In this document: one piece after another, positions 1 through 64,000 of the stretch
Layout: the number at the start of each line of letters is the position of its first letter
Position numbering within the stretch: the first letter of the stretch is position 1
Assembly (NCBI GenBank): GCA_001567275.1
Contig: LNBX01000025.1
Coordinates: forward strand, 141,454 to 205,453
From: Bacteroidetes bacterium OLB10
Lineage (GTDB): Bacteria; Bacteroidota; Bacteroidia; AKYH767-A; OLB10
DNA: 64,000 nt
Direction: 5' to 3'
Notes under the pieces: generated by a model
Told to the model about the DNA's origin: nothing
Database searches by the model: none
The model's input: only the letters and a program-made list of their open reading frames with translations
Program-made: the position numbers and the translations under genes

Positions 1-98
1 GTGTAAAATTTGCAGATGAATCACCTTACCCTGATGCTGAAGAGTTGTTTATTGATGTTTACGACCAACACGATTATCCTTATATTAAAGAAGATTAA
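1..98 (+). CDS. pdhA: Pyruvate dehydrogenase E1 alpha subunit, C-terminal end (partial)
   Basis: Only the last 31 codons are in the window, reading in frame from base 3 to a TAA at 96-98. The visible peptide contains KFADESPYPDAEELFIDVY and ends HDYPYIKED, which I recognise as the C-terminal tail of the E1 alpha subunit of the pyruvate dehydrogenase complex. That subunit carries out the thiamine-diphosphate-dependent decarboxylation of pyruvate. The E2 gene starts 17 bases later on the same strand, which supports the call and suggests a pdh operon. The gene is cut by the window edge, so nothing can be said about its start or catalytic part. Confidence 0.85.
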   Translation, partial: VKFADESPYPDAEELFIDVYDQHDYPYIKED

Positions 99-115
99 AT
101 AACAAAAGAAATTCA

Positions 116-1393
116 ATGGCTGAGATAGTAAGAATGCCTAAAATGAGTGATACTATGACAGAAGGCGTAGTAGCTAAATGGCATAAAAAGGTGGGCGACA
201 CCATTAAGTCAGGCGATCTGGTTGCTGAGATAGAAACCGACAAAGCAACAATGGAATTTGAAAGTTATCAAAGCGGAACATTGCTTTACATTGGTGTGCC
301 TGAAGGAAAAGCAGGTGCAATCAATTCAGTGTTGGCAATTATAGGTGCACCCGGTGAAGATTATATACCTTTGCTGGAAGCTGAAGAAAAAAACAAGGCA
401 GCAGAACAGTCTGAAGCAGCAAAAAAAGAAGAAAAACCTGCTCCTAAAACTGAATCGAAACCTACACCCAAGGCAGAACCTAAACCGGAAGTTAAAACTG
501 TATCTTCACCAGCTCAAAGTCAGAGTGATTCACGCTTAAAAGTATCACCTCTTGCGCGCTCCTTAGCAGAACAAAAAGGCATAGACCTTTCAAAAATAAA
601 AGGCAGTGGCGACAATGGTCGCATCATCAAGAGAGATATTGACTGGTTTAAACCCGGAAGTTATGTTGCCGGAGGCATGATGACTACTGCACTCACTCAC
701 GAATCTTTTGAAGAGCAACCTGTTTCGCAAATGCGAAAAACCATTGCACGCAGACTGAGTGAAAGTAAATTTACGGCACCACATTTTTATCTGACACTTG
801 ACATAGAAATGAGCCGCTGCATTGATGCAAGAGAAACCATCAATGCTGCCACAGGAAGTAAGGTGTCGTTCAACGATTTTGTAATTAAAGCATGTGCAAC
901 TGCACTGCAGCAACATCCAAAGGTTAATTCGTCATGGATGGGAGATACTATTCGCACCAATCATCACATCAATATAGGTGTGGCCGTGGCTGTTGAAGAA
1001 GGTCTGTTGGTTCCTGTTGTACGTTATGCCGATTCGAAAACGCTTACACAGATTAATGCTGAAGTAAAAGAGTATGCTGTTAAAGCAAAAGATAAAAAAC
1101 TTCAGCCTGCTGACTGGGAAGGCAACACTTTTACCATCTCAAATCTTGGCATGTTTGACATCGAAGAATTTACTGCCATCATCAATCCTCCTGATGCATG
1201 TATTCTTGCTGTAGGCGCAATTAAATCCGTTCCTGTGGTAAAAAACGGACAAGTAATGGCAGGTAATGTAATGCGTGTAACACTAAGTTGTGATCATCGC
1301 GTGGTGGATGGTGTAACAGGAGCTAAATTCCTCAATACAGTGAAAGGATATTTGGAAAACCCTGTTTTGTTATTGGGTCAGTCATCTATCTGA
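116..1393 (+). CDS. pdhC: Dihydrolipoamide acetyltransferase, E2 of pyruvate dehydrogenase
   Basis: This 425-residue E2 core protein transfers acetyl groups from its lipoyl arm to CoA, making acetyl-CoA in the cytoplasm. A single N-terminal lipoyl domain (about residues 1-80) carries the lipoylation motif ETDKATME with Lys43. A Lys/Pro/Glu-rich linker follows (about 90-140), then the E1/E3 peripheral binding domain (about 142-178, VSPLARSLAEQKGIDL...GRI.KRDI). The catalytic acyltransferase domain fills about 195-425 and has the active-site motif DHRVVDG with His394 and Asp398. The ATG is at 116, 17 bases after the E1 alpha stop, so the two are probably co-transcribed. Its last 8 bases overlap the 3' end of the convergent giant gene. 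A branched-chain 2-oxoacid E2 is the alternative, but the E1 neighbour favours pyruvate dehydrogenase. Confidence 0.93.
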   Translation: MAEIVRMPKMSDTMTEGVVAKWHKKVGDTIKSGDLVAEIETDKATMEFESYQSGTLLYIGVPEGKAGAINSVLAIIGAPGEDYIPLLEAEEKNKAAEQSEAAKKEEKPAPKTESKPTPKAEPKPEVKTVSSPAQSQSDSRLKVSPLARSLAEQKGIDLSKIKGSGDNGRIIKRDIDWFKPGSYVAGGMMTTALTHESFEEQPVSQMRKTIARRLSESKFTAPHFYLTLDIEMSRCIDARETINAATGSKVSFNDFVIKACATALQQHPKVNSSWMGDTIRTNHHINIGVAVAVEEGLLVPVVRYADSKTLTQINAEVKEYAVKAKDKKLQPADWEGNTFTISNLGMFDIEEFTAIINPPDACILAVGAIKSVPVVKNGQVMAGNVMRVTLSCDHRVVDGVTGAKFLNTVKGYLENPVLLLGQSSI

Positions 1394-4300
1394 TTAAAGT
1401 AACCTGCCCCTGATACGTGTGCGGAACGCCAAACTGATCTGTTACTTTCATAGTATAAACATATACACCCTGAGCACAGAGTGCTCCATTGTAAAGATTC
1501 TGTCCGTTCCATTTTCCGTTGAGTGAGTTTGTTTCAAAAACTTTATTTCCCCACCTGTTAAATATCAACATATTTACTGCGGTAATGCCATAACCGGTAG
1601 CAAAGAACTCATCGTTATGTCCATCCTGATTAGGTGTGAATGCATTGGGGATATACAATGTAAACACTCCTTCAACTACAATTTCGCGCATGGTAGTATC
1701 GGTACATCCATGTTCAGTCGTGACAATCTGCGTAATCTCATACTTACCTGTATCTGCATAAGTATGTGAGGGAAACTGATTAATGGATTGTTCACCATCT
1801 CCGAAATTATAATACCAAGATACTGCCAGTTTACTGCTGTCAACAATGCTAATTTCAGGATGCAGAATGTTCACTTTCTCGGGTTGAACTGCGAAGGAAG
1901 CAACAGGCAATGGATATACCTGAATAATATCAGTTAGATTTACTGAATCAACACACTGTTGTGGTGTTGTCGCAGTTAAAGTTATGGAATAAACTCCTGC
2001 TTGCTGATAAACATTCACAGGCAATAATAAATCAGAAGTATTTCCATCACCAAAGTTCCAGTTAAGAATAGTTCCCGGAGGTAAAACAGACTGATTGCTG
2101 AATTCAACACTCAATGGCATACATCCTTCCATCATAAGTGGTGTAATATCAATTTGCGGAGTAGGATAAACATGAACCGGAACAGAATCTGCTGCAGGAA
2201 TCACCGTACACTGATCTGTTACCATCACTGAAACACTTCCTGTTTGTGCAGGATAAACGGTTGCTGTTGCCTGCTGACTTCCATCAGACCATAAATAATA
2301 ATAAGGTCCGCCATTTCCACCTGAAGGATTGGCTGTAAGCGTAACACTTTGTCCTGAACAAATAGTATCACTTCCGACTAAAGTAACATTCAGTGGAGGG
2401 AAAACAAATACTGAAATACTGTCTGTTGCAGAACGGCATTGATTAGAATCTTCGGCATAAATATAATACACCTGCGTAGTTGAAGGTGAAACAGAAATAC
2501 CTGATGTATATTGATTGTTATTCCAGTAATAAATATATCCTCCTGTTCCTCCTAATGCTGTACATGAAATCATTGTTTGCTGTCCGATACATAAAGTATC
2601 ATCAGGCGAAACCTGAATAACCACTTCAGTTGGCTGATTCACTGTGAAAGCTCTTATCTTGGTACATCCGTGTGCGTCAGTAACTGTTACAACATACACA
2701 CCTGCTGTTACAGAATCTAATGGGTTTACTGAGGAAGAGTTACTCCACAAATAAGTATAAGGTGAAACTCCACCGGTTACATTCAATGTTACCATTCCAT
2801 TATCATATCCATAACATGTAGTATTATTAATAACACCGTCAGGTTTAATCTGAGCAGGTGATGTAATCTGACCTGTAAACTGAGATGAACAACCATTGGC
2901 GTCTGTAACGGTAGCAGTATATACACCAACCGTTAATCCTGAAAGTTGTGATGAACCTGATTGTCCGTTACTCCATGCATAAGAATAAGGAGAAGTTCCG
3001 CCATTCACATTTGCAGTAAGTGCTCCATCAGATCCTCCGTAACAACTTACATCTGTTGTTGTAAATGTATTGGCCAATGGAATGGGTGCATTGATTTGTA
3101 AGCTATGATTCAGTACACATCCATGTGCATCGGTAATTGTAATCTGATAATTGCCTGCAGCAAGTGATGTTGCATAATATGTATTTCCCGAATTAGGTGA
3201 CCACTGATACTGATAAGGAGACGTTCCTCCGCTAACGGTTAATATGGCCAGACCATTGGCGCCTCCAGAGCATGAGCTGTTTCTGATACTATCTGTAACA
3301 GCAAGCGATAAAGGTTGATTGACAAATAAACTGTCAGCATACTGACAATTATTGGCATCAGAAATAATGTAACTATAATTGCCTGACGCTACAGAAGCCA
3401 GATTAAAGTTGCTTGATCCATTGTTCCATTCAATAGTATAAGGGAAGGTTCCTCCTGAAGGAGTTACCGTTACAGAACCATCAGAAGATCCATTGCATAA
3501 TGGGGCTGCAATATTATCAGAGCCGATAAGTAATGACGGTTCTGAAATTGCGAAGTTTGCTTTGGCAATACAGTTGTTAGTGTCTTTTACATAAATGATA
3601 TAAGCGCCTTTATTCAACCCGATAAACTGCTGACTGCTTTGTGAGGTGCTGAAATTGTTTAAAGAATATAATAAATTTCCATTCCCTCCTGAAGTAGTAA
3701 TACTTACAGATCCATCTGCTGCTCCAAAACATGAAATGTTGGTCTTGTTTAATGAAAGAATATCAGGCCCGGTTAAGTCAGGCAAAAAAACTGGTGTCAG
3801 CTTTGTACATTGATGATTATCTTTCACTGCAATATAATACAAGCCTTCTGTCCGGTTTATAAAACTGTTTGCAGGTGTGTAAACATGAGTACTGTCAATG
3901 CTAAACAAATAAGGCACTGTTCCACCGGTTGCCTGCAAATTTATTATTCCGTTATTTTTTGAACATGTTTCAGGAGTTATGCCAATTGAAAGATGCAATG
4001 AATCAGGTTGAGATAAATATATCACAGAATCACTACGGCAATTATTCTGATCAACAACTGCAAGCTGATATGCGCCTGAAGTTAATTGCGTAAAGTTCGT
4101 CCCCGTTACAAAATTATTTCCATTGTCAATACTGTAATTTAATGCTCCTGTTCCACCTACTGCAGTAATTTTAATTTCTCCATCATTTCCATTAAAACAT
4201 TTAATATTTTTTGTTTGAATATTAACAATGGATGGAGCTAACAGATTGCTCAGCGAAACTGATTTTTGGTTTACACATCCGTTAGTGTCTCTTACTGTTA

Positions 4301-7300
4301 TCAGATATGTTCCGGCCAAAAGTCCTGCATAATTAAATTGATTAAAAAAAGCACCATTATTAATGGAAGTAAGCAATACACCTGAGCCGCCACTTGCCTG
4401 AATGGTAATATCTCCATTAGCCTGACCACAGGCCGGATTTGTAACAGAAAATGATACATTAATTGGAGGTGGTGTGGCGATAGTTATTTGCTTTGCATTA
4501 ATACATCCTGCTGAATCTTTCACAGTAACAGTATAGTTTCCTGCTGCAAGAGAATTGAATACTGAATCAGTACCAAAAATTCCATTATTGATATTAAATA
4601 AAAGATTACCTGATCCACCTGAAGCAATTGCAAGCAGACTACCATTTGCAATTCCATTACATATTAAGTCATTTTTGATAATAGTATCCAGTACTGGTCC
4701 ACTGACAGAAGGTATAATTATTGTATAGCTCTTCACACATGAGCGAATATCTTTTATATCTAATGTATAACTTCCTGCTGCTAAATTTGAAATAATATTC
4801 TGTGGTGAAAATACACTGTTATTTAAACTGTAAAGTAAACTACCAGTTCCACCTGAAGCAGAAATATCTATTGCCCCATTGCTCTGCTGACAATTTGCTC
4901 CTGTAATATTAAAATTAGCTCCTATTGGTGGTGGCTGTGTAAGAGTAATCAAAGTGTCCACGGTACAATTGTTTTCATCTTTAATTCTAATCTGATAATT
5001 TCCTGCTGCCAGAGAACTGAAAGCTGATGATGACTGATAATTTACACCCTGATCGATACTGTATTGCAGCAACCCTGTTCCGCCAGTAGCAGTAAGATTA
5101 ATAAAACCATCCGTTCCGCCATTGCAGGTTATATTGCCACTAACAGCAATCTGTATTACAGGTGCAGAAAGATTCGGCAGAGAAATTATTCCGTTAGCTG
5201 AACAGTTATTGCCATCCTTTACATAAATCTGATAAGTGCCTGCCGGTAAACTACTGAATACAGATGAGCTTTGATAGATAACACTATCCAGAGAATAAAG
5301 ATAACTTCCGGTTCCTCCGGTAACCACAAATTGCAACACTCCGTTATTCTGACCACACGTTGCAGGTGTTATGCTTTGATTTATTGTCAATACATCGGGC
5401 TGAAGAATTACAGCAGAAGCAGTGGTAACACATCCGACTGTATCTGCTACAACAATGTTATAATTTCCGGCAGCCAGATTATTGAAACTACCTGAAGCAT
5501 AAGTTGTCGTTCCATTATCAATGCTATATGAAAGCGGCCCTGTGCCTCCTGTTGCCTGTATAGTGATGCCTCCGGAAAGATTTCCATTACATAATACATC
5601 TGTGGTAAGAATACTATTTATCACAGCACCGTTAATACTGCTTACCGATGCATTAAAATTCTGCATACATCCGTTTGCATCCTGAATAGTAATCTGGTAA
5701 TTACCTGAAACAAGATTTGAGAATGTAGTTGCACTTGTAAATGGTCCGTTATTCAAGCTAAATAATAAACTTCCGGCTCCTCCTGAAGCTATTACTGTTA
5801 CAGCACCATTGGCCAAAGTACAATTAGAAGACTGAGTTTGTATGCTTGCCGTAATTGCATCAGGCTCACTCACGGTCAGGATAGTATCAGTCACACAATT
5901 ATTGGTGTCTTTAACATAAACGTGATAGGTTGCAGCTGCCAATCCTGAAAAAACAGGAGAAGTCTGATATATAATTCCGTCAAGGCTATACTGTAAATTT
6001 CCATTCCCTGTGCCTGCAACAGTTATGCTGCCGTCAGCAGATTGATAACAACTCAGAGGTTGAATCTGAACTGCATTTATTACAGGTGCCACTAATGATT
6101 GAATATTGACGGCAAGTGTAGCAGTGCAGTTATGTAAATCCGTAACCTGAACTGTATAATTACCTGCATTGAGTTGATTGAATACTGAATCTGTTACAGA
6201 TGATGCACCATTAAGACTGAACAGATATAGAGGCGTTCCTCCTGTTGTGCTCAATGCAATTGTGCCATTGCTGTTCAGGCATGTTTCATTCGTAATGGTA
6301 GTTTGCACTGCAAGTGGATCAGGTTGATATAATGCAACAGTGTCCACAGCTGTACATTGATTGGTGTCCTTTACTACGACAATATAACTTGCTGCCGGAT
6401 ACTGACTAAAAACAGGTGAGCTAAAAAATGATAATCCATTATCAATGCTGTACTGCAATGTACCGTTTCCACCCGAAGCCTGAATGACTACATTACCATT
6501 GCTGTCACCAAAGCATAATGGGTCAGCCGTATTAACTGCATTAATAATCGGTGAGTGATATACAGGAATTGTAACCTGTACTGTATCTGCACACTGATTC
6601 TGATCCATCACGATCAGGGTATGGTCACCACCTGCGAGATTTTGTATATTCATAGTACCGACATACGTCATCCCACTATCGGCACTGTACATTAAAGCAC
6701 CTGTACCACTGACAGCAGTAATACTCACAGAGGCATTATTAATACCATCACAAATTTGTGGGGTATAGCTGCTCCCTGTTATACGTGGTCCCGGAGCGTC
6801 ATCAATGGTAACGGTTGAGGACTTTTCGCAGTTGTTTGCATCGCGAATAACAATTTTATAGGTTCCGGATATCAGACCAGTAAAGGTTGAAGCGGAAGAG
6901 AAGGTAATACCACCATCTATACTGTATTGATATGGAACAACACCTCCGCTTCCTGTCATATCAATACTTCCGTTGGCATAACTGCAGGTGGTGTTGACAG
7001 CACTTGAAGACAGAGTAAGTGCAGGAGGTTGTGATAAGGTAATTACTGAATCTGCCACACAACCTATATCATCTTTTAAACGTAATGAATAGCTTCCTGC
7101 AATAAGGTTTGTAAATGTATTAACACTTTGGGTGGTTAATCCTCCGTCAATACTGTACAAAATAGGTGGTGTACCATCTGCAGTTATTATTGTTATAATT
7201 CCGGTATTGGTGTTTGTACACAATACATTCTGAATTTGAATATCCGAAAACACAGGTGATGTTGATGGAAGGATATTATAAGTTCTGGGTGGAGCAGTAC

Positions 7301-10139
7301 ATCCGTTAGCATCTTCAACCTGAAAAGTTACATTTCCGGATGGTAACCCTGTAAAGATATTATTAAATGTCCAGGTTGCACCTCCATCCATTGAATACTG
7401 CAAAGGAGCCACACCGTTAGCAGGGTGTAAACTTACTACACCATTATCTAACCCACACGATGTTCTCATTACGTCAGCTTTTATAATAATTGGAGAAGGT
7501 TCTGTAACTATGGCAAGTTTATTCACACGACAATCGTTGTTGTCTTTGATGACTACATGATAACTATTTGCTGTGAGTGAATTAAACTGATTGATTACTC
7601 CGAATGAAGTGCCTCCATCAATGCTATACAACAACGAGCCAACTCCACCTGAACCATATACTGAAATTTCTCCGTCAGCGGAATGATAACAGGTTAAGTT
7701 TTGTGACTCCAGACTGTCTATCTTAGGAGCATTGATGGTATTTACAATTACTGTATCATTTACCAGACAACCATTTCCATCCTCTACTTGAATAAAATAA
7801 ATTCCCGGGCTAAGATTTGTAAACTGATCGGTAGGTTGAAAGGTCAAACCTTTATCAATGCTGTAAAGTAATGTACCACTGAAACTACCTGTAACAGTTA
7901 GCTGAATAATTCCATTATTGAGATTACAATCAGATGGTGTAGGCACAGAAATAAGGTTGACAACAGGTGGCTGATTTAATATTACTGTTGAATCATCTTT
8001 ACAACCAAAAACATCTATCACACTAACCTGATAAACTCCAAAAGGTAAATTATTAAAAACATTCTGGCTTTGTGAAATCAAACCCGATCCGTTATTCACC
8101 TGAAAAGTATAGGGTGCTGTACCTCCTGTAGCTCCAAGAGTTATTGAACCATCACTTCCATTATAACAATTCACATCCTGATGTACAATTGATGTTATTG
8201 CAGGAACTGTACTGGGGTCAATCGTTGCAGGCAATGAAACCGAGCAATTGTGATTATCTTTTACAACTATGGTATAATTGCCTGCGGCAAGATTTTTAAA
8301 CTCATTGTTCGACTGAAAACTAACACCACCATTGTTACTATAAGTGTAAGGAGAAGTTCCTCCCTGTGCTGTTATGCTGATTGCACCATTGTTTAATGCA
8401 CATTTGGTTGAAACAGTGGTAAGTGTTGCAGTAAGTTGTTGTGGTGCCACAATAGCAAATGATGTTGTGCTTTGACAACCATTGATATCTTCTGTAGTCA
8501 GATAATAAATTCCGGGAGGCAAGTTGTTAATGTTACTGCTTCCACCCATAGGACCATTTTGCTGTATGACTACGCTCGCGGCATTTTTCCAGAAATATTT
8601 CCATGGCCCACTCCCGTTACCTGTTCCTGTGGCCGAACCCTGATTCCCATAACATAAAGGTTGAGTAATGTTAACAGAAGGTGGAATACAACATGCAAGT
8701 GTTGCATATAAATCGTGTACCGGATCATTGGAACAGGCAGATGAAGTCCAAGAGCCGCTTTCGCCATCTGTAAAGGTATTTATCAGCACATTAAGATTTG
8801 CACCAAAAATGCAATTAGCCGTTGAGAGTGTATTTATTCTCCAACAGAAATTAATATTACAATTCGGTCCAATGTTATCACCGAAATTATTTCCGGGATT
8901 TGTATCTACAACATTATTGATGTTGCCACTTGCTGACTCAAAGAAAAAGCCCGGACCAAATGTCTGATTATTCGCTGTTGAAGTAATTGGGTTATTATAC
9001 CATGACCATGTTCCGTTTCCTGAACAAGACGTTGGAGGCATTGCAACAAGTGTGGACAAATCCCATCCGGGTCCAAACGAGGGAACAACACCATGCAGCC
9101 AGTTAGATGATGTTGGATTAAAATCAGTTATGTTAAGACAAAAAGTAACCTGCTGTCCTGCCAGATATATTCCGTTAACGGGAGGTGGATTTACACTCAA
9201 CGTACTTTGTGTAACACATCCGCTGCAATCAAAATTGTTCTGTAATGAGAGAGTAAAATTGCATTGATCACTAATGGTACCACCACTTACCTGCAAAAAA
9301 TATGTTCCTGCTGCAAGTCCACCAAAAGTTGTATTCAACGTTCCTCCTCCCCCTATTGCACAACCTCGGGGAATGAGAGTATTGCAACTCGTTCCTGAAT
9401 ACAATCCTACCTGTGGCGTATTCATTCCATTGATTGTAATATTAAGTATCGGTGCGGTAAGAGTAAACTTATACCATACATCAGCAGCAGGATTTGTCAT
9501 ATTGCCAACCGGTTTGCAACCCTGCATGGCATTATAAGGCACTTCAGCAGTTGCGCACAGATTGGAAGTATTAAAAACAGCAACTGCGCCAATGCCTACC
9601 GGGCAAGCCTGTGGCAAAGGCAGCTGACCTAAATTTTCAGCACCGCTGCATGCATCATTTGCAGGCGGAGAGCCACCATTACACGTTGGACAATTGTTTA
9701 CCGGACAATTCACACATCCGATTATGGCTTTCCATCCCGGTTTGTTTACAGTATAATCTGATGTAAATTTTATGGTAAGACATCCTGATGTGGCTGTAAC
9801 AACTCCGGGTGAATTGGTACCTGTGTAGGTTCCGATGAGTGGTGCACCTGTAGTTGATCCATTGTAAATATACAGAAAGTCGAAATCCTTTTCCAGAATA
9901 AACGACTGAAATGTAAGTTGCACACACTTTCCGGGTTGATCGCTGCAGATTGTATAAACAAAACTTTCGTTATTGGAATAATTTGCCAAATCGCCACCGC
10001 TGTCAAAAAAATTTCCTCCGCACTGACTAACCACGCCATCAGACATGATGATATCCTGTGCAACAGTTGAAAATGAAAAACAACTAAGCAATAACCATAT
10101 AGTTATTCTTGTATACAATGCCCTGATATTAAACCCCAA
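1386..10139 (-). CDS. Giant SprB-repeat secreted protein with T9SS type B sorting domain
   Basis: This is a 2,917-residue putative surface adhesin or gliding-type filament. A signal peptide (IWLLLSCFSFSTVAQ) leads into a CUB-like domain (about 30-150, GGDLANYSNNESFVYTIC), a PPC-like region (about 160-300) and a further Cys-rich region to about 490. About 26 SprB-type repeats of roughly 77 residues follow (about 494-2510). Typical elements are a DGSI or NNGxI start, YSIDxG, F..L..G.Y and D.N.C. Two Ig-like segments, two PKD domains with NFGDG (about 2620-2800) and a C-terminal gliding-associated domain (IPNAFTPNQDGHNDEF...IFNRWG) come last; this is a T9SS type B signal. No ATG or GTG can start the frame. 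TTG at 10139 or TTG at 10118 must be used. No PorP/SprF-like partner lies next to it. Function is inferred from family resemblance; gliding itself is not shown. Confidence 0.9.
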   Translation of the reverse strand: MGFNIRALYTRITIWLLLSCFSFSTVAQDIIMSDGVVSQCGGNFFDSGGDLANYSNNESFVYTICSDQPGKCVQLTFQSFILEKDFDFLYIYNGSTTGAPLIGTYTGTNSPGVVTATSGCLTIKFTSDYTVNKPGWKAIIGCVNCPVNNCPTCNGGSPPANDACSGAENLGQLPLPQACPVGIGAVAVFNTSNLCATAEVPYNAMQGCKPVGNMTNPAADVWYKFTLTAPILNITINGMNTPQVGLYSGTSCNTLIPRGCAIGGGGTLNTTFGGLAAGTYFLQVSGGTISDQCNFTLSLQNNFDCSGCVTQSTLSVNPPPVNGIYLAGQQVTFCLNITDFNPTSSNWLHGVVPSFGPGWDLSTLVAMPPTSCSGNGTWSWYNNPITSTANNQTFGPGFFFESASGNINNVVDTNPGNNFGDNIGPNCNINFCWRINTLSTANCIFGANLNVLINTFTDGESGSWTSSACSNDPVHDLYATLACCIPPSVNITQPLCYGNQGSATGTGNGSGPWKYFWKNAASVVIQQNGPMGGSSNINNLPPGIYYLTTEDINGCQSTTSFAIVAPQQLTATLTTVSTKCALNNGAISITAQGGTSPYTYSNNGGVSFQSNNEFKNLAAGNYTIVVKDNHNCSVSLPATIDPSTVPAITSIVHQDVNCYNGSDGSITLGATGGTAPYTFQVNNGSGLISQSQNVFNNLPFGVYQVSVIDVFGCKDDSTVILNQPPVVNLISVPTPSDCNLNNGIIQLTVTGSFSGTLLYSIDKGLTFQPTDQFTNLSPGIYFIQVEDGNGCLVNDTVIVNTINAPKIDSLESQNLTCYHSADGEISVYGSGGVGSLLYSIDGGTSFGVINQFNSLTANSYHVVIKDNNDCRVNKLAIVTEPSPIIIKADVMRTSCGLDNGVVSLHPANGVAPLQYSMDGGATWTFNNIFTGLPSGNVTFQVEDANGCTAPPRTYNILPSTSPVFSDIQIQNVLCTNTNTGIITIITADGTPPILYSIDGGLTTQSVNTFTNLIAGSYSLRLKDDIGCVADSVITLSQPPALTLSSSAVNTTCSYANGSIDMTGSGGVVPYQYSIDGGITFSSASTFTGLISGTYKIVIRDANNCEKSSTVTIDDAPGPRITGSSYTPQICDGINNASVSITAVSGTGALMYSADSGMTYVGTMNIQNLAGGDHTLIVMDQNQCADTVQVTIPVYHSPIINAVNTADPLCFGDSNGNVVIQASGGNGTLQYSIDNGLSFFSSPVFSQYPAASYIVVVKDTNQCTAVDTVALYQPDPLAVQTTITNETCLNSNGTIALSTTGGTPLYLFSLNGASSVTDSVFNQLNAGNYTVQVTDLHNCTATLAVNIQSLVAPVINAVQIQPLSCYQSADGSITVAGTGNGNLQYSLDGIIYQTSPVFSGLAAATYHVYVKDTNNCVTDTILTVSEPDAITASIQTQSSNCTLANGAVTVIASGGAGSLLFSLNNGPFTSATTFSNLVSGNYQITIQDANGCMQNFNASVSSINGAVINSILTTDVLCNGNLSGGITIQATGGTGPLSYSIDNGTTTYASGSFNNLAAGNYNIVVADTVGCVTTASAVILQPDVLTINQSITPATCGQNNGVLQFVVTGGTGSYLYSLDSVIYQSSSVFSSLPAGTYQIYVKDGNNCSANGIISLPNLSAPVIQIAVSGNITCNGGTDGFINLTATGGTGLLQYSIDQGVNYQSSSAFSSLAAGNYQIRIKDENNCTVDTLITLTQPPPIGANFNITGANCQQSNGAIDISASGGTGSLLYSLNNSVFSPQNIISNLAAGSYTLDIKDIRSCVKSYTIIIPSVSGPVLDTIIKNDLICNGIANGSLLAIASGGSGNLLFNINNGIFGTDSVFNSLAAGNYTVTVKDSAGCINAKQITIATPPPINVSFSVTNPACGQANGDITIQASGGSGVLLTSINNGAFFNQFNYAGLLAGTYLITVRDTNGCVNQKSVSLSNLLAPSIVNIQTKNIKCFNGNDGEIKITAVGGTGALNYSIDNGNNFVTGTNFTQLTSGAYQLAVVDQNNCRSDSVIYLSQPDSLHLSIGITPETCSKNNGIINLQATGGTVPYLFSIDSTHVYTPANSFINRTEGLYYIAVKDNHQCTKLTPVFLPDLTGPDILSLNKTNISCFGAADGSVSITTSGGNGNLLYSLNNFSTSQSSQQFIGLNKGAYIIYVKDTNNCIAKANFAISEPSLLIGSDNIAAPLCNGSSDGSVTVTPSGGTFPYTIEWNNGSSNFNLASVASGNYSYIISDANNCQYADSLFVNQPLSLAVTDSIRNSSCSGGANGLAILTVSGGTSPYQYQWSPNSGNTYYATSLAAGNYQITITDAHGCVLNHSLQINAPIPLANTFTTTDVSCYGGSDGALTANVNGGTSPYSYAWSNGQSGSSQLSGLTVGVYTATVTDANGCSSQFTGQITSPAQIKPDGVINNTTCYGYDNGMVTLNVTGGVSPYTYLWSNSSSVNPLDSVTAGVYVVTVTDAHGCTKIRAFTVNQPTEVVIQVSPDDTLCIGQQTMISCTALGGTGGYIYYWNNNQYTSGISVSPSTTQVYYIYAEDSNQCRSATDSISVFVFPPLNVTLVGSDTICSGQSVTLTANPSGGNGGPYYYLWSDGSQQATATVYPAQTGSVSVMVTDQCTVIPAADSVPVHVYPTPQIDITPLMMEGCMPLSVEFSNQSVLPPGTILNWNFGDGNTSDLLLPVNVYQQAGVYSITLTATTPQQCVDSVNLTDIIQVYPLPVASFAVQPEKVNILHPEISIVDSSKLAVSWYYNFGDGEQSINQFPSHTYADTGKYEITQIVTTEHGCTDTTMREIVVEGVFTLYIPNAFTPNQDGHNDEFFATGYGITAVNMLIFNRWGNKVFETNSLNGKWNGQNLYNGALCAQGVYVYTMKVTDQFGVPHTYQGQVTLIR

Positions 10140-10150
10140 ATTGGGTTTAA
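10129..10150. repeat. Perfect 8-bp inverted repeat around the giant gene's start codon
   Basis: The arms TTAAACCC (10129-10136) and GGGTTTAA (10143-10150) are exact complements with a 6-base loop. On the minus strand the loop reads AATTTG and its last three bases are the TTG at 10139-10137, the first possible start of the giant gene. The predicted transcript begins close to 10150, so the hairpin would sit at the extreme 5' end of the mRNA. A role in translation or mRNA stability is inference. Confidence 0.6.
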
Positions 10151-10156
10151 AATTAA

Positions 10157-10185
10157 CAAAATAATGTTGATAAATTCACTCCAAA
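10157..10185 (-). promoter_or_regulatory. Bacteroidota-type promoter for the giant SprB-like gene
   Basis: On the minus strand a TTTG (10185-10182) is followed by a 17-base spacer and TTATTTTG (10164-10157), close to the Bacteroidota consensus TTTG / TAnnTTTG. Transcription would begin near 10150, about 10 bases before the TTG at 10139. Confidence 0.6.
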
Positions 10186-10243
10186 AAATGCTTGTAGATA
10201 TTATACTAATACCTTAATGTTAAGGTGTTGATAATAAGCATAT

Positions 10244-11155
10244 TTAACTAATGTTTTCTCCAGTCCTTTTTATAAAAAAACATCCTGCAATCAGGATTAT
10301 GACTGATACTGCAAGCCACCACCCCTGTCCCTGTTCGGTTCCAAAGGTATCCTGATTAAATGATAATTGGCCATGCTGTTCCATCCAACTGAAAATTACA
10401 GCAGATGCATTGTTAACAAAATGAGCTGTTATTGGTGCCCAGATACTTCCTGTCCAAACCAACAAATATCCCAGAAAAACACCTAATGCAAAACGAGGAA
10501 TAAAACCTAAGAACTGCATGTGAATGGCACTGAAAATAATTGCAGTAATTATCACTGACAGATGCAAACGTCCTGTTGCCTGCTGAAAAAGTTTTTGAAA
10601 TACTCCTCTGAAAATTAGCTCTTCACCAATTGCAGGCAGCAAACCTATCATCAGTAAATTTATGATCAGGTCAGATACTGAATTCATTTTCAAAAATTCT
10701 TCTGTAAGTTTTGCAGCCTGTTCTTCCATAGCCCTGATAGCGTTTTCAACTGATTGCAACGATGAAGGCAAATGCAATTGACTATTCCATTCCAGAAGAA
10801 AATTTATCAAAGGAGTTGCTGCAAGCGTTAAAATGAGAATAATGATTAAGCTGCTAAATTTTACCCTCCTGAAAGAAAGATATTCGAAAGAATTGATGGA
10901 GAATAAATAAGCAGCAAGCGCAGCAGGAACAATCATCATACCCACCTGCGCCATCACCTGCATAAATTTCAACTCGTCAACAGTGGCATTTGCTCCTTGC
11001 ATGGCTGTCATCAATTCTGTCAAATCTTTACCAAAAACCCATGCCGTAAGTGGTATGCTGATGATTGAAAAAAGTCCGAAAAACACGAGTATAAGTCCGG
11101 TAAAAATGATTAATTTTAAGACGGAATCCGTCTGCTTCAGATATCCTTTCAACAT
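10244..11155 (-). CDS. CPBP family intramembrane glutamic endopeptidase
   Basis: This is a polytopic membrane protein of about 303 residues from the CPBP (Abi, CAAX-protease-like) family. The family's three conserved sites are all visible: GEELIFRGVF (the EExxxR site), FSAIHMQF (FxxxH) and HFVNNAS (HxxxN). Several hydrophobic helices precede and surround them. The frame opens at 11245, but that would run into the divergent dus gene; the ATG at 11155 (MLKGYLKQTDS) gives a compact protein and leaves a 50-base divergent promoter region. Substrates are unknown. In bacteria such proteins have been linked to prenyl-protein-type cleavage, bacteriocin immunity or regulated proteolysis; nothing here decides among these. 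Confidence 0.85.
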   Translation of the reverse strand: MLKGYLKQTDSVLKLIIFTGLILVFFGLFSIISIPLTAWVFGKDLTELMTAMQGANATVDELKFMQVMAQVGMMIVPAALAAYLFSINSFEYLSFRRVKFSSLIIILILTLAATPLINFLLEWNSQLHLPSSLQSVENAIRAMEEQAAKLTEEFLKMNSVSDLIINLLMIGLLPAIGEELIFRGVFQKLFQQATGRLHLSVIITAIIFSAIHMQFLGFIPRFALGVFLGYLLVWTGSIWAPITAHFVNNASAVIFSWMEQHGQLSFNQDTFGTEQGQGWWLAVSVIILIAGCFFIKRTGENIS

Positions 11156-11161
11156 CTTTTG

Positions 11162-11169
11162 TAATTTTG
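11162..11169 (+). promoter_or_regulatory. -7 element TAATTTTG upstream of dus
   Basis: TAATTTTG matches the Bacteroidota -7 consensus TAnnTTTG exactly. It lies 37 bases before the dus ATG, in the short divergent gap with the CPBP gene. No clear -33 TTTG is seen at the expected distance. Confidence 0.5.
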
Positions 11170-11205
11170 CGCGAAGGTAAATTTTCCTTTTGGAAGAACT
11201 GTTAA

Positions 11206-11787
11206 ATGGTAAAAATCGGCAATATAGAACTGGGTGAGTTTCCACTGCTGTTGGCTCCTATGGAGGATGTAAGTGATCCACCATTCAGGTATGTATGCAA
11301 ACAACAGGGCGCTGATTTGATGTATACTGAGTTTATCAGTTCAGAGGGGTTGATACGCAATGCAGCTAAAAGCACACATAAACTGGATGTTTTTGAATAT
11401 GAAAGACCCATTGGTATTCAGTTGTTCGGTTCAGACATCAACTCCATGCATGAAGCTGCACTCATTGCAGAGCAGGCAAAACCTGATTTGATTGACATTA
11501 ATTATGGTTGTCCCGTAAAACAGGTTGCTTGTAAAGGTGCAGGTGCTGCCTTACTACAGGATATACCAAAAATGGTAAGCATGACCAAAAAAATTGTTGA
11601 CTCGGTTAAATTACCTGTTACAGTAAAAACACGACTTGGTTGGGACGATAAAACAAAAAATATTTTAGAAGTTGCTGAACGATTACAGGATATTGGAATA
11701 AAAGCTCTCACCGTTCATGCGCGCACTCGCTCTCAGATGTATAAAGGCTCTGCAGACTGGACATTGCTTGGTGAAACTGAAAAATAA
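11206..11787 (+). CDS. dusB: tRNA-dihydrouridine synthase, N-terminal part (frameshifted gene)
   Basis: This frame encodes the FMN-binding TIM-barrel part of a Dus enzyme, which reduces uridine to dihydrouridine in tRNA D-loops. Visible motifs are LAPMEDVSDPPFR near the start, INYGCPVKQVACKGAGAALL with the catalytic Cys of the second CxxxK region, and VHARTRSQMYKG. The frame ends in GETEK and a TAA at 11785-11787, too early for the family, which is usually about 320-340 residues. The missing C-terminal half continues in the +1 frame from about 11775 (KNNPRITIPVFGNGD). The gene is therefore interrupted by a single-base-type frameshift in an A-rich tract. It may be a real mutation or a sequence error. 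It heads a tight dus-murI-iaaA run. Confidence 0.85.
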   Translation: MVKIGNIELGEFPLLLAPMEDVSDPPFRYVCKQQGADLMYTEFISSEGLIRNAAKSTHKLDVFEYERPIGIQLFGSDINSMHEAALIAEQAKPDLIDINYGCPVKQVACKGAGAALLQDIPKMVSMTKKIVDSVKLPVTVKTRLGWDDKTKNILEVAERLQDIGIKALTVHARTRSQMYKGSADWTLLGETEK

Positions 11788-12193
11788 TCCGAGGATTACT
11801 ATTCCGGTTTTCGGTAATGGTGATGTGGATACTCCACAAAAAGTTGTAGAAATGAAAAATCGTTATGGAGTAGATGGCATCATGATTGGCAGAGCAAGTA
11901 TCGGATATCCCTGGATTTTTAATCAGGTGAAACAATACCTCGCAGGCAATACCTCCTACCCTGTTCCCGGAATTGATGAGCGTATTGAAGTATGCCGAAC
12001 TCATCTGCTTAAGTCGGTGGAATGGAAAGGCAACGTATTGGGCATTCTCGAAATGAGAAGACATTACACCAACTATTTCAAAGGGATGGACCATTTTCGT
12101 GATTACAGAGTAAAACTGGTTACATCCAATCATCTTGATGAACTTCTGGAAACACTTGAACTCATCAAAGAAAAATATTCAGTAGTTGTCTGA
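11717..12193 (+). CDS. dusB: tRNA-dihydrouridine synthase, C-terminal part (frameshifted gene)
   Basis: This is the continuation of the Dus enzyme in the +1 frame. Homologous sequence starts at about 11775 with NNPRITIPVFGNGDV; the upstream codons to the ATG at 11717 are just open frame without Dus character. Motifs include VFGNGDVDTP and GVDGIMIGRASIGYPWIF, which bind the FMN phosphate, then the helical C-terminal tRNA-binding domain (MRRHYTNYFKG). Together the two parts give about 329 residues, a normal Dus length. The stop at 12191-12193 is one base before the murI ATG. The level (DusB versus another Dus) is inferred from general resemblance to the bacterial DusB type. Confidence 0.8.
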   Translation: MRALALRCIKALQTGHCLVKLKNNPRITIPVFGNGDVDTPQKVVEMKNRYGVDGIMIGRASIGYPWIFNQVKQYLAGNTSYPVPGIDERIEVCRTHLLKSVEWKGNVLGILEMRRHYTNYFKGMDHFRDYRVKLVTSNHLDELLETLELIKEKYSVVV

Positions 12194-12194
12194 T

Positions 12195-13004
12195 ATGTTA
12201 CCTGCATCATCACCTATTGGTATTTTCGACTCCGGCATTGGTGGACTTACTGTTGCTGCAGCCATTCATAAACTGTTGCCTGAAGAACAACTTATTTATT
12301 TTGGTGATACCGCTCATGTGCCTTATGGAGATAAATCAGAAGAGCTGATACGATCTTATGCCGAACGTATTACCAACTTTTTGCTCAACGAAAAAAAATG
12401 TAAAGCCATAGTCATTGCATGTAATACCGCTTCGGCTGCTGCTTATGCTTTGCTGCGCGACAGGTATAAAGGTGCTGTACCGGTAATCAATGTGATTGAT
12501 CCCATGATTGAATGTGTAATTGCCGATGACAACATTAAGTCTGTGGGTATCATTGCCACAAAAACTACCATCGCATCCGGCATTTATCAGGAGAAATTCT
12601 CACGGAGAAAACCATCCCTGACTTATCATGCTTTGGCAACTCCACTTTTGGCCGGAATGATTGAAGAAGGATTTTACAACAACAACATTTCCACTGCTGT
12701 ATTAGAAGAATATCTTTCATATACTCCCTTTCAAAACATAGACGGACTTGTGCTTGCATGCACTCACTATCCTCTCATTAAAAATGAAATAAATTCTTTC
12801 TTCAAGGGGAAAGTAAAATTATTCGATTCGGCACAGGTAGTTGCGGCACGCCTGCAATGGATTCTGCAAAAAGAAAATCTTCTTGCAGTAAAACGTACGG
12901 GCAGCAATCATTTTTTTGTTTCGGATTTTACTGCATCATTCGAGCAAAGTACCCGCATATTTTTTGGACATCAGGTGCAGTTGCAACACATTTCTCTCAC
13001 CTGA
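12195..13004 (+). CDS. murI: Glutamate racemase
   Basis: This enzyme converts L- to D-glutamate for peptidoglycan synthesis, in the cytoplasm without cofactor. The 269-residue protein shows the family's substrate-binding start (GIFDSGIGGLTV), FGDTAHVPYG, and both catalytic cysteine motifs: ACNTASA (Cys77) and ACTHYPLI. The ATG at 12195 is chosen, one base after the dus stop. A TTG nine bases upstream is possible but unlikely. Spacing suggests translational coupling with dus and co-transcription with the isoaspartyl peptidase gene 21 bases downstream. Confidence 0.95.
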   Translation: MLPASSPIGIFDSGIGGLTVAAAIHKLLPEEQLIYFGDTAHVPYGDKSEELIRSYAERITNFLLNEKKCKAIVIACNTASAAAYALLRDRYKGAVPVINVIDPMIECVIADDNIKSVGIIATKTTIASGIYQEKFSRRKPSLTYHALATPLLAGMIEEGFYNNNISTAVLEEYLSYTPFQNIDGLVLACTHYPLIKNEINSFFKGKVKLFDSAQVVAARLQWILQKENLLAVKRTGSNHFFVSDFTASFEQSTRIFFGHQVQLQHISLT

Positions 13005-13025
13005 TAATATTTAAAAAAAATCAAC

Positions 13026-13949
13026 ATGAAACCTTTTACCATAGCAATACACGGAGGTGCAGGCACCATCAGTCCCGACAGTATGACTGCTGAAAAAGAA
13101 CAACTCTATCTCAGAGGGCTGGAGCAGGCTTTATCCGCAGGACATGCTGTTTTAAAAGAAAACGGTTCTGCTATGGATGCAGTAATGGCAGCCGTTGTAC
13201 AACTGGAAGACAATCCATTATTCAATGCCGGACGTGGAAGTGTTTTCACTCATGAAGGACTGCATGAAATGGATGCTGCAATAATGGATGGCAACAGCGG
13301 CAATGCCGGAGCCGTTGCCGGAGTAAAAAGCGTGCGCAATCCCATTGTTCTGGCAAGGCTTGTTATGGAAAAAACAGAACATGTGATGTTACATGGCAAC
13401 GGTGCCGAAGAACTTGCCAAACTGCATCACCTTCCATTTGAGTCACCTGAATATTTTTATGATGCTTACCGTTATGAACAATGGCAAAGTATTCGTGATA
13501 CTGAAACAACACAATTAGACCACAGCAAGAACAAGAAATTTGGAACTGTTGGTGCCGTAGCGCTTGATGTGCATGGCAATGTAGCTGCAGCCACTTCTAC
13601 AGGTGGTATGACCAACAAACGGTTTTCGAGAATTGGTGATTCACCCATTATTGGAGCAGGCACCTATGCTGCCAATCATACCTGTGCGGTTAGTTGCACC
13701 GGTCATGGCGAGTATTTTATACGCTCTGTAGTTGCTTATGATGTGAGCTGCCTCATGGAATATAAAGGTCTCTCTATTGAAGAAGCCTGCCGAACTGTAG
13801 TGATGGAAAAACTGGTAAAAACAGGAGGTGAAGGAGGACTTATTGCTGTTGACAAAACAGGAATACCCCAACTGGTATTTAACTCCGAAGGGATGTACAG
13901 AGGCTATCAAATAAACCATGAAATGCCGTTTACAGCTATTTACAGGTAA
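13026..13949 (+). CDS. iaaA: Isoaspartyl peptidase / L-asparaginase (Ntn hydrolase)
   Basis: This is a 307-residue plant-type asparaginase that would cleave isoaspartyl dipeptides and asparagine. The precursor has the family start (IAIHGGAGTIS), NAGRGSVFT, and the autocleavage site KKFGTVGAVALD, where Thr174 would become the nucleophile of the beta subunit. TSTGGMTNKRFSRIGDSPIIG and GHGEYFIR follow. The family's C-terminal glycine-rich end is present. No signal peptide is seen, so the cytoplasm is expected. It is the last gene of the dus-murI run. Confidence 0.93.
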   Translation: MKPFTIAIHGGAGTISPDSMTAEKEQLYLRGLEQALSAGHAVLKENGSAMDAVMAAVVQLEDNPLFNAGRGSVFTHEGLHEMDAAIMDGNSGNAGAVAGVKSVRNPIVLARLVMEKTEHVMLHGNGAEELAKLHHLPFESPEYFYDAYRYEQWQSIRDTETTQLDHSKNKKFGTVGAVALDVHGNVAAATSTGGMTNKRFSRIGDSPIIGAGTYAANHTCAVSCTGHGEYFIRSVVAYDVSCLMEYKGLSIEEACRTVVMEKLVKTGGEGGLIAVDKTGIPQLVFNSEGMYRGYQINHEMPFTAIYR

Positions 13950-14081
13950 GCATATTTAAGTCTGCCATACTAAACTTTTAACTAGACTCATTTTAGATTA
14001 ATTCACCTCTAAAAACGGGTGCTTTACCTGAAAATATGCATGATTTGTTAAAGAAATAACATTTATTTCATCAGAACTATT

Positions 14082-14089
14082 TAATTTTG
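14082..14089 (+). promoter_or_regulatory. -7 element TAATTTTG upstream of the small T9SS protein
   Basis: This is an exact match to TAnnTTTG, ending 17 bases before the ATG at 14107. The predicted leader is only about 10 bases. No convincing -33 TTTG was found at 17-20 bases. Confidence 0.5.
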
Positions 14090-14106
14090 CAAAAAATAAA
14101 CTGAAA

Positions 14107-14877
14107 ATGATGAAACGTTTACTCACACTAATTTTTTCAGCACTTACCATATCAGGATTCTCACAGATATTAGTATCCTATGATTTTACAGGTTACAATG
14201 GGTTGGTGCAAAGTATTCCTGCAGGTTGGACTATTACTGTAAATGACAGTACACCAGGTTCCACACAAACTTTCTACACAACTTCCTCTTCATGTGGAGT
14301 TTCATGTCCGTCTTACAAATTTAATCAGACAGGTGCAACTATCATAACTCCAACATTTACTAATGCCACTCATCTGCAGTTTTTGATGAAAGGAAATGGC
14401 ACCCTGCATTATAATCCTTTTAATGTATATACTACAACAGATGGTATTAACTGGAATATATTACAAACCTACAACCCTGTTTCGTTTACGGCTGCTACTT
14501 ACACATTAAATCTTAGCTCCAGCGATATTCAGGTAAAATTTGAATATATCAAAGACACTTTAGGTTATAACGTAGCACTGGATGATATCATTATTTCTAA
14601 CGGACCGGTTGGAATAAACCAGTTGAGCAATAATAATCCTGTATCTGTTTATCCTACCATTTCAAGCGGTGTATTGAATATTGAAAGCAGTTCTGAAAGA
14701 AAAATGATTGAAGTTGCCATCATCAATATGATAGGTAAAGAGGTTAAGCATCTTAACTTCATTCAAAATAATGGCAAGACAGTATTGAATCTTACAGACC
14801 TGCCTGATGGTGTTTACGTTTTGAAAATTAACATGAACGGACAGTTACTGAATAAACGTATTGTCATCAAACGATAA
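14107..14877 (+). CDS. Secreted protein with T9SS type A sorting domain
   Basis: This is a 256-residue secreted protein of unknown role. The signal peptide MMKRLLTLIFSALTISGFSQ is followed by a beta-rich domain (about 22-170) that resembles the jelly-roll region found before many T9SS signals. The C-terminal sorting domain runs from about 180 (VYPTISSGVLNI, then IINMIGKEV, LPDGVYVLKI and the basic end KRIVIKR). This places the protein outside the cell or anchored to the surface by the T9SS. It stands alone with its own promoter and a strong terminator. No catalytic motif is visible. Confidence 0.85.
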   Translation: MMKRLLTLIFSALTISGFSQILVSYDFTGYNGLVQSIPAGWTITVNDSTPGSTQTFYTTSSSCGVSCPSYKFNQTGATIITPTFTNATHLQFLMKGNGTLHYNPFNVYTTTDGINWNILQTYNPVSFTAATYTLNLSSSDIQVKFEYIKDTLGYNVALDDIIISNGPVGINQLSNNNPVSVYPTISSGVLNIESSSERKMIEVAIINMIGKEVKHLNFIQNNGKTVLNLTDLPDGVYVLKINMNGQLLNKRIVIKR

Positions 14878-14898
14878 TGATTAAGTAAAATACTTTTT

Positions 14899-14926
14899 AA
14901 GCCATCTATAAAAGATGGCTTTTTTA
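14899..14926 (+). terminator. Rho-independent terminator after the small T9SS gene
   Basis: AAGCCATCT and AGATGGCTT pair around a short A-rich loop and are followed by a T-run. The hairpin starts 22 bases after the stop of the T9SS gene. Confidence 0.8.
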
Positions 14927-14952
14927 TTTTCTCTCACCAAGGCTGAACCTAT

Positions 14953-15171
14953 TCATTCAGCGTTTAATAATTTTAACAACAATTGCTGATAACGATAAGG
15001 GTCAACAGGTTTAGCTTTACTCATCTGATATAACAGGTTTACTTCTTTTGGTTTGGTAATTTCATAAGCACAACACCATAACGCTGCTTCAACTATGGAA
15101 GGTGTGACATTTTTAATTTTTTTCTTTACCAGATTACTAAAAGCAATTACGCTTTCCTCCTCCGCTTTCAA
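14953..15171 (-). CDS. C-terminal continuation of the adjacent conserved gene (separate frame)
   Basis: The reading frame encodes a helical, Lys/Glu-rich peptide (KKKIKNVTPSIVEAALWCCA...YQMSKAKPVDPYRYQQLLLK). It has no ATG or GTG start; the first usable codon is a TTG at 15171. The frame is open upstream to inside the end of the neighbouring gene, with sensible protein sequence (ENITKKISHYIQKKYHGNRL) right up to that gene's stop at 15228. I read it as the last ~95 residues of that gene, shifted out of frame by a single-base-type event near 15230-15250, rather than a gene of its own. Function is unknown. Confidence 0.55.
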   Translation of the reverse strand: MKAEEESVIAFSNLVKKKIKNVTPSIVEAALWCCAYEITKPKEVNLLYQMSKAKPVDPYRYQQLLLKLLNAE

Positions 15172-15227
15172 TCTGTTTCCATGATATTTTTTCTGAATAT
15201 AATGACTGATTTTCTTCGTAATATTTT

Positions 15228-16517
15228 CTAATCTGATTTGACTGACCGGCTTAATTGCCAGGCAATATTACTCTCTGTAAACTGTATCAAAGTCCTCTCA
15301 GAAGTTCGGTAATTTTTATCCGACCTTATTCTTTCTGCTTCTTTTGCAGCCAGTACTCTTAGTGTTGAATCAACAGGTCTGAAACCATAACGGTAATAAA
15401 ACCAAAATGCCCCTGATTTGATTCCATCAGGATTATCCTGCCCATATTGATATGGTTCCACTTCAAAATCATCTATACCAAAGTATTGTCTGTAAACACG
15501 CAACAACTGACAAAACACATAACCTGACTCGCCCCCTCTGAACCAGTCAAAAATGTTGATGCCAAATAATGCGCGCCTTCCAAAAACCCAGCTTCCTCCA
15601 TAAGCACACGGGTATCCATTCTTGAACAAAGTATAACCTATATATGACTCAAATGGCAATTGCCTTTCAGGTGTCATTCCATATACAGCTACTGCAATTC
15701 CTCTTTCCAGTTCAATATATCTGAGTGAGTTCTCATCCATATACGTCACAGTATCCGTTTCGCGATTTGTCAGTGCCATTGATTTCTTTATGGTATCAAC
15801 AAGATTCTTTTTAGTCTGAGCATCTAACTTTAACGGTAACGGTATTTTCGCACTAATCAACTTCTCATGATCAAATTTCTTTAACAAATCTCTGTGATAA
15901 TAAACAGGAGCCTGCCGAAAGCGATTATACGCAAGAGAAAATTTCTTGTCTTCAGGTTGCAGCGCACAAAGCAGAGCAAGACTGTCAAATAAAAAATCTT
16001 TGACCAGTGGAACCTGATTCAGTCTGTTAAATTCATTCAGCAAAAAACTCAACTGTTTATCCTGCTTGACTCCTAATGTCTGAAATAAATCATCATTATC
16101 CAATCCTGCAGAAGTTTCGGTACGTTCTGCTGAAGTCAATGTAGTATAAAGCAAACTATTCAAATCAGGCATTTCTGAGGCTGATGTTTCTAAAATCACT
16201 TTACAACCATCATGACTTTGTAACCACTGCAAAAAATCATGTGTAAACTGCACCTTCAAATTGGTGAATGGCATACCGGTATTTTCAAAAATCAATTTTT
16301 GCTTTTTGGATGCTGATTTCAGAAAACGGGTCATGCTTGCGAGTCTTTTTTCAGCAATTCGTTCCGCTTCAGCGGACTGCGGATATGCCAAAAAAAACAT
16401 CAATGCTTCAATTATTGATTTGGCACTTTTTTTATCTTTCATTCTCAATTGCCCTGAAACCAAAAACTTTTTCACATTGTCAGCTAATTCTGTTAAGGTA
16501 TAACTTACTTCTGCCAT
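15228..16517 (-). CDS. Conserved Bacteroidota protein with GNAT-like C-terminal region (probably frameshifted at its end)
   Basis: This is a 429-residue protein without signal peptide or membrane segments. I do not recognise a named family with certainty. The N-terminal ~240 residues are helical and charged. The region about 290-400 has GYPCAYGGSWVFG, FRGGESGYVFCQLLRVYRQ and SGAFWFYYRYGFRPVD. These recall the acyl-CoA-binding RGxGxG..LL and FYxxxGF elements of N-acetyltransferases, so a GNAT fold is a reasonable inference. The ATG at 16517 (MAEVSYTLTEL) is chosen over a TTG at 16553. The stop at 15228 seems premature because coding-like sequence continues in another frame to 14953. It is transcribed divergently from homogentisate dioxygenase. 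Confidence 0.7.
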   Translation of the reverse strand: MAEVSYTLTELADNVKKFLVSGQLRMKDKKSAKSIIEALMFFLAYPQSAEAERIAEKRLASMTRFLKSASKKQKLIFENTGMPFTNLKVQFTHDFLQWLQSHDGCKVILETSASEMPDLNSLLYTTLTSAERTETSAGLDNDDLFQTLGVKQDKQLSFLLNEFNRLNQVPLVKDFLFDSLALLCALQPEDKKFSLAYNRFRQAPVYYHRDLLKKFDHEKLISAKIPLPLKLDAQTKKNLVDTIKKSMALTNRETDTVTYMDENSLRYIELERGIAVAVYGMTPERQLPFESYIGYTLFKNGYPCAYGGSWVFGRRALFGINIFDWFRGGESGYVFCQLLRVYRQYFGIDDFEVEPYQYGQDNPDGIKSGAFWFYYRYGFRPVDSTLRVLAAKEAERIRSDKNYRTSERTLIQFTESNIAWQLSRSVKSD

Positions 16518-16634
16518 AAAAGAAATTTTTCTACAAGAATAAAAATTAAACAACTAGGTAATTTTCATGTTTAATTGACAAATATCATTTGAAATAAGTT
16601 TTCAATTCAATCACTTTGCAAAAAATATTTTACT

Positions 16635-17816
16635 ATGCCAATTTATCAGAAACAAGGATTAATTCCACATAAACGACATATTGTATTTCGTCAGCCTAAC
16701 GGACAACTTTATCACGAAGAGTTGGTTGGAACCGAAGGATTCTCAGGTATTTCATCACTGGTATATCATTTACATCCTCCTACAATAGTTAAAGAATTCG
16801 GAAAGCCATATAGTGTGAGGCCTCAAATTGTTATTGAAGATAATTTACAGGCACGCAGCTACCTTGGTTTCGAAGTAGCACCGGAAGATGATTATATCAA
16901 AAGTCGAAAGGTGATGTTTGTAAACAACGACATGCAAATAGGAATTGCTTCACCATTAAAAGGTACTGACGGTTATTTTTTCAAAAATGCTGATGCAGAT
17001 GAAATGTTGTTTATCCATCGCGGAAGTGGTACTGTAAAGACAATGTATGGAACCATTGATTTTAAATATGGAGATTATATAATTATTCCACGTGGTACTG
17101 TTTATCAGATTGAATTTGACACAAACGACAATAAGATTCTTTTTATTGAATCGCATTCGCCCATTGAAACTCCATCACGTTATCGCAATCAGTATGGACA
17201 GTTTATGGAAAACTCGCCCTTCTGCGAAAGAGATATTAAACTTCCGCATTCGCTCGAAACGCATGATGAAAAAGGAGAATTTCTCATCAACATCAAAAAG
17301 CGAGGTCTGATTTATCCTTATATTTATGAAAGACATCCATTTGATGTAGTAGGTTATGACGGATGTTGTTATCCTTATTCAATCAGTATCTTCAACTTTG
17401 AACCAATTACAGGTCGCATACACATGCCTCCGCCCATACATCAGCAATTTCAGGCAAACAATTTTGTTGTATGTTCTTTTGTTCCCCGTATGTATGATTA
17501 TCATCCTCAGGCAATACCTGCTCCATATCATCACAGTAACATTGACAGCGATGAGATGTTATATTATGTAGATGGCGATTTTATGAGCAGAAATAATATT
17601 CAGAAAGGGCAGATTACACTTCATCCTGCAGGATTGGTTCACGGCCCGCACCCGGGAGCAATTGAACGAAGCATTGGTAAAAAAGAAACCAATGAAATGG
17701 CTGTGATGATAGATCCGTTTAATCCGGTAAAAATTACTGCTGAAGCAATAAAGGTTGAACTACCGGAATATTATATGTCGTGGCAGATGTCGGATAAAAA
17801 TGTACAAACAGTTTAA
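16635..17816 (+). CDS. hmgA: Homogentisate 1,2-dioxygenase
   Basis: This non-haem iron enzyme opens the ring of homogentisate to maleylacetoacetate in tyrosine and phenylalanine breakdown. The 393-residue cupin-type protein begins MPIYQKQGLIPHKRHIVFRQ and shows the C-terminal metal-site region HSNIDSDEMLYYVDGDF and HPAGLVHGPHPGAIERSIG, where the His and Glu ligands lie. The length fits the shorter bacterial form. The ATG at 16635 follows a T-rich stretch with TCACTTTG, a weak -7-like element. It is followed 34 bases later by a peroxiredoxin and then the phenylacetate epoxidase genes. The next enzymes of the pathway (maleylacetoacetate isomerase, fumarylacetoacetase) are not in the window. Confidence 0.95.
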   Translation: MPIYQKQGLIPHKRHIVFRQPNGQLYHEELVGTEGFSGISSLVYHLHPPTIVKEFGKPYSVRPQIVIEDNLQARSYLGFEVAPEDDYIKSRKVMFVNNDMQIGIASPLKGTDGYFFKNADADEMLFIHRGSGTVKTMYGTIDFKYGDYIIIPRGTVYQIEFDTNDNKILFIESHSPIETPSRYRNQYGQFMENSPFCERDIKLPHSLETHDEKGEFLINIKKRGLIYPYIYERHPFDVVGYDGCCYPYSISIFNFEPITGRIHMPPPIHQQFQANNFVVCSFVPRMYDYHPQAIPAPYHHSNIDSDEMLYYVDGDFMSRNNIQKGQITLHPAGLVHGPHPGAIERSIGKKETNEMAVMIDPFNPVKITAEAIKVELPEYYMSWQMSDKNVQTV

Positions 17817-17850
17817 ATTTTAAAATAATTATAAATAATTAAATAATATC

Positions 17851-18480
17851 ATGAATGTATTAGTAGGAAAAAAAGCACCATCATTCAGTGAAGATGCAGT
17901 AATAAACGGAAAAGAATTTACAGAGAATTTTTCGCTTGAACAATATTTGGGAAAGAAGTATGTAGTATTCTTCTTTTATCCTATGGATTTCACATTTGTA
18001 TGTCCCACTGAGTTGATTGCATTTCAAAATCATCTGACTGAATTTGAAGAGCGAAACACAGCAGTAGTAGCCTGTTCTACCGATTCAAAATATTCACACT
18101 GGGCATGGCTAAATACCGAACAAAACAAAGGAGGAATTAAAGGCGTTACTTATCCGATAGTTGCAGACCGTTCTAAAACAATTGCATCACAATTTGGGGT
18201 TCTTGCAGGTGAATACAACTTCAATGAGGGTAAACTTCAGTTTGAAGGCAACCCCGTTGCCTATCGCGGATTATTTTTAATAGACAAAGAAGGTGTTGTC
18301 CGTCATCAGGTAATCAACGACCTCCCGTTGGGAAGAAGTGTGGGTGAAGCATTGCGCATGGTTGATGCACTGCGTTTTTACGAAGAAAACGGAGAAGTTT
18401 GCCCTGCAGACTGGCATGCCGGCCAGTCGGGAATGAAAGCCACCTCTGAAGGGTTGGTTGAGTATTTTTCTAACAATTAA
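17851..18480 (+). CDS. 2-Cys peroxiredoxin (AhpC/Prx1 type)
   Basis: This 209-residue thiol peroxidase reduces hydrogen peroxide and organic peroxides in the cytoplasm. The peroxidatic cysteine is Cys51 in DFTFVCPTEL, and the resolving cysteine is Cys184 in EVCPADWHAG. RHQVINDLPLGRSVGEALR is the usual conserved stretch between them. It lies between hmgA and paaA on the same strand, so it may protect the oxygenases; that is inference. An alkyl hydroperoxide reductase AhpC assignment is possible, but no ahpF is near. Confidence 0.92.
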   Translation: MNVLVGKKAPSFSEDAVINGKEFTENFSLEQYLGKKYVVFFFYPMDFTFVCPTELIAFQNHLTEFEERNTAVVACSTDSKYSHWAWLNTEQNKGGIKGVTYPIVADRSKTIASQFGVLAGEYNFNEGKLQFEGNPVAYRGLFLIDKEGVVRHQVINDLPLGRSVGEALRMVDALRFYEENGEVCPADWHAGQSGMKATSEGLVEYFSNN

Positions 18481-18569
18481 AAATGTAAATTTACACGCTG
18501 ATAATGAAGCGGTTTTTTTTGTTTCATTAGATATAGCAAAACAGAGTTTTCATAATAAATGAATCAACT

Positions 18570-19520
18570 ATGACTGAAGAAGAAAAAAGAATACAGTTTC
18601 AACAGCGCATTGATGCCGGTGAAAAAATAGAACCTCTTGACTGGATGCCTGATGATTATAAACAAACATTATTCCGTCAGATATCACAACATGCCCATTC
18701 TGAAATTATTGGAATGCAGCCTGAAGGCAACTGGTTGCTGCGTGCTCCATCGCTGAGAGCTAAAAAAATATTAATGGCTAAAATTCAGGATGAAGCCGGT
18801 CATGGTCTGTATCTTTATTCAGCTGCAGAAACTTTTGGCATTGATCGTTCTGAAATGATTGCAATGCTGCATTCAGGAAAAGCAAAATACTCCAGCATAT
18901 TCAATTATCCTGCTCTTACATGGGCCGACATGGGAGCAATAGGATGGCTGGTAGATGGTGCTGCCATTGTAAATCAAACGATGCTTGCTAAATGTAGTTA
19001 TGGTCCTTATGCACGTGCCATGGTTCGCATTTGCAAAGAAGAAGGATTTCATCAGCGTCAGGGTTATGAGATAATTGCAAAGATGGCAAGTGGAACTCCT
19101 GCACAAAAAGAAATGGCTCAGGATGCACTCAACCGCTGGTGGGAACCATCGCTGATGATGTTTGGTCCTCATGATGCGGATTCTCCACATACACAAAACT
19201 CCATGAAATGGAAAATTAAAGTAGAGAGCAATGATACTTTGCGTCAGCGTTTTATTGACCGAACTGTAGAGCAAGCACATCACATCGGGCTGACCATTCC
19301 TGATAAAAATCTTAAGTACAACAAAGAAACCATGCATTGGGAAATAAGCCCCATCAACTGGGATGAGTTCTGGAATGTGGTGAAAGGAAATGGCCCATGC
19401 AATCATCAGCGACTGAATCATCATAAAAAATATCATCAGGAAGGACAATGGGTGCGCGACTGTGCTCGTGCATTCGAAGAAAAACAAATGAAAGAATCTA
19501 ATGCAGTAAAATCAAATTAA
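18570..19520 (+). CDS. paaA: Phenylacetyl-CoA epoxidase catalytic subunit PaaA
   Basis: PaaA is the di-iron oxygenase subunit that converts phenylacetyl-CoA to its 1,2-epoxide. The 316-residue protein has the ferritin-like ligand motifs: [26 protein letters not shown] (E..H) and [15 protein letters not shown] (E..H). The length matches the family (about 310). It starts a tight paaABCD run: 11 bases to paaB, 25 from paaB to paaC, and paaC overlapping paaD. The gap of 89 bases from the peroxiredoxin contains a short palindrome (GTAAATTTAC at about 18485) but no clear promoter. Confidence 0.95.
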
Positions 19521-19531
19521 TCAATCACACA

Positions 19532-19822
19532 ATGAGTAAAGACAATCAATTATCGCAATGGGAAGTGTTTATGCAAACTAAAAATGGCGGCCCGTTTGAA
19601 CATCAGGGAAGTTTGCATGCTGCCGACAAAAAGATGGCTTTGCAAAATGCGCGAGATTTATATAGCCGGAGAAAGGAAGGAAGAAGTATTTGGGTAGTAC
19701 CTACTGAATGTATTGTGGCAAGTACAAAAGAAATGGAAGAAGAATTTTTTGATCCTGCCAACGATAAAATATACCGTACCCCCAACTTCTACAAAATGCC
19801 ACAGGGCACTAAGAATCTCTAA
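19532..19822 (+). CDS. paaB: Phenylacetyl-CoA epoxidase subunit PaaB
   Basis: This is a 96-residue accessory subunit of the multicomponent epoxidase, which bridges PaaAC heterodimers in the known E. coli complex. The family pattern is clear: WEVFMQTKNGGPFEHQGSLHA, ALQNARDLYSRR and SIWVVPTECIVAS. The length is the usual one. The ATG at 19532 lies 11 bases after the paaA stop. Confidence 0.93.
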   Translation: MSKDNQLSQWEVFMQTKNGGPFEHQGSLHAADKKMALQNARDLYSRRKEGRSIWVVPTECIVASTKEMEEEFFDPANDKIYRTPNFYKMPQGTKNL

Positions 19823-19847
19823 TCTATAACTATTTAAAGAAAATAGA

Positions 19848-20606
19848 ATGAACACAAAAGATGCATTGATTAACTACTGTCTTCGACTGGCAGACAACAG
19901 CATGATTGCAGGACAACGTTTGGCTGAATGGAACAGTTGCGGCCCTTATCTGGAAGAGGATATTGCTTTGTCGAATATGGCACTTGATTTTTTTGGTCAG
20001 GCTGAAACAATGTATGAATATGCTTCGCAACTTATCAATAATCAAAAAACAGCTGATGATTTAGCATTCAGAAGAAGTGAGAGAGAATATTTCAATTGTC
20101 TGCTTGCTGAGCAACCAAATGGTGATTTTGCATATACCATGATGAAACAGTTTCTGTTTTCGACTTACTTAAAATATATGTATGAAACATTGTCATCAAG
20201 CAATGACGAAACACTAAAAGGTTTTGCAGAAAGATCACTTAAAGAAGTAAAATACCATTTCCGTCACAGCAGCGAATGGATAATACGATTCGGCAACGGA
20301 ACGGAAGAAAGTCTGAAACGTGCGCAGTTTGCTTTGGATGAACTCTGGAGATTTACTGATGATTTATTCTGTATGAATGCCACTGATGAAGAACTGATTT
20401 CTACCGGAATTACAGTAAGCAGCGATTCTATTGCAGCAAAATGGAATCTTACGGTGAAAGAAATCTTGCAGGCTGCACATTTAACTATACCTGAAAAGTT
20501 CAATGTAATTACAGGAGGTTATTCAGGAATACATAGCGAACACTTAGGTCACTTGCTGTGCGAAATGCAATATCTGCAGCGAGCCTATCCTGATGCAAAA
20601 TGGTAA
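19848..20606 (+). CDS. paaC: Phenylacetyl-CoA epoxidase structural subunit PaaC
   Basis: This 252-residue ferritin-like protein pairs with PaaA but does not itself bind the iron pair in characterised systems. Recognisable parts are YCLRLADNSMIAGQRLAEW, GPYLEEDIALSNMALDFFGQ, LKEVKYHFRHSSEWIIRFGN and the end SEHLGHLLCEMQYLQRAYP. The ATG is at 19848. Its 3' end overlaps the start of paaD by 7 bases, so translation is probably coupled. Confidence 0.93.
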   Translation: MNTKDALINYCLRLADNSMIAGQRLAEWNSCGPYLEEDIALSNMALDFFGQAETMYEYASQLINNQKTADDLAFRRSEREYFNCLLAEQPNGDFAYTMMKQFLFSTYLKYMYETLSSSNDETLKGFAERSLKEVKYHFRHSSEWIIRFGNGTEESLKRAQFALDELWRFTDDLFCMNATDEELISTGITVSSDSIAAKWNLTVKEILQAAHLTIPEKFNVITGGYSGIHSEHLGHLLCEMQYLQRAYPDAKW

Positions 20607-21130
20607 AAGATAATTTCACTGATAGCCATACCGAAATGGCATCTGATTCAACAATGGTGAATAAAGTCTGGGAATTACTCAACACCATTCCAGATCCTGA
20701 TATTCCTGTTATCAGCATTGTTGAATTGGGCATAGTGAGAAAAGTTGAAATTGTCAGTCAAAAAGTAATTGTAACCATCACTCCAAGTTATTCCGGTTGT
20801 CCTGCCATGAATATATTTACAGATGACATCAGGCAAGTACTTGCAGCCAATGGATTTGAGAATATAGAAATTAAAACTGTTTTATCACCTGCATGGACTA
20901 CTGACTGGATTAAAGAAGATGCCCGTGAAAAAATGCGTCAGCATGGAATTGCTCCTCCTGAAAACGACCCTGACGGTGAATTTATTTTTGCAAAACAAAA
21001 ACACGTTACGTGTCCCAGATGTGGGCATGCTGATTCACGACTGGTGAGTCAGTTTGGTTCTACACCCTGCAAAGCATTGTGGTATTGCAATAACTGCAAT
21101 CAACCTTTTGAATACTTTAAATGTCATTAA
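20600..21130 (+). CDS. paaD: Phenylacetate degradation protein PaaD (MIP18/SUF-type maturation factor)
   Basis: This 176-residue protein has an N-terminal MIP18 (DUF59) domain (about 14-100: IPDPDIPVISIVELGIV, YSGCPAMNIF, LSPAWTTDWI). A C-terminal zinc-binding segment follows, with CPRCGHADS and CNNCNQPFEYFKCH. The family is thought to help assemble or repair the metal site of the epoxidase. The ATG at 20600 overlaps paaC by 7 bases; an alternative ATG at 20636 would shorten the non-conserved N-terminus. The reductase gene paaE does not follow; a QueD-like gene comes next after 6 bases. Confidence 0.9.
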   Translation: MVKDNFTDSHTEMASDSTMVNKVWELLNTIPDPDIPVISIVELGIVRKVEIVSQKVIVTITPSYSGCPAMNIFTDDIRQVLAANGFENIEIKTVLSPAWTTDWIKEDAREKMRQHGIAPPENDPDGEFIFAKQKHVTCPRCGHADSRLVSQFGSTPCKALWYCNNCNQPFEYFKCH

Positions 21131-21136
21131 AAAATT

Positions 21137-21592
21137 ATGTCTGATATTATTCGTGTAAGTAAGGTTTTCACCTTCGATATGGGCCATGCATTGTTTGGCT
21201 ATGATGGTCCCTGTAAAAATATTCACGGACATACTTACAGACTAACCATCACTCTTGCAGGAGTTCCGGCAAATAATAAATCTGATGTGAAAAACGGAAT
21301 GGTAATTGACTTTTCCAATCTGAAAACGATAGTACACAGCAAAATCATCAACCTGTTTGATCATGCATTAGTGCTTAACGGTGATTCTCCACACCGCGAA
21401 TTAGACAAGTTACTCACCAGTCATTTCGAAAAAATTATTTATTTCGATGAGCAACCTACCTGTGAGAACTTACTCATCCACTTTAAAAATCTTTTGCTCC
21501 CTGAGTTTTCATCCAACCCTCAACTGGTATATGTAAGGCTTGAAGAAACGCCTTCGTCATTTGCTGAATGGCATTTGAGTGATAACAAATAA
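21137..21592 (+). CDS. queD: 6-carboxytetrahydropterin / 6-pyruvoyl-tetrahydropterin synthase family (QueD-like)
   Basis: This is a 151-residue T-fold enzyme. The zinc-ligand histidines are seen in FDMGHALFGYDGPCKNIHGHTY, and catalytic and binding residues in MVIDFSNLK, LFDHALVLN, PTCENL and VRLEETPSSFAEW. QueD makes the 7-deazaguanine precursor of queuosine; relatives make tetrahydrobiopterin. Sequence alone does not separate these. The link to paaD (6-base gap) might favour a pterin role in aromatic metabolism, since phenylalanine hydroxylase needs a pterin, but that is inference. It is convergent with lspA. Confidence 0.85.
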   Translation: MSDIIRVSKVFTFDMGHALFGYDGPCKNIHGHTYRLTITLAGVPANNKSDVKNGMVIDFSNLKTIVHSKIINLFDHALVLNGDSPHRELDKLLTSHFEKIIYFDEQPTCENLLIHFKNLLLPEFSSNPQLVYVRLEETPSSFAEWHLSDNK

Positions 21593-21642
21593 ATTTCCTT
21601 TCTCTGTGTTGAGCTAAAGAAATTTCATTCTGAAAAAAACAA

Positions 21643-22293
21643 CTATTGATTTTCCTGCGGAATAGAATTTTCTGAAGTTAACGATTCAGTAGTTTCTTCT
21701 TTTTGTCCGGCATCACTGAAAATTGTGCGATTGAAAAGAATGATTAAACATACTCCTGCAGTAATGGCTGAATCAGCAATATTAAAGACAGGTCTGAAAA
21801 AGACAAACTCCTCGCCTCCCCAAACAGGAAACCAATCCGGAAAATGTGATTCAATCAAAGGAAAATAAAACATATCCACTACCTTACCATGAAGCCAGCC
21901 GGCATAACCTCCATCCGGTGGAAACAATGCAGCTACCTGATATTCGCTTGATGAAAATATTTTGCCATAGAAAATACTGTCAATAATATTTCCTGTAGCC
22001 CCTGCAAAAATCAATGACATGGCAGTGATATAAATGGGATTGGCTTTCTCTTTAATTAATTTCATCACATACCAACCAAGGCCAAACATCACCACAATAC
22101 GAAACAATGAAAGGAATTTTTTTCCGAACAACTCCATACCGAAAGCCATTCCGTTATTTTCGGTAAAATGAATGATAAACCAGTTTCCTGCAATATGATA
22201 CTCCTGTCCCAGATACATGTGTGTTTTTATCCAGAATTTCAGGCTCTGATCAATCAGAAGAACTATAAAAATAAGGATGGCGTATTTCTTCAA
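21643..22293 (-). CDS. lspA: Lipoprotein signal peptidase (signal peptidase II)
   Basis: This is a 216-residue inner-membrane aspartyl peptidase that removes lipoprotein signal peptides. Four hydrophobic segments are visible. The catalytic aspartates sit in GATGNIIDSIFYG and FNIADSAITAGV, and NNGMAFGMELFG is the other conserved block. The C-terminal tail is Glu/Ser-rich. The start is a TTG at 22293 (LKKYAILIFIVLLIDQ); no ATG is available in the right place. A hairpin separates it from the upstream dksA-like gene, but the order ileS-dksA-lspA is a recurrent Bacteroidota cluster. Confidence 0.93.
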   Translation of the reverse strand: MKKYAILIFIVLLIDQSLKFWIKTHMYLGQEYHIAGNWFIIHFTENNGMAFGMELFGKKFLSLFRIVVMFGLGWYVMKLIKEKANPIYITAMSLIFAGATGNIIDSIFYGKIFSSSEYQVAALFPPDGGYAGWLHGKVVDMFYFPLIESHFPDWFPVWGGEEFVFFRPVFNIADSAITAGVCLIILFNRTIFSDAGQKEETTESLTSENSIPQENQ

Positions 22294-22312
22294 AGCACTT
22301 TCACTGATTTAG

Positions 22313-22349
22313 AAAAACAAAGGATTGCCATTGTTGACTGACAATCCTT
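22313..22349 (-). terminator. Hairpin with T-run between the dksA-like gene and lspA
   Basis: On the minus strand AAGGATTG and CAATCCTT pair across a 14-base loop and are followed by TGTTTTTC. It could terminate part of the ileS-dksA transcripts before lspA. The long loop makes it weaker than the other terminators here. Confidence 0.5.
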
Positions 22350-22378
22350 AGTTAACTTTATTACTCAATCTTAATAAA

Positions 22379-23341
22379 TTAATCTCTGTACTGATTTACT
22401 TTTGCTTCAATACTTTGAGTAGTATGAGGTACTGCTCTCAGTCGTTCTTTCGGAATCAGTTTACCGGTAACACGACAAATTCCATAAGTTTTATTCTCAA
22501 TACGCACAAGAGCATTTTCAAGTTGTTCAATAAACTTACGTTGTCTTACAGCCAACTGACCTGCTTCTTCTTTAGCTAAAGTATCGCTGCCATCTTCAAG
22601 CATTTTGAAAGATGATGCTGTATCATCGGTGCCATGTTCATTGCTGTTATTCAAAAAAGCCTGTAGGTTATTCAACTCTACTTTAGCACTGGTAATTTTC
22701 TGAATAATAAGATCGCGGAACTCCTGCAACTCTTCATCGCTATAACGTGTCTTATCAGGACTGTTCTCCATTTTTACGGGGCGATTCTCAAGAATTGCTA
22801 TTGGCTTTTTCAAGATAGATGCTACCGGAGTATCAGGTAAAACAGGATCTTCGCGCAGTGGAGTTGTACGTGCAGGCATTGGAGGTTTCACAAAAGGCAT
22901 TACCGATCTTCTGCGTGATGGCCGCTCTGAAGCCTTTTCCACATGCTTGATTGCTGAGGTAGAAGGTTTCGCATCTTTTTTATTTTTCAAAACCTTTTCT
23001 GATGTCTTTACCTTAGCAACAACTTCTTTATGCTTTGCTGTAACCTTTGGTTTAGCTGTTGCTTTTACTTTAGTTACCGCCTTTTTGCTTACTGCTTTCT
23101 TAACTGCTGCTTTAGCCTTAGGTTTAGCAGCTGCTTTTGATTTTACTTTAATAGCACTTTTGGCCTTGGCGCCTGATTTGGCTTTTACCGCAACCTTTGC
23201 TTTGGCAGGCTTCACTGCTTTCTTAGCAGAAGTTTTTGCTTTTGCAGCAACTTTCTTCGCTTTTTGAGGTTTTGCCTTTACTGCTTTTTTGGGAGCAACT
23301 TTCTTTTTGGTTGCCGGTTTCTTTTTCGTTTTACTTGCCAT
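22379..23341 (-). CDS. TraR/DksA-type protein with a long Lys/Ala-rich N-terminus
   Basis: This 320-residue protein has two parts. Residues 1 to about 140 are almost only Lys, Ala, Val and Pro (KKKPATKKKVAPKKAVKAK and so on), like histone H1-type basic tails. Residues about 200-320 form a DksA/TraR domain: a coiled coil (RYSDEELQEFRDLIIQKI...AVRQRKFIEQLENALVRI) and the finger region YGICRVTGKLIPKERL...AVPHTTQSIEAK. Of the four zinc cysteines of a canonical C4 finger only the first (GIC) is kept; the others are Thr and other residues. A role in RNA polymerase control or DNA binding is likely but unproven. It overlaps the end of ileS by 11 bases. Confidence 0.85.
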   Translation of the reverse strand: MASKTKKKPATKKKVAPKKAVKAKPQKAKKVAAKAKTSAKKAVKPAKAKVAVKAKSGAKAKSAIKVKSKAAAKPKAKAAVKKAVSKKAVTKVKATAKPKVTAKHKEVVAKVKTSEKVLKNKKDAKPSTSAIKHVEKASERPSRRRSVMPFVKPPMPARTTPLREDPVLPDTPVASILKKPIAILENRPVKMENSPDKTRYSDEELQEFRDLIIQKITSAKVELNNLQAFLNNSNEHGTDDTASSFKMLEDGSDTLAKEEAGQLAVRQRKFIEQLENALVRIENKTYGICRVTGKLIPKERLRAVPHTTQSIEAKVNQYRD

Positions 23342-26300
23342 TTGTAATCCTTTCTATTTGAATTAAAGTATTAACATCATCTTCCACTTCTATTTCAACT
23401 GCATGTGATGTATTAAGTTCATCGGTCAGCTCGAATGAGGAAGCTAAAATTTCCGCGCAAATATATACTAAATTGTTTTCTATTGCCGAGGTAATTGAAG
23501 GGTGTTTTTTCAGTTTTACCTGAATTTTATCAGTTACTTCAAATCCTTTGTCTTTTCTCAGGTTCTGTACTCTGTTGATCAGTTCACGCGCTATACCTTC
23601 TGCTTTGAGTTCCGGTGAAAGTGAAGTATCAAGAGCCACTGTAAGTCCTTCCTGTGAATTTACCTGCCAGCCGGGAATATCTTCCGAGCTGATTTCCACA
23701 TCTTCAGTAGTGATTTCAACCTGTTTTTCTTTCAGTGTAACAGCAAAAGTTCCTTTTTGTTCTAATTGCCTGATGTCATCCTGACTCATGGCACTGATGG
23801 CTGCTGCTGCATCTTTCATCAGCGCACCCAGCTTTTTGCCTAAAACTTTAAAGTTTGCCTTAACTTTTTTCACCAGCAATCCCGAAGTGTCGTTGATGAA
23901 CTGTATCTCTTTCACATTTACCTCTGCAAGGATAAGTGCTTTTACCTGTTCCAATACCTCTTTTTCATGCTCGTTGTTTACGGGAATAAGAATTTTCTGT
24001 AATGGCTGGCGCACTCTGATATTTACTTTTTTGCGCAATGCAAGCACCATACTTGAAATTCGCTGAGCAAAATCCATTCGTTCCTCCAAAGCAATGTCAA
24101 TAACAGTATCATCCGGTTTAGACAACAAAGTAAGGTGAACTGATTCGCTGCTGTAAAGATGTTTATCGTCAGAAGCTGAACCTTCAGCACCTTCAGTTAA
24201 ATTATTATAAAGCCAGTCTGAAAAGAACGGTGCTACCGGACTCATCAACTGCGATGTTACCACCAGACATTCATACAAAGTATCGTAAGCAGCTTGCTTG
24301 TCTGCCGACATTTCACTGCGCCAGAAACGTCTGCGCGATAAACGTACATACCAATTGCTCAGATGCTCATCAACAAATGTTTCGATGGCGCGTGCTGCAC
24401 GTGTAGGTTCATAATCTTCATAACTCTCTGTTACTTGTTTTATCAGGCTGTTCAGCTTGGATAATATCCATCTGTCTAATTCAGGACGTTTTGTAATTTC
24501 AATCTGCTTATCTCTGCTGAAATGAAAACCATCAATATTGGCATATAATGCAAAGAATGAATAGGTGTTATAAAGCGTGCCGAACAATTTTCGCTGAACT
24601 TCGCCAATGCCATCAACGTTAAATTTCAGGTTGTCCCATGGCTGAGCATTACTGATCATGTACCAACGGGTAGCATCAGGTCCGTATTTTTCAATGGTCT
24701 GAAAGGGATCTACAGCATTACCGAGTCGCTTGCTCATCTTATTACCATTCTTGTCGAGCACCAATCCGTTGCTCACCACATTTCGAAATGCCACTGAATC
24801 GTATAACATCACTGCGATGGCATGCAAGGTAAAGAACCATCCGCGTGTCTGATCAACACCTTCCGCAATAAAATCAGCAGGATAAGCATTTTCAAATCCT
24901 GCATTGAAAGGTTTAGGATTATTTTCCTTCAGTTTTGTTTTATCAAGTCCCCACTGTGCATAAGGCATGGAGCCGCTGTCAAACCACACATCAATCAAAT
25001 CAGCTTCGCGATACATTTTCTTTCCACTGTCAGAAACCAGAACAATGTCATCAATATACGGGCGATGAAGGTCAAAGTCTGGTTTGGCGGAATCTATATG
25101 ATTCAGATGAGCTGCATCCATAAAACCTGCAGCAATGGCTTTTGCAATTTCAGATTTTAATTCTTCAACTGAGCCAATACATTTTTCTTCCTTTTCATCT
25201 TCTGTTCTCCAAATAGGCAGAGGTATTCCCCAGTAGCGGGAGCGTGAAAGATTCCAGTCAACAATATTCTCAAGCCAGTTACCAAACCGTCCGGTTCCTG
25301 TTGCTGCAGGTTTCCAGTTAATGGTTTCATTGAGTGCTATCATGCGATCTTTGCATGCAGTGGTACGAATAAACCAACTGTCGAGCGGATAATACAATAC
25401 CGGTTTATCTGTGCGCCAGCAATGTGGGTAGTTGTGTTCGTATTTTTCGACACGAAATGCTTTGTTTTCCTGTTTCAGTTTAATGGCAATACGCTCATCA
25501 ACTGAAAGATATTTATCGCGGCCTTGTTTTTTCTTTTCTTCTTCTTTTTCAGATTCAGTCAGGTATTCTTCTTTTACATATTCACCCGCGAAATCAGCAA
25601 CTTCTTTCACAAATCTCCCACGCTTATCTACCAAAGGTGCAGGATTGCCTGTTTCGTCTTTTACCAAAATAGCTTCCACATTATTCTGCTTAGCCGTGCG
25701 GAAGTCATCAGCACCAAATGTAGGAGCAATATGAACTATACCTGTTCCGTCTTCCGTACTCACAAAATCACCTGTAATAACTTCAAAGGCTTTGCCTGCA
25801 GGTTTCACATAAGGCAACAGTTGCTCATACTTAATTCCTTTTAAAGCAGCTCCAGAGGTTTCACACACAATCTGAAATGGTATGTTTTTATCCCCTGCTT
25901 TGTAATCATTCAGGCTCAATGCTGCATTTTTTTCACTGAAATATTTTGACAACAAATCTTTTGCCATTACTACGACAATGGGCAAACCGGTGTATGCATT
26001 AAACGTACGCACCCACGCATATTTAATTTTTTCTCCCACAGCAAGTGCACTGTTGGAAGGTAGTGTCCAGGGAGTAGTTGTCCATGCCAGAAAATAAAAC
26101 GGTTCAGAAAATGTGCTGAGTTTCTGTTTTAATTCATCGCTCATGCTATCTTTCAAAATAGCAAACTGAGCAACTATGGTTGTATCTTTCACCATGCGAT
26201 AGGTGCCCGGTTGATTCAGTTCGTGCGAACTAAGTCCTGTACCTGCAGCGGGTGAGTATGGTTGAATTGTAAATCCCTTATAGAGTAAATCTTTCTTATA

Positions 26301-26807
26301 GAGTTCTTTCAGCAGAAACCAGCAGGTTTCGATATATTCATTCTTAAAAGTAATGTATGGATTGTCGAGGTCAACCCAATAGCCCATTTTACGGGTAAGG
26401 TCATCCCACACTTCTTTATACTTCATCACTTCTTTGCGGCATGCCTTGTTATAATCTTCAACAGATATTTTCTTTCCTATTTCTTCTTTGGTAATTCCGA
26501 GTGTTTTTTCTACACTCAGTTCGATAGGCAATCCGTGAGTATCCCATCCTCCTTTACGCTTAACCTGATACCCCTGAAGTGTTTTGAAACGACAAAATAT
26601 ATCTTTAATGGCACGAGCCATTACGTGATGAATACCGGGTAAACCATTAGCACTTGGCGGACCTTCATAAAAAGTAAAGGCCTCTTTGCCCTGGCGGGAG
26701 GTTATACTTTTATCAAATGTATTTTCCTTATCCCATTTTGCCAGAACATCACGTGCAATACCCGGCAGGTCTAACTGCTTGAATTCTGCATAGTTTTTCG
26801 TGCTCAT
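23331..26807 (-). CDS. ileS: Isoleucyl-tRNA synthetase
   Basis: This is a 1,158-residue class I synthetase that charges tRNA-Ile in the cytoplasm. The HIGH-type motif is in GLPGIHHVMARAI, followed by GWDTHGLPIE. The editing (CP1) domain has TTTPWTLPSN and DGTGIVHIAP. KNGNKMSKRLGN is the KMSKS loop. The long C-terminal tRNA-binding part ends in a eukaryote-like extension, typical of the Bacteroidota (type 2-like) enzyme and consistent with the length above 1,100. The ATG is at 26807. It leads the ileS-dksA-like-lspA cluster. Confidence 0.97.
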   Translation of the reverse strand: MSTKNYAEFKQLDLPGIARDVLAKWDKENTFDKSITSRQGKEAFTFYEGPPSANGLPGIHHVMARAIKDIFCRFKTLQGYQVKRKGGWDTHGLPIELSVEKTLGITKEEIGKKISVEDYNKACRKEVMKYKEVWDDLTRKMGYWVDLDNPYITFKNEYIETCWFLLKELYKKDLLYKGFTIQPYSPAAGTGLSSHELNQPGTYRMVKDTTIVAQFAILKDSMSDELKQKLSTFSEPFYFLAWTTTPWTLPSNSALAVGEKIKYAWVRTFNAYTGLPIVVVMAKDLLSKYFSEKNAALSLNDYKAGDKNIPFQIVCETSGAALKGIKYEQLLPYVKPAGKAFEVITGDFVSTEDGTGIVHIAPTFGADDFRTAKQNNVEAILVKDETGNPAPLVDKRGRFVKEVADFAGEYVKEEYLTESEKEEEKKKQGRDKYLSVDERIAIKLKQENKAFRVEKYEHNYPHCWRTDKPVLYYPLDSWFIRTTACKDRMIALNETINWKPAATGTGRFGNWLENIVDWNLSRSRYWGIPLPIWRTEDEKEEKCIGSVEELKSEIAKAIAAGFMDAAHLNHIDSAKPDFDLHRPYIDDIVLVSDSGKKMYREADLIDVWFDSGSMPYAQWGLDKTKLKENNPKPFNAGFENAYPADFIAEGVDQTRGWFFTLHAIAVMLYDSVAFRNVVSNGLVLDKNGNKMSKRLGNAVDPFQTIEKYGPDATRWYMISNAQPWDNLKFNVDGIGEVQRKLFGTLYNTYSFFALYANIDGFHFSRDKQIEITKRPELDRWILSKLNSLIKQVTESYEDYEPTRAARAIETFVDEHLSNWYVRLSRRRFWRSEMSADKQAAYDTLYECLVVTSQLMSPVAPFFSDWLYNNLTEGAEGSASDDKHLYSSESVHLTLLSKPDDTVIDIALEERMDFAQRISSMVLALRKKVNIRVRQPLQKILIPVNNEHEKEVLEQVKALILAEVNVKEIQFINDTSGLLVKKVKANFKVLGKKLGALMKDAAAAISAMSQDDIRQLEQKGTFAVTLKEKQVEITTEDVEISSEDIPGWQVNSQEGLTVALDTSLSPELKAEGIARELINRVQNLRKDKGFEVTDKIQVKLKKHPSITSAIENNLVYICAEILASSFELTDELNTSHAVEIEVEDDVNTLIQIERITNGK

Positions 26808-27075
26808 GCCCTTTTTTATAAAGTGTGCAAAGGTAAGAAGTTAAGGCATATCTTCCTGAGGAGAAAGGTGGTTTTTAAGACAGAAACAGTCTGTTTTTGG
26901 GGGAAAATTCACTCCTGAATCATTATCCTTAGTCGTAATTTTCATAAAATCACTGCTTAAGTTGATTTTGTGTTATTGCTGAACCAGGCATATTCACTCT
27001 GAAATTGGTCTTTTTTAGGTGTTGATTCTCATTAACCTCAACTTTTAACAGCCACTGACCTGCCTGTCTTATTCG

Positions 27076-27083
27076 TAATTTTG
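27076..27083 (+). promoter_or_regulatory. -7 element TAATTTTG upstream of pyrC
   Basis: This is an exact TAnnTTTG match that ends 16 bases before the ATG at 27100, so the predicted leader is about 10 bases. The 290-base gap between ileS and pyrC otherwise shows no gene; no clear -33 element was found. Confidence 0.55.
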
Positions 27084-27099
27084 CAACAAATATCTTTTG

Positions 27100-28437
27100 A
27101 TGCAAACCATCATTCACAACGCAACCATAATAAACGAAGGCAGGAAGTTTGTTTCGGATATTTTTTTGCGCGATGGAATTATTGAACGTATAGATCCATC
27201 CATATCTGTGAAACATAAAACTGATGAAATTGCAGGTGACGGATTGCATTTAATGCCCGGTGCGATTGACGATCAGGTGCATTTCAGAGAGCCTGGGCTT
27301 ACTCATAAAGCTACCATAGCAACTGAATCGGCTGCTGCAGTAGCAGGAGGAATTACTTCTTTTATGGAAATGCCCAACACTGTACCTAACACTCTTACGC
27401 AAAAATTGCTGGAAGAGAAATATCAGTTGGCAGAAAAACAATCGTGGGCAAATTATTCTTTTTTTATGGGAGCCGGCAACAACAATATGGAAGAGTTGCT
27501 AAAAACAAATCCTGAAAATGTTTGTGGAGTAAAAGTTTTTATGGGCTCTTCTACAGGAAATATGCTTGTAGATAATCCCGTTACTCTCGAACAGATTTTT
27601 TCAAAAATACCAATGCTGATTGCTACTCATTGTGAGGATGAGCAGACCATCAGACATAATCTTGAAAAATATAAAGCTGAATTTGGCGCTCATCTTCAGG
27701 CAAAACATCATCCGCTTATCCGCAGCGAAGAAGCTTGCTACCTTTCAAGTTCACATGCTGTGAATCTTGCAAAAAAGCACAATACACGCTTGCACATTTT
27801 ACATATTTCAACTGCTAAGGAAACTGAACTGTTTGATAACTCAAAACCTTTAGCTGAGAAGCGAATAACTGCCGAAGCCTGCATTCATCACCTGTGGTTT
27901 ACAGACGAAGATTATTCTGCAAAAGGCAATTTTATCAAGTGGAATCCTGCCGTTAAAACCAAGAATGACAGAGACACCATTCTGAATGCAGTATTGAATA
28001 ATAAAATAGATGTAATAGCTACCGACCACGCACCGCACACCCTCGAAGAAAAACAAAAACCTTATATCGAAGCTCCATCAGGAGGGCCATTAGTGCAACA
28101 TGCTTTGCCGGCCATGCTTGAATTATATCATCAGGGCAAAATTTCACTCGAACAGATTGCAGAAAAAATGTGTCATGCTCCGGCAGTATGTTTCAGAATA
28201 AAAAACAGAGGTTATATTCGCGAAGGGTATGCAGCAGATGTTGTGCTGTTCAATTTACATTCGCCCTGGAAAGTTGAAAAAAATAATCTCTTATATAAAT
28301 GCGGATGGTCGCCATTTGAAGGAACCACTTTCAGCTCTCAGATTTTGCATACTTTTATCAATGGTATTCACGTATATAACAATGGCAAACTACAACATCA
28401 GGGCAAAGGGCAACGATTAAATTTTCATATTCATTAA
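27100..28437 (+). CDS. pyrC: Dihydroorotase (class I, Bacteroidota type)
   Basis: This is a 445-residue amidohydrolase that closes carbamoyl-aspartate to dihydroorotate in pyrimidine synthesis. Key parts: GAIDDQVHFREPGLTHK at the first metal site, AGGITSFMEMPNT, GVKVFMGSSTGN with the bridging-Lys region, ATHCEDE, LHILHIS and VIATDHAPHT with the catalytic Asp. The usual HxH of the first metal site is QxH here (DDQVHF), which I believe is common in this phylum. The ATG at 27100 is used; a TTG lies one codon earlier. The DUF4296 gene follows after 6 bases. Confidence 0.92.
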   Translation: MQTIIHNATIINEGRKFVSDIFLRDGIIERIDPSISVKHKTDEIAGDGLHLMPGAIDDQVHFREPGLTHKATIATESAAAVAGGITSFMEMPNTVPNTLTQKLLEEKYQLAEKQSWANYSFFMGAGNNNMEELLKTNPENVCGVKVFMGSSTGNMLVDNPVTLEQIFSKIPMLIATHCEDEQTIRHNLEKYKAEFGAHLQAKHHPLIRSEEACYLSSSHAVNLAKKHNTRLHILHISTAKETELFDNSKPLAEKRITAEACIHHLWFTDEDYSAKGNFIKWNPAVKTKNDRDTILNAVLNNKIDVIATDHAPHTLEEKQKPYIEAPSGGPLVQHALPAMLELYHQGKISLEQIAEKMCHAPAVCFRIKNRGYIREGYAADVVLFNLHSPWKVEKNNLLYKCGWSPFEGTTFSSQILHTFINGIHVYNNGKLQHQGKGQRLNFHIH

Positions 28438-28443
28438 TGCAAG

Positions 28444-28806
28444 ATGTTTCAACGCAAAATAATAATCCTTCTGATCAGTAGTTTTCTGTTTGCATGTTCA
28501 GCCAAGAAAGAAAATGCCATAAAGGTTCCTGATGATATTGTTCCTATTGATACCATGGCTGCGATCATGGCCGACATCCATCTTGCAGAAGCCGAAGCAG
28601 CAGTTTATCCTTACAACGATACGGCAGGCACTGTTAATCTTCCGGCTTACTACAGATTTGTTTTTAATAAACATAAAATTGACACTGCTGTATTCGGCAA
28701 AAATTTTCGCTATTACGAGAGTCACCCCGAAATCATGAATGAAGTTTACACCAAGGTACTTGAAAACCTAAGTAAACAACAGGCCGATTTTAAAAACAAG
28801 GATTAA
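28444..28806 (+). CDS. DUF4296 lipoprotein
   Basis: This is a 120-residue lipoprotein of unknown function. The signal peptide IIILLISSFLFACSAKKE has a lipobox ending in Cys at about residue 18. The mature part matches the DUF4296 pattern (IVPIDTMAAIMADIHLAEAEAA...YRFVFNKHKIDT..FG...YYESHPEIMNEVYTKVLENL). It is probably co-transcribed with pyrC. Its last four bases overlap the 3' end of the convergent purM. Confidence 0.85.
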   Translation: MFQRKIIILLISSFLFACSAKKENAIKVPDDIVPIDTMAAIMADIHLAEAEAAVYPYNDTAGTVNLPAYYRFVFNKHKIDTAVFGKNFRYYESHPEIMNEVYTKVLENLSKQQADFKNKD

Positions 28807-29990
28807 TAGCTAAATTCTCCTTCAGCAGATTTAATCGTCAGTTTTTTTACAGCTGATTTATCTACACGACCAACAATTAGCGAATCTATTCCAAAACTTT
28901 CTGCAATCTGCATCAGACTTTTTGCAATTTTTTCAGAACAGTATATTTCCATACGATGACCCATATTGAATACTTTATACATCTCCTGCCATGGCGTTTG
29001 CGAAGTTTTCTGTATCATCTGAAACAAGGATGGAGTCGGAAACAAATTGTCTTTGATAATATGCAGCTGATCTACAAAATGCAAAATCTTGGTCTGACCA
29101 CCTCCGCTGCAATGAACCATACCGTGTATTTGGTTACGATGTTGTTCAAGAATTTTCTTTATCAATGGTGCATAGGTACGTGTTGGAGAAAGAACAGCCT
29201 TCGCAATGGGCATTGTAAAATTCTTACTCCCATCTGTAATTTCAATGGTATCGAGCAAACCGAAGGTCCCGGAATAACAAACATTTTCTGGTATTGAAGC
29301 GTCAAATGTTTCAGGATATTTTTCTGCAACTGTTTTATTAAAAATATCATGACGGGCCGAAGTAAGACCGTTACTTCCCATGCCTGCATTGTAAAAATGT
29401 TCATACGTTGCCTGACCATACGAAGCAAAACCAACAATAACATCACCCTCCTGAATTTTTGAGTTGTCCACAACATTACTTCGTTTCATTCGGCAGGTAA
29501 CAGTGCTGTCCACAATGATTGTTCTTACCAAGTCTCCTACGTCTGCTGTTTCACCTCCTGTTGTATGAATGTTCACACCATGTTTGCGTAATTCTTCTGT
29601 GAGTTCTTCTGTTCCGTTAATGATGGCTGCAATAACTTCGCCCGGTATGAGATTTTTATTTCTTCCGATTGTTGAACTCAGTAAAATATTATCAGTTGCA
29701 CCAATGCATAACAAATCGTCTATATTCATTACCAGTGCATCCTGCGCTATTCCTTTCCAAACACTGATGTCGCCTGTTTCTCTCCAATAAGCATAGGCCA
29801 GAGATGATTTAGTACCTGCACCATCGGCATGCATTGCAATGCAATAATCCTTATCGTTGCACAGGTAGTCAGGAACTATTTTGCAAAACGCCTTAGGAAA
29901 AATGCCTTTATAAATTGTTTTGATGGCAGCATGCACATCTTCTTTGTCAGCCGACACTCCACGTTGATTATATTTTTCGTTCTTATTCAT
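28803..29990 (-). CDS. purM: Phosphoribosylformylglycinamidine cyclo-ligase (AIR synthetase)
   Basis: This is a 395-residue ATP-dependent enzyme that makes aminoimidazole ribotide in purine synthesis. The protein starts MNKNEKYNQRGVSADKEDV and shows AMHADGAGTKSSLAY, ALVMNIDDLLCIGA, HTTGGETADVGD and MVHCSGGGQTKI, all PurM signatures. It is longer than the E. coli enzyme (345), consistent with the Bacteroidota form, and lacks a typical C-terminal extension. The ATG is at 29990. It has its own 3' overlap with the DUF4296 gene and lies downstream of the terminator of the OmpA-type gene. Confidence 0.93.
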   Translation of the reverse strand: MNKNEKYNQRGVSADKEDVHAAIKTIYKGIFPKAFCKIVPDYLCNDKDYCIAMHADGAGTKSSLAYAYWRETGDISVWKGIAQDALVMNIDDLLCIGATDNILLSSTIGRNKNLIPGEVIAAIINGTEELTEELRKHGVNIHTTGGETADVGDLVRTIIVDSTVTCRMKRSNVVDNSKIQEGDVIVGFASYGQATYEHFYNAGMGSNGLTSARHDIFNKTVAEKYPETFDASIPENVCYSGTFGLLDTIEITDGSKNFTMPIAKAVLSPTRTYAPLIKKILEQHRNQIHGMVHCSGGGQTKILHFVDQLHIIKDNLFPTPSLFQMIQKTSQTPWQEMYKVFNMGHRMEIYCSEKIAKSLMQIAESFGIDSLIVGRVDKSAVKKLTIKSAEGEFSY

Positions 29991-30016
29991 TGCACGAAAG
30001 ACTACTTTACAAAACT

Positions 30017-30047
30017 AAAAAAGCAACCCATTTGAGGATTGCTTTTT
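30017..30047 (-). terminator. Rho-independent terminator of the OmpA-type gene
   Basis: On the minus strand AAAAAGCAATCC pairs with GGGTTGCTTTTTT across a short loop and runs into a T-tract. It starts 22 bases after the stop codon at 30069. Confidence 0.8.
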
Positions 30048-30068
30048 CAGTTATAACATTATTAATTC

Positions 30069-31691
30069 TTACTTCTTGGTTTTGGGAACATAATCAGTAC
30101 TCAACACTCTGAACTCAGTTCTACGGTTATACTGATGTGCTTTCTCCTTCAACTCGTCAGTAGGCAGGTTATTGATAAACTGCTCTGACAACACATCACC
30201 ACGTTTGAACGGAGGATAGTTCTGATCATTTTCAACTTCTTTAGGATCTTTTTCACCGCGACCTTCCCAACTTAGTCTTGCTTTGTCAACACCTTTGCTT
30301 ACTAAATAATTGTAAGCTGCAAGAGCACGGTTGTTTGAAAGTTTAAGGTTGTAATTATCATCCGCTCTGAAGTCGGTATGTGCTGTGAGTTTAATTGTAA
30401 TAGTAGGATTATCATCCAACACTTTGATTAAACCATCCAATGCTGTTTTAGATTCAGGACGAAGACTGTATTTGTCAAGGTCATAAAAAATTTCAGGTAA
30501 TGCAATTGGTTTTGCAGTTGATTTAAGCGGGAAGTCGAAATTCTTTTCAAAATCTTTAGACTCATCAAGTCCTTTTGTAGAAACTTCTTTAAACTGTGTC
30601 AGATAACCGGTAAATGATGCTGAAATTTTGTAATCCACTTCAGGTTTCAGTTGATAACGGTAAGTACCTGAATCCTGGGTTTTAACAGAAAGTTGTGTAC
30701 CATCGCTTCCAAACAATTCAACTGTTGCACCGGCAATAGGTTCCTGTGTATCGGTATCATAAACACGGCCATACACTGCAAAATTAGCAGGAGGTACTAC
30801 GAAAGAATAAATATCATCAGCACCTTGTCCGCCTGAACGGCTTGAAGTTAAATAACCGGTAGTTGCTGTATTAAACATCAGTCCAAAGTCATCATACGAA
30901 GAGTTGATTGGATATTTCAGGTTGGTAACCTGTCCCCAGCTACCATTTTCCATAGTTGCAGTAAAGATGTCCAACCCGCCCATTCCAGGATGTCCGTTTG
31001 ATGAGAAATATAATTTTCCATTAGGAGCAAGGTAAGGGAACATTTCATCACCTGCAGTATTGATAGATGAAACATTCACAGGAGTTCCCCAAGTGCCATT
31101 CTCATTCTTAATCATCCAAATGTCTTTTCCACCAAGTCCACCCGGCATATCTGAAGCAAAATACATTGTTGTTCCGTCTTCAGAAAGAGTTGGTTGTCCG
31201 CAGGTGTAACTGTCGCTGTTGAATGGAAGCAATTCACCTTCACTCCATTTTGAACTGTCGTAGGTTGATTTGTAAATTTTACATTGCCCTTCCTGTCCTT
31301 TAACATCACTCTTCTTACAACGGGTGAAATACATTACATTTCCCTTTGCATCAAAAGTCATCGCACCTTCAGAAGCATCAGTATTAATGACATCGCTTAT
31401 CGGAGTAGGAATACTCCATTTGCCGTTATTATCAAGTGTTGATTTAAATATATCGAAAAACTTCTCACCATACCAGGCATCATTCTTATTTCCTGAAGCT
31501 TCAGCACGTGAAGAAGTAAAATACAGGGTGTTTTTATCAAGATTGGAAACAGCCACTGCAAAATCGAAATATTTTGTATTTAATGCTGCTACATTTTCTA
31601 CTTTATATTTCGTTGGTTTATCAACCCACTGCTGTGCTGTTTCTGATGAAGTAGCACCATTAGTACCCCTTTCATCGCCCGGCTCCAGCAC
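30069..31691 (-). CDS. PorE-like OmpA family protein, main part (frameshifted gene)
   Basis: This frame carries most of a multidomain envelope protein. A WD40/PD40-type propeller (about residues 40-290, with repeats such as TLSEDGTTMYFASDMPGGLGG and LYFSSNGHPGMGGLDIF) comes first. A carboxypeptidase-regulatory-like domain (VYGRVYDTDTQEPIAGATVEL) follows, then a C-terminal OmpA peptidoglycan-binding domain (EIFYDLDKYSLRPES, LTAHTDFRADDNYN, LSNNRALAAYNYL). The order TPR-propeller-CRD-OmpA is that of PorE, a T9SS-associated outer membrane/periplasm anchor, so a T9SS role is plausible. The nominal start at 31691 is internal: the TPR part with the signal peptide is in another frame (31598-32062). 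Confidence 0.85.
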   Translation of the reverse strand: MLEPGDERGTNGATSSETAQQWVDKPTKYKVENVAALNTKYFDFAVAVSNLDKNTLYFTSSRAEASGNKNDAWYGEKFFDIFKSTLDNNGKWSIPTPISDVINTDASEGAMTFDAKGNVMYFTRCKKSDVKGQEGQCKIYKSTYDSSKWSEGELLPFNSDSYTCGQPTLSEDGTTMYFASDMPGGLGGKDIWMIKNENGTWGTPVNVSSINTAGDEMFPYLAPNGKLYFSSNGHPGMGGLDIFTATMENGSWGQVTNLKYPINSSYDDFGLMFNTATTGYLTSSRSGGQGADDIYSFVVPPANFAVYGRVYDTDTQEPIAGATVELFGSDGTQLSVKTQDSGTYRYQLKPEVDYKISASFTGYLTQFKEVSTKGLDESKDFEKNFDFPLKSTAKPIALPEIFYDLDKYSLRPESKTALDGLIKVLDDNPTITIKLTAHTDFRADDNYNLKLSNNRALAAYNYLVSKGVDKARLSWEGRGEKDPKEVENDQNYPPFKRGDVLSEQFINNLPTDELKEKAHQYNRRTEFRVLSTDYVPKTKK

Positions 31692-32062
31692 TTTGAATGC
31701 ATTAAACTGAGCAACCGCTTCATCATACGTCCGTTATTTTTCAGTGCCTGAGCATATTTTAAAACTGCATCAGGATTTTTGCCATTGGCTTTAACCGATT
31801 TTTCGTACCAGTTCAGGGCTTCGGCAGCATTACTCATCTTGCTGTAGCATTCAGCGGCTTTATAAGCAGCTTCAGCTTTTACTGTTTTGTCCTTGATTTT
31901 AGCATAAGCTTTTTTGTATAAGTCAGCTGCAGGAGCATATTTTCCTGAGTTGAAAGCTTTGTCTGCTTTTGCTGTTTTGCTTTTCTTGGCTTTGGCGGCA
32001 TCCATGGTTGTTGCAGAAAAGATGCAGGCAAGGCTTAATAGTATTAAAGATAACTTCTTCAT
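31598..32062 (-). CDS. PorE-like OmpA family protein, signal peptide and TPR part (frameshifted gene)
   Basis: This is the N-terminal part of the same protein. A signal peptide (MKKLSLILLSLACIFSATTMDA) precedes TPR repeats (ADKAFNSGKYAPAADLYKKA, AAYKAAECYSKMSNAAEALNWYEKS, AVLKYAQALKNNGR). After NNGR the frame turns into unrelated sequence. In the neighbouring frame the same bases read YDEAVAQFNAFKVLEPGDERG, which completes the TPR helix. One base appears to be missing at about 31727-31730 (GGA CG/TAT GAT GAA). The intact protein would be about 655 residues. This may be a sequence error, since no other decay is visible. Confidence 0.8.
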   Translation of the reverse strand: MKKLSLILLSLACIFSATTMDAAKAKKSKTAKADKAFNSGKYAPAADLYKKAYAKIKDKTVKAEAAYKAAECYSKMSNAAEALNWYEKSVKANGKNPDAVLKYAQALKNNGRMMKRLLSLMHSKCWSRAMKGVLMVLLHQKQHSSGLINQRNIK

Positions 32063-32217
32063 AATAATTTTTATGGTGAATAATAAACAGTACTGCTTAT
32101 CAGCGCAAAGAAAAAAAGAATTTCGTTTATATCAAAAACAATCTTAAAAAAGATGTTTTTTTGTTGTACGTGACCTTATTCATGCTGACAAATATCAGAG
32201 AACTGTCTCTTAAAATC

Positions 32218-32976
32218 TTAATGTGAAATAATAAGCTTATTAGTAGAAACAACCTTGTCGTTTACCGTAAAACGGTAGAAATAACAACCATTGGCTAACA
32301 GATTACCGGCATTATCACTTCCGTCCCACGTAAATTCATTATATCCGCCAAGCTCTTTGTTGTTCAGCAAGGTAAATACCTTTTTTCCCAATATGTTATA
32401 GAATTCTACAGATACCCTTGAGCGACCGCTGATGTTTATTGAAAAAGTTGTATTAGTCTGTAACGGGTTATTGCTATGTGAGATAGTATTGATACTATTC
32501 TGGAGATGATTCAGACCAACGTTACAGGTGGCTACAACCAATCCTGAAGCTATTGTTGTTGCAGATGAAACCGGATTGGTCATCGGGTTATCTATCGTTA
32601 TACTTCCGTCATTGCAAGTTCCGGTAAAAATGGTGCTGGCAGAATTACGAAAATTGATGGTAAAACTATAAATGGTCGCATTTCCCGGCATTGGAGTGCC
32701 GTTGAAATCTTTAAATATCTGATATGGATTAAAGCATATCTCCCAGATACCTGTTGAAGTTTGATAAAGTGGATATAAATTCAACTGATTCGCATCGGCA
32801 AAATAAGTAGGTGCAGCACCCGGGTTAGTTGTGTTGGCCCCGGCATAAAGATAAACACCTGTTGATGCATTTAGTTGACTCGGACAAACTGTGGCATTAT
32901 AGGTAAGCCTGAATATCTGAGCCTGAGATGCTGAACTGATTAAAATGGCTGTAAAATAAAGTAATAGTTTATTCAT
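32218..32976 (-). CDS. Secreted protein with FlgD-like T9SS C-terminal domain
   Basis: This is a 252-residue secreted protein. The signal peptide MNKLLLYFTAILISSASQAQ precedes a beta-rich domain with four-strand character and two Cys (CPSQ, GTCNDGS). From about residue 170 a FlgD-like/T9SS type A end appears: VSVEFYNILGKKVFTLLN, FTWDGSDNAGNLLANGCYFYRF, VVSTNKLIISH. The function of the N-terminal domain is not recognised. The ATG at 32976 lies about 15 bases after a good -7 element. It is a single-gene unit. Confidence 0.8.
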   Translation of the reverse strand: MNKLLLYFTAILISSASQAQIFRLTYNATVCPSQLNASTGVYLYAGANTTNPGAAPTYFADANQLNLYPLYQTSTGIWEICFNPYQIFKDFNGTPMPGNATIYSFTINFRNSASTIFTGTCNDGSITIDNPMTNPVSSATTIASGLVVATCNVGLNHLQNSINTISHSNNPLQTNTTFSINISGRSRVSVEFYNILGKKVFTLLNNKELGGYNEFTWDGSDNAGNLLANGCYFYRFTVNDKVVSTNKLIISH

Positions 32977-32990
32977 AAATTTAATTTTTG

Positions 32991-32998
32991 CAAAGATA
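32991..32998 (-). promoter_or_regulatory. -7 element TATCTTTG upstream of the FlgD-like T9SS gene
   Basis: This is an exact TAnnTTTG match on the minus strand, with a TTG at 33016-33014 giving a 15-base spacer. The predicted leader is about 8 bases. Confidence 0.5.
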
Positions 32999-33047
32999 AT
33001 ATATTGACTATTTCAAGAATCGGAATCTTTACAAAAACTTACTAAAT

Positions 33048-33076
33048 GCAAAAGGCCGGGATTTCTCCCAGCCCTT
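33048..33076 (-). terminator. GAAA-loop terminator of the small conserved gene
   Basis: On the minus strand GGCTGGGA and TCCCGGCC pair (one G-T) around a GAAA tetraloop, followed by TTTTGCATTT. It lies 30-50 bases after the stop of the gene at 33106. Confidence 0.75.
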
Positions 33077-33105
33077 AACCTAAAAACAGAAAATAAACCG
33101 CATCT

Positions 33106-33300
33106 TTACTTTGTTGCCAAAGTTTCCGGAAGCTTCTCCAGAATTTTATCTTTATCCAGTGTCATCAAATTGTTATAAGAGTCACTGTAATATTTTACCT
33201 GTACACATTTTTCAAGAACATCAGTAACCTCTGCCACCTGCCTTCCACCTGCATTTGGCAAGTCGAACATCACTTTATCGCCTTTCTTCAAATTGGTCAT
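33106..33300 (-). CDS. Small conserved hypothetical protein
   Basis: This is a 64-residue soluble protein starting MTNLKKGDKVMFDLPNAGGR and ending in EKLPETLATK. The beginning looks like an SH3/KOW-type small barrel (KGDKVMF...GRQVAEVTDVLEKCVQVKYY), which suggests binding to nucleic acid or protein, but I do not recognise the family. The ATG at 33300 is preferred to an upstream start at 33372, whose extension has no protein-like character. It has its own strong terminator. Confidence 0.6.
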   Translation of the reverse strand: MTNLKKGDKVMFDLPNAGGRQVAEVTDVLEKCVQVKYYSDSYNNLMTLDKDKILEKLPETLATK

Positions 33301-33484
33301 ACATTGTTCAAATCGGGTACGAATTAATAACACAATGGTATGATTGCAACACACAAAGTAATAATTGAGCAATTTAAGGTAAAATAGGTGTAAATTTTAA
33401 AACAGTTCTTACCCTCTCAGAAATACAATGTTTCTTGCCTTGTATTGGCAACAATAATCTGCTATTATAATAAAAACAAATCTG

Positions 33485-33492
33485 TTACTTTG
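33485..33492 (+). promoter_or_regulatory. -7-like element upstream of the sensor kinase gene
   Basis: TTACTTTG (variant of TAnnTTTG) lies 13 bases before the ATG at 33506. A small inverted repeat TTGCC-N7-GGCAA is at 33435-33451, about 35 bases further upstream, and might be an operator; that is speculative. Confidence 0.4.
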
Positions 33493-33505
33493 CAGGTATT
33501 AACGT

Positions 33506-36475
33506 ATGATAAGATATTTTTCACTGACAGCAACCGTTATGCTATTAACGCTGACGGCATTTTCGCAGCCTCAGTCTTTTCTATCCGAAAAAAGTCTGGG
33601 TATTGAAAATGATTATTCTGTTGAGGTGTATAATACCGAAAGTGGATTTCCACAAAATTCAGTTATTGCCATATTTCAGTCGTCCGATGGTTATTTATGG
33701 TTTTCTACTTTCAGTGGATTAGTACGGTTTGACGGGATGAGTTTTAAGACATTTGGTCAGAACGAAACCAAAGGATTATTGTCCAACACGGTTTTGTCCA
33801 TACAGGAGGATAAAAATAATCAGTTGTGGTTCCTTGATGATTTAGGTCATTTGGTAAAATATGATGGTAAAACGTTCACGGGTTTCGAGAAATCCTTCGA
33901 AAATATAACCATCACCGCCTTCTGTTTTGCTGACGATGGTAATTTATATGTTTCAACTTCAAATAACGAGATATATAATGTTAATGCAAATGTCCTTGAC
34001 TTTATTACCCGAATTAATCAGGCATCTATAAGATTTATTATTGCGGGCAAAAATAACAGTGTAATGGTAGCTTCTACCAATGGACTGTACGAATTAAAAA
34101 ATAATAAATTATCAAAAAATAATTTGTTACCCCCTTCCATGATTACAGGAATGAGTTATGATACAGATAATTTTTTATGGGTAACATCGGCTATGGGGTT
34201 GTATAAAATCAGTGATACCAAAGCTGTGCCGCTTCAATTACCGGACGAAAGTGATCATTACCTTAAAGTATTCATAGATCGTCAAAACAGAAAGTGGATA
34301 TACAAAGGATCGGATGGCATATACCTGTCTGATGAAACTGAGTTTACTCAACTCACAGAGGAATCCGGATTGTCATCCAATTCCATCAATTTTATCTACC
34401 AGGACAGAGAAAACAATATCTGGGTAGGTACTAATAATGCCGGTGTGAACAAACTCTGTTATAAAGCATTTAAAACTATTTCAGTTGAAGATGGGTTGAT
34501 TGCTGATGGTGTAGCACCAATTATTAAAACATCATCCGGAATTATATACGCAGGAAATAATTGTGGAGGTATAAACAAAATTATTGAAGGGAAAATCATT
34601 AAACTGCCCATCCCTAAATCCAACGACTGTGTTTGGTCGTTGCTTGAAGACAAGGAAGGTTATATATGGGTAGGAACTTTTGGAGGTGGGTTGTTTAAAT
34701 TTCGAAATGATATACAATTGGAGCAATTCAATAAGAAAAACAGTGGGTTGGATGATGTAGTGTTGGCTCTGTTTCAGGATAGCCATGGAACTATTTGGAT
34801 TGGTACAGATAAAGGAATTTTTACTTTAAGAAATGATTCCATTTCTTCCTTTAAAAGTGATATTATCAAGACAAAAATTTGTTACTTCACCGAAGATATA
34901 TATAAGAACATCTGGGTTGCAAGTAACAACGGACTTATAAAGATTACAGGCAATAACGTAAACATATATACAACTTACAACGGCCTTCCAACCAACACTC
35001 TGCGTTCTCTTTATATTGATGACAACAACACCCTGTGGATAGGAAGTATAGGTGGAGGTTTCTGCAGATATAAAGATGGAAAATTTACTACATTGAAAAA
35101 TATTCCTGAAATATCAAACAACGATGTGTTTTGTATTGCTGAGGATAACCTGCAGGATTTCTGGTTTACAACCAACAAAGGTATTTACAGCATAAAAAAA
35201 TATGACCTTAATAATTATGCTGACCTAAAAACTGCAACTGTTACTTTCCGCTTTTTCGACCGGAAAGACGGATTGAAGACCAATGAATTCAACTCAGGAT
35301 TTCAACCAAATTTTCTGAAGGAAGACAATACCCATTTTATGTTTCCAACCATAAAAGGTATTACTATGCTGAATACGCGAAGAATAATTACCAATGATTA
35401 TTTGCCACGTGTTATTATCGAAAAAATCAAGGCTGATGAAAAAGAATTTAATGCTGCTGATAATTTGGAATTGTCTGAAACTGTCCATTCTCTTGAAATA
35501 AATTACACTGCTCCAAGTTTTACCAATCCGCAAAAAATTTATTTTCAGTATAAGCTCGAAGGACACGATGCAGATTGGAGTATTCCAACTACTGAAAGGA
35601 CGGTTAAATATTTCAATGTTAAACCTGGAACTTACTCTTTTAAAGTAAAGATTTACGGAATCATTGGCTCTGATAAATCCATCAGGATTGCTGTACCTAT
35701 TCCTGCTTACCGAAGCAATTGGTTTCTCGCATTCATTTACGTTGCTGCTATAGCTTTATTAGGCATAATTACCTACTTACGAATAAAGTATATTCGGAAA
35801 CAGGAAAAAAACAAAACAGAAGTAAATAAAAAGCTTGCCGAATTTGAATTAAAAGCTCTGCAGGCACAAATGAACCCGCATTTTCTTTTCAACTGCCTAA
35901 ATACAATTAAATATTTTATTACTACCAACAATCCAAATGCTGCTAATAAGTACCTGACCAAGTTCTCGAAATTATTAAGAATGTTTCTGGATCACTCCAC
36001 TACCAATACTGTGACACTGGAAGAAGAAATAAACCTTTTGCGGCTTTATATTGAATTGGAACAAATGCGATTTGACGAGGGTTTTAATTTTCATTTGCAG
36101 GTGGACGATTCTATAGATTATAAAAACACCGAAATACCATCAACGCTTTTCCAGCCTTTTGTGGAGAATGCCATAAATCACGGACTGTTAAATTTAAACA
36201 GGAAAGGCAATTTAACCCTTATCTTTGAACAGGGAAATGAAGTAATCAGAGGAATTGTTGATGATGATGGAATAGGGAGAAGTAACTCCTCAAAACTTAA
36301 ACAGAAAATGGCTGTTACTCATATTTCACGTGGTACACAATTGATTGATGAACGGATAAAAACTTTGAACTATATTCGGCCACAATCCATTGAGATTGAA
36401 ATTATAGACAAAAAAGATGACCAAAACAATCCGGCAGGTACACGCGTAATAGTTACCATACCGGTTATAAAATAA
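33506..36475 (+). CDS. Membrane sensor histidine kinase with two-component propeller and Y_Y_Y domain
   Basis: This is a 989-residue sensor of the LytS/YehU-like kinase type. The signal peptide (LTATVMLLTLTAFSQP) leads to a periplasmic beta-propeller made of repeats such as DGYLWFSTFSGLVRFDG, NNIWVGTNNAGVNKL and GTIWIGTDKGIFTLRN (about 35-620). A Y_Y_Y domain follows (about 640-740, FQYKLEGHDADWSIP). One transmembrane helix (about 745-768, WFLAFIYVAAIALLGIITYL) and a short coiled coil precede the His_kinase domain with ALQAQMNPHFLFNCLNTIKY (His792). The ATP-binding part has PFVENAINHGLLN and IVDDDGIG. The LytTR regulator gene follows after 6 bases. The ligand is unknown. Confidence 0.92.
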   Translation: MIRYFSLTATVMLLTLTAFSQPQSFLSEKSLGIENDYSVEVYNTESGFPQNSVIAIFQSSDGYLWFSTFSGLVRFDGMSFKTFGQNETKGLLSNTVLSIQEDKNNQLWFLDDLGHLVKYDGKTFTGFEKSFENITITAFCFADDGNLYVSTSNNEIYNVNANVLDFITRINQASIRFIIAGKNNSVMVASTNGLYELKNNKLSKNNLLPPSMITGMSYDTDNFLWVTSAMGLYKISDTKAVPLQLPDESDHYLKVFIDRQNRKWIYKGSDGIYLSDETEFTQLTEESGLSSNSINFIYQDRENNIWVGTNNAGVNKLCYKAFKTISVEDGLIADGVAPIIKTSSGIIYAGNNCGGINKIIEGKIIKLPIPKSNDCVWSLLEDKEGYIWVGTFGGGLFKFRNDIQLEQFNKKNSGLDDVVLALFQDSHGTIWIGTDKGIFTLRNDSISSFKSDIIKTKICYFTEDIYKNIWVASNNGLIKITGNNVNIYTTYNGLPTNTLRSLYIDDNNTLWIGSIGGGFCRYKDGKFTTLKNIPEISNNDVFCIAEDNLQDFWFTTNKGIYSIKKYDLNNYADLKTATVTFRFFDRKDGLKTNEFNSGFQPNFLKEDNTHFMFPTIKGITMLNTRRIITNDYLPRVIIEKIKADEKEFNAADNLELSETVHSLEINYTAPSFTNPQKIYFQYKLEGHDADWSIPTTERTVKYFNVKPGTYSFKVKIYGIIGSDKSIRIAVPIPAYRSNWFLAFIYVAAIALLGIITYLRIKYIRKQEKNKTEVNKKLAEFELKALQAQMNPHFLFNCLNTIKYFITTNNPNAANKYLTKFSKLLRMFLDHSTTNTVTLEEEINLLRLYIELEQMRFDEGFNFHLQVDDSIDYKNTEIPSTLFQPFVENAINHGLLNLNRKGNLTLIFEQGNEVIRGIVDDDGIGRSNSSKLKQKMAVTHISRGTQLIDERIKTLNYIRPQSIEIEIIDKKDDQNNPAGTRVIVTIPVIK

Positions 36476-36481
36476 CAAATC

Positions 36482-37228
36482 ATGTTACAGACACTCATAG
36501 TTGATGACGAAAAACGCGGACGTGAATTATTAAAAATGATTCTTACGACCAATTGTCCTGATATAAAGTTAATCGGAGAAGCTTCCAATATAAAAGAGGC
36601 ACATCAATTAATCCTTCAACATGAACCCGATTTGGTTTTGCTCGACATTGAAATGCCGGGAGGTACCGGATTCGATTTGCTTTCCAAATTTGACGAAGTA
36701 AACTTTGATGTAATTTTTATTACTGCCTTTGACAAATATGCAATCAAAGCCATTAAATTTTCGGCAATGGATTACATCCTGAAACCTGTAGATGAGGAAG
36801 AACTTGTAAAAGCTATTAAACGTGCTGAAGAAAATTATAACCGAAAAAACAACAAAGAACGTGTCGGGAATCTGATAAGTAATACACAAAAATCTGTACC
36901 TCATCAGAAAATCGGTTTAACTTCGGGTGAAGGTTTGGAGTTTATTGAAATAAAGAACATTCTGCGTTGTGAGGCTGATGGCAAATACACCTCGGTTTTT
37001 TTAACTGATGGCAAAAAACTTTTGGTAAGTAAGAATCTCAAAGAATTTGAAGAACTGCTTACCGAATATAATTTTTTCAGAATACACCATTCTCATCTGG
37101 TAAACCTTGATTTCATCAAGAAATACCAAAGTGGCCGTGGAGGTTATGTGGTGATGAGTGATGGCAGCACCATCACTGTATCGCAACGCAAAAAGGACGA
37201 TTTTCTCAGCAGTCTGAAAAAAATCTGA
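36482..37228 (+). CDS. LytTR family response regulator
   Basis: This is a 248-residue DNA-binding response regulator. The receiver domain (1 to about 120) has the acidic pair DD at 8-9, the phospho-acceptor Asp55 in VLLDIEMPG, and the conserved Lys in YILKPVDEEEL. The LytTR domain (about 140-245) contains ILRCEADGKYTSVFL, LLVSKNLKEFEELL, FFRIHHSHLVNLDFI and SDGSTITVSQRKKDDFL. It sits 6 bases after the sensor kinase and is surely its partner. Targets cannot be read from the window. Confidence 0.95.
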   Translation: MLQTLIVDDEKRGRELLKMILTTNCPDIKLIGEASNIKEAHQLILQHEPDLVLLDIEMPGGTGFDLLSKFDEVNFDVIFITAFDKYAIKAIKFSAMDYILKPVDEEELVKAIKRAEENYNRKNNKERVGNLISNTQKSVPHQKIGLTSGEGLEFIEIKNILRCEADGKYTSVFLTDGKKLLVSKNLKEFEELLTEYNFFRIHHSHLVNLDFIKKYQSGRGGYVVMSDGSTITVSQRKKDDFLSSLKKI

Positions 37229-37252
37229 TTTATCAACAAACCCTGTGTAATG

Positions 37253-37284
37253 TTTGCTGTTGAGAGTGCATAACTGTATTTTCG
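37253..37284 (+). promoter_or_regulatory. Promoter upstream of the DUF1573-yajC-YbbR-coaE run
   Basis: TTTG (37253-37256), a 20-base spacer and TATTTTCG (37277-37284) form a near-consensus Bacteroidota promoter 19 bases before the ATG at 37304. Confidence 0.45.
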
Positions 37285-37303
37285 CGGCACATTTATAAAA
37301 AGG

Positions 37304-37765
37304 ATGAATACAAGAGCCTTTATCGTCATATTCTTATTTATTGTCTTCTGCATAGGTTGCAAACCTGACAGTGGCAATAAGAAGGTGGATCCTGAATTGA
37401 TAAACAATCCTGTTTCAGCAACTTCAACTGAAGACACATCAAAAATTCCTGTTTTTGAATTTGAGACAGAAAATCACGAATTTGGTTCAATTAAGGAAGG
37501 TGATGTTGTGAGTTTTGATTTTAAATTTCGCAATGCAGGCAAAGCTCCGCTCATCATCACTCAGGCAAGTGCCAGCTGCGGATGTACTGTGCCTGAATAT
37601 TCCAAAGACCCCATAGCACCCGCGGAAAATGGATTTATTAAAGTAACTTTTAACAGTGAAGGTAAACACGGAATGACTTCAAAAACCGTTACCCTGCTGG
37701 CCAATACAACCCCTAACACCAAGGTATTAACAATAAGTGCAGATATAACTAAAAAAGACAACTAA
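37304..37765 (+). CDS. DUF1573 lipoprotein
   Basis: This is a 153-residue protein with an N-terminal lipoprotein signal (FIVIFLFIVFCIGCKPD, Cys about 24). The DUF1573 domain, an Ig/ASH-like fold, has the usual features FEFETENHEFGSIKEGDVV, FRNAGKAPLIITQASASCGCTVPEY and GKHGMTSKTVTL. Its stop overlaps the yajC start by one base (TAATG), so expression with yajC is expected. Function is unknown; the family is very common in Bacteroidota. Confidence 0.9.
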   Translation: MNTRAFIVIFLFIVFCIGCKPDSGNKKVDPELINNPVSATSTEDTSKIPVFEFETENHEFGSIKEGDVVSFDFKFRNAGKAPLIITQASASCGCTVPEYSKDPIAPAENGFIKVTFNSEGKHGMTSKTVTLLANTTPNTKVLTISADITKKDN

Positions 37766-38088
37766 TGACAGCTACGATTCTATTACAGTCATCAGGAGGA
37801 GGCATGGCTATGCAACAACTGCTGATGCTGGGACTGATTGTTTTAATCATGTATTTTTTCATGCTGCGTCCTCAGATGCGCAAAGTGAAAATTGAAAAAC
37901 AATTTAAAGAAAGCATCAACAAAGGTGACAAAATTGTTACCATTGGCGGCATTCATGGAAAAATAATTGAAATTGCCGAAACTACTTTTCTCATTGAAAT
38001 AGATAACAATGTGAAGATTAGAATTGAAAAAAGCGCAGTATCTGCTGAAGCATCCAAACAGTTTCAGAAGCCTGCCGATAAAAAATAA
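37765..38088 (+). CDS. yajC: Preprotein translocase subunit YajC
   Basis: This is a 107-residue Sec accessory protein. A single membrane helix (about 13-33, QQLLMLGLIVLIMYFFMLRPQ) is followed by the conserved motif RPQMRKVKIEKQFKESINKGDKIVTIGGIHGKI. This matches YajC, the small partner of SecDF. It is one base overlapped with the DUF1573 gene and is followed by the YbbR-like gene. Confidence 0.95.
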   Translation: MTATILLQSSGGGMAMQQLLMLGLIVLIMYFFMLRPQMRKVKIEKQFKESINKGDKIVTIGGIHGKIIEIAETTFLIEIDNNVKIRIEKSAVSAEASKQFQKPADKK

Positions 38089-38093
38089 AGATA

Positions 38094-39047
38094 TTGCCTG
38101 GTGATACTCTGAATAAATTCAAATGGAAGGGCAACAATTCATTGCCTGTATTTCTTATTTGTGTTTTTATATCAGTAGTATTCTGGATTCTCTATTCATT
38201 AAACAAAACTTTTACTTATCCGGTAAACTATTCACTTGCTGTAACCAATGTGCCTTACAGCAAAAGGGTTATCAATGATATTCCTGACAAAGCAGTCATA
38301 ACTGTTAAAGCAAGAGGATTTGAATTGCTGTGGTATTTATTAAACCGACAGCGTAAAGAAATGGTCATTGATGTAAATGCTTACCATGCTTCTGACGATA
38401 TTGTTTATGTTGGACTCCTGCAGGCATTTCAAAGTAATTTCAAAAATAAATCTACTTCCTTTGAAATTTTATCTGTAGCCCCTGATTCTTTGGTATTATT
38501 TTTCTCTGCAAAATACTTTAAAAAAGTTCCGGTACGCACAGATGTCATTTATGATATACGCAAAAACTTTGGGCTTTATGGCAAACCTATAACCACTCCT
38601 GACAGCATTTTTATTTCAGGCGAAAAATCTATTGTTGATACCATTACAGAAGTAAAAACAGAACATACAGAATTCAAAGCTCTTGACAAAGACCTGAAAA
38701 CACGACTTAATCTTTTATCTCCGTCAAAAGATATCAGACTTTCAGAAAAATCAGTTGCATTAGTCATTCCTGTAGATGAGTTTATTGAGAAATCGGTAAC
38801 TGTTCCTTTAAGTTACAAGCAACCTGACGCACGAAAAATATTGCTGATGCCTGATAAAGTAACTATAACCTATAAAGTGCCACTGAAATACATTGATTCC
38901 ATCAGCGAAGACGCTTTCAGCGTTCAGTTAAATGCAAAAGGTTTTTTGGAAAAAGGACGTTTGGCTGTAGAATTAAAATCTTCTCCGGCACATACTACAG
39001 TGAGTACCATTTTGCCTTCTACGGTAGATTATTATATCGAAAAATAA
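38094..39047 (+). CDS. YbbR-like domain protein
   Basis: This is a 317-residue protein with one N-terminal membrane helix (LPVFLICVFISVVFWILYSL) and an extracytoplasmic part. The YbbR-like beta-repeats include VPYSKRVINDIPDKAVITVKA, VRTDVIYDIRKNFGLYGKP and DSIFISGEKSIVDTI. In Firmicutes YbbR (CdaR) regulates diadenylate cyclase; no such partner is here. The start is a TTG at 38094, six bases after yajC; no ATG fits. It ends with the coaE ATG overlapping the stop. The yajC-YbbR-coaE order is typical of Bacteroidota. Confidence 0.85.
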   Translation: MPGDTLNKFKWKGNNSLPVFLICVFISVVFWILYSLNKTFTYPVNYSLAVTNVPYSKRVINDIPDKAVITVKARGFELLWYLLNRQRKEMVIDVNAYHASDDIVYVGLLQAFQSNFKNKSTSFEILSVAPDSLVLFFSAKYFKKVPVRTDVIYDIRKNFGLYGKPITTPDSIFISGEKSIVDTITEVKTEHTEFKALDKDLKTRLNLLSPSKDIRLSEKSVALVIPVDEFIEKSVTVPLSYKQPDARKILLMPDKVTITYKVPLKYIDSISEDAFSVQLNAKGFLEKGRLAVELKSSPAHTTVSTILPSTVDYYIEK

Positions 39048-39631
39048 TGAAAGCTGTAGGAATTACAGGAGGAATTGGTTCAGGAAAAACATTTGTTGCA
39101 TCCTTGTTTCATGAACTGGGTATTCCGGTTTACGATGCTGATACGGCTGCGAAATTGCTCATGAATTCTGACTCAAAATTAAAGAACGACTTGCAACAAC
39201 TGTTGGGCCACAGCCTGTATGATGCTGACGGAAATCTGAATCGTAAAAAAATGTCAGAACTTATTTTTAATGATTCAACATTGCGATTAAAAGTCAATGC
39301 GCTGGTCCATCCCTGTGTGCAACTCGATTTTGAAAAATGGATTACTGAACAGCAAGCACCTTTTGTACTGAAAGAATCAGCAATACTTTTTGAAGCAGGT
39401 GCCGACAAAGGACTTGATACGGTTATATGCGTAACAGCACCTGTTGATTTGCGGATTAAACGTACTGTGGAAAGAGACAAAAGTGATATTGCCAAAGTAA
39501 CTGCTATCATGCAGGCGCAAATGGATGATGAGTTGCGAAATAAAAAATGTGCCTTTGTGATTTTGAATGACGGTAAAACAGCATTGCTGCCACAGGTATT
39601 AGCCGTGTACGAGAAAATACTGAATGGCTGA
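39047..39631 (+). CDS. coaE: Dephospho-CoA kinase
   Basis: This 194-residue kinase catalyses the last step of CoA synthesis. The P-loop is GGIGSGKT at residues 8-15, followed by ELGIPVYDADTAAKLL. ALVHPCVQ and VLKESAILFEAGADKGLDTVI carry the substrate-binding residues, and RIKRTVERDK the lid. The ATG overlaps the stop of the YbbR-like gene (TAATG). The gene ends the operon; a 50-base gap separates it from the convergent S41 protease. Confidence 0.95.
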   Translation: MKAVGITGGIGSGKTFVASLFHELGIPVYDADTAAKLLMNSDSKLKNDLQQLLGHSLYDADGNLNRKKMSELIFNDSTLRLKVNALVHPCVQLDFEKWITEQQAPFVLKESAILFEAGADKGLDTVICVTAPVDLRIKRTVERDKSDIAKVTAIMQAQMDDELRNKKCAFVILNDGKTALLPQVLAVYEKILNG

Positions 39632-39681
39632 AATTAATTAGGCTTTATTACTGATGTAGAGTAATCATTGACCCTTGCACT

Positions 39682-41340
39682 TTACTTTTTCGTCTCCACA
39701 CGTGCAGATACAGTTTTATCTGCATTGGTTTGCTCCGAAAGTTCCACTGCTATTTTGTAGGCTTTGTCTTCCTGAAGTGTAATACGATAGTAACCATCAT
39801 TACCAAAAAGCAACCTGGCAATATTTGCTTTGAGCTGATTGCTGATTAATGATTTTGAACTTGCAATATTTTTTTCGTCAGGACGAATTTTGTTGCTGAT
39901 GGCATAGGCAATAAAATCGCTGAACACTTTGGGTTCTGTTTTAAAATTTTTCTCAAACTGGTCAAGAGTTTTATATACTCCTAACAAATTGCGATTGCGA
40001 TCTACATAATCATAACAAAACTTTGAGACAATTCCGAATGCAAAAACTGCTCTTGAAAATTCGTTGTCTGAAGTGGTATCAATCGGCACAAACACATCAG
40101 GCATGATTCCTCCTCCGCCATACACAATTTTACCTCCGGGAGTTTTATATTTCAGCGAATCATTAAAATGTGTACTGTCGGCATTGAGCATTTCACCATG
40201 TTTGTATCGTTCAATTACTTCGTCATCATACGCCAGTGTACCCTCCTTGTAAGGCTTCTGAATACTTCTGCCTGTAGGAGTATAATATCGTGCTACGGTC
40301 AGCCGCATTGCTGACCCGTCAGGAAAAAGTGTTTGTTCCTGTACAAGCCCTTTTCCAAAAGACCTGCGACCAATAATTTCAGCTCTGTCCCAGTCCTGAA
40401 GTGCACCACTTAATATTTCAGATGCTGATGCCGACCCTTCGTCAATCAGTATAAATAGTTTTCCGTTTTCGAAAGTGCCTTCACCGTTGGAGTAATACTC
40501 TTTTCGCGGACGAGCCTTACCCTGCGTGTAAACAATCAGCTTTTTACCTTTAAGAAATTCATTGGCAAGTGCAGTTGCTGCATCCAGGTATCCACCGGGA
40601 TTACCTCGTAAATCAATAATCAGATTTTGTGCGGACTGTTTCTTCAGTTCATTCAAAGCATCCATAAACTCCTCGTAAGTGTTGGCTGCAAACCGTGATA
40701 TTTTGATATATCCGGTATTGGATGTTGCCATAAACGAAGTTTCGATGCTTCGGATTGGAATTTTACCTCTGATAATTGTAAAATCAAGTAGTTTCGTTAA
40801 TCCGTTTCTTTTCACTTTTATTGCCACCTTGGAGCCCTCCTGCCCTCTCAGGTACTTAAAAACATCTTCATTCTTAATGCCTATCCCTGCAACATTTTTT
40901 CCATCCACTTCGACAATGCGGTCACCGGGTCTCAGGCCAATAGTTTCTGAAGGCCCGCCTGCAATGGTTGATACCACCATGATGGTGTCGTACTGTATGT
41001 GAAATTCTATCCCTATTCCTTCAAAATTTCCTTCCAAAGGTTCGTTTACAGATTTAAGTTCATCAGCAGGAATGTAAGAAGAATGAGGATCGAGATTTTG
41101 AAGTATCTGGGTAATGGTATTATCTACTATCTGATTTTGATTGATGGTATCTACATATTCCTGGCGGATGTAGTTTATTACATCATTTATTTTGTTGAAT
41201 CCTGAAGGTGTGCTTCGGCTGAACAAAATATTTCGGCTGCCATTAAAAGAGCCATTCAGCGATACGCCAATAACAATACCTGCTGTAATGAAAAGAGCAT
41301 ACCATAATGGTCTAAAATTTTTGCGTTGTTCAGAATCCAT
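39682..41340 (-). CDS. S41 family C-terminal processing peptidase with PDZ domain
   Basis: This is a 552-residue periplasmic protease of the CtpA/Prc family. An N-terminal membrane anchor (LWYALFITAGIVIGVSL) precedes a helical segment (INDVINYIRQEYVD), a PDZ domain (about 90-170, IVEVDGKNVAGI), and the S41 catalytic core. The nucleophile lies in IDEGSASASEIL and the general base Lys in GRRSFGKGLVQEQ. NLIIDLRGNPGGYLDAA is the oxyanion region. An unusual C-terminal extension of about 170 residues follows. Its ATG overlaps the stop of the dCMP deaminase gene (TAATG). Confidence 0.93.
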   Translation of the reverse strand: MDSEQRKNFRPLWYALFITAGIVIGVSLNGSFNGSRNILFSRSTPSGFNKINDVINYIRQEYVDTINQNQIVDNTITQILQNLDPHSSYIPADELKSVNEPLEGNFEGIGIEFHIQYDTIMVVSTIAGGPSETIGLRPGDRIVEVDGKNVAGIGIKNEDVFKYLRGQEGSKVAIKVKRNGLTKLLDFTIIRGKIPIRSIETSFMATSNTGYIKISRFAANTYEEFMDALNELKKQSAQNLIIDLRGNPGGYLDAATALANEFLKGKKLIVYTQGKARPRKEYYSNGEGTFENGKLFILIDEGSASASEILSGALQDWDRAEIIGRRSFGKGLVQEQTLFPDGSAMRLTVARYYTPTGRSIQKPYKEGTLAYDDEVIERYKHGEMLNADSTHFNDSLKYKTPGGKIVYGGGGIMPDVFVPIDTTSDNEFSRAVFAFGIVSKFCYDYVDRNRNLLGVYKTLDQFEKNFKTEPKVFSDFIAYAISNKIRPDEKNIASSKSLISNQLKANIARLLFGNDGYYRITLQEDKAYKIAVELSEQTNADKTVSARVETKK

Positions 41341-41834
41341 TATTTAATTGTATGAAAATTGGTTGTGGGTTGATACTGCACAACTTCTACATGAAACTGT
41401 CTGAGAAAATCCACACCTTCGTCAGAAGCAATTCCTTTATACTGTGCATAGGAGTTCAGAAAAATAACTTTCTTAATACCTGATGTAAACACCACCTTGG
41501 CACATGCCAGACATGGCGAAAGTGTTACGTAAAGAGTAGCTCCTTCAACCGATACATTGTTTTTGGCAGCATATAAAATTGCATTCTGTTCGGCATGTAT
41601 TGCAAGAGAACATCCACCTTTGCTGTCGCGCGGACAACCGGTTTCAGGCCATTCCTGATCGCAATTGTGAGTGCCTGCGGGCGGACCGTTGTAGCCTAAA
41701 GAAATGATTCTTGTGTCCTTGGTGAGCACAGCACCTACCTGCATTTTTACACAGTGCGATTTGCGGGCAAGTGTTTGTGCCAAATCCATATAAATATCGT
41801 CAAAACCGGGAACATTCATACGTGTAGAGCTCAT
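41340..41834 (-). CDS. dCMP deaminase (ComEB type)
   Basis: This is a 164-residue zinc deaminase that makes dUMP from dCMP. The zinc and proton-shuttle motif is IHAEQNAIL, followed by the second zinc motif TLSPCLACAKVVFTSGI. SLGYNGPPAGTHNCD is the family's substrate-binding block. The ATG is at 41834. It is likely the first gene of a two-gene unit with the S41 protease and follows the tRNA-Leu terminator. Confidence 0.92.
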   Translation of the reverse strand: MSSTRMNVPGFDDIYMDLAQTLARKSHCVKMQVGAVLTKDTRIISLGYNGPPAGTHNCDQEWPETGCPRDSKGGCSLAIHAEQNAILYAAKNNVSVEGATLYVTLSPCLACAKVVFTSGIKKVIFLNSYAQYKGIASDEGVDFLRQFHVEVVQYQPTTNFHTIK

Positions 41835-41835
41835 G

Positions 41836-41878
41836 ATTAAAACAAAGCCTCCTGCCCGAAGGTTTAGGAAGGAGGCTT
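41836..41878 (-). terminator. Terminator after tRNA-Leu
   Basis: On the minus strand AAGCCTCCT and AGGAGGCTT pair across a 16-base loop and are followed by TTGTTTTAAT. It begins 8 bases after the tRNA 3' end. Confidence 0.75.
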
Positions 41879-41886
41879 AAGATTAG

Positions 41887-41970
41887 TACCCGGAGCCGGG
41901 ATCGAACCGGCATGAGGTTTAGCTCACTGGTGTTTGAGACCAGCGCGTCTACCAATTCCGCCATCCGGGT
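41887..41970 (-). tRNA. tRNA-Leu (anticodon CAA)
   Basis: The 84-base gene folds into a full cloverleaf. The acceptor arms ACCCGGA and TCCGGGT pair perfectly. The D-arm reads GGCGGAATTGGTAGACGC, the anticodon stem CTGGT/ACCAG encloses CTCAAAC (anticodon CAA), there is a class II long variable arm (TGAGC..CTCA), and the T-arm is GCCGGTTCGATCCCGGC. The discriminator is A, as expected for leucine. The 3' CCA is not encoded. Confidence 0.95.
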
Positions 41971-42277
41971 AAGTGTGTTGTGCATTTAAAGAACGTTTTC
42001 AAAGCTATCTGCCATGAAAATGAGGCTGCGAAAATAGAAAAATTCATTGAAACATAAAGCCCCCATCTGACAATTTGATGAAAGGAAACTTAAAATGATA
42101 TTTTCCAAAAACTTCGTTCTCGTAATTTGCAATTAACTTCCATTTCACTACAAACCTTAAACAAATTCACATCTTAAATATTAAATTCCATTAAATAATT
42201 TTGTTATGATATATATTCTATTCCCGATAATTCAATTTTAATTTTCATCAACTGCAAAACCCGACATTATCGTCACC
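41971..42277. other. Intergenic region between tRNA-Leu and the GNAT gene
   Basis: These 307 bases hold divergent promoters and no gene that I can see. TAGCTTTG on the minus strand (42007-42000) would serve the tRNA. TAATTTTG on the plus strand (42196-42203) could serve the acetyltransferase. A second minus-strand TATTTTCGCAGCC (42036-42024) resembles the promoter-start sequences of prs and hppA. Confidence 0.5.
42000..42007 (-). promoter_or_regulatory. -7 element TAGCTTTG for tRNA-Leu
   Basis: This is an exact TAnnTTTG match on the minus strand, 30 bases before the tRNA 5' end. Confidence 0.5.
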
Positions 42278-42790
42278 ATGTACAAACTACTCGACACCGA
42301 ACGTCTGCACATAAGGCCTCTTGAGATTGGAGACAGCAACTTTATGCTCGAATTGCTGAACACTGCCGGATGGTTGCAGTTTATTGGCGACAGAAATGTG
42401 CATGACACACCTGAAGCAGAAAATTATATCCGTAAAACCCTTGACAACCCCTTATATTTTTGCAGTGTATTTGAACTAAAAGAAACACGGCAGCCAATAG
42501 GTGTGATTTCATTTTTGCACAGAGCCAATCAACAATTTCCGGATATTGGATATGCCATGTTGCCTGCATTTGAAAAAAACGGCTATGCATTTGAAGCCTG
42601 TAGCAGGTATCTGAATGAAATAAAAAATGAAAAAATTGCTCCTAAGGTAATTGCCATCACCTTGCCTTCCAATAAAAATTCAATAAGGCTGATAGAAAAA
42701 CTGGGGTTGAAGTTTGAAACCACTTTTACTGAAAACTCCGAAGTGTTAAACATTTACTCCATCACATTTGACCATAGCCCATCCGTTTAG
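42278..42790 (+). CDS. GNAT family N-acetyltransferase (RimJ-like)
   Basis: This is a 170-residue acetyltransferase of the RimJ/RimL-like type. It begins YKLLDTERLHIRPLEIGDSNFM, has PIGVISFLHRANQQFPDIGYAMLPAFEKNGYAFEA (the acetyl-CoA region, with a degenerate loop) and ends with ALPSNKNS-type IRLIEKLGLKFE. The substrate could be a protein N-terminus or a small amine and is not predictable. It is a single-gene unit with a possible -7 element at 42196. Confidence 0.85.
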   Translation: MYKLLDTERLHIRPLEIGDSNFMLELLNTAGWLQFIGDRNVHDTPEAENYIRKTLDNPLYFCSVFELKETRQPIGVISFLHRANQQFPDIGYAMLPAFEKNGYAFEACSRYLNEIKNEKIAPKVIAITLPSNKNSIRLIEKLGLKFETTFTENSEVLNIYSITFDHSPSV

Positions 42791-42924
42791 CGTAAGCCAA
42801 ATATTGATATCTGCTAAAACGAACAACTCAACATAAAAACCCATCACTGCTAATCCATAGAAAATGAGAGTGATATGACCGAAATTAGCAGGATTCAGCA
42901 CTTCATAAAAATTCAGTAAAACGC

Positions 42925-42955
42925 TTTGACAATAGGCAAATTTTTACTTTCTTTG
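42925..42955 (+). promoter_or_regulatory. Promoter of prs
   Basis: TTTG (42925-42928), a 19-base spacer and TTTCTTTG (42948-42955) lie 23 bases before the prs ATG. The bases after the -7 box, GCAGCC, recur after the hppA -7 box. Confidence 0.5.
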
Positions 42956-42978
42956 CAGCCCTTTCAGAATCCCCAATC

Positions 42979-43914
42979 ATGGCAAGAGAAGTTAAATTGT
43001 TTTCAGGTGAAGCTACACGCTACCTTGCTGAAAATATAGCACTTAGTTATGGACTACCCCTGGGTGATGTAGAAGTATCGCGATTCAGTGATGGAGAGTT
43101 TTCGCCCTATTTTGAAGAAACGGTACGCGGTTGCGATGTGTTTATCATTCAATCCACTTTTGCACCTACCGACAATTTGTTTGAATTGTTGCTGCTCATT
43201 GATGCTGCCAAACGAGCTTCGGCACATTATATCACAGCCGTAATTCCTTATTTTGGATTTGCCCGCAGCGACCGTAAGGATAAACCCAGAGTAGCTATTG
43301 CCAGCAAACTGGTAGCCAACCTGCTTACTGCTGCCGGAGTAACAAGAGTGATGACCATGGACCTTCATGCTCCACAGATTCAGGGATTTTTTGACGTACC
43401 TGTAGATCACCTTGATGCTTCTTCCATCTTTGTGCCGTATATCAAAAGCCTTAACCTGCCCAACCTGCTGATAGCAGCACCGGATATGGGCAGTGTACAT
43501 CGCTCACGTGAATATGCAAAATTCTTCAATGCTGAAATGGCCATCTGCGACAAACACCGCAAACGTGCCAATGAAGTTGCCAGCATGCAGGTGATTGGAG
43601 ATGTTACAGGAAAAGATGTGATATTGGTTGATGATATTGTGGACACAGCAGGAACACTTACCAAAGCTGCAGAGCTGTTGGTAGAAAAAGGTGCCAACTC
43701 AGTGCGTGCATTCTGTACACATGCAGTGCTTTCAGGAAAAGCTTATGAAACCATTGAAAATTCAAAGCTCACAGAACTTATCGTTACAGATACCATTCCG
43801 TTACGAAAAAAATCATCGAAAATTGTTCAGCTGTCCACAGCCGAATTGTTTTCGTATGCTATACGCAGAGTGTATGAGTATTCATCCATCAGCAATTTAT
43901 TTGTTAAATCTTAA
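42979..43914 (+). CDS. prs: Ribose-phosphate pyrophosphokinase
   Basis: This 311-residue cytoplasmic enzyme makes PRPP from ribose-5-phosphate and ATP. Signature blocks: FSGEATRYLAENIA at the start, VEVSRFSDGEFSPYFEETVRG, YFGFARSDRKDKPR (ATP loop), MDLHAPQIQGFFDVPVDHL and the PRPP-binding loop ILVDDIVDTAGTLTKAA. The length is normal. It has its own promoter and is followed 17 bases later by rplY. Confidence 0.96.
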   Translation: MAREVKLFSGEATRYLAENIALSYGLPLGDVEVSRFSDGEFSPYFEETVRGCDVFIIQSTFAPTDNLFELLLLIDAAKRASAHYITAVIPYFGFARSDRKDKPRVAIASKLVANLLTAAGVTRVMTMDLHAPQIQGFFDVPVDHLDASSIFVPYIKSLNLPNLLIAAPDMGSVHRSREYAKFFNAEMAICDKHRKRANEVASMQVIGDVTGKDVILVDDIVDTAGTLTKAAELLVEKGANSVRAFCTHAVLSGKAYETIENSKLTELIVTDTIPLRKKSSKIVQLSTAELFSYAIRRVYEYSSISNLFVKS

Positions 43915-43931
43915 ATTTAAATATCAATACA

Positions 43932-44561
43932 ATGAAATCATTAGTGATTAAAGGTACCAAAAGAGTAGGCCTTACAAAGCAAGAGTTGAAGAAACTCCGT
44001 GCCGATGGTAAAGTACCATGCGTGATATACGGTGGGAAAGAAAATGTGCACTTCAGCACAACGGCATTAGAACTTCGCGATCTGGTGTATTCACCCAGCG
44101 TTTACACGGTTAATCTGGATATTGATGGAGAACAACATCAGGCAGTAATGAAAGATTTGCAGTTTCATCCTGTAACGGATAAAATTCTGCACATTGACTT
44201 TCTTGCATTAGACAACAACAAACCTGTGGCATTAGCAGTTCCCGTAATTATCAAAGGAAGTGCTGAAGGTGTTAAACAAGGAGGAAAACTTATTCAGAAA
44301 ATGCGTAAGATGAACATACGCGCATTGCCATCTCATCTTCCTGATGCCATTGAAATTGATGTTACACCTCTGGGCATTGGCCAGGCTGTTAAAGTATCAA
44401 TGGTACAGCGTGAGAACATCACCTTACTTGATTCACCAAATAATATTATTGTTGCCGTGCGTACTACGCGCAACGTTGCCGAAGAAACTCCGGCAGCTGC
44501 TGCCGCAACTCCTGCACCTGCTGCTGCAGCTCCTGCAGCCGCTGCGAAACCGGCAAAATAA
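43932..44561 (+). CDS. rplY: Ribosomal protein L25 (long, CTC form)
   Basis: This is a 209-residue 5S rRNA-binding protein of the L25/CTC type. The N-terminal L25 domain has GTKRVGLTKQELKKLRADGKVPCVIYGGKEN and VMKDLQFHPVTDKILHIDFL. The C-terminal TL5-type beta domain follows (about 95-180, PVIIKGSAEGVKQGGKLIQK). The last ~25 residues are an Ala/Pro tail (ETPAAAAATPAPAAAAPAAA), probably disordered. It sits between prs and pth, a common order. Confidence 0.94.
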   Translation: MKSLVIKGTKRVGLTKQELKKLRADGKVPCVIYGGKENVHFSTTALELRDLVYSPSVYTVNLDIDGEQHQAVMKDLQFHPVTDKILHIDFLALDNNKPVALAVPVIIKGSAEGVKQGGKLIQKMRKMNIRALPSHLPDAIEIDVTPLGIGQAVKVSMVQRENITLLDSPNNIIVAVRTTRNVAEETPAAAAATPAPAAAAPAAAAKPAK

Positions 44562-44577
44562 TTTTATCATTGCATTT

Positions 44578-44612
44578 CAAAGCCGGGTATAACTATATCC
44601 GGCTTTTTATTT
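44578..44612 (+). terminator. Terminator between rplY and pth
   Basis: AAAGCCGGGTAT and ATATCCGGCTTT pair around a short loop and are followed by TTTATTTT. It lies 17 bases after the rplY stop and just before the pth ATG at 44625, so pth may be expressed by read-through or its own start. Confidence 0.75.
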
Positions 44613-44624
44613 TAATCCACATCA

Positions 44625-45191
44625 ATGTCTAAATATTTAATAGCAGGATTAGGAAACCCAGGTGCCGAATATGCAGGCACACGTCACAACATTGGCTTTG
44701 GTGTGGTTGATTTTATTGCCCAACAGCACGAATGTAGTTTTGTAAGCAGCCGCTACGCACACATTTGTGAATGGCGTCATCGTGGCAAACCCGTGTTGCT
44801 GATTAAACCTACCACCTATATGAATCTGAGTGGAAAAGCTGTACAATACTGGATGCAGGCAGAAAAAATTTCACCTGAAAATATTCTCATCATTACAGAT
44901 GACATTGCATTGCCTTTTGCAACACTTCGCTTGCGCGCCAAAGGAAGTGATGGCGGACATAACGGACTGAAGAGTATTGCCGAATGTTTGGGCCATACAC
45001 AGTTTGCACGTTTACGTTTTGGTGTGGGAAACGATTTTCCTAAAGGGCGACAGGCTGATTATGTATTGGGAAAATGGACTGCTGAAGAACTTACAGCAAT
45101 ACCTGAAAAACTAAAACTTGCAGAAGACATCGTGAAAAGTTTTATCGGCCATGGCATTACCAAAACCATGAACGATTTTAATCAAAGATAA
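44625..45191 (+). CDS. pth: Peptidyl-tRNA hydrolase
   Basis: This 188-residue enzyme recycles tRNA from drop-off peptidyl-tRNAs. The family blocks are all present: IAGLGNPGAEYAGTRHNIGF with the catalytic His region, LIKPTTYMNLSGKAV, ILIITDDIALPFATLRLR and KGSDGGHNGLKSI, then LRFGVGNDFPKGRQADYVLG. It is just behind the rplY terminator. Confidence 0.96.
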   Translation: MSKYLIAGLGNPGAEYAGTRHNIGFGVVDFIAQQHECSFVSSRYAHICEWRHRGKPVLLIKPTTYMNLSGKAVQYWMQAEKISPENILIITDDIALPFATLRLRAKGSDGGHNGLKSIAECLGHTQFARLRFGVGNDFPKGRQADYVLGKWTAEELTAIPEKLKLAEDIVKSFIGHGITKTMNDFNQR

Positions 45192-45255
45192 AACTGTGAA
45201 CTTGCCGGGATAAGAAACAAAAAGTTCATCATATTTAAAAACTGACAAAGCAACA

Positions 45256-46083
45256 TCAGGCAATACTCATCAGCAATCTTATTCCTACAATACCGAGGCA
45301 AACAGCCAATGCTTTAACGATAAAGGTGTTTTTTACTCTGTGTGAGAAATAAGCTCCGCCCTGTGCTCCTGCAATCACACCGATACAAAGCCAAACCACC
45401 AAATGCAAAATATGGCTGTCGTTATAATTGCCTCTGACGGCATGCACAATTACACTGATGCTCGCCATTATAGCAAGAATAAAATGAGATGTTGCCGTGG
45501 CTATATGAACAGGAAAACTCAACCAGTTGACCATAGCAGGAACATGTATGATACCTCCTCCTATTCCTAACAAAGGAGAAATAAAACCTACCATAATGCT
45601 GATGAGAATTCCTACATACTTATTGTAAGCATAATGATACGTCACATTGTGTTTATCGGTGAGTGTACGCTCGGTGAGGTGGGGCTGATTGGAAAAAGTA
45701 TCTGTTACCGTTTTTTGATTTTTTGTTCTTACAAATAAAAAAATTGCAAGCAGCAGCAGAATGATACCAAACACAAAACTGAAAATATGTGTGGGGATAT
45801 ATTCAGTAAGAAAAACACCGAGCACCGACCCGGGAATGGTAAACAGCGCAAATAAAATTCCTGCTTTAAAATCAACTCTTCCTGAACGTGCATAAGCTAT
45901 GGAACCCGAAAGCGCATTACAGGCAACAACAGCGAGCGAAACAGCCGTAACAATTTCGGGAGTGAGTTCGCGATGTGTAAAAAGCAGCAATGGCACTAAT
46001 AAAAATCCTCCGCCTGCACCAATTAGTGTTCCGATAAACCCAATCAGCAAACCTGTAGCTAACAATACCAGTGCATGATCCAT
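45256..46083 (-). CDS. TauE/SafE family sulfite exporter-like permease
   Basis: This is a 275-residue membrane protein with about eight hydrophobic segments. The two half-repeats of the family are visible: GFIGTLIGAGGGFLLVPLLL near the N-terminus and VGFISPLLGIGGGIIHVPAMV in the middle. The central loop (about 118-150) is polar and variable. Members export sulfite or sulfoacetate or move other small anions; the substrate here is unknown. The ATG is at 46083; no operon partner. Confidence 0.88.
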   Translation of the reverse strand: MDHALVLLATGLLIGFIGTLIGAGGGFLLVPLLLFTHRELTPEIVTAVSLAVVACNALSGSIAYARSGRVDFKAGILFALFTIPGSVLGVFLTEYIPTHIFSFVFGIILLLLAIFLFVRTKNQKTVTDTFSNQPHLTERTLTDKHNVTYHYAYNKYVGILISIMVGFISPLLGIGGGIIHVPAMVNWLSFPVHIATATSHFILAIMASISVIVHAVRGNYNDSHILHLVVWLCIGVIAGAQGGAYFSHRVKNTFIVKALAVCLGIVGIRLLMSIA

Positions 46084-46228
46084 AAACTGCCTTCAAAGAT
46101 AGAGATACTTAAACACTTCACCGGTGTTGAGATTTATTAAGAAGTATTTCACAAAAATCAACTTTGAATATTCCGTTCATCTGAATATTCAGTATCAGGT
46201 AAATGATATAAAACAACTTTAAATTTAT

Positions 46229-46236
46229 TATTTTTG
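46229..46236 (+). promoter_or_regulatory. -7 element TATTTTTG for tRNA-Pro
   Basis: This is an exact TAnnTTTG match ending 27 bases before the tRNA. No clear -33 element. Confidence 0.45.
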
Positions 46237-46263
46237 CAGACCTCTGAAATCAATCACACCGTT

Positions 46264-46337
46264 CGGGGTGTAGCGCAGCCCGGTAGCGTATCAGCATGGG
46301 GTGCTGGTGGTCGCTGGTTCGAATCCAGTCACCCCGA
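46264..46337 (+). tRNA. tRNA-Pro (anticodon GGG)
   Basis: The 74-base cloverleaf has acceptor arms CGGGGTG and CACCCCG. The D-arm is GCGCAGCCCGGTAGCGC-like, the anticodon stem TCAGC/GCTGG (one T-G pair) encloses ATGGGGT (anticodon GGG), and the T-arm is CTGGTTCGAATCCAG. The discriminator is A; CCA is not encoded. Confidence 0.95.
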
Positions 46338-46348
46338 CACAAACAAAA

Positions 46349-46375
46349 AGTCCCGCATTATGCGGGATTTTTTAT
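46349..46375 (+). terminator. Terminator after tRNA-Pro
   Basis: TCCCGCAT and ATGCGGGA pair with a tiny loop and run into TTTTTTATT, starting about 13 bases after the tRNA. Confidence 0.8.
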
Positions 46376-46478
46376 TCCGTAATTTCTGACTTCCGGTTGA
46401 ACATTGAGTTGTGGATATTATTTAGAGATAAAACACATTTCCTGTACATTGACTTTATACTTTTCGCCATTGTAGAAT

Positions 46479-48149
46479 ATGGCACTGAGCAGAATTTGGT
46501 CGTATATGATTTTATTTGCTATTGCAGTAGCGGCTTACCGTTATGTGCAGGGTGATAAAAACATTTTTAACGACATGGTTACGGAGAAAAAACTGCAGGA
46601 AGGCGAAACTTTCCAGCAGGTAAACTACTACATGCCCGATACTGCGCTCACCTTATCTGCAACAGCAAAACAGCTGCAACAGGCCAACTGGAAAGTATCA
46701 GAGAATTTTTCGAAGGCACAATTTATACTTGTTCCCTCATCAGCAGAAAATACTTTTCGCGAACAACTCTCACAAAAACTTTCTGCCATAAAAATTATTC
46801 AGCTGAAAGATCTGGAATCACAGGTTAACTCATCACAATTAGTTTACACTGAAGATGAGTATCACGGCAACCTAAAAACCACACATAACCTGCTGCATGC
46901 CGATGTGATAGCAACAAATGCACAAAATACCGATTCCCTACGCCAAAACTGGATAGCCATCAGCCAACAACAAAAAGTTGTTGAAGTTAACAAGGTAAAT
47001 CTTTGGCTTCCAAAAAATATTGATGGTATTTTCGAAACAGGAAAATTTGCAGTAAACATTGCCATCGGACTGATAGGAACACTTGCCTTATTTATGGGTT
47101 TGCTTAACATAGCTGAACGTGCAGGAGGTATATCTGTTATCAGCAGAATCATCAGTCCTTTTCTGAGCAAACTGTTTCCTTCTCTGCCAAAAGACCATAG
47201 CTCGTTCGGACACATGGTGATGAACTTTTCTGCCAATATGCTGGGGCTCGACAATGCAGCTACACCGTTTGGACTGAAAGCGATGCAAAGTTTGCAGGAA
47301 ATAAACCCTGATAAAGACCGCGCCAGCGATGCACAAATTATGTTTCTTGCTTTGCATGCAGCTGGGCTTACCCTCATTCCTGTATCTATTATTGCAGTGA
47401 GAGCAGCCAATGGTTCGCACAATCCCAATGAAATATTTATCCCTCTGATGCTGACAACTTTTGTGTGTACACTTACGGCATTAATTCTCACTTCGCTGAA
47501 ACAAAAAATAAATCTGCTGCAACCTAAACTGATATTACCACTTTTCGGACTGAGTGCCGGTGTAGCATTGTTTGTATGGTTTTTACATTCACTTCAACCA
47601 CATGCTCTCAATACTTTTTCAGATGCTTTCAGCAACGGTGCTATCCTGGTGGTATTTCTGGCCATCATAGCCGGAGGATTGTATAAAAAAATTGATTTGT
47701 TTGATGCCTTTGTGGATGGTGCCAAAGGAGGATTTGAAACGGCAGTACGAATTATTCCTTACATGGTAGGAATGTTGGTGGCAGTATGTATGTTGCGTAC
47801 CAGCGGTGCTTTTGACATAGTCATAAATCCGGTGAAACATCTGATAGCTGCTTCAGGTATGGACACACGCTGGGCTGAAGGACTTCCGACTGCACTGCTA
47901 CGGCCATTCAGCGCAGGAGGTGCAAGAGGTTTTATGATAGATGCCATGCGCACATTTGGCCCTGATTCGTTCATAGGCAAACTTTGCAGCGTATTACAAG
48001 GCTCCAGTGAAACCACTTTTTATGTGGTAGCCCTATATTTTGGTTCTGTTTCAATAAAAGATACCCGATACTCTATTCCGGTGATGCTTATGGCTGATTT
48101 GGCAGGTGTTATCTTTTCCATACTAATCTGTTACGTACTCTGGGGATAA
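46479..48149 (+). CDS. Nucleoside recognition (Gate) domain membrane protein, SpmA/SpmB-like fusion
   Basis: This is a 556-residue membrane protein. One N-terminal helix is followed by an extracytoplasmic part of about 150 residues (DMVTEKKLQEGETFQQVNYY...). Two hydrophobic Gate (nucleoside recognition) modules come next. The first is around 190-330 (NIAIGLIGTLALFMGLLNIAE, then FSANMLGLDNAATPFGLKAM). The second is around 390-556 (ILVVFLAIIAGGLYKKIDLFDAFVDGAK, ALLRPFSAGGARGFMIDAM, VLQGSSETTFYVVALYFGSV). The pair resembles SpmA and SpmB of spore-formers joined in one chain. This phylum does not sporulate, so the role is another transport function, not known. Confidence 0.85.
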   Translation: MALSRIWSYMILFAIAVAAYRYVQGDKNIFNDMVTEKKLQEGETFQQVNYYMPDTALTLSATAKQLQQANWKVSENFSKAQFILVPSSAENTFREQLSQKLSAIKIIQLKDLESQVNSSQLVYTEDEYHGNLKTTHNLLHADVIATNAQNTDSLRQNWIAISQQQKVVEVNKVNLWLPKNIDGIFETGKFAVNIAIGLIGTLALFMGLLNIAERAGGISVISRIISPFLSKLFPSLPKDHSSFGHMVMNFSANMLGLDNAATPFGLKAMQSLQEINPDKDRASDAQIMFLALHAAGLTLIPVSIIAVRAANGSHNPNEIFIPLMLTTFVCTLTALILTSLKQKINLLQPKLILPLFGLSAGVALFVWFLHSLQPHALNTFSDAFSNGAILVVFLAIIAGGLYKKIDLFDAFVDGAKGGFETAVRIIPYMVGMLVAVCMLRTSGAFDIVINPVKHLIAASGMDTRWAEGLPTALLRPFSAGGARGFMIDAMRTFGPDSFIGKLCSVLQGSSETTFYVVALYFGSVSIKDTRYSIPVMLMADLAGVIFSILICYVLWG

Positions 48150-48527
48150 GCTCAGGGACTGGATTTAATGTTTCAACAGGATAACTCAAACCCATGGGTT
48201 ATGTAAAAGGTTTTTGGCTGCGCTGCAAACACAAACCTGCCAGCTTAACCGAAGCGAACTGCAACCGTTAAACCCTCCGTGCATCCCATCGCCATGTATT
48301 ATTATTTTTTTGCCACCGCAACTGTGTGTAAAAAGCCGGCCGCACAAATGCCTTTCGCATTCGTAAGTACAATTAAAATCAAATAAAGAACCGCGCACAA
48401 AATTAGAGTGCTGCATTTCGCTCATGCTATTGCAAAACCAAAAATGCACACACAAATTTTCTCCACTCCGGAAAAAAACTACTCCTTGAAGACCATTACC
48501 GTTGCCGGTTTGGGCAGGTTTCATAAA
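48150..48527. other. Gene-free interval with atypical sequence (possible dispersed element)
   Basis: This 378-base gap between the Gate protein and the first duplicated T9SS gene carries no convincing gene. An open frame on the minus strand (48186-48524) is rich in Cys, His and Gly and does not look like a real protein. The sequence is locally GC-richer (GCCGGCCGCAC near 48336) with poly-T interruptions, and holds a perfect 12-base palindrome AACCCATGGGTT at 48189-48200. It resembles repeated non-coding elements more than unique intergenic DNA; that needs a whole-genome comparison. Confidence 0.35.
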
Positions 48528-50033
48528 CTATTCCTTTATAATTTTTAAAGTTTCAACATTATCCCCTCTCAAGATTTTACATAAGTAAATCCCATTTGCT
48601 AATTTGCTAATATCAATTCTTTTATACTGGCTCCATGGTGCAATATATTCTTTATAAACCATATTCCCCATCACATCAAATATCTCCAACTCACCACTCA
48701 CACTCTGTACATTAAATTGCAAAGTAAAATTTCCTGTTGTTGGGTTAGGCATAGCTCGTATATGTCTGTTTTCATTTTCATTTTCCGTTACTCCTACCAA
48801 ACAAGTAGTACAACTCGTATCGCATCCCAAAAAGTAATTGGGATGATTGGGTAACGTATTAAAATATACTGATTGTAACTGTACACTGTGTTGGTTCACA
48901 TTGCAGCCTAAGCCAATAACATCAGGGTTATCTATCGTGTGCATGTGCATAGTTCCATTACCTGTTGTAATGTATATTTTGCCATCGGGTGCTAATGCTG
49001 ATAATCCAAACAAAGTTGCGAAACCACTTGGAAAACCGGGAAAAACTGACATAAATGAGTCATACGTTGCAACTATTAGTTGTGAGGCGGGAATATTTGA
49101 AGCAGTTAAATCAAATTGATAAACGTGATAGGTATTGGAAACATATAAAGCGTTTGAGCCCGGTGAAATAGCCATGCCAACATTGTATCCGTTTTCAAAG
49201 GGCATATTGACGTGAACTGCATTACTTAAAGTTGCAGTGCACCTGTCAAAATCAAAAATATCCAAGCCTCCGTTTACATAATAATAGGCATATTTTTTTC
49301 CATCAGGTGAAAACCATGCCTGCCCTGCATCATCTCCTCTAACAACACCTATATTTTGAGAGTAAGGTCCTAAAATAACAGTAGGTGTTACCAAGAACTT
49401 ATAAAATTTATTGGTATTTACTCTATGAATCATTACCCACCAGTCTCTCCCATTAGCATGTCTGGTTGCAGCTATTTTGCCAACATTCATAGAGTCTGTT
49501 AATAAAGAAATATTTTTACTTGTCACCGCTCCTAATCCTCCGTTTCCGTTCATATCAATTGTTGTTAAATAAAAGTTATAGGATATACTATTAGGTATAG
49601 GTTGTGAATATCCGTCAGCAGAATTATGGAAAAGATAATAAAGATTACCGCTATTGGGCTTTGGAATAATTAATGCTCCCTGTGGTATTGCAAAACCATC
49701 TGATGCAAAATTGGCGTAAGCTCCGGGGTTAAGCCCGCTGCCATTTTGCATAGTATCATTTGTTGCATCTGCAATATAATAACCATTAGTGTAAAACAAC
49801 ATATTACCTGAAACATCAGAAATATTTCCATGAGTATGCCTGAAATCCATTTCTAAACTGTCATAAGATAAAGCAGGGGTACCATTGTAAAAATTTATTA
49901 ACGTCTGACCTCCAGGATAACCCGCAGCGCTTTGATAACCCATCAGCCAATTATTACTAATGCCTTGCTGTGCAAAAGCTTCACAAAAAGCTAAGAGCAT
50001 TAAACCTGCTATATAAATTCTTTTGGAACTCAC
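48528..50033 (-). CDS. T9SS-sorted secreted protein, tandem paralogue (downstream copy)
   Basis: This is a 501-residue secreted protein with signal peptide (IYIAGLMLLAFCEAFAQ). A propeller-like body carries phrases such as YDSLEMDFRHTHGNISDVSG, TNGYYIADATNDTMQNGSG, AWFSPDGKKYAYYYVNGGLD and ALAPDGKIYITTGNGT. A Cys cluster CDTSCTTCLVG precedes the T9SS type A sorting domain (MPNPTTGNFTLQF, IFDVMGNMVYKEY, LANGIYLCKILRG, ending ETLKIIKE). The start is GTG at 50033. It is nearly identical to the gene at 50171-51676 in its second half, while residues about 30-45 and 105-190 differ. Function unknown. Confidence 0.85.
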   Translation of the reverse strand: MSSKRIYIAGLMLLAFCEAFAQQGISNNWLMGYQSAAGYPGGQTLINFYNGTPALSYDSLEMDFRHTHGNISDVSGNMLFYTNGYYIADATNDTMQNGSGLNPGAYANFASDGFAIPQGALIIPKPNSGNLYYLFHNSADGYSQPIPNSISYNFYLTTIDMNGNGGLGAVTSKNISLLTDSMNVGKIAATRHANGRDWWVMIHRVNTNKFYKFLVTPTVILGPYSQNIGVVRGDDAGQAWFSPDGKKYAYYYVNGGLDIFDFDRCTATLSNAVHVNMPFENGYNVGMAISPGSNALYVSNTYHVYQFDLTASNIPASQLIVATYDSFMSVFPGFPSGFATLFGLSALAPDGKIYITTGNGTMHMHTIDNPDVIGLGCNVNQHSVQLQSVYFNTLPNHPNYFLGCDTSCTTCLVGVTENENENRHIRAMPNPTTGNFTLQFNVQSVSGELEIFDVMGNMVYKEYIAPWSQYKRIDISKLANGIYLCKILRGDNVETLKIIKE

Positions 50034-50049
50034 AATTTAAAATTATAAA

Positions 50050-50078
50050 AAGGAAGAACTGTTTAACAGTTCTTCCTT
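50050..50078 (-). terminator. Strong terminator between the two T9SS paralogues
   Basis: A 12-base-pair perfect stem (AAGGAAGAACTG with CAGTTCTTCCTT, loop of 5) is followed on the minus strand by TTTATAATTTT. It lies just after the sorting-domain remnant at 50087-50163. Confidence 0.85.
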
Positions 50079-50086
50079 TAAAAATG

Positions 50087-50163
50087 TTAACGAATAATTA
50101 TCAATTTACCGTTTGCAATCAAAACACCATTATTGCGCAATTCGTAAAAATATACAGCAGGCT
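50087..50163 (-). pseudogene. Remnant of a T9SS type A sorting domain
   Basis: Directly behind the stop of the upstream paralogue (TAG at 50171-50173) the minus strand reads in one frame KPAVYFYELRNNG, then VLIANGKLIIIR and a TAA at 50089-50087. This is the typical end of a T9SS C-terminal domain (VYFYELRNNG..I..GKLIIIR), with no gene attached. It looks like the surviving tail of an older T9SS gene that lost its body when the paralogue was inserted or recombined in. The original terminator (50050-50078) is still behind it. Confidence 0.65.
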
Positions 50164-50170
50164 TCATAAA

Positions 50171-51676
50171 CTATTCCTTTATAATTTTTAAAGTTTCAAC
50201 ATTATCCCCTCTCAAGATTTTACATAAGTAAATCCCATTTGCTAATTTGCTTATATCAACTCTTTTATATTGACTCCACGGTGCAATATATTCTCTCCAA
50301 ACCATATTCCCCATCACATCATAAATCTCCAACTCACCACTCACACTCTGCACATTAAATTGCAAAGTAAAATTTCCTGTTGTTGGGTTAGGCATAGCTC
50401 GTATATGTCTGTTTTCATTTTCATTTTCCGTTACACCTACCAAACAAGTAGTACAACTCGTATCGCATCCCAAAAAGTAATTGGGATGATTGGGTAACGT
50501 ATTAAAATATACTGATGGTAACTGTACACTGTGTTGGTTCACATTGCAGCCTAAGCCAATAACATCAGGGTTATCTATCGTGTGCATGTGTATAGTGCTA
50601 TTACCTGTTGTAATGTAAATTTTGCCATCGGGTGCTAATGCAGATAGGCCAAATAAAGTTGCAAAACCACTTGGAAAACCGGGAAAAACTGACATAAATG
50701 AGTCATACGTTGCAACGGTTAGTTGTGAGGCGGGAATATTTGAAGCAGTTAAATCAAATTGATAAACATGAAAAACATTGGAAACATATAAAGCGTTTGA
50801 ACCAGGAGAAATAGCCATGCCAACATTGTATCCGTTTTCAAAGGGTATATTGACGTGAACAGCATTACTTAAGGTTGCAGTGCACCTGTCAAAATCAAAA
50901 ATCTCCAATCCTCCATTTACATAATAATAGGCATATTTTTTTCCATCAGGTGAAAACCATGCCTGACCTGCATCCCATTGCCTTGTTATGCCAATATTTT
51001 GTGAATAAGGTCCTAATATTGCAGTAGGAGTTATAAGCAATTTATAAAATTTATTTGAATTAACCCGGTGAACCATTACCCACCAGTCCCTTCCATTGGC
51101 ATGGCGGGTAGCAGCTATTTTGCCACAGTTTAAAGTGTCAATTATAACTTGTACATTTTTGGTTGTAACAGCGCCTAATCCTGCATTTAAAGTCATATCA
51201 ATGGTAGTCAAATACAATTGATAGGCTCTGCTTCCAATTCCTCCCGGATAGTTATCCACCGAACCATGAAACATGTAATAAACAGAGCTGCTTAATGGCT
51301 TAGGAATAATTAATGCTCCCTGTGGTATTCCTAAACCATCACTAAAAGCATTTGCATAAGCTCCCGGGTTTAGCCCGCTGCCATTTTGCATGGTATCATT
51401 TGTAGCATCTGCAATATAATAACCATTAGTGTAAAACAACATATTACCTGAAACATCAGAAATATTTCCATGAGTATGATTAAAATCCATTTCTAAACTG
51501 TCATAGCTCAATACTGGAACACCATTATAAAAATCAATATTTGTTTGCCCAAACGGAACTCCTCCCCAACTTGAATAACCCATTAGCCAATTGTTGTTAA
51601 TGCCTTGTTGTGCACAGATATTGCCCAATTGTAACAATACACAACTGTATGTAAGAATTATTTTTCTTGCGCTCAT
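50171..51676 (-). CDS. T9SS-sorted secreted protein, tandem paralogue (upstream copy)
   Basis: This is a 501-residue secreted protein, paralogue of the gene at 48528-50033. The ATG at 51676 (MSARKIILTYSCVLLQLGNICAQQG) overlaps the upstream stop as ATGA and gives a clean signal peptide, so it is preferred to the ATG at 51715. Over the last ~255 residues I count about 13 differences from the other copy. The sorting domain (MPNPTTGNFTLQF, IYDVMGNMVWREY, LANGIYLCKILRG) is almost the same. The variable parts lie at about 30-45 and 105-190. Function unknown; a surface or secreted propeller is likely. Confidence 0.85.
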   Translation of the reverse strand: MSARKIILTYSCVLLQLGNICAQQGINNNWLMGYSSWGGVPFGQTNIDFYNGVPVLSYDSLEMDFNHTHGNISDVSGNMLFYTNGYYIADATNDTMQNGSGLNPGAYANAFSDGLGIPQGALIIPKPLSSSVYYMFHGSVDNYPGGIGSRAYQLYLTTIDMTLNAGLGAVTTKNVQVIIDTLNCGKIAATRHANGRDWWVMVHRVNSNKFYKLLITPTAILGPYSQNIGITRQWDAGQAWFSPDGKKYAYYYVNGGLEIFDFDRCTATLSNAVHVNIPFENGYNVGMAISPGSNALYVSNVFHVYQFDLTASNIPASQLTVATYDSFMSVFPGFPSGFATLFGLSALAPDGKIYITTGNSTIHMHTIDNPDVIGLGCNVNQHSVQLPSVYFNTLPNHPNYFLGCDTSCTTCLVGVTENENENRHIRAMPNPTTGNFTLQFNVQSVSGELEIYDVMGNMVWREYIAPWSQYKRVDISKLANGIYLCKILRGDNVETLKIIKE

Positions 51677-52101
51677 ACAGCCAAACATTGTCCCGCATTC
51701 ACATTTACTGTCCATTTATACTTATTATCAGCAGGAGTAAAAAATGGTGGCGAAGCAGATAGTCGTACGCACGCATCGGAAGGTTGAAATTGCGAATTAA
51801 TTAGTTCATTAGTTGCAGGATTTTTATTCACCGCATTGTCTCCACATGGAATGTATGTTGGTGATGGAGTTACAGGCAATGAAATAATATTATTACCATT
51901 TCTCACAATTGCACTTAATTCAAATTCAAAAGATAAGGGAAATGGTTGGTCAAGAATCATAAAACCGGAAACTGTATTCTCAGCGCAAATATCCGCTTGT
52001 GCAATTGGATTCAATGCGATTGTAATTTGCTGAGGCAAAGCATTCAAAAAACTTAAACATAACAATATGTTTGCTGTTGCTATGGTGGTAATTTTTATCA
52101 T
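51673..52101 (-). CDS. Hypothetical secreted protein
   Basis: This is a 142-residue protein with a signal peptide (ITTIATANILLCLSFLNALPQQ). The mature part is beta-rich and Cys-containing (ADICAENTVSGF, TYIPCGDNAVNKNP, PSDACVRLSASPPFF, KYKWTVNVNAGQCLAV). I do not recognise the family. It lacks a sorting domain and may be a truncated N-terminal part of a larger secreted protein. The stop overlaps the start of the T9SS paralogue by four bases, so the two are translated together. No clear promoter is seen upstream. Confidence 0.6.
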   Translation of the reverse strand: MIKITTIATANILLCLSFLNALPQQITIALNPIAQADICAENTVSGFMILDQPFPLSFEFELSAIVRNGNNIISLPVTPSPTYIPCGDNAVNKNPATNELINSQFQPSDACVRLSASPPFFTPADNKYKWTVNVNAGQCLAV

Positions 52102-52223
52102 GTCGGTAACTATTAAATTCGTTTAAATAATTGTTGATTTTTTTAACTAAATGATTTATAGAGGTTTAAAACTAATTCCAAATATATATGAAAATTTTAT
52201 TAAAAATTCAAAAGCTCATAGAT
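52102..52223. other. AT-rich intergenic stretch
   Basis: AT-rich sequence upstream of the hypothetical secreted gene. I see no gene or clear promoter element here. Confidence 0.4.
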
Positions 52224-52496
52224 TTATTTTAAGTGGGCGTTCCTTTCCTTTTCCGATGAAACCCCGATGCTCGGGGCGTAGAGGATTTCCGCTCCAATCA
52301 GTAACGCAAAATCAGGTGGCATGATCACAAAATTTACAACCTTAATCTCACCTGCCTGTATCTTTACACCTTCAATAACAAAAGGTTCAAAGTCCGGATG
52401 AGCAGCAATTATGTCTTTTACATCAGGATATAAAACCTCACGATACTTACCGATACTTACCTTCGTTATATCTACTTTTTTTATACTTTCGCAGCC
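52224..52496 (-). pseudogene. Gene fragment resembling a carboxypeptidase-regulatory-like domain
   Basis: The minus strand is open for 90 codons here but has no start codon before an internal ATG. The middle reads YREVLYPDVKDIIAAHPDF, then EPFVIEGVKIQAGEIKVVNF, which looks like the end of a carboxypeptidase-regulatory-like (CarboxypepD_reg) domain. The upstream part contains a perfect 10-base tandem duplication (CGATACTTAC twice, 52441-52460), which shifts the frame. The end of the frame runs through a small hairpin CCCCGA-TGC.-TCGGGG (52262-52276) and is probably not protein. It overlaps the hppA promoter. I take it for debris of a lost gene. Confidence 0.4.
52484..52491 (+). promoter_or_regulatory. 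-7 element TACTTTCG upstream of the pyrophosphatase gene
   Basis: TACTTTCG is one base off TAnnTTTG and lies 30 bases before the ATG at 52522. It is followed by CAGCC, as at prs. The best -33 candidate is TTCG at 52462. Confidence 0.45.
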
Positions 52497-52521
52497 TCAA
52501 ATTTTTTAATAGTAATTCTTT

Positions 52522-55269
52522 ATGAATCAAATTGTTTTTGTTGTTCCTGTCCTGGGTATAGTTGCCCTGATTTATATGTTTTTAAAAGCTTCGTGGGTAG
52601 GAAAGCAAGATGCCGGTGAGCAAAACATGCGTGAACTGGCCGGTCATATAGCTAATGGTGCTATGGCCTTTTTAAAAGCTGAATGGAAAATATTAAGTTA
52701 TTTCGCTGTCATAGCAGCATTGTTGCTGGCTTATTCAGGAACACTGGAAGGCACAGCAGAACATCCTGTACACTCCAGCCCCGTTATTGCAATAGCATTT
52801 GTAATAGGTGCGGTGTTTTCAGCTACTGCAGGATATATCGGAATGAACATTGCCACCAAGGCCAATGTGCGTACTGCACAGGCTGCACGCAGCAGTTTGG
52901 CAAAGGCGCTGAAAGTTTCATTCACAGGAGGTGCTGTAATGGGTCTTGGTGTTTCCGGACTTGCAGTGCTTGGTTTAGGATCGTTATTTATTGTTTTTTA
53001 CCAGTTGTTTGTTCCCGCAGGTGCAGCCATCACCGGTGTGGAAATGAAAAAAGCTATTGAAGTGCTTGCAGGATTTTCATTGGGTGCAGAGAGCATTGCC
53101 TTGTTTGCACGTGTAGGCGGTGGTATTTACACTAAAGCTGCTGACGTAGGTGCTGACCTGGTAGGAAAAGTAGAAGCAGGAATCCCTGAGGACGACCCTC
53201 GTAACCCTGCTACCATTGCCGACAACGTGGGTGACAACGTAGGTGATGTTGCCGGTATGGGTGCCGACTTGTTCGGCTCTTATGTGGCTACCATTCTTGC
53301 CACCATGGTATTGGGTCAGGAAATTGATGCTTCCGGAGATAAATTCGGAGGGCTGTCGCCAATATTGCTGCCTATGCTGATTGCAGGTATGGGTATCATC
53401 TTCTCTATTGTGGGAACATGGTTTGTTCGTATTAAGAATGAAAACGACAGCGTACAGGGTGCATTGAATATGGGCAACTGGTCATCTATTATTCTTACAG
53501 CTATAGCAAGCTATTTCGCAGTAACTTATTTATTACCTGAAAAACTTGTTATCCGTGGTTTTGAATTTACACCGATGAATGTTTATCTGTCAATTGTAGT
53601 TGGTTTGGTTGTTGGTGCACTGATGAGCATTATCACAGAGTATTATACTGCCATAGGCAAACGTCCGGTACTAACCATCGTGAAACAAAGTTCTACCGGT
53701 CATGCTACCAACATCATTGGTGGTCTTGCTGTGGGAATGGAATCAACAGCGGTGCCTATGATTGTGCTGGCAGGCGGAATTTATTTTTCGTATGCACTTG
53801 CAGGATTGTACGGTGTGGCCATTGCTGCTGCCGGTATGATGGCAACTACTGCCATGCAACTTGCCATTGATGCATTCGGACCCATTGCAGATAACGCAGG
53901 TGGCATTGCCGAAATGAGTCAGTTGCCGAAAGAAGTTCGTCAGCGTACAGACAATCTGGATGCAGTAGGAAACACCACTGCTGCAACAGGTAAAGGTTTT
54001 GCCATTGCTTCAGCAGCATTAACATCACTTGCATTGTTTGCTGCCTTTGTAGGCGTTGCAGGCATCAGTCATATTGATATTTACAAAGCAAATGTATTGG
54101 CAGGATTGTTTGTTGGTGCCATGATACCTTTTATCTTTTCGTCACTGGCAATAGCTGCTGTAGGTCGTGCTGCCATGAGCATGGTAGAAGAAGTGCGCAG
54201 ACAGTTTCGCGAAATTCCGGGTATTATGGAATATAAGGCCAAGCCTGAATATGAAAAGTGTGTAGCTATCTCAACAGAAGCGTCCATCCGCGAAATGATT
54301 GCTCCTGGTGCACTTGCACTGATTGTGCCTGTGTTGGTAGGATTTCTTTTCGGACCTGAAGTGTTGGGTGGTGTGCTTGCAGGAGTAACTGTTTCGGGTG
54401 TGCTGATGGGAATGTTTCAGAGTAATGCAGGCGGTGCATGGGATAATGCAAAGAAATCATTTGAAAAAGGAGTTGACATCAATGGTCAGACTTACTACAA
54501 AGGTTCAGAGCCTCACAAAGCATCAGTAACCGGTGACACTGTAGGTGATCCTTTTAAAGATACCAGCGGACCTTCTATGAACATTCTTATCAAACTGATG
54601 AGTATAGTTTCGTTGATTATTGCTCCGCATATTGCTTCAGTTGGAAATAAGGATGGATTTAGTTCAGCAAACGAAGCTAAAGTAACTTCAGCAATAACTC
54701 CTGCAACATCCGCTGCTGCAAGCAATACAACTCCTTTAATGGATATAGCAAAGATGAAAGGAAATATTGCTCTTGACAATAATCACACCTGGGTACAGTT
54801 CAGCATCAGTCATTTTCTTACAAGTGCCAATGGAGCTTTACAGGTTGACTCAGGTTATTTCAATATTACTGATGATTTGACCACCAGTTCACTTTTTGTT
54901 TCAGCCAATACAAAATCTATTGACACCAAGAATGTAAGACGTGATAATCACTTACGCAGTGCCGATTTCTTTGAAGTTGACAAATATCCTTCGATGACAT
55001 ATAAAGCAACAAAAATTGAGCTTGCTCCTGAAGGATCTGAATACCGCTACATTGCAAAAGGTGATTTAACTATCAAGGATGTTACAAAACCTGTTGATTT
55101 GAAATTTAATTATGTTGGATCTGTATTCAATGAAAATGCAGGTACAGATGCTCATAGCTTTATCGGTATTGCAGAAATCAACCGTACTGATTTTGGTGTT
55201 GGCAGCTCAGGCCCTACCGTTGGTGATTTGGTAAAAATTAATTTCTCTGCCGAAGGTTATCTCGATTAA
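52522..55269 (+). CDS. hppA: Membrane-bound ion-pumping pyrophosphatase fused to a YceI-like domain
   Basis: The 915-residue protein joins two domains. Residues 1 to about 705 form a complete membrane pyrophosphatase, which splits pyrophosphate to pump H+ or Na+. Motifs are [53 protein letters not shown] and, at about 483, [18 protein letters not shown]. The AATG there suggests the K+-dependent subfamily. After a Ser/Thr/Ala linker (about 705-745), a YceI-like lipocalin domain follows to the end ([46 protein letters not shown]). It shares these blocks with the free YceI at 59913-60455. No frameshift or stop separates the parts. In structural models of the family the C-terminus is periplasmic, which suits YceI. 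What the domain binds is unknown. Confidence 0.92.
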
Positions 55270-55288
55270 TCCAACAATATTTTTATAA

Positions 55289-55322
55289 ATAAAAAATGCC
55301 CTCGGACAAGGGCATTTTTTTT
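55289..55322. terminator. Bidirectional terminator between convergent genes
   Basis: AAAAAATGCCCT and AGGGCATTTTTTTT pair around a 6-base loop, with T-runs on both strands. It lies between the 3' ends of hppA and the CCG-domain gene. Confidence 0.85.
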
Positions 55323-55332
55323 GCTAAAGATT

Positions 55333-56052
55333 TTACCATCCTGCTGCTAAAACATCTGCAATGTGCATCACCTTGATGTTGGGCTGCACATGCTCAGCTA
55401 CCGATTGCAGATGCATCAGACAGGTGTAATCGGTTGAAATTACCAACTCAGCACCCGTTTGCTGAATGGATGAAAGTTTATTCATTGCCATATCAGCAGA
55501 AACCGGTTCATTATAATTTGTAAAAGCAGGCGAATAACCACAACAGGTACAATTATCATCCGTTTCCATCAACTCAAGTCCTCGCACCTTGCTCAGCAAC
55601 ACACGGGGCGATTCTTTAACATGCAGCTCGTTTACAGCTTTACAGGAATCCATAAACACTGCCTTCCCTAAAAATTTCGCTCCCACATCGGTTACGTTGA
55701 GCACATTCACCAGAAAATCCGAAAACTCATAGATATGTTTCTGCACACTTTTATACTCGTTGTGCATGGATGAGTTGTGAAACATTTTGGGATAAATAGT
55801 TTTAATCATTCCCGAACAGTACGAACCCGGACAAACAATAAATCTTTCGTTCTGAAATTCGCGTATCAGCTTTTCACCTACTGCTTTACATTCACTCTGA
55901 TATCCATCTTCAAATGCTGTGCGGCCGCAGCAGGTTTGTTCCACATTATAATTTACTCCGCAACCAAGCTTTTCAAGCACCTTCACCACATTGTTGGCAG
56001 TGTCGGGAAAAACCTGATCCATATAACACGGAATAAATAAATCAACAATCAT
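55333..56052 (-). CDS. CCG-domain Fe-S protein (LutA/GlpC-like)
   Basis: This is a 239-residue cytoplasmic protein of the LutA/YkgE type. It has two cysteine-rich CCG modules: FIPCYMDQVFPDTANNVV...QTCCGRTAFEDGY in the first half and VFMDSCKAVNELH...CTCCGYSPAFTNYN in the second. Relatives are parts of lactate oxidation (LutABC) or heterodisulfide-reductase-type complexes. No lutB or lutC is adjacent, so the pathway is open. The ATG is at 56052, 29 bases after the stop of the MFS gene, on the same strand. Confidence 0.85.
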   Translation of the reverse strand: MIVDLFIPCYMDQVFPDTANNVVKVLEKLGCGVNYNVEQTCCGRTAFEDGYQSECKAVGEKLIREFQNERFIVCPGSYCSGMIKTIYPKMFHNSSMHNEYKSVQKHIYEFSDFLVNVLNVTDVGAKFLGKAVFMDSCKAVNELHVKESPRVLLSKVRGLELMETDDNCTCCGYSPAFTNYNEPVSADMAMNKLSSIQQTGAELVISTDYTCLMHLQSVAEHVQPNIKVMHIADVLAAGW

Positions 56053-56081
56053 CGTTTTTCTCTGTTAAATCACCACAGGAA

Positions 56082-57374
56082 TTATCCGTTAACAATTTTA
56101 AATTTCCGGATGCGAAGTAATGAAAAAAGCCCCACTGCAAAAAATATCATCAGCACTAAAATTGAATTGCGCATGGAACCTGTAAGTTCTTCAATATATC
56201 CATAGGCTACTGTTCCCAGCACCAGCCCTACTTTATCACACACATCATAAAAACTGAAGTACGAAGCATGATCTTCCGTCTGAGGCAACATCTTGCTATA
56301 GGTTGACCTTGAAAGTGACTGAATGCCTCCCATTACCATTCCCACCATAAATGCAAGAGCAAAAAACTGATAGGAAGTGGTGATGTAATATGCCGCCCAG
56401 CAAATGCCTAACCATACAATAATAGAAACTATCAGCGACAGAATATTCCCAATGCGTGACGATAGCCATGCAAACAAATAAGCTCCGGCTATGGCCACAA
56501 ACTGAATGATGAGCACAGTAATAATCAGTTCATTCGATTTTAATTTCAACTCTTTGGCACCAAAGAGGCTGGCTACATACATGACCGTTTGCACTCCCAT
56601 GTTGTAAAAGAAAAACGAAAACAGAAATGATTTTAGTTTTGAAATTGATTTCATCTGACGGAATACCCGCTGCAATTCTCTGAAACCATGCCACAGTATT
56701 TTATCATCACTTTTTTTGATACTTGTTTTCTCAGGAAGATATCTGAAGGTGTAAAATGCAAAAAACAACCACCATACTCCTGTCATCAGAAATGATATTC
56801 GCGAAGCAATGCCTGCACCGCTCAAACCAAACCACTGCGGCTGCATTATCATCAGCAAATTAAATATAAGCAACAGCGAACTTCCGATATAACCTAAAGC
56901 AAAACCACGTGCACTCACTTTATCCTGAATGTCGGGGGTTGCTATTTCGGGAAGAAAAGCATTGTAAAATACTATACTTCCGGCCCAGCCTACACTTGCA
57001 AGAATAAATGCAGTAATTCCAATGGCAAGATTGCTGATGTCGTTAAAAAAGAACAGTGCCGCACAGGAAACCGAACCTAAAAAGCAAAAGAATTTCATGA
57101 ATGATTTCTTGTTGCCTCTGTAATCAGCAATACCGCTCAACAAAGGTGATAAAAATGCTACCAGCAGAAAAGATACAGAGAGAGAATAGGAATATAATGC
57201 TGAGTTTGTAAAAGTATGTCCTAGCAGTTTTACCTGATCGCTTCCGTTGGCAGAGGTAACAGAATTATAGTATATCGGAAAAATTGCAGTTGTTATAGAC
57301 AATGAATAAACAGAGTTGGCCCAGTCGTACCACGTCCATGCTTTAATAATTTTAGGGTCATTCAGTTGTGCCAT
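56082..57374 (-). CDS. MFS transporter, UMF1 (Atg22-like) family
   Basis: This is a 430-residue membrane protein with about 12 hydrophobic helices. The start IIKAWTWYDWANSVYSLSI is the signature of the UMF1 / Atg22-like family. Later blocks include SPLLSGIADYRGNKKSFMKF and GMVMGGIQSLSRSTYSKMLP, and a cytoplasmic middle loop (LPEKTSIKKSDDK). The substrate is unknown; eukaryotic Atg22 releases amino acids from the vacuole. The ATG is at 57374, 12 bases after the PKD lipoprotein gene, suggesting a unit PKD lipoprotein-MFS-CCG protein. Confidence 0.9.
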   Translation of the reverse strand: MAQLNDPKIIKAWTWYDWANSVYSLSITTAIFPIYYNSVTSANGSDQVKLLGHTFTNSALYSYSLSVSFLLVAFLSPLLSGIADYRGNKKSFMKFFCFLGSVSCAALFFFNDISNLAIGITAFILASVGWAGSIVFYNAFLPEIATPDIQDKVSARGFALGYIGSSLLLIFNLLMIMQPQWFGLSGAGIASRISFLMTGVWWLFFAFYTFRYLPEKTSIKKSDDKILWHGFRELQRVFRQMKSISKLKSFLFSFFFYNMGVQTVMYVASLFGAKELKLKSNELIITVLIIQFVAIAGAYLFAWLSSRIGNILSLIVSIIVWLGICWAAYYITTSYQFFALAFMVGMVMGGIQSLSRSTYSKMLPQTEDHASYFSFYDVCDKVGLVLGTVAYGYIEELTGSMRNSILVLMIFFAVGLFSLLRIRKFKIVNG

Positions 57375-57386
57375 ATCATTGTTGTG

Positions 57387-58115
57387 TTATTGCCAGTAAA
57401 AGGTGAAGTTGCCTTTGGCAGTTGTTGTTTCAAAGTCCATCATCTGCGCATAAGGAAGCTGACCGGTCATCAACCCGGTTACATTTTTATCGAGCGTGAC
57501 AACTTCCATCATCTCATCAGGCTGCGGAGAAATATTTTGCTTGAAAATTTTTATGATGAGTGGTTTATCAAAAAATTCAATATTCAGTGGAATGGAGAAA
57601 TGAAAAGTAAGATTGGTTGTATCGCATAAAGGCGCATTGTAAATGGTTGTAGTGTACTGCTGATTACTCCCGTTGGTTGCAACACAATAAACATCTGTAC
57701 CGCCACTGTAGCTGCTCCAGGGAGTTCCGTCCTGCCGCAATGAAGGCAATTTTGTAAAAGTAAGATTGGTGATTTTTGCTCTCACGTAAGGTGATGCATT
57801 CACTCCCTTGATGGTAGAGGCTGTGGCACCTGACTCAGTTTTTCCTCTGAGTGTGATGTAATGATATCCGTAATCGAAAACATGCTGCACACTGTCACCA
57901 CTGATTTCAGTTGAACCATCGCCAAAATTCCAGCTGTAAGTACATGCTATTGTTGATGACGCTTTGAAAATAAATGTATCGGGATGTGTTTTAATAAAAT
58001 CATAAACCGTTATTCCGAGAAAAGGTGCGGGAGCATTGTCTTGCTCTTTTTTGCACGATGAGAATAAAAACAGTATGCCAATGAATACTGCTGCTACTAT
58101 ACTGATTTTTCTCAT
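57387..58115 (-). CDS. PKD domain lipoprotein
   Basis: This is a 242-residue outer-membrane-type lipoprotein. The signal peptide FIGILFLFSSCKKEQ has a lipobox Cys at about residue 21. A PKD domain (about 35-110, CTYSWNFGDGSTEISGDSVQHVFDYGYH) follows, then a beta-rich C-terminal half of unknown type (TKLPSLRQDGTPWSSYSGGTD, VEVVTLD-like ends). The role is likely binding or structural at the cell surface. A TAAATTTG (58127-58120, minus) lies just upstream and could be its promoter. Confidence 0.75.
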   Translation of the reverse strand: MRKISIVAAVFIGILFLFSSCKKEQDNAPAPFLGITVYDFIKTHPDTFIFKASSTIACTYSWNFGDGSTEISGDSVQHVFDYGYHYITLRGKTESGATASTIKGVNASPYVRAKITNLTFTKLPSLRQDGTPWSSYSGGTDVYCVATNGSNQQYTTTIYNAPLCDTTNLTFHFSIPLNIEFFDKPLIIKIFKQNISPQPDEMMEVVTLDKNVTGLMTGQLPYAQMMDFETTTAKGNFTFYWQ

Positions 58116-58124
58116 TGCACAAAT

Positions 58125-58535
58125 TTAAATTGAATTTTCTTCGGCTAACCAGTCTTTCCATTCCTGCGGCAGCTCCACACTTTGTGACTTACTGTAATCG
58201 TAGCACACCAACACAGTCAGGCCATTTGCAATTTCAATAGTTTCCGCTTTCAGCTTTTTAAAAATTGAAAATGAAAGATCGAAACTTTTCGTACCTATTC
58301 TGCTGCAACGGGTTTTTACATATAAGTCATCTTCGAGCAAAGCAGGCATCTTGTAATTAATTTCAGTACGTGCCAGTATGATTCCAATTTGCCTCCAGTC
58401 TATTTTTAATGCTGCTGTTTTAAAAAAATCTATTCGTGCTTTTTCAATATAATTCAGATAAACGGCATTGTTCACATGTCCCATCCAGTCAATATCAGAA
58501 AATCTGATTTGAATAGAAACCGTATCTGTCCGCAT
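58125..58535 (-). CDS. Acyl-CoA thioesterase, hotdog (4HBT) fold
   Basis: This is a 136-residue YbgC-like thioesterase. The hotdog signature is QIRFSDIDWMGHVNNAVYLNYIEKARIDFF, with the Asp in the catalytic position. ILARTEINYKMPALLEDDLYV and SFDLSFSIFKKL complete the fold. It hydrolyses an acyl-CoA of unknown chain. The ATG at 58535 overlaps the stop of the upstream esterase (TGATG); a TTG just before is ignored. Confidence 0.9.
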   Translation of the reverse strand: MRTDTVSIQIRFSDIDWMGHVNNAVYLNYIEKARIDFFKTAALKIDWRQIGIILARTEINYKMPALLEDDLYVKTRCSRIGTKSFDLSFSIFKKLKAETIEIANGLTVLVCYDYSKSQSVELPQEWKDWLAEENSI

Positions 58536-59788
58536 CAATTGATGATTATTTTTTTAGTAATTGTATGACTTTCCGTTATCAGATTCAGTACATACATCCC
58601 TTTGCTCAGTGATGAAGTATTAATCTCAGCAACGTGATTGTTGCTTTTATCCGGTGCAATAATTTTTCTTCCGTTCATATCGAACAGTGCAAACTGAAAA
58701 TCTGAATTAAGCATACGGATATTCAACACATCCTTTGCGGGATTCGGAAAAACTTTCACGTTTGGCTCCGTTGACACATCATTCACAGCAGTTATGTTTT
58801 CACAAATAATATCACTTAGAAAACGAGCAATCAGCGAATCCACTAAAGCATCATCATGAATGTCGTGCATATTTCCGTTGTAAATCAACGACTGATAATG
58901 CAGTGGTGAAAATCCCAGATTCTGAACCCTTTGTTCAATTCTGCAAGAGCCATATAAAGCGGGATAATACTGTGAGACATTTAACGGTAAACTCCAATAA
59001 GGAACATTGTATCCGCAACTTACTATTCCATCATAAACCTGATGATAAGAAAATAATGCAGGATCGGTATTGGATTCGATAAATGCAGTATCTTTCAATG
59101 CTCCGTAAATATTTACCACTGCCAAAACATTGCTGTTTTGTCCATTCTGATTTAAAACACCCTGATAAGGTCCTAATGCAGGACGATGCACATTTCCTGA
59201 AAGAGTAACCACATCGCTGATAGAGTCAGCTTCAGCAGGAAGTTCATAAGGTTTGTCCAAATAAGTATATTGTAATGCTGTGATAGATCCTGCACTTTCA
59301 CCACCGATAAATGCCATACTCACATTACTTGAATCCTGTGCAGCACGTCCTTTTAAAAACCGCATGGCTCCATTAGCATCCTGAACTGCACGGTAAATTG
59401 CTCTTATGATTTCACTTCTGTCATAAGTGTAGGGAGGGCCAAATAATAAATTTCCATAAAAACCCAAACGATACGACATGGTTGCAGCTACATAACCCCG
59501 TTCAGCATACCACTGTGCCATGGCATCCATATCATTTTTATTTCCTCCATAAAATCCGCCACCATGAATCCATAATATTATAGGTCTTGATGTGTTGCTG
59601 TCACCAACAGGTTTCCAGATATTCATTTGAAGGTTGACAGTAGATCCATTATAAGCCAATGCAGTGCCATAAGGTATATCGCGTTCAACCCATGTTGAAT
59701 AAATGCGATGATAATACAAATCGTTACACTGCGGCAATGCCTGCTGCGTAAGCAATGCTACTATAAAAACCGTAAAAATTAATCTCAT
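58535..59788 (-). CDS. Secreted carboxylesterase with T9SS sorting domain
   Basis: This is a 417-residue alpha/beta hydrolase for export. After the signal peptide (LIFTVFIVALLTQQALPQC), the esterase/lipase blocks follow: ILWIHGGGFYGGNKNDM (oxyanion HGGG), GYVAATMSYRLGF and FIGGESAGSITALQY with the nucleophile Ser in GESAG. A C-terminal T9SS type A domain starts at about 340 (VFPNPAKDVLNIRML, LFDMNGRKI, LSKGMYVLNLITES) and ends TKKIIIN. It is probably an outer-surface or extracellular esterase. Its 3' end is coupled to the thioesterase gene. Confidence 0.9.
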   Translation of the reverse strand: MRLIFTVFIVALLTQQALPQCNDLYYHRIYSTWVERDIPYGTALAYNGSTVNLQMNIWKPVGDSNTSRPIILWIHGGGFYGGNKNDMDAMAQWYAERGYVAATMSYRLGFYGNLLFGPPYTYDRSEIIRAIYRAVQDANGAMRFLKGRAAQDSSNVSMAFIGGESAGSITALQYTYLDKPYELPAEADSISDVVTLSGNVHRPALGPYQGVLNQNGQNSNVLAVVNIYGALKDTAFIESNTDPALFSYHQVYDGIVSCGYNVPYWSLPLNVSQYYPALYGSCRIEQRVQNLGFSPLHYQSLIYNGNMHDIHDDALVDSLIARFLSDIICENITAVNDVSTEPNVKVFPNPAKDVLNIRMLNSDFQFALFDMNGRKIIAPDKSNNHVAEINTSSLSKGMYVLNLITESHTITKKIIIN

Positions 59789-59851
59789 AGCATTCGGATT
59801 TGATTGCTAATATAATGAATTTATCTATTCGGGCAGATTCTTCTATTCAAC

Positions 59852-59888
59852 AAAAAACGGGAGGAGCAATATTGTCATTGCTCCTCCC
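59852..59888 (-). terminator. Terminator of the free yceI gene
   Basis: A perfect 12-bp stem (GGGAGGAGCAAT with ATTGCTCCTCCC) runs into GTTTTTTG on the minus strand, 25 bases after the stop at 59913. Confidence 0.85.
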
Positions 59889-59912
59889 TCACCAAAACCA
59901 AATTATTATTTA

Positions 59913-60455
59913 TTATTTCACTTTAGCAAGTTCTACATCTGCTGTCAAAGCAACTTCTTCGCCAACCAAAACTCCACCTGCTTCAAGAACGGTATTCCAG
60001 TTCAGATTCCAGTCTTTGCGGTTGATTTTACCGTTTAATGTAAATCCTGCTTTTTCATTTCCCCATGGGTCTTTCAGGATTCCGCCATGCTCCACCTGAA
60101 ATGTTACAGGCTTGGTTACACCTTTGATGGTCAAGTCACCTTTAAGTTCATACAGGTCATCTGATTTTTTCTGCATGGATGTAGAGCGGAAAGTGATGTT
60201 CTTGTGATTCTCTGCATCAAAAAAATCAGGACTTTTCAAATGGCCGTCACGCTGATCATCACCGGTAAGCACGGAGTTTGATTCAATATTAATTTCAATT
60301 TCCGCATTCGTAAAATCGTCTTCTGTGGTATTTATTTTACCATCAAACTTTCCGAACTTGCCTCTTACGTTTGACACCATCATGTGTCGTACTTTGAATG
60401 ATAATTCTGAATGGGCATTGTCTATTCCCCATTTTGTTGTTGTTGCTGTTGTCAT
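59913..60455 (-). CDS. YceI family protein
   Basis: This is a 180-residue lipocalin-like protein of the YceI family (bound polyisoprenoids in the known structure). It has WGIDNAHSELSFKVRHMMVS at the start, RDGHLKSPDFFDAENHK, GDLTIKGVTKPVTFQVEH and KINRKDWNLNWN. No signal peptide is evident, so it may act in the cytoplasm, unlike many secreted YceI proteins. It shares its core blocks with the C-terminal domain of the pyrophosphatase at 52522-55269. The ATG is at 60455; the pirin gene ends 36 bases upstream. Confidence 0.93.
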   Translation of the reverse strand: MTTATTTKWGIDNAHSELSFKVRHMMVSNVRGKFGKFDGKINTTEDDFTNAEIEINIESNSVLTGDDQRDGHLKSPDFFDAENHKNITFRSTSMQKKSDDLYELKGDLTIKGVTKPVTFQVEHGGILKDPWGNEKAGFTLNGKINRKDWNLNWNTVLEAGGVLVGEEVALTADVELAKVK

Positions 60456-60490
60456 TGTATTTAATTTTATATTGTTGATTTTTATTTATT

Positions 60491-61213
60491 TTAATTTAAT
60501 TGCATGGGGATATCCATCAGCAGTATTTCTGCACCTTCTGTTTTAGATACAATTTGCAATTTATCCGTATTCCAGATGCCGATAGCATCTCTTTCTTTCA
60601 GCGTGTCGTTATTGATGCTGAATTCACCTTTCACCACCATGGCATAAACTCCGTTACCTTGTTTTCGAATCTTGTAATTCACTTCTTTGTCTTTATCAAA
60701 AGAACCCATGCTGAACCATGCCTGCTGATGTATCCATATTCCATTGTTCTCTGTATCGGGAGATACTATTGTCTGCAACTTATTCTTTCTGTCACTTACA
60801 TTTAATGAAACCTGATCATAGCGTGGTTTCACATTTTCTTTATCGGGATAAAGCCATATCTGAAAAAGTTTTACACGCTCTGTTTTGCTTGCATTAAACT
60901 CACTGTGCATGACTCCACTGCCGGCACTCATCACCTGCACATCGCCATATTTTATTACACCATGATTTCCCATATTATCTTTGTGTTCAAGCGCACCTTC
61001 CAAAGGAATAGTGATAATTTCCATATTATCATGCGGATGAGTTCCAAACCCTTTTCCGGGAGCAATTTCATCGTCATTCAACACTCTGAGAACTCCGAAA
61101 TGCATTTGACTTGGATTATAATAACTTGCAAAACTGAATGAATGTTTAGCTTTCAGCCAGCCATGGTCGGCCTGACCTCTGTTTTCTGATTTATGAATTA
61201 CTTTGTTTTCCAT
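60491..61213 (-). CDS. Pirin family protein (YhhW-like)
   Basis: This is a 240-residue bicupin. The metal-site motif of the N-terminal cupin is FGTHPHDNMEIITIPLEGALEHKD (His, His and Glu), with SAGSGVMHSEFN after it. The C-terminal cupin is degenerate (GKGNGVYAMVV-like). E. coli YhhW is a quercetinase; other pirins are co-regulators. The ATG is at 61213 with a good promoter 20 bases upstream. It is probably co-transcribed with the free yceI. Confidence 0.9.
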   Translation of the reverse strand: MENKVIHKSENRGQADHGWLKAKHSFSFASYYNPSQMHFGVLRVLNDDEIAPGKGFGTHPHDNMEIITIPLEGALEHKDNMGNHGVIKYGDVQVMSAGSGVMHSEFNASKTERVKLFQIWLYPDKENVKPRYDQVSLNVSDRKNKLQTIVSPDTENNGIWIHQQAWFSMGSFDKDKEVNYKIRKQGNGVYAMVVKGEFSINNDTLKERDAIGIWNTDKLQIVSKTEGAEILLMDIPMQLN

Positions 61214-61233
61214 ACCATTTAAATTTTACGATA

Positions 61234-61241
61234 CAAAAGTA
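61234..61241 (-). promoter_or_regulatory. -7 element TACTTTTG for the pirin-yceI unit
   Basis: This is an exact TAnnTTTG match on the minus strand, with a TTG 20 bases further upstream (within TTATTGGGCAG). Confidence 0.55.
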
Positions 61242-61307
61242 GTATGGCCCTCAGGGCTGCCCAATAAGGCAGGTTAATAAATGAACTTAATGTAGATTAA
61301 GATATTT

Positions 61308-61925
61308 CTATTTGCTCATTTTGCTGCGCATCTTGCTGAAAAATTCTGGTGTAACACCAATGTAAGATGCTATGTATTTCTGTGGCAGGCATGCCACAAG
61401 TGCGGGATATTTCAAACAAAATTTTTCAAAACGTTCTTCTGCAGTAAGCGAAAGTTTATCGAGAATACGCTGCTGGTTTCCGGCCATGCTGTTTTCAATA
61501 AGTATTCTGAAGAATCTTTCAAACTTTGGCACTTTTTCAAAAAGTAATTCACGATTTTCTTTTGGGAGAAGTACTACTTCACTTTCGTCAATTGCATCAA
61601 TAAACAGCACGGCAGGTTTACCTGTGATGATGCTGTAAAAATCGCCTATCCACCACCCGGGAGGAGCAAACTGAAGAATATGCTCAACGCCATTTTTATC
61701 AATCGTATAGGAACGCAAACATCCTGAATTGACAAAAACTGAGTTTGTAAAAACTTCTCCTTCCTGCAAAACAAATTGTCTTCGTCTCACCAGTTTCGTA
61801 CTCAATAATGAAGTAAAATAAGCAGCTTCTTCACCGGTAATACTGATATACCGTGATACGCTGTTTACTATTCTTTCAAATTTTTCCAATACAAATATGG
61901 TATCAATGTTTCTCGATAAAATCAA
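61308..61925 (-). CDS. Crp/Fnr family transcriptional regulator
   Basis: This is a regulator of about 194-206 residues with a cyclic-nucleotide-binding fold ([41 protein letters not shown]). A short C-terminal helix-turn-helix region ends in [26 protein letters not shown]. Small regulators of this form are very frequent in Bacteroidota. No ATG fits; TTG at 61889 ([16 protein letters not shown]) is the best start, and another TTG at 61925 would overlap gmhA by 23 bases. It lies downstream of gmhA and upstream of the pirin gene on the same strand, which makes the pirin or yceI possible targets. Confidence 0.8.
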
Positions 61926-62469
61926 TCAATGTATGAATGACTTTGATATGTATTTCCTGTGCACGGTCAGCATAAGGTGAATGAGGTGCGCGGATTTCAA
62001 TATCACATTCGTTTTTCAATACCCCTCCGTCTTTTCCTGTGAGCGCTACTACTTTCATTCCTTTAGATTTTGCAGAACGTACTGCTTCCATCACATTCTG
62101 AGAGTTGCCACTGGTGCTGATGGCTAACAACACATCACCTTTATTTCCCACGGCTTCTATATAACGCGAAAAAATAAAGTTGTAACCGTAATCATTACCT
62201 ACACAACTGATATGAGAAGGATCTGAAATGCTTATTGCTGCAAATGGTTTGCGGTCGTTGCGATAGCGGCCTGTAAGTTCTTCGGCAAAATGCATGGCAT
62301 CGCACATACTGCCACCGTTTCCACATGAAATAATTTTTCCACCATTGCGCAATGCTGCTGCCATAAGTGTACCGGCAGCGTTGATAGCTTCCATGTTTTT
62401 GTCATCGGACATAAAAGTCTGAAGCGTTTGCAATGCCTCCTGAAAATGCTGACGGATGGAATCGGACAT
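61903..62469 (-). CDS. gmhA: Phosphoheptose isomerase (SIS domain)
   Basis: This is a 188-residue SIS-domain enzyme for the first step of ADP-heptose synthesis for lipopolysaccharide. It shows [66 protein letters not shown] and the end [20 protein letters not shown]. These fit GmhA. The ATG at 62469 (MSDSIRQHF) is chosen over an upstream in-frame start at 62520 because the promoter lies in between. Predicted leader is about 11 bases. Confidence 0.93.
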
Positions 62470-62486
62470 AATGCTGAATTTTGATA

Positions 62487-62515
62487 CAAATATACACGGT
62501 TGACTGACGTACAAA
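62487..62515 (-). promoter_or_regulatory. Consensus Bacteroidota promoter for gmhA
   Basis: TTTG (62515-62512), a 17-base spacer and TATATTTG (62494-62487) on the minus strand match the consensus fully. It confirms the downstream ATG at 62469. Confidence 0.7.
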
Positions 62516-62608
62516 AACAATGCTTTTGTATTTCGCTGTCTGAAATTGCCTGATTATAATTTTTTTGTAAGGAAATTACACCCTCACAGGTTAATTGCTT
62601 ATAAACAA

Positions 62609-62616
62609 TACCTTTG
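62609..62616 (+). promoter_or_regulatory. -7 element TACCTTTG for the M28 peptidase
   Basis: This is an exact TAnnTTTG match, 23 bases before the ATG at 62640. No clear -33 element. Confidence 0.5.
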
Positions 62617-62639
62617 CTACCTGAAAAAATTCATTGGAA

Positions 62640-64000
62640 ATGAAACTCAGAAATATATTTTTAACGGCCGTATTATCTTTAGCTGCATTAAGTTTATCTG
62701 CTCAATCATCTAAGAGTGATTTAAAAACTGCTGAAATTCTAAAGCACCATATTCAAACACTTGCCAGCGATAAATTTGAAGGACGCGAAACAGGTACTAC
62801 GGGTGAAAAACTTTCATACGAATACATCACTCAGGTTTTTAAAGATTATGGCTTAGCACCCAAAGGCACCAATGGCTATCTGCAATCATTTGAGTTTAAT
62901 GCAGGCACAGAGCTTGGAAAAAACAATCAATTCAGTATTGGTGACAATCAGCTGAAAATTAATGATGACTATTATCCATTGCCTTACTCGCAACTTGAAG
63001 GTAAAGCAGAAGGAAGTTTGATAAATGTAGGCAGTGGTATCATAGCACCTTCACTTAAACGTGATGACTATGCCGGTTTGAATAACCTGAAAGGAAAAAT
63101 TTTTGTAATGGATTATGCTACTCCTGATGCCGGTAATCCACACAGTAAGTGGGCTGAATTTTCAGACCTAAGAAAACGAATAGATGATGCCGTTGCCAAA
63201 GGTGCGGTTGCTGTTGTGTTTTATAATTCTTCAAAAGATTTGGACAACCCACGCAAAGAATCTGAAAACAAAATTACTCCCGCATCTGTGCCTGTCATTT
63301 TTGTTAATGAGGATAAATCCAAATTACTCGTTGATGGTTCTGCTATAAAGCTCCTTACTGACGTTAATAAAATCACACGTACAGGACATAATGTAATAGG
63401 CTATATCAACAACAATAAAGACTCTGTTATTGTAATAGGTGCACACTACGATCATCTGGGATACGGAGGACATGAATCGCTTTATCGCGGAGGAAGAGCT
63501 ATACACAATGGTGCTGATGATAATGCAAGTGGCACAGCTGCACTGCTCGAGTTAGCACGCATTATCAAAAGTTCTTCTCTGAAAAATTACAACTTCCTGT
63601 TCATTGCATTTTCCGGTGAAGAGAAAGGATTGCTTGGCTCCAATCATTTTGTTAAAGAACCTACCATTGACCTGAAAAAAGTTGACTTCATGCTGAACAT
63701 GGACATGGTTGGCAGACTGAAACCTGATGATCAGGTATTGCTGATAAATGGTGTTGGCACATCACCTTCCTGGAATACGCTGATGAAAAACATACATATT
63801 GATTCACTCAAAATAAAAACTACTGAGTCGGGAGTTGGTCCTTCAGATCACACTTCGTTTTATTTGTCGAACATACCGGTGCTGCATTTCTTCAGCGGAA
63901 CACATCCTGATTATCATAAACCCAGTGACGATGAACCTCTCATTAATTATGCCGGTATGATAAAAATTATGCATTACATGCTTGCACTTTTAACTGAAGC
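62640..64000 (+). CDS. M28 family zinc peptidase with PA-like insert (partial, cut by window end)
   Basis: This gene runs off the window with 453 codons visible. The signal peptide is LRNIFLTAVLSLAALSLSAQ. An N-terminal segment (HIQTLASDKFEGRETGTTG) is followed by a PA-like insert with GKIFVMDYATPD and AKGAVAVVFYN. The M28 core has the zinc ligands in IVIGAHYDHLGYGG, NGADDNASGTAALLELARI and FIAFSGEEKGLLGSNHF, then MLNMDMVGRL and a further ligand region SDHTSFY. It is a periplasmic or secreted aminopeptidase-like enzyme. The C-terminus, and thus a sorting domain if any, is outside the window. Confidence 0.9.
   Translation, partial: MKLRNIFLTAVLSLAALSLSAQSSKSDLKTAEILKHHIQTLASDKFEGRETGTTGEKLSYEYITQVFKDYGLAPKGTNGYLQSFEFNAGTELGKNNQFSIGDNQLKINDDYYPLPYSQLEGKAEGSLINVGSGIIAPSLKRDDYAGLNNLKGKIFVMDYATPDAGNPHSKWAEFSDLRKRIDDAVAKGAVAVVFYNSSKDLDNPRKESENKITPASVPVIFVNEDKSKLLVDGSAIKLLTDVNKITRTGHNVIGYINNNKDSVIVIGAHYDHLGYGGHESLYRGGRAIHNGADDNASGTAALLELARIIKSSSLKNYNFLFIAFSGEEKGLLGSNHFVKEPTIDLKKVDFMLNMDMVGRLKPDDQVLLINGVGTSPSWNTLMKNIHIDSLKIKTTESGVGPSDHTSFYLSNIPVLHFFSGTHPDYHKPSDDEPLINYAGMIKIMHYMLALLTE

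Follow-up and report, generated by a model that had tools for sequence, protein, structure and literature searches.

Tandem T9SS-type paralogues of Bacteroidetes bacterium OLB10 appear as patchworks of old and later homogenised blocks

The stretch of DNA analysed here (64,000 nucleotides of contig LNBX01000025.1 of Bacteroidetes bacterium OLB10; the window) contains two neighbouring minus-strand open reading frames (ORFs), g1 and g2, each open from a signal-peptide-like start to its end. Based on ORF calling and the Por_Secre_tail domain (PF18962; E 1.9e-12 in each), g1 (48528-50033) was classified as a 501-residue T9SS-type family protein with a GTG start, and g2 (50171-51676) as its 501-residue paralogue when counted from MSARK (514 residues if read from an upstream ATG). 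The start codon of g2 overlaps the stop of the ORF upstream of it (ATGA), and the two proteins are 84% identical overall. Further copies exist, as the sequence-only reading had thought worth checking: 22 rows matching the family were found in the genome, of which 16 are close to full length.

The sorting domain was detected in all 34 aligned family members, and the genome of this bacterium (G000) contains a gene for the SprA translocon (SprA_N, PF14349; E 4e-152), which was found in 0 of 14 control genomes. Judged by eye, the sequence ...EAFA|QQGIS of g1 is compatible with the Q-rule (PMC10653852), a glutamine following the signal-peptide cleavage site. The propeller-like fold suspected beforehand is weakly favoured by PD40 repeats in 11 of the 34 members, but none occurs in g1 or g2. 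An AlphaFold model of g1 (five sequences) was poor, with a mean pLDDT of 45, and the variable blocks described below could therefore not be placed on exposed loops. In searches against solved structures, a 34-member profile gave only matches to the sorting-domain region below E 0.01, and the 2648-residue partner protein of genome G001 gave no match up to E 1. We infer that the heads may recognise or bind extracellular targets, and that recombination could allow diverse heads to retain a working export tail.

Both genes lie within an insertion of approximately 4.3 kb (48203-52464) between two conserved genes, absent at the same site in genomes G001 and G003, with a GC content of 0.34-0.37 compared to 0.39-0.46 around it. 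The pentanucleotide GTTAT is present at both edges (48198-48202 and 52465-52469), which would fit a 5-bp target duplication or microhomology. Transposition by a recognisable element was dropped as an explanation; no transposase ORF was noticed in the segment on simple inspection. The insertion further contains two putative remnants of a giant T9SS partner gene. A 142-residue ORF (51673-52101, minus strand) is probably its N-terminal scrap, the sole outside match in 21 genomes lying near the start of the 2648-residue G001 partner ORF (E 7.5e-6, 37%). Directly upstream of g1, a 26-codon remnant of the partner sorting tail (50087-50167, minus strand) is 88% identical over 26 residues to the tail upstream of the family copy in the related genome G002. 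For the second neighbour of the G002 copy, searches of G000, G001 and G003 gave no match.

These remnants recall the usual arrangement of the family: a member is typically the second gene of a two-gene module, directly behind a giant T9SS partner gene or a C-terminal piece of such a gene, with the stop codon of the partner overlapping or abutting the start of the member. Of 109 members, 70 have an upstream ORF whose end falls between -30 and +10 nt relative to their start, and in 48 the overlap is exactly 4 nt. The locus may be pictured as a shrunken copy of a partner/member array, inserted in this lineage, in which the partner would have been reduced to an N-terminal and a C-terminal scrap.

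Divergence between g1 and g2 is mosaic. The last 256 codons (246-501) differ at 12 residues (8/175 plus 4/81), close to the approximately 13 in the last 255 residues given by the sequence-only reading, and the strongly variable blocks noted at the same time are real, extending over codons 1-60 and 106-245. Between them, the 45 residues of codons 61-105 include a single difference. Silent changes among codons for the same residue follow the same alternation, being frequent in the diverged blocks (13/26 for codons 23-60, 37/93 for codons 106-245) and rare in the conserved ones (5/41 for codons 61-105, 21/237 for codons 246-501). On the DNA, the C-terminal near-identical tract of g1, including 14 nt beyond the stop codon, spans 48514-49298 and its g2 counterpart 50157-50941, with repeat D1 (48514-48813 and 50157-50456) at 96% identity; the internal near-identical tract spans 49719-49853 in g1 and, at an offset of 1640 and within repeat D3, 51359-51493 in g2. 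The diverged block of codons 106-245 corresponds to 49299-49718 in g1 and 50942-51358 in g2 (all on the minus strand).

The longest identical run of DNA between the genes was 83 nt, compared to at most 67 nt in 2000 permutations. A search for recombination breakpoints, proposed together with the first description of the blocks, revealed a shift in the frequency of silent changes around codon 238 (permutation p 0.001), the only significant break found by recursive splitting, and a separate scan revealed a conserved island at aligned codons 57-105 that was equalled in 0 of 500 permutations. Given these permutation results, the alternation of blocks is not due to chance. Equal synonymous divergence along the gene, named beforehand as the outcome that would indicate simple drift after one duplication, is not what the pair displays; its unevenness supports ectopic recombination, in line with the gene conversion invoked by the sequence-only reading. 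The description of g1 and g2 as probable patchworks, arisen by recombination between old gene copies, holds.

Comparison with the G002 copy orders the events. In codons 106-245, g1 differs from this copy at 14/140 residues, while g2 differs from g1 at 41/139 and from the G002 copy at 42/139; in the near-identical tracts the G002 copy is about equidistant from both genes. The closeness of this copy to g1 in the diverged block shows that the two heads split before the species did; the near-identical tracts are younger. The heads would accordingly be old paralogues, and later ectopic homologous recombination, be it gene conversion or exchange upon unequal pairing, would have brought codons 61-105 and 246-501 close to identity; an equivalent description is that only the old blocks were left different.

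The strongest competitor is a fresh tandem duplication, with g2 a recent copy of g1 whose codons 1-60 and 106-245 were imported from an older paralogue or a transferred gene. That codons 106-245 of g1, but not those of g2, group with the G002 copy agrees with such an import, and near identity reaching 14 nt beyond the stop codons is expected from duplication. Nevertheless, no donor was found when the diverged block of g2 was compared with 41 genomes, the best matches being g1 (71%), G002 (70%) and G003 (67%), and in codons 23-60 it is g2 (8/38 residue differences), rather than g1 (12/38), that is nearer to the G002 copy. We consider this scenario, which these data do not distinguish from conversion of an old g2, a serious one, albeit somewhat short of an even chance.

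The preference for old heads with later recombination accords with the family at large. Among 111 family genes, a diverged head combined with a near-identical sorting domain was found in 23 of 295 pairs within genomes, compared to 8 of 2132 between genomes, and the reverse pattern (near-identical head, diverged sorting domain) in 0 pairs of either kind. The pair g1/g2 is absent from these 23, because its near-identical tract extends far into the head. Within the genus, the best match lay in the own genome for 9 of 40 heads and for 27 of 40 sorting domains. For within-genome pairs with an overall identity of at most 85%, 25-codon windows of at least 93% identity made up 28-35 of 453-495 across codons 401-500, and elsewhere did not exceed 8 of approximately 498. 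The genomes compared are drafts, some or all of them assembled from metagenomes, and the arrays are incomplete because many of the family copies sit close to contig ends. Across the family, the sorting domain tends to be homogenised within genomes, while the heads stay diverse and find their closest matches in other species; g1 and g2 represent a long-tract instance of this tendency.

Such an assembly might itself produce near-identical tracts, by collapse or chimerism of repeated genes. The frequent position of family genes near contig ends implies that the assembler struggled with them, and the copy on contig C23 is identical to a G001 copy. However, g1 and g2 lie inside a 209-kb contig, their tracts retain the silent differences counted above, and of the 16 genomes with at least two members, 7 hold a passing sorting-domain-sharing pair (9 hold none), which renders an artefact very unlikely. 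Diversifying selection, initially suggested for the variable blocks, was dropped: among the 23 windows of 40 codons that yielded usable estimates, dN exceeded dS in one (codons 361-400; 0.037 versus 0.021, four nucleotide differences). Codons 1-245 gave a dN of 0.24 and a dS of 0.94, the latter near saturation in the variable blocks, the rest of the gene 0.024 and 0.16, and the poorly alignable codons 1-22 1.00 and 0.88. A single duplication without recombination, after which exposed loops diverged under diversifying or relaxed selection, is hardly credible: some portions of these blocks are variable across the family too, but uneven synonymous divergence already contradicts it, silent changes being about fourfold rarer in the conserved blocks, and dN exceeded dS in just the one window.

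Distances between heads correlated with those between partner tails (Mantel 0.76) and between their own sorting domains (0.78) to about the same degree. Nearest-neighbour counts, the only statistic leaning one way, were 23/65 for head and partner tail versus 12/65 for head and own sorting domain overall, and 25/60 versus 23/60 within genomes.

Within the genus, the module junction often carries an RNA hairpin. In 19 of the 32 genus members adjoining an upstream partner gene, a hairpin of 13-24 bp lies within the signal-peptide codons; 14 of the 19 begin 12-19 nt past the partner stop. A loop-centred comparison revealed 28% identity of the arms and 98% pairing, a figure biased toward pairing since the 19 were chosen for strong hairpins; synonymous shuffles, block shuffles and junction controls are free of this bias. 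By synonymous shuffling, codon choice favours the hairpin at 20 of the 32 genus junctions and does no better than chance codons at 12, and outside the genus merely 12 of 70 members have a strong hairpin. Consensus folding of the 19 MAFFT-aligned junctions gave zero pairs, which speaks against a shared aligned structure; the MAFFT alignment is sequence-based and the stems have little sequence in common, so their registers need not match. No Rfam family was assigned: the best match fell far short of its threshold and lay on the opposite strand. At g1, a terminator-like hairpin identified by folding and terminator scanning (50049-50079, minus strand) separates the partner tail from the start of g1, with 14 pairs followed by TTATAATTTT (-20.9 kcal/mol, z -5.1). 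The surrounding stretch contains 2 terminator-like sites compared to 3.7 expected by chance, and the G002 counterpart region reached a z of -2.0 only, with 9 of 200 shuffles equally good.

We propose that partner/member junctions might act as a translation-dependent terminator gate, in which the second gene would be fully transcribed only when ribosomes arrive from the partner. In its specific form, the intrinsic terminator of the first gene would be embedded in the signal-peptide codons of the second, and ribosomes translating the partner would reinitiate at the overlapping ATG and shield the hairpin; this idea is tentative. The distance of the hairpins from the partner stop resembles that of ordinary terminators of the window (hairpins scoring at least 15 after the stops of seven genes, at +12 to +25), and a T-rich run after the hairpin is clear for g1, albeit weak at several other junctions. 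These two features count against the notion, which we rate just as tentatively, that the hairpins act on translation (reinitiation at the overlapping start codon, or pausing during signal-peptide synthesis) or mRNA stability instead of termination. That notion draws on the 14 of 19 stems beginning 16-23 nt after the start codon of the member, a position that approximates the end of an initiating ribosome, and on terminator-like form on the gene strand in only 3 of the 6 strong hairpins of L077 and L078. Under the terminator gate, selection would maintain the hairpin despite turnover of its sequence, the palindrome doubling as a working signal-peptide code, and the second protein would be abundant only behind a fully translated partner, amounting to an integrity check on partners in arrays broken by recombination.

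Paralogous surface genes made mosaic by ectopic homologous recombination are known from Neisseria pilE/pilS and Helicobacter babA/babB, which resemble g1/g2 in that the mosaics are common to paralogues of one genome. In pilE/pilS-type systems one expressed locus switches by means of silent partial donors; g1 and g2 are both open. In Rhs/CdiA polymorphic-toxin orphan arrays, a full-length gene is followed by repeated modules each starting with its fragment. The present family shares this layout, but its scanned fragments end in an export tail: a sorting tail was found in 5 of 6 Pfam-scanned partners or fragments. An Rhs/CDI toxin module was rejected, as no toxin family was detected by Pfam in 7 proteins, including 6 partners or fragments, or by NCBIfam in 2 partners. 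T9SS surface genes of Porphyromonas gingivalis (Kgp, HagA, PG0411 and others), as treated in the pertinent sections of PMC5266723, likewise encode T9SS-exported surface proteins of Bacteroidota in which recombination has reshuffled adhesin domains, gene conversion being discussed there as a source of variation; those sections deal with allelic variation between strains, while here paralogues within a genome combine a homogenised sorting domain with diverged heads in two-gene modules. For the proposed gate, the pil1 locus of Streptococcus gallolyticus (PMC3894217) offers a terminator hairpin before surface-protein genes that is opened by the translating ribosome; it uses a separate leader peptide of variable length, whereas our hairpin lies in the signal-peptide codons of the second gene, behind an overlapping stop and start. 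Similarly, for Vibrio parahaemolyticus vtrB (PMC10971746), a leaky intergenic terminator governs downstream expression by read-through, and the discussion of that paper points out that a terminator loses strength when a stop codon directly precedes it; that terminator is at the end of the upstream operon, whereas the one proposed here would lie within coding sequence.

Together, old head paralogues, later ectopic recombination, family-wide homogenisation of the sorting domain and insertion of a shrunken module form an explanation that we consider quite probable. Concerted evolution of the sorting domain would explain, in a form open to testing, how Bacteroidota combine many different heads with one export tail, recombination at the tail swapping the heads. 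If the buried hairpins do terminate transcription, a single stretch of DNA would, unusually, be maintained for two purposes, as export signal and as stop signal, and a secreted protein would be expressed in dependence on its partner having been translated to the end.

Two adjacent minus-strand genes, g1 (48528-50033) and g2 (50171-51676), each open over 501 residues, encode proteins that are 84% identical, begin with a signal-peptide-like segment and end in a T9SS sorting domain. The alternation of conserved and variable blocks described in the sequence-only reading was confirmed by uneven silent changes and by permutation. With codons of unchanged residue as the only denominator, silent changes numbered 2/6 in codons 1-22, 13/26 in codons 23-60, 5/41 in codons 61-105, 37/93 in codons 106-245, 15/164 in codons 246-420 and 6/73 in codons 421-501. 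Up to codon 245 dS was 0.94 and dN 0.24, and beyond it 0.16 and 0.024 (NG86); dN exceeded dS in one of 23 usable windows (codons 361-400, four nucleotide differences). A breakpoint at about codon 238 was obtained by permutation (p 0.001), and the internal conserved island was equalled in none of 500 permutations. The pair is a recombination mosaic.

Further copies, for which the earlier reading had proposed a search, are plentiful in this genome (G000): 22 family rows were found, 16 of them near full length, while ten more match other ORFs through the sorting domain only. Many of the family rows lie near contig ends or on short contigs (near ends or on very short contigs: C3, C4, C12, C22, C23, C29, C38, C44 and the start of C25), so the real arrays are probably longer and split by the assembler. 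In the search of relatives, matches occurred in 41 of 41 genomes, own included, the weak ones being to the sorting domain alone; a query with the head, the part before that domain, matched in 68 of 392 genomes drawn from the phylum (scoring was limited to four candidates in each genome), mostly within larger ORFs.

The fetched loci supplied 113 nearly complete family genes; comparison of the 111 of ordinary length gave 2427 pairs with enough comparable codons out of 6105 possible. Silent change of at most 15% from codon 425 to the end, combined with at least 35% in the head, was found in 23/295 pairs within genomes vs 8/2132 between genomes, the latter being six G000-G001 pairs and two G012-G016 pairs from one genus. 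The reverse pattern, a similar head with a diverged tail, was absent from the compared pairs. The 23 pairs are spread over 7 of the 16 genomes having at least two members, and 25-codon windows with at least 93% identity concentrate in codons 401-500. For genus genes, the best match lay in the own genome for 9/40 heads and 27/40 sorting domains. Sorting domains are shared among paralogues within genomes, in the manner of concerted evolution. g1/g2 fit this tendency as an unusually long-tract instance; they fall outside the 23 pairs because their near-identical tract extends far into the head.

The nearest outside copy found, in genome G002, is 81% identical. Across codons 106-245 its residues differ from those of g1 at 14/140 positions and from those of g2 at 42/139, and the two window genes are 41/139 apart; the heads split before G000 and G002 diverged. 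Silent differences in codons 246-420 amount to 15/164 between g1 and g2 vs 74/157 and 78/157 to G002, so the tracts common to the pair are younger. It is quite probable that genes with old paralogous heads underwent later ectopic recombination, as part of a family-wide homogenisation of sorting domains. Two routes fit: an old g2 was overwritten by g1, or a fresh duplicate received old blocks. For codons 23-60 the G002 copy is slightly closer to g2 (8/38 residue differences) than to g1 (12/38), and no donor for the diverged block of g2, searched alone in 41 genomes, was found (g1 71%, G002 70%, G003 67%). Simple drift after one duplication, for which silent divergence should be equal along the genes, does not fit the uneven divergence.

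The pair lies in DNA extra to G000 (48203-52464), which has lower GC and GTTAT at each edge. In G001 the genes flanking this site, 91-93% identical to those of G000, adjoin, their alignments overlapping by five bases, and in G003 48 unaligned bases separate the same two genes; the segment is an insertion in G000. The best listed family copies are 55% (G001) and 63% (G003) identical. The G002 copy adjoins a 627-aa gene; the counterpart of that gene in G000 lies on contig C24, for which the family search of the genome listed no member. The second neighbour of the G002 copy had no match in G000, G001 or G003. As the site is empty in G001 and G003 and the G002 copy lies elsewhere, this type of gene seems accessory and mobile in position. 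Elsewhere in the window, a plus-strand 915-aa ORF (52522-55269), resembling a membrane pyrophosphatase, has an extra C-terminal domain (residues ~742-893) that matches standalone short ORFs, which we take to be YceI-like. G001 and G003 each match the 915 residues over their whole length, and both parts are covered by a 947-aa ORF of G012. A 2886-aa ORF occupies 1386-10046 on the minus strand.

Family members typically form the second gene of a two-gene module. An upstream ORF ends between -30 and +10 nt from the start in 70/109 members (genus, 32/39), with an overlap of exactly 4 nt in 48 of 109. These partners, ranging from 2648 residues down to short C-terminal fragments, usually have a T9SS-like tail, judging from their final printed residues. 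What seems to remain of the partner in the window is an N-terminal remnant of 142 residues (51673-52101; matching near the start of a G001 partner at E 7.5e-6) and a tail of 26 codons (50087-50167; its G002 equivalent is 88% identical). At G002 locus L071 (~10325-10561) all that is left of the partner is an open frame of 78 codons, a signal-peptide-like start fused directly to a sorting tail, with a g1-like hairpin behind. The head shares its nearest neighbour with the partner tail in 23/65 modules and with its own sorting domain in 12/65, a hint that partner end and head move as a unit; within single genomes the gap is small (25/60 vs 23/60), and correlations do not separate the two associations. 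A family gene on G000 C23 (L062) shows zero nucleotide differences from one on G001 C3 (L073) in every compared block, in contrast to 7-9% in the window flanks, reflecting either recent transfer or a mis-binned contig.

Strong hairpins (symmetric score at least 19) were present at 34 of 109 usable junctions (from 113): 19/32 in the genus with an adjoining partner, 3/7 in the genus without, and 12/70 in other genera. Of the 19 genus stems, with 13-24 pairs each, 14 begin 16-23 nt past the start codon and 14 begin 12-19 nt past the partner stop; the g1 hairpin lies 8 nt beyond the stop of the partner tail, ahead of the g1 start. Control junctions of other ORFs gave 3/55, all three broken or distant family members by sequence, and other ORF starts 7/515 (two family members, the others mostly short ORFs). 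Across 39 window genes, no strong hairpin occurred within the initial 90 nt (top score 12.5); after-stop hairpins scoring at least 15 follow seven of the 39, in the range +12 to +25, and most are flanked by A-rich and T-rich sequence. In other genera, strong hairpins also lie 41-109 nt past the start, in G031 (L106, L107), G007 (L119) and G028 (L126), so the element may shift position.

Codon choice favours the hairpins, which beat synonymous shuffling (at most 1/200 as good) in 20/32 genus genes and codon block shuffling in 20/32, the two sets being not quite the same. In the 19 genus stems, inner arm positions paired in 223/228 cases with the own arm vs 1654/4104 with swapped arms (mean arm identity 0.28). 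Over the 34 strong hairpins G.T exceeded A.C pairs (23 vs 5, p 0.0009), which points to gene-strand RNA. Related members retain the stem via paired changes: L064 and L078 differ over 19 pairs by two double, two single and no broken changes. In 37 comparisons, all of members chosen for strong stems, double changes numbered 129, against 29 single and 17 broken. When the junctions were aligned with MAFFT, RNAalifold returned no common base pairs.

On the simplest reading, the signal-peptide codons of the second gene would have come to cover the terminator of the partner. The hairpin would then reduce second-gene transcription unless ribosomes leaving the partner hold it open. Precedents for ribosome control of a terminator are Streptococcus gallolyticus pil1 (PMC3894217) and a comment on stop-to-terminator distance in PMC10971746. 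Conversion among surface-protein paralogues is of an already known kind; the new parts are its tail-centred form and the buried hairpins. Among the open-licence papers listed, no title or abstract opening described the sorting-domain homogenisation or the buried hairpins; PMC7323717 mentions concerted evolution a single time. The heads may be exposed recognition or adhesion domains, and a common tail would make them exchangeable without loss of export.
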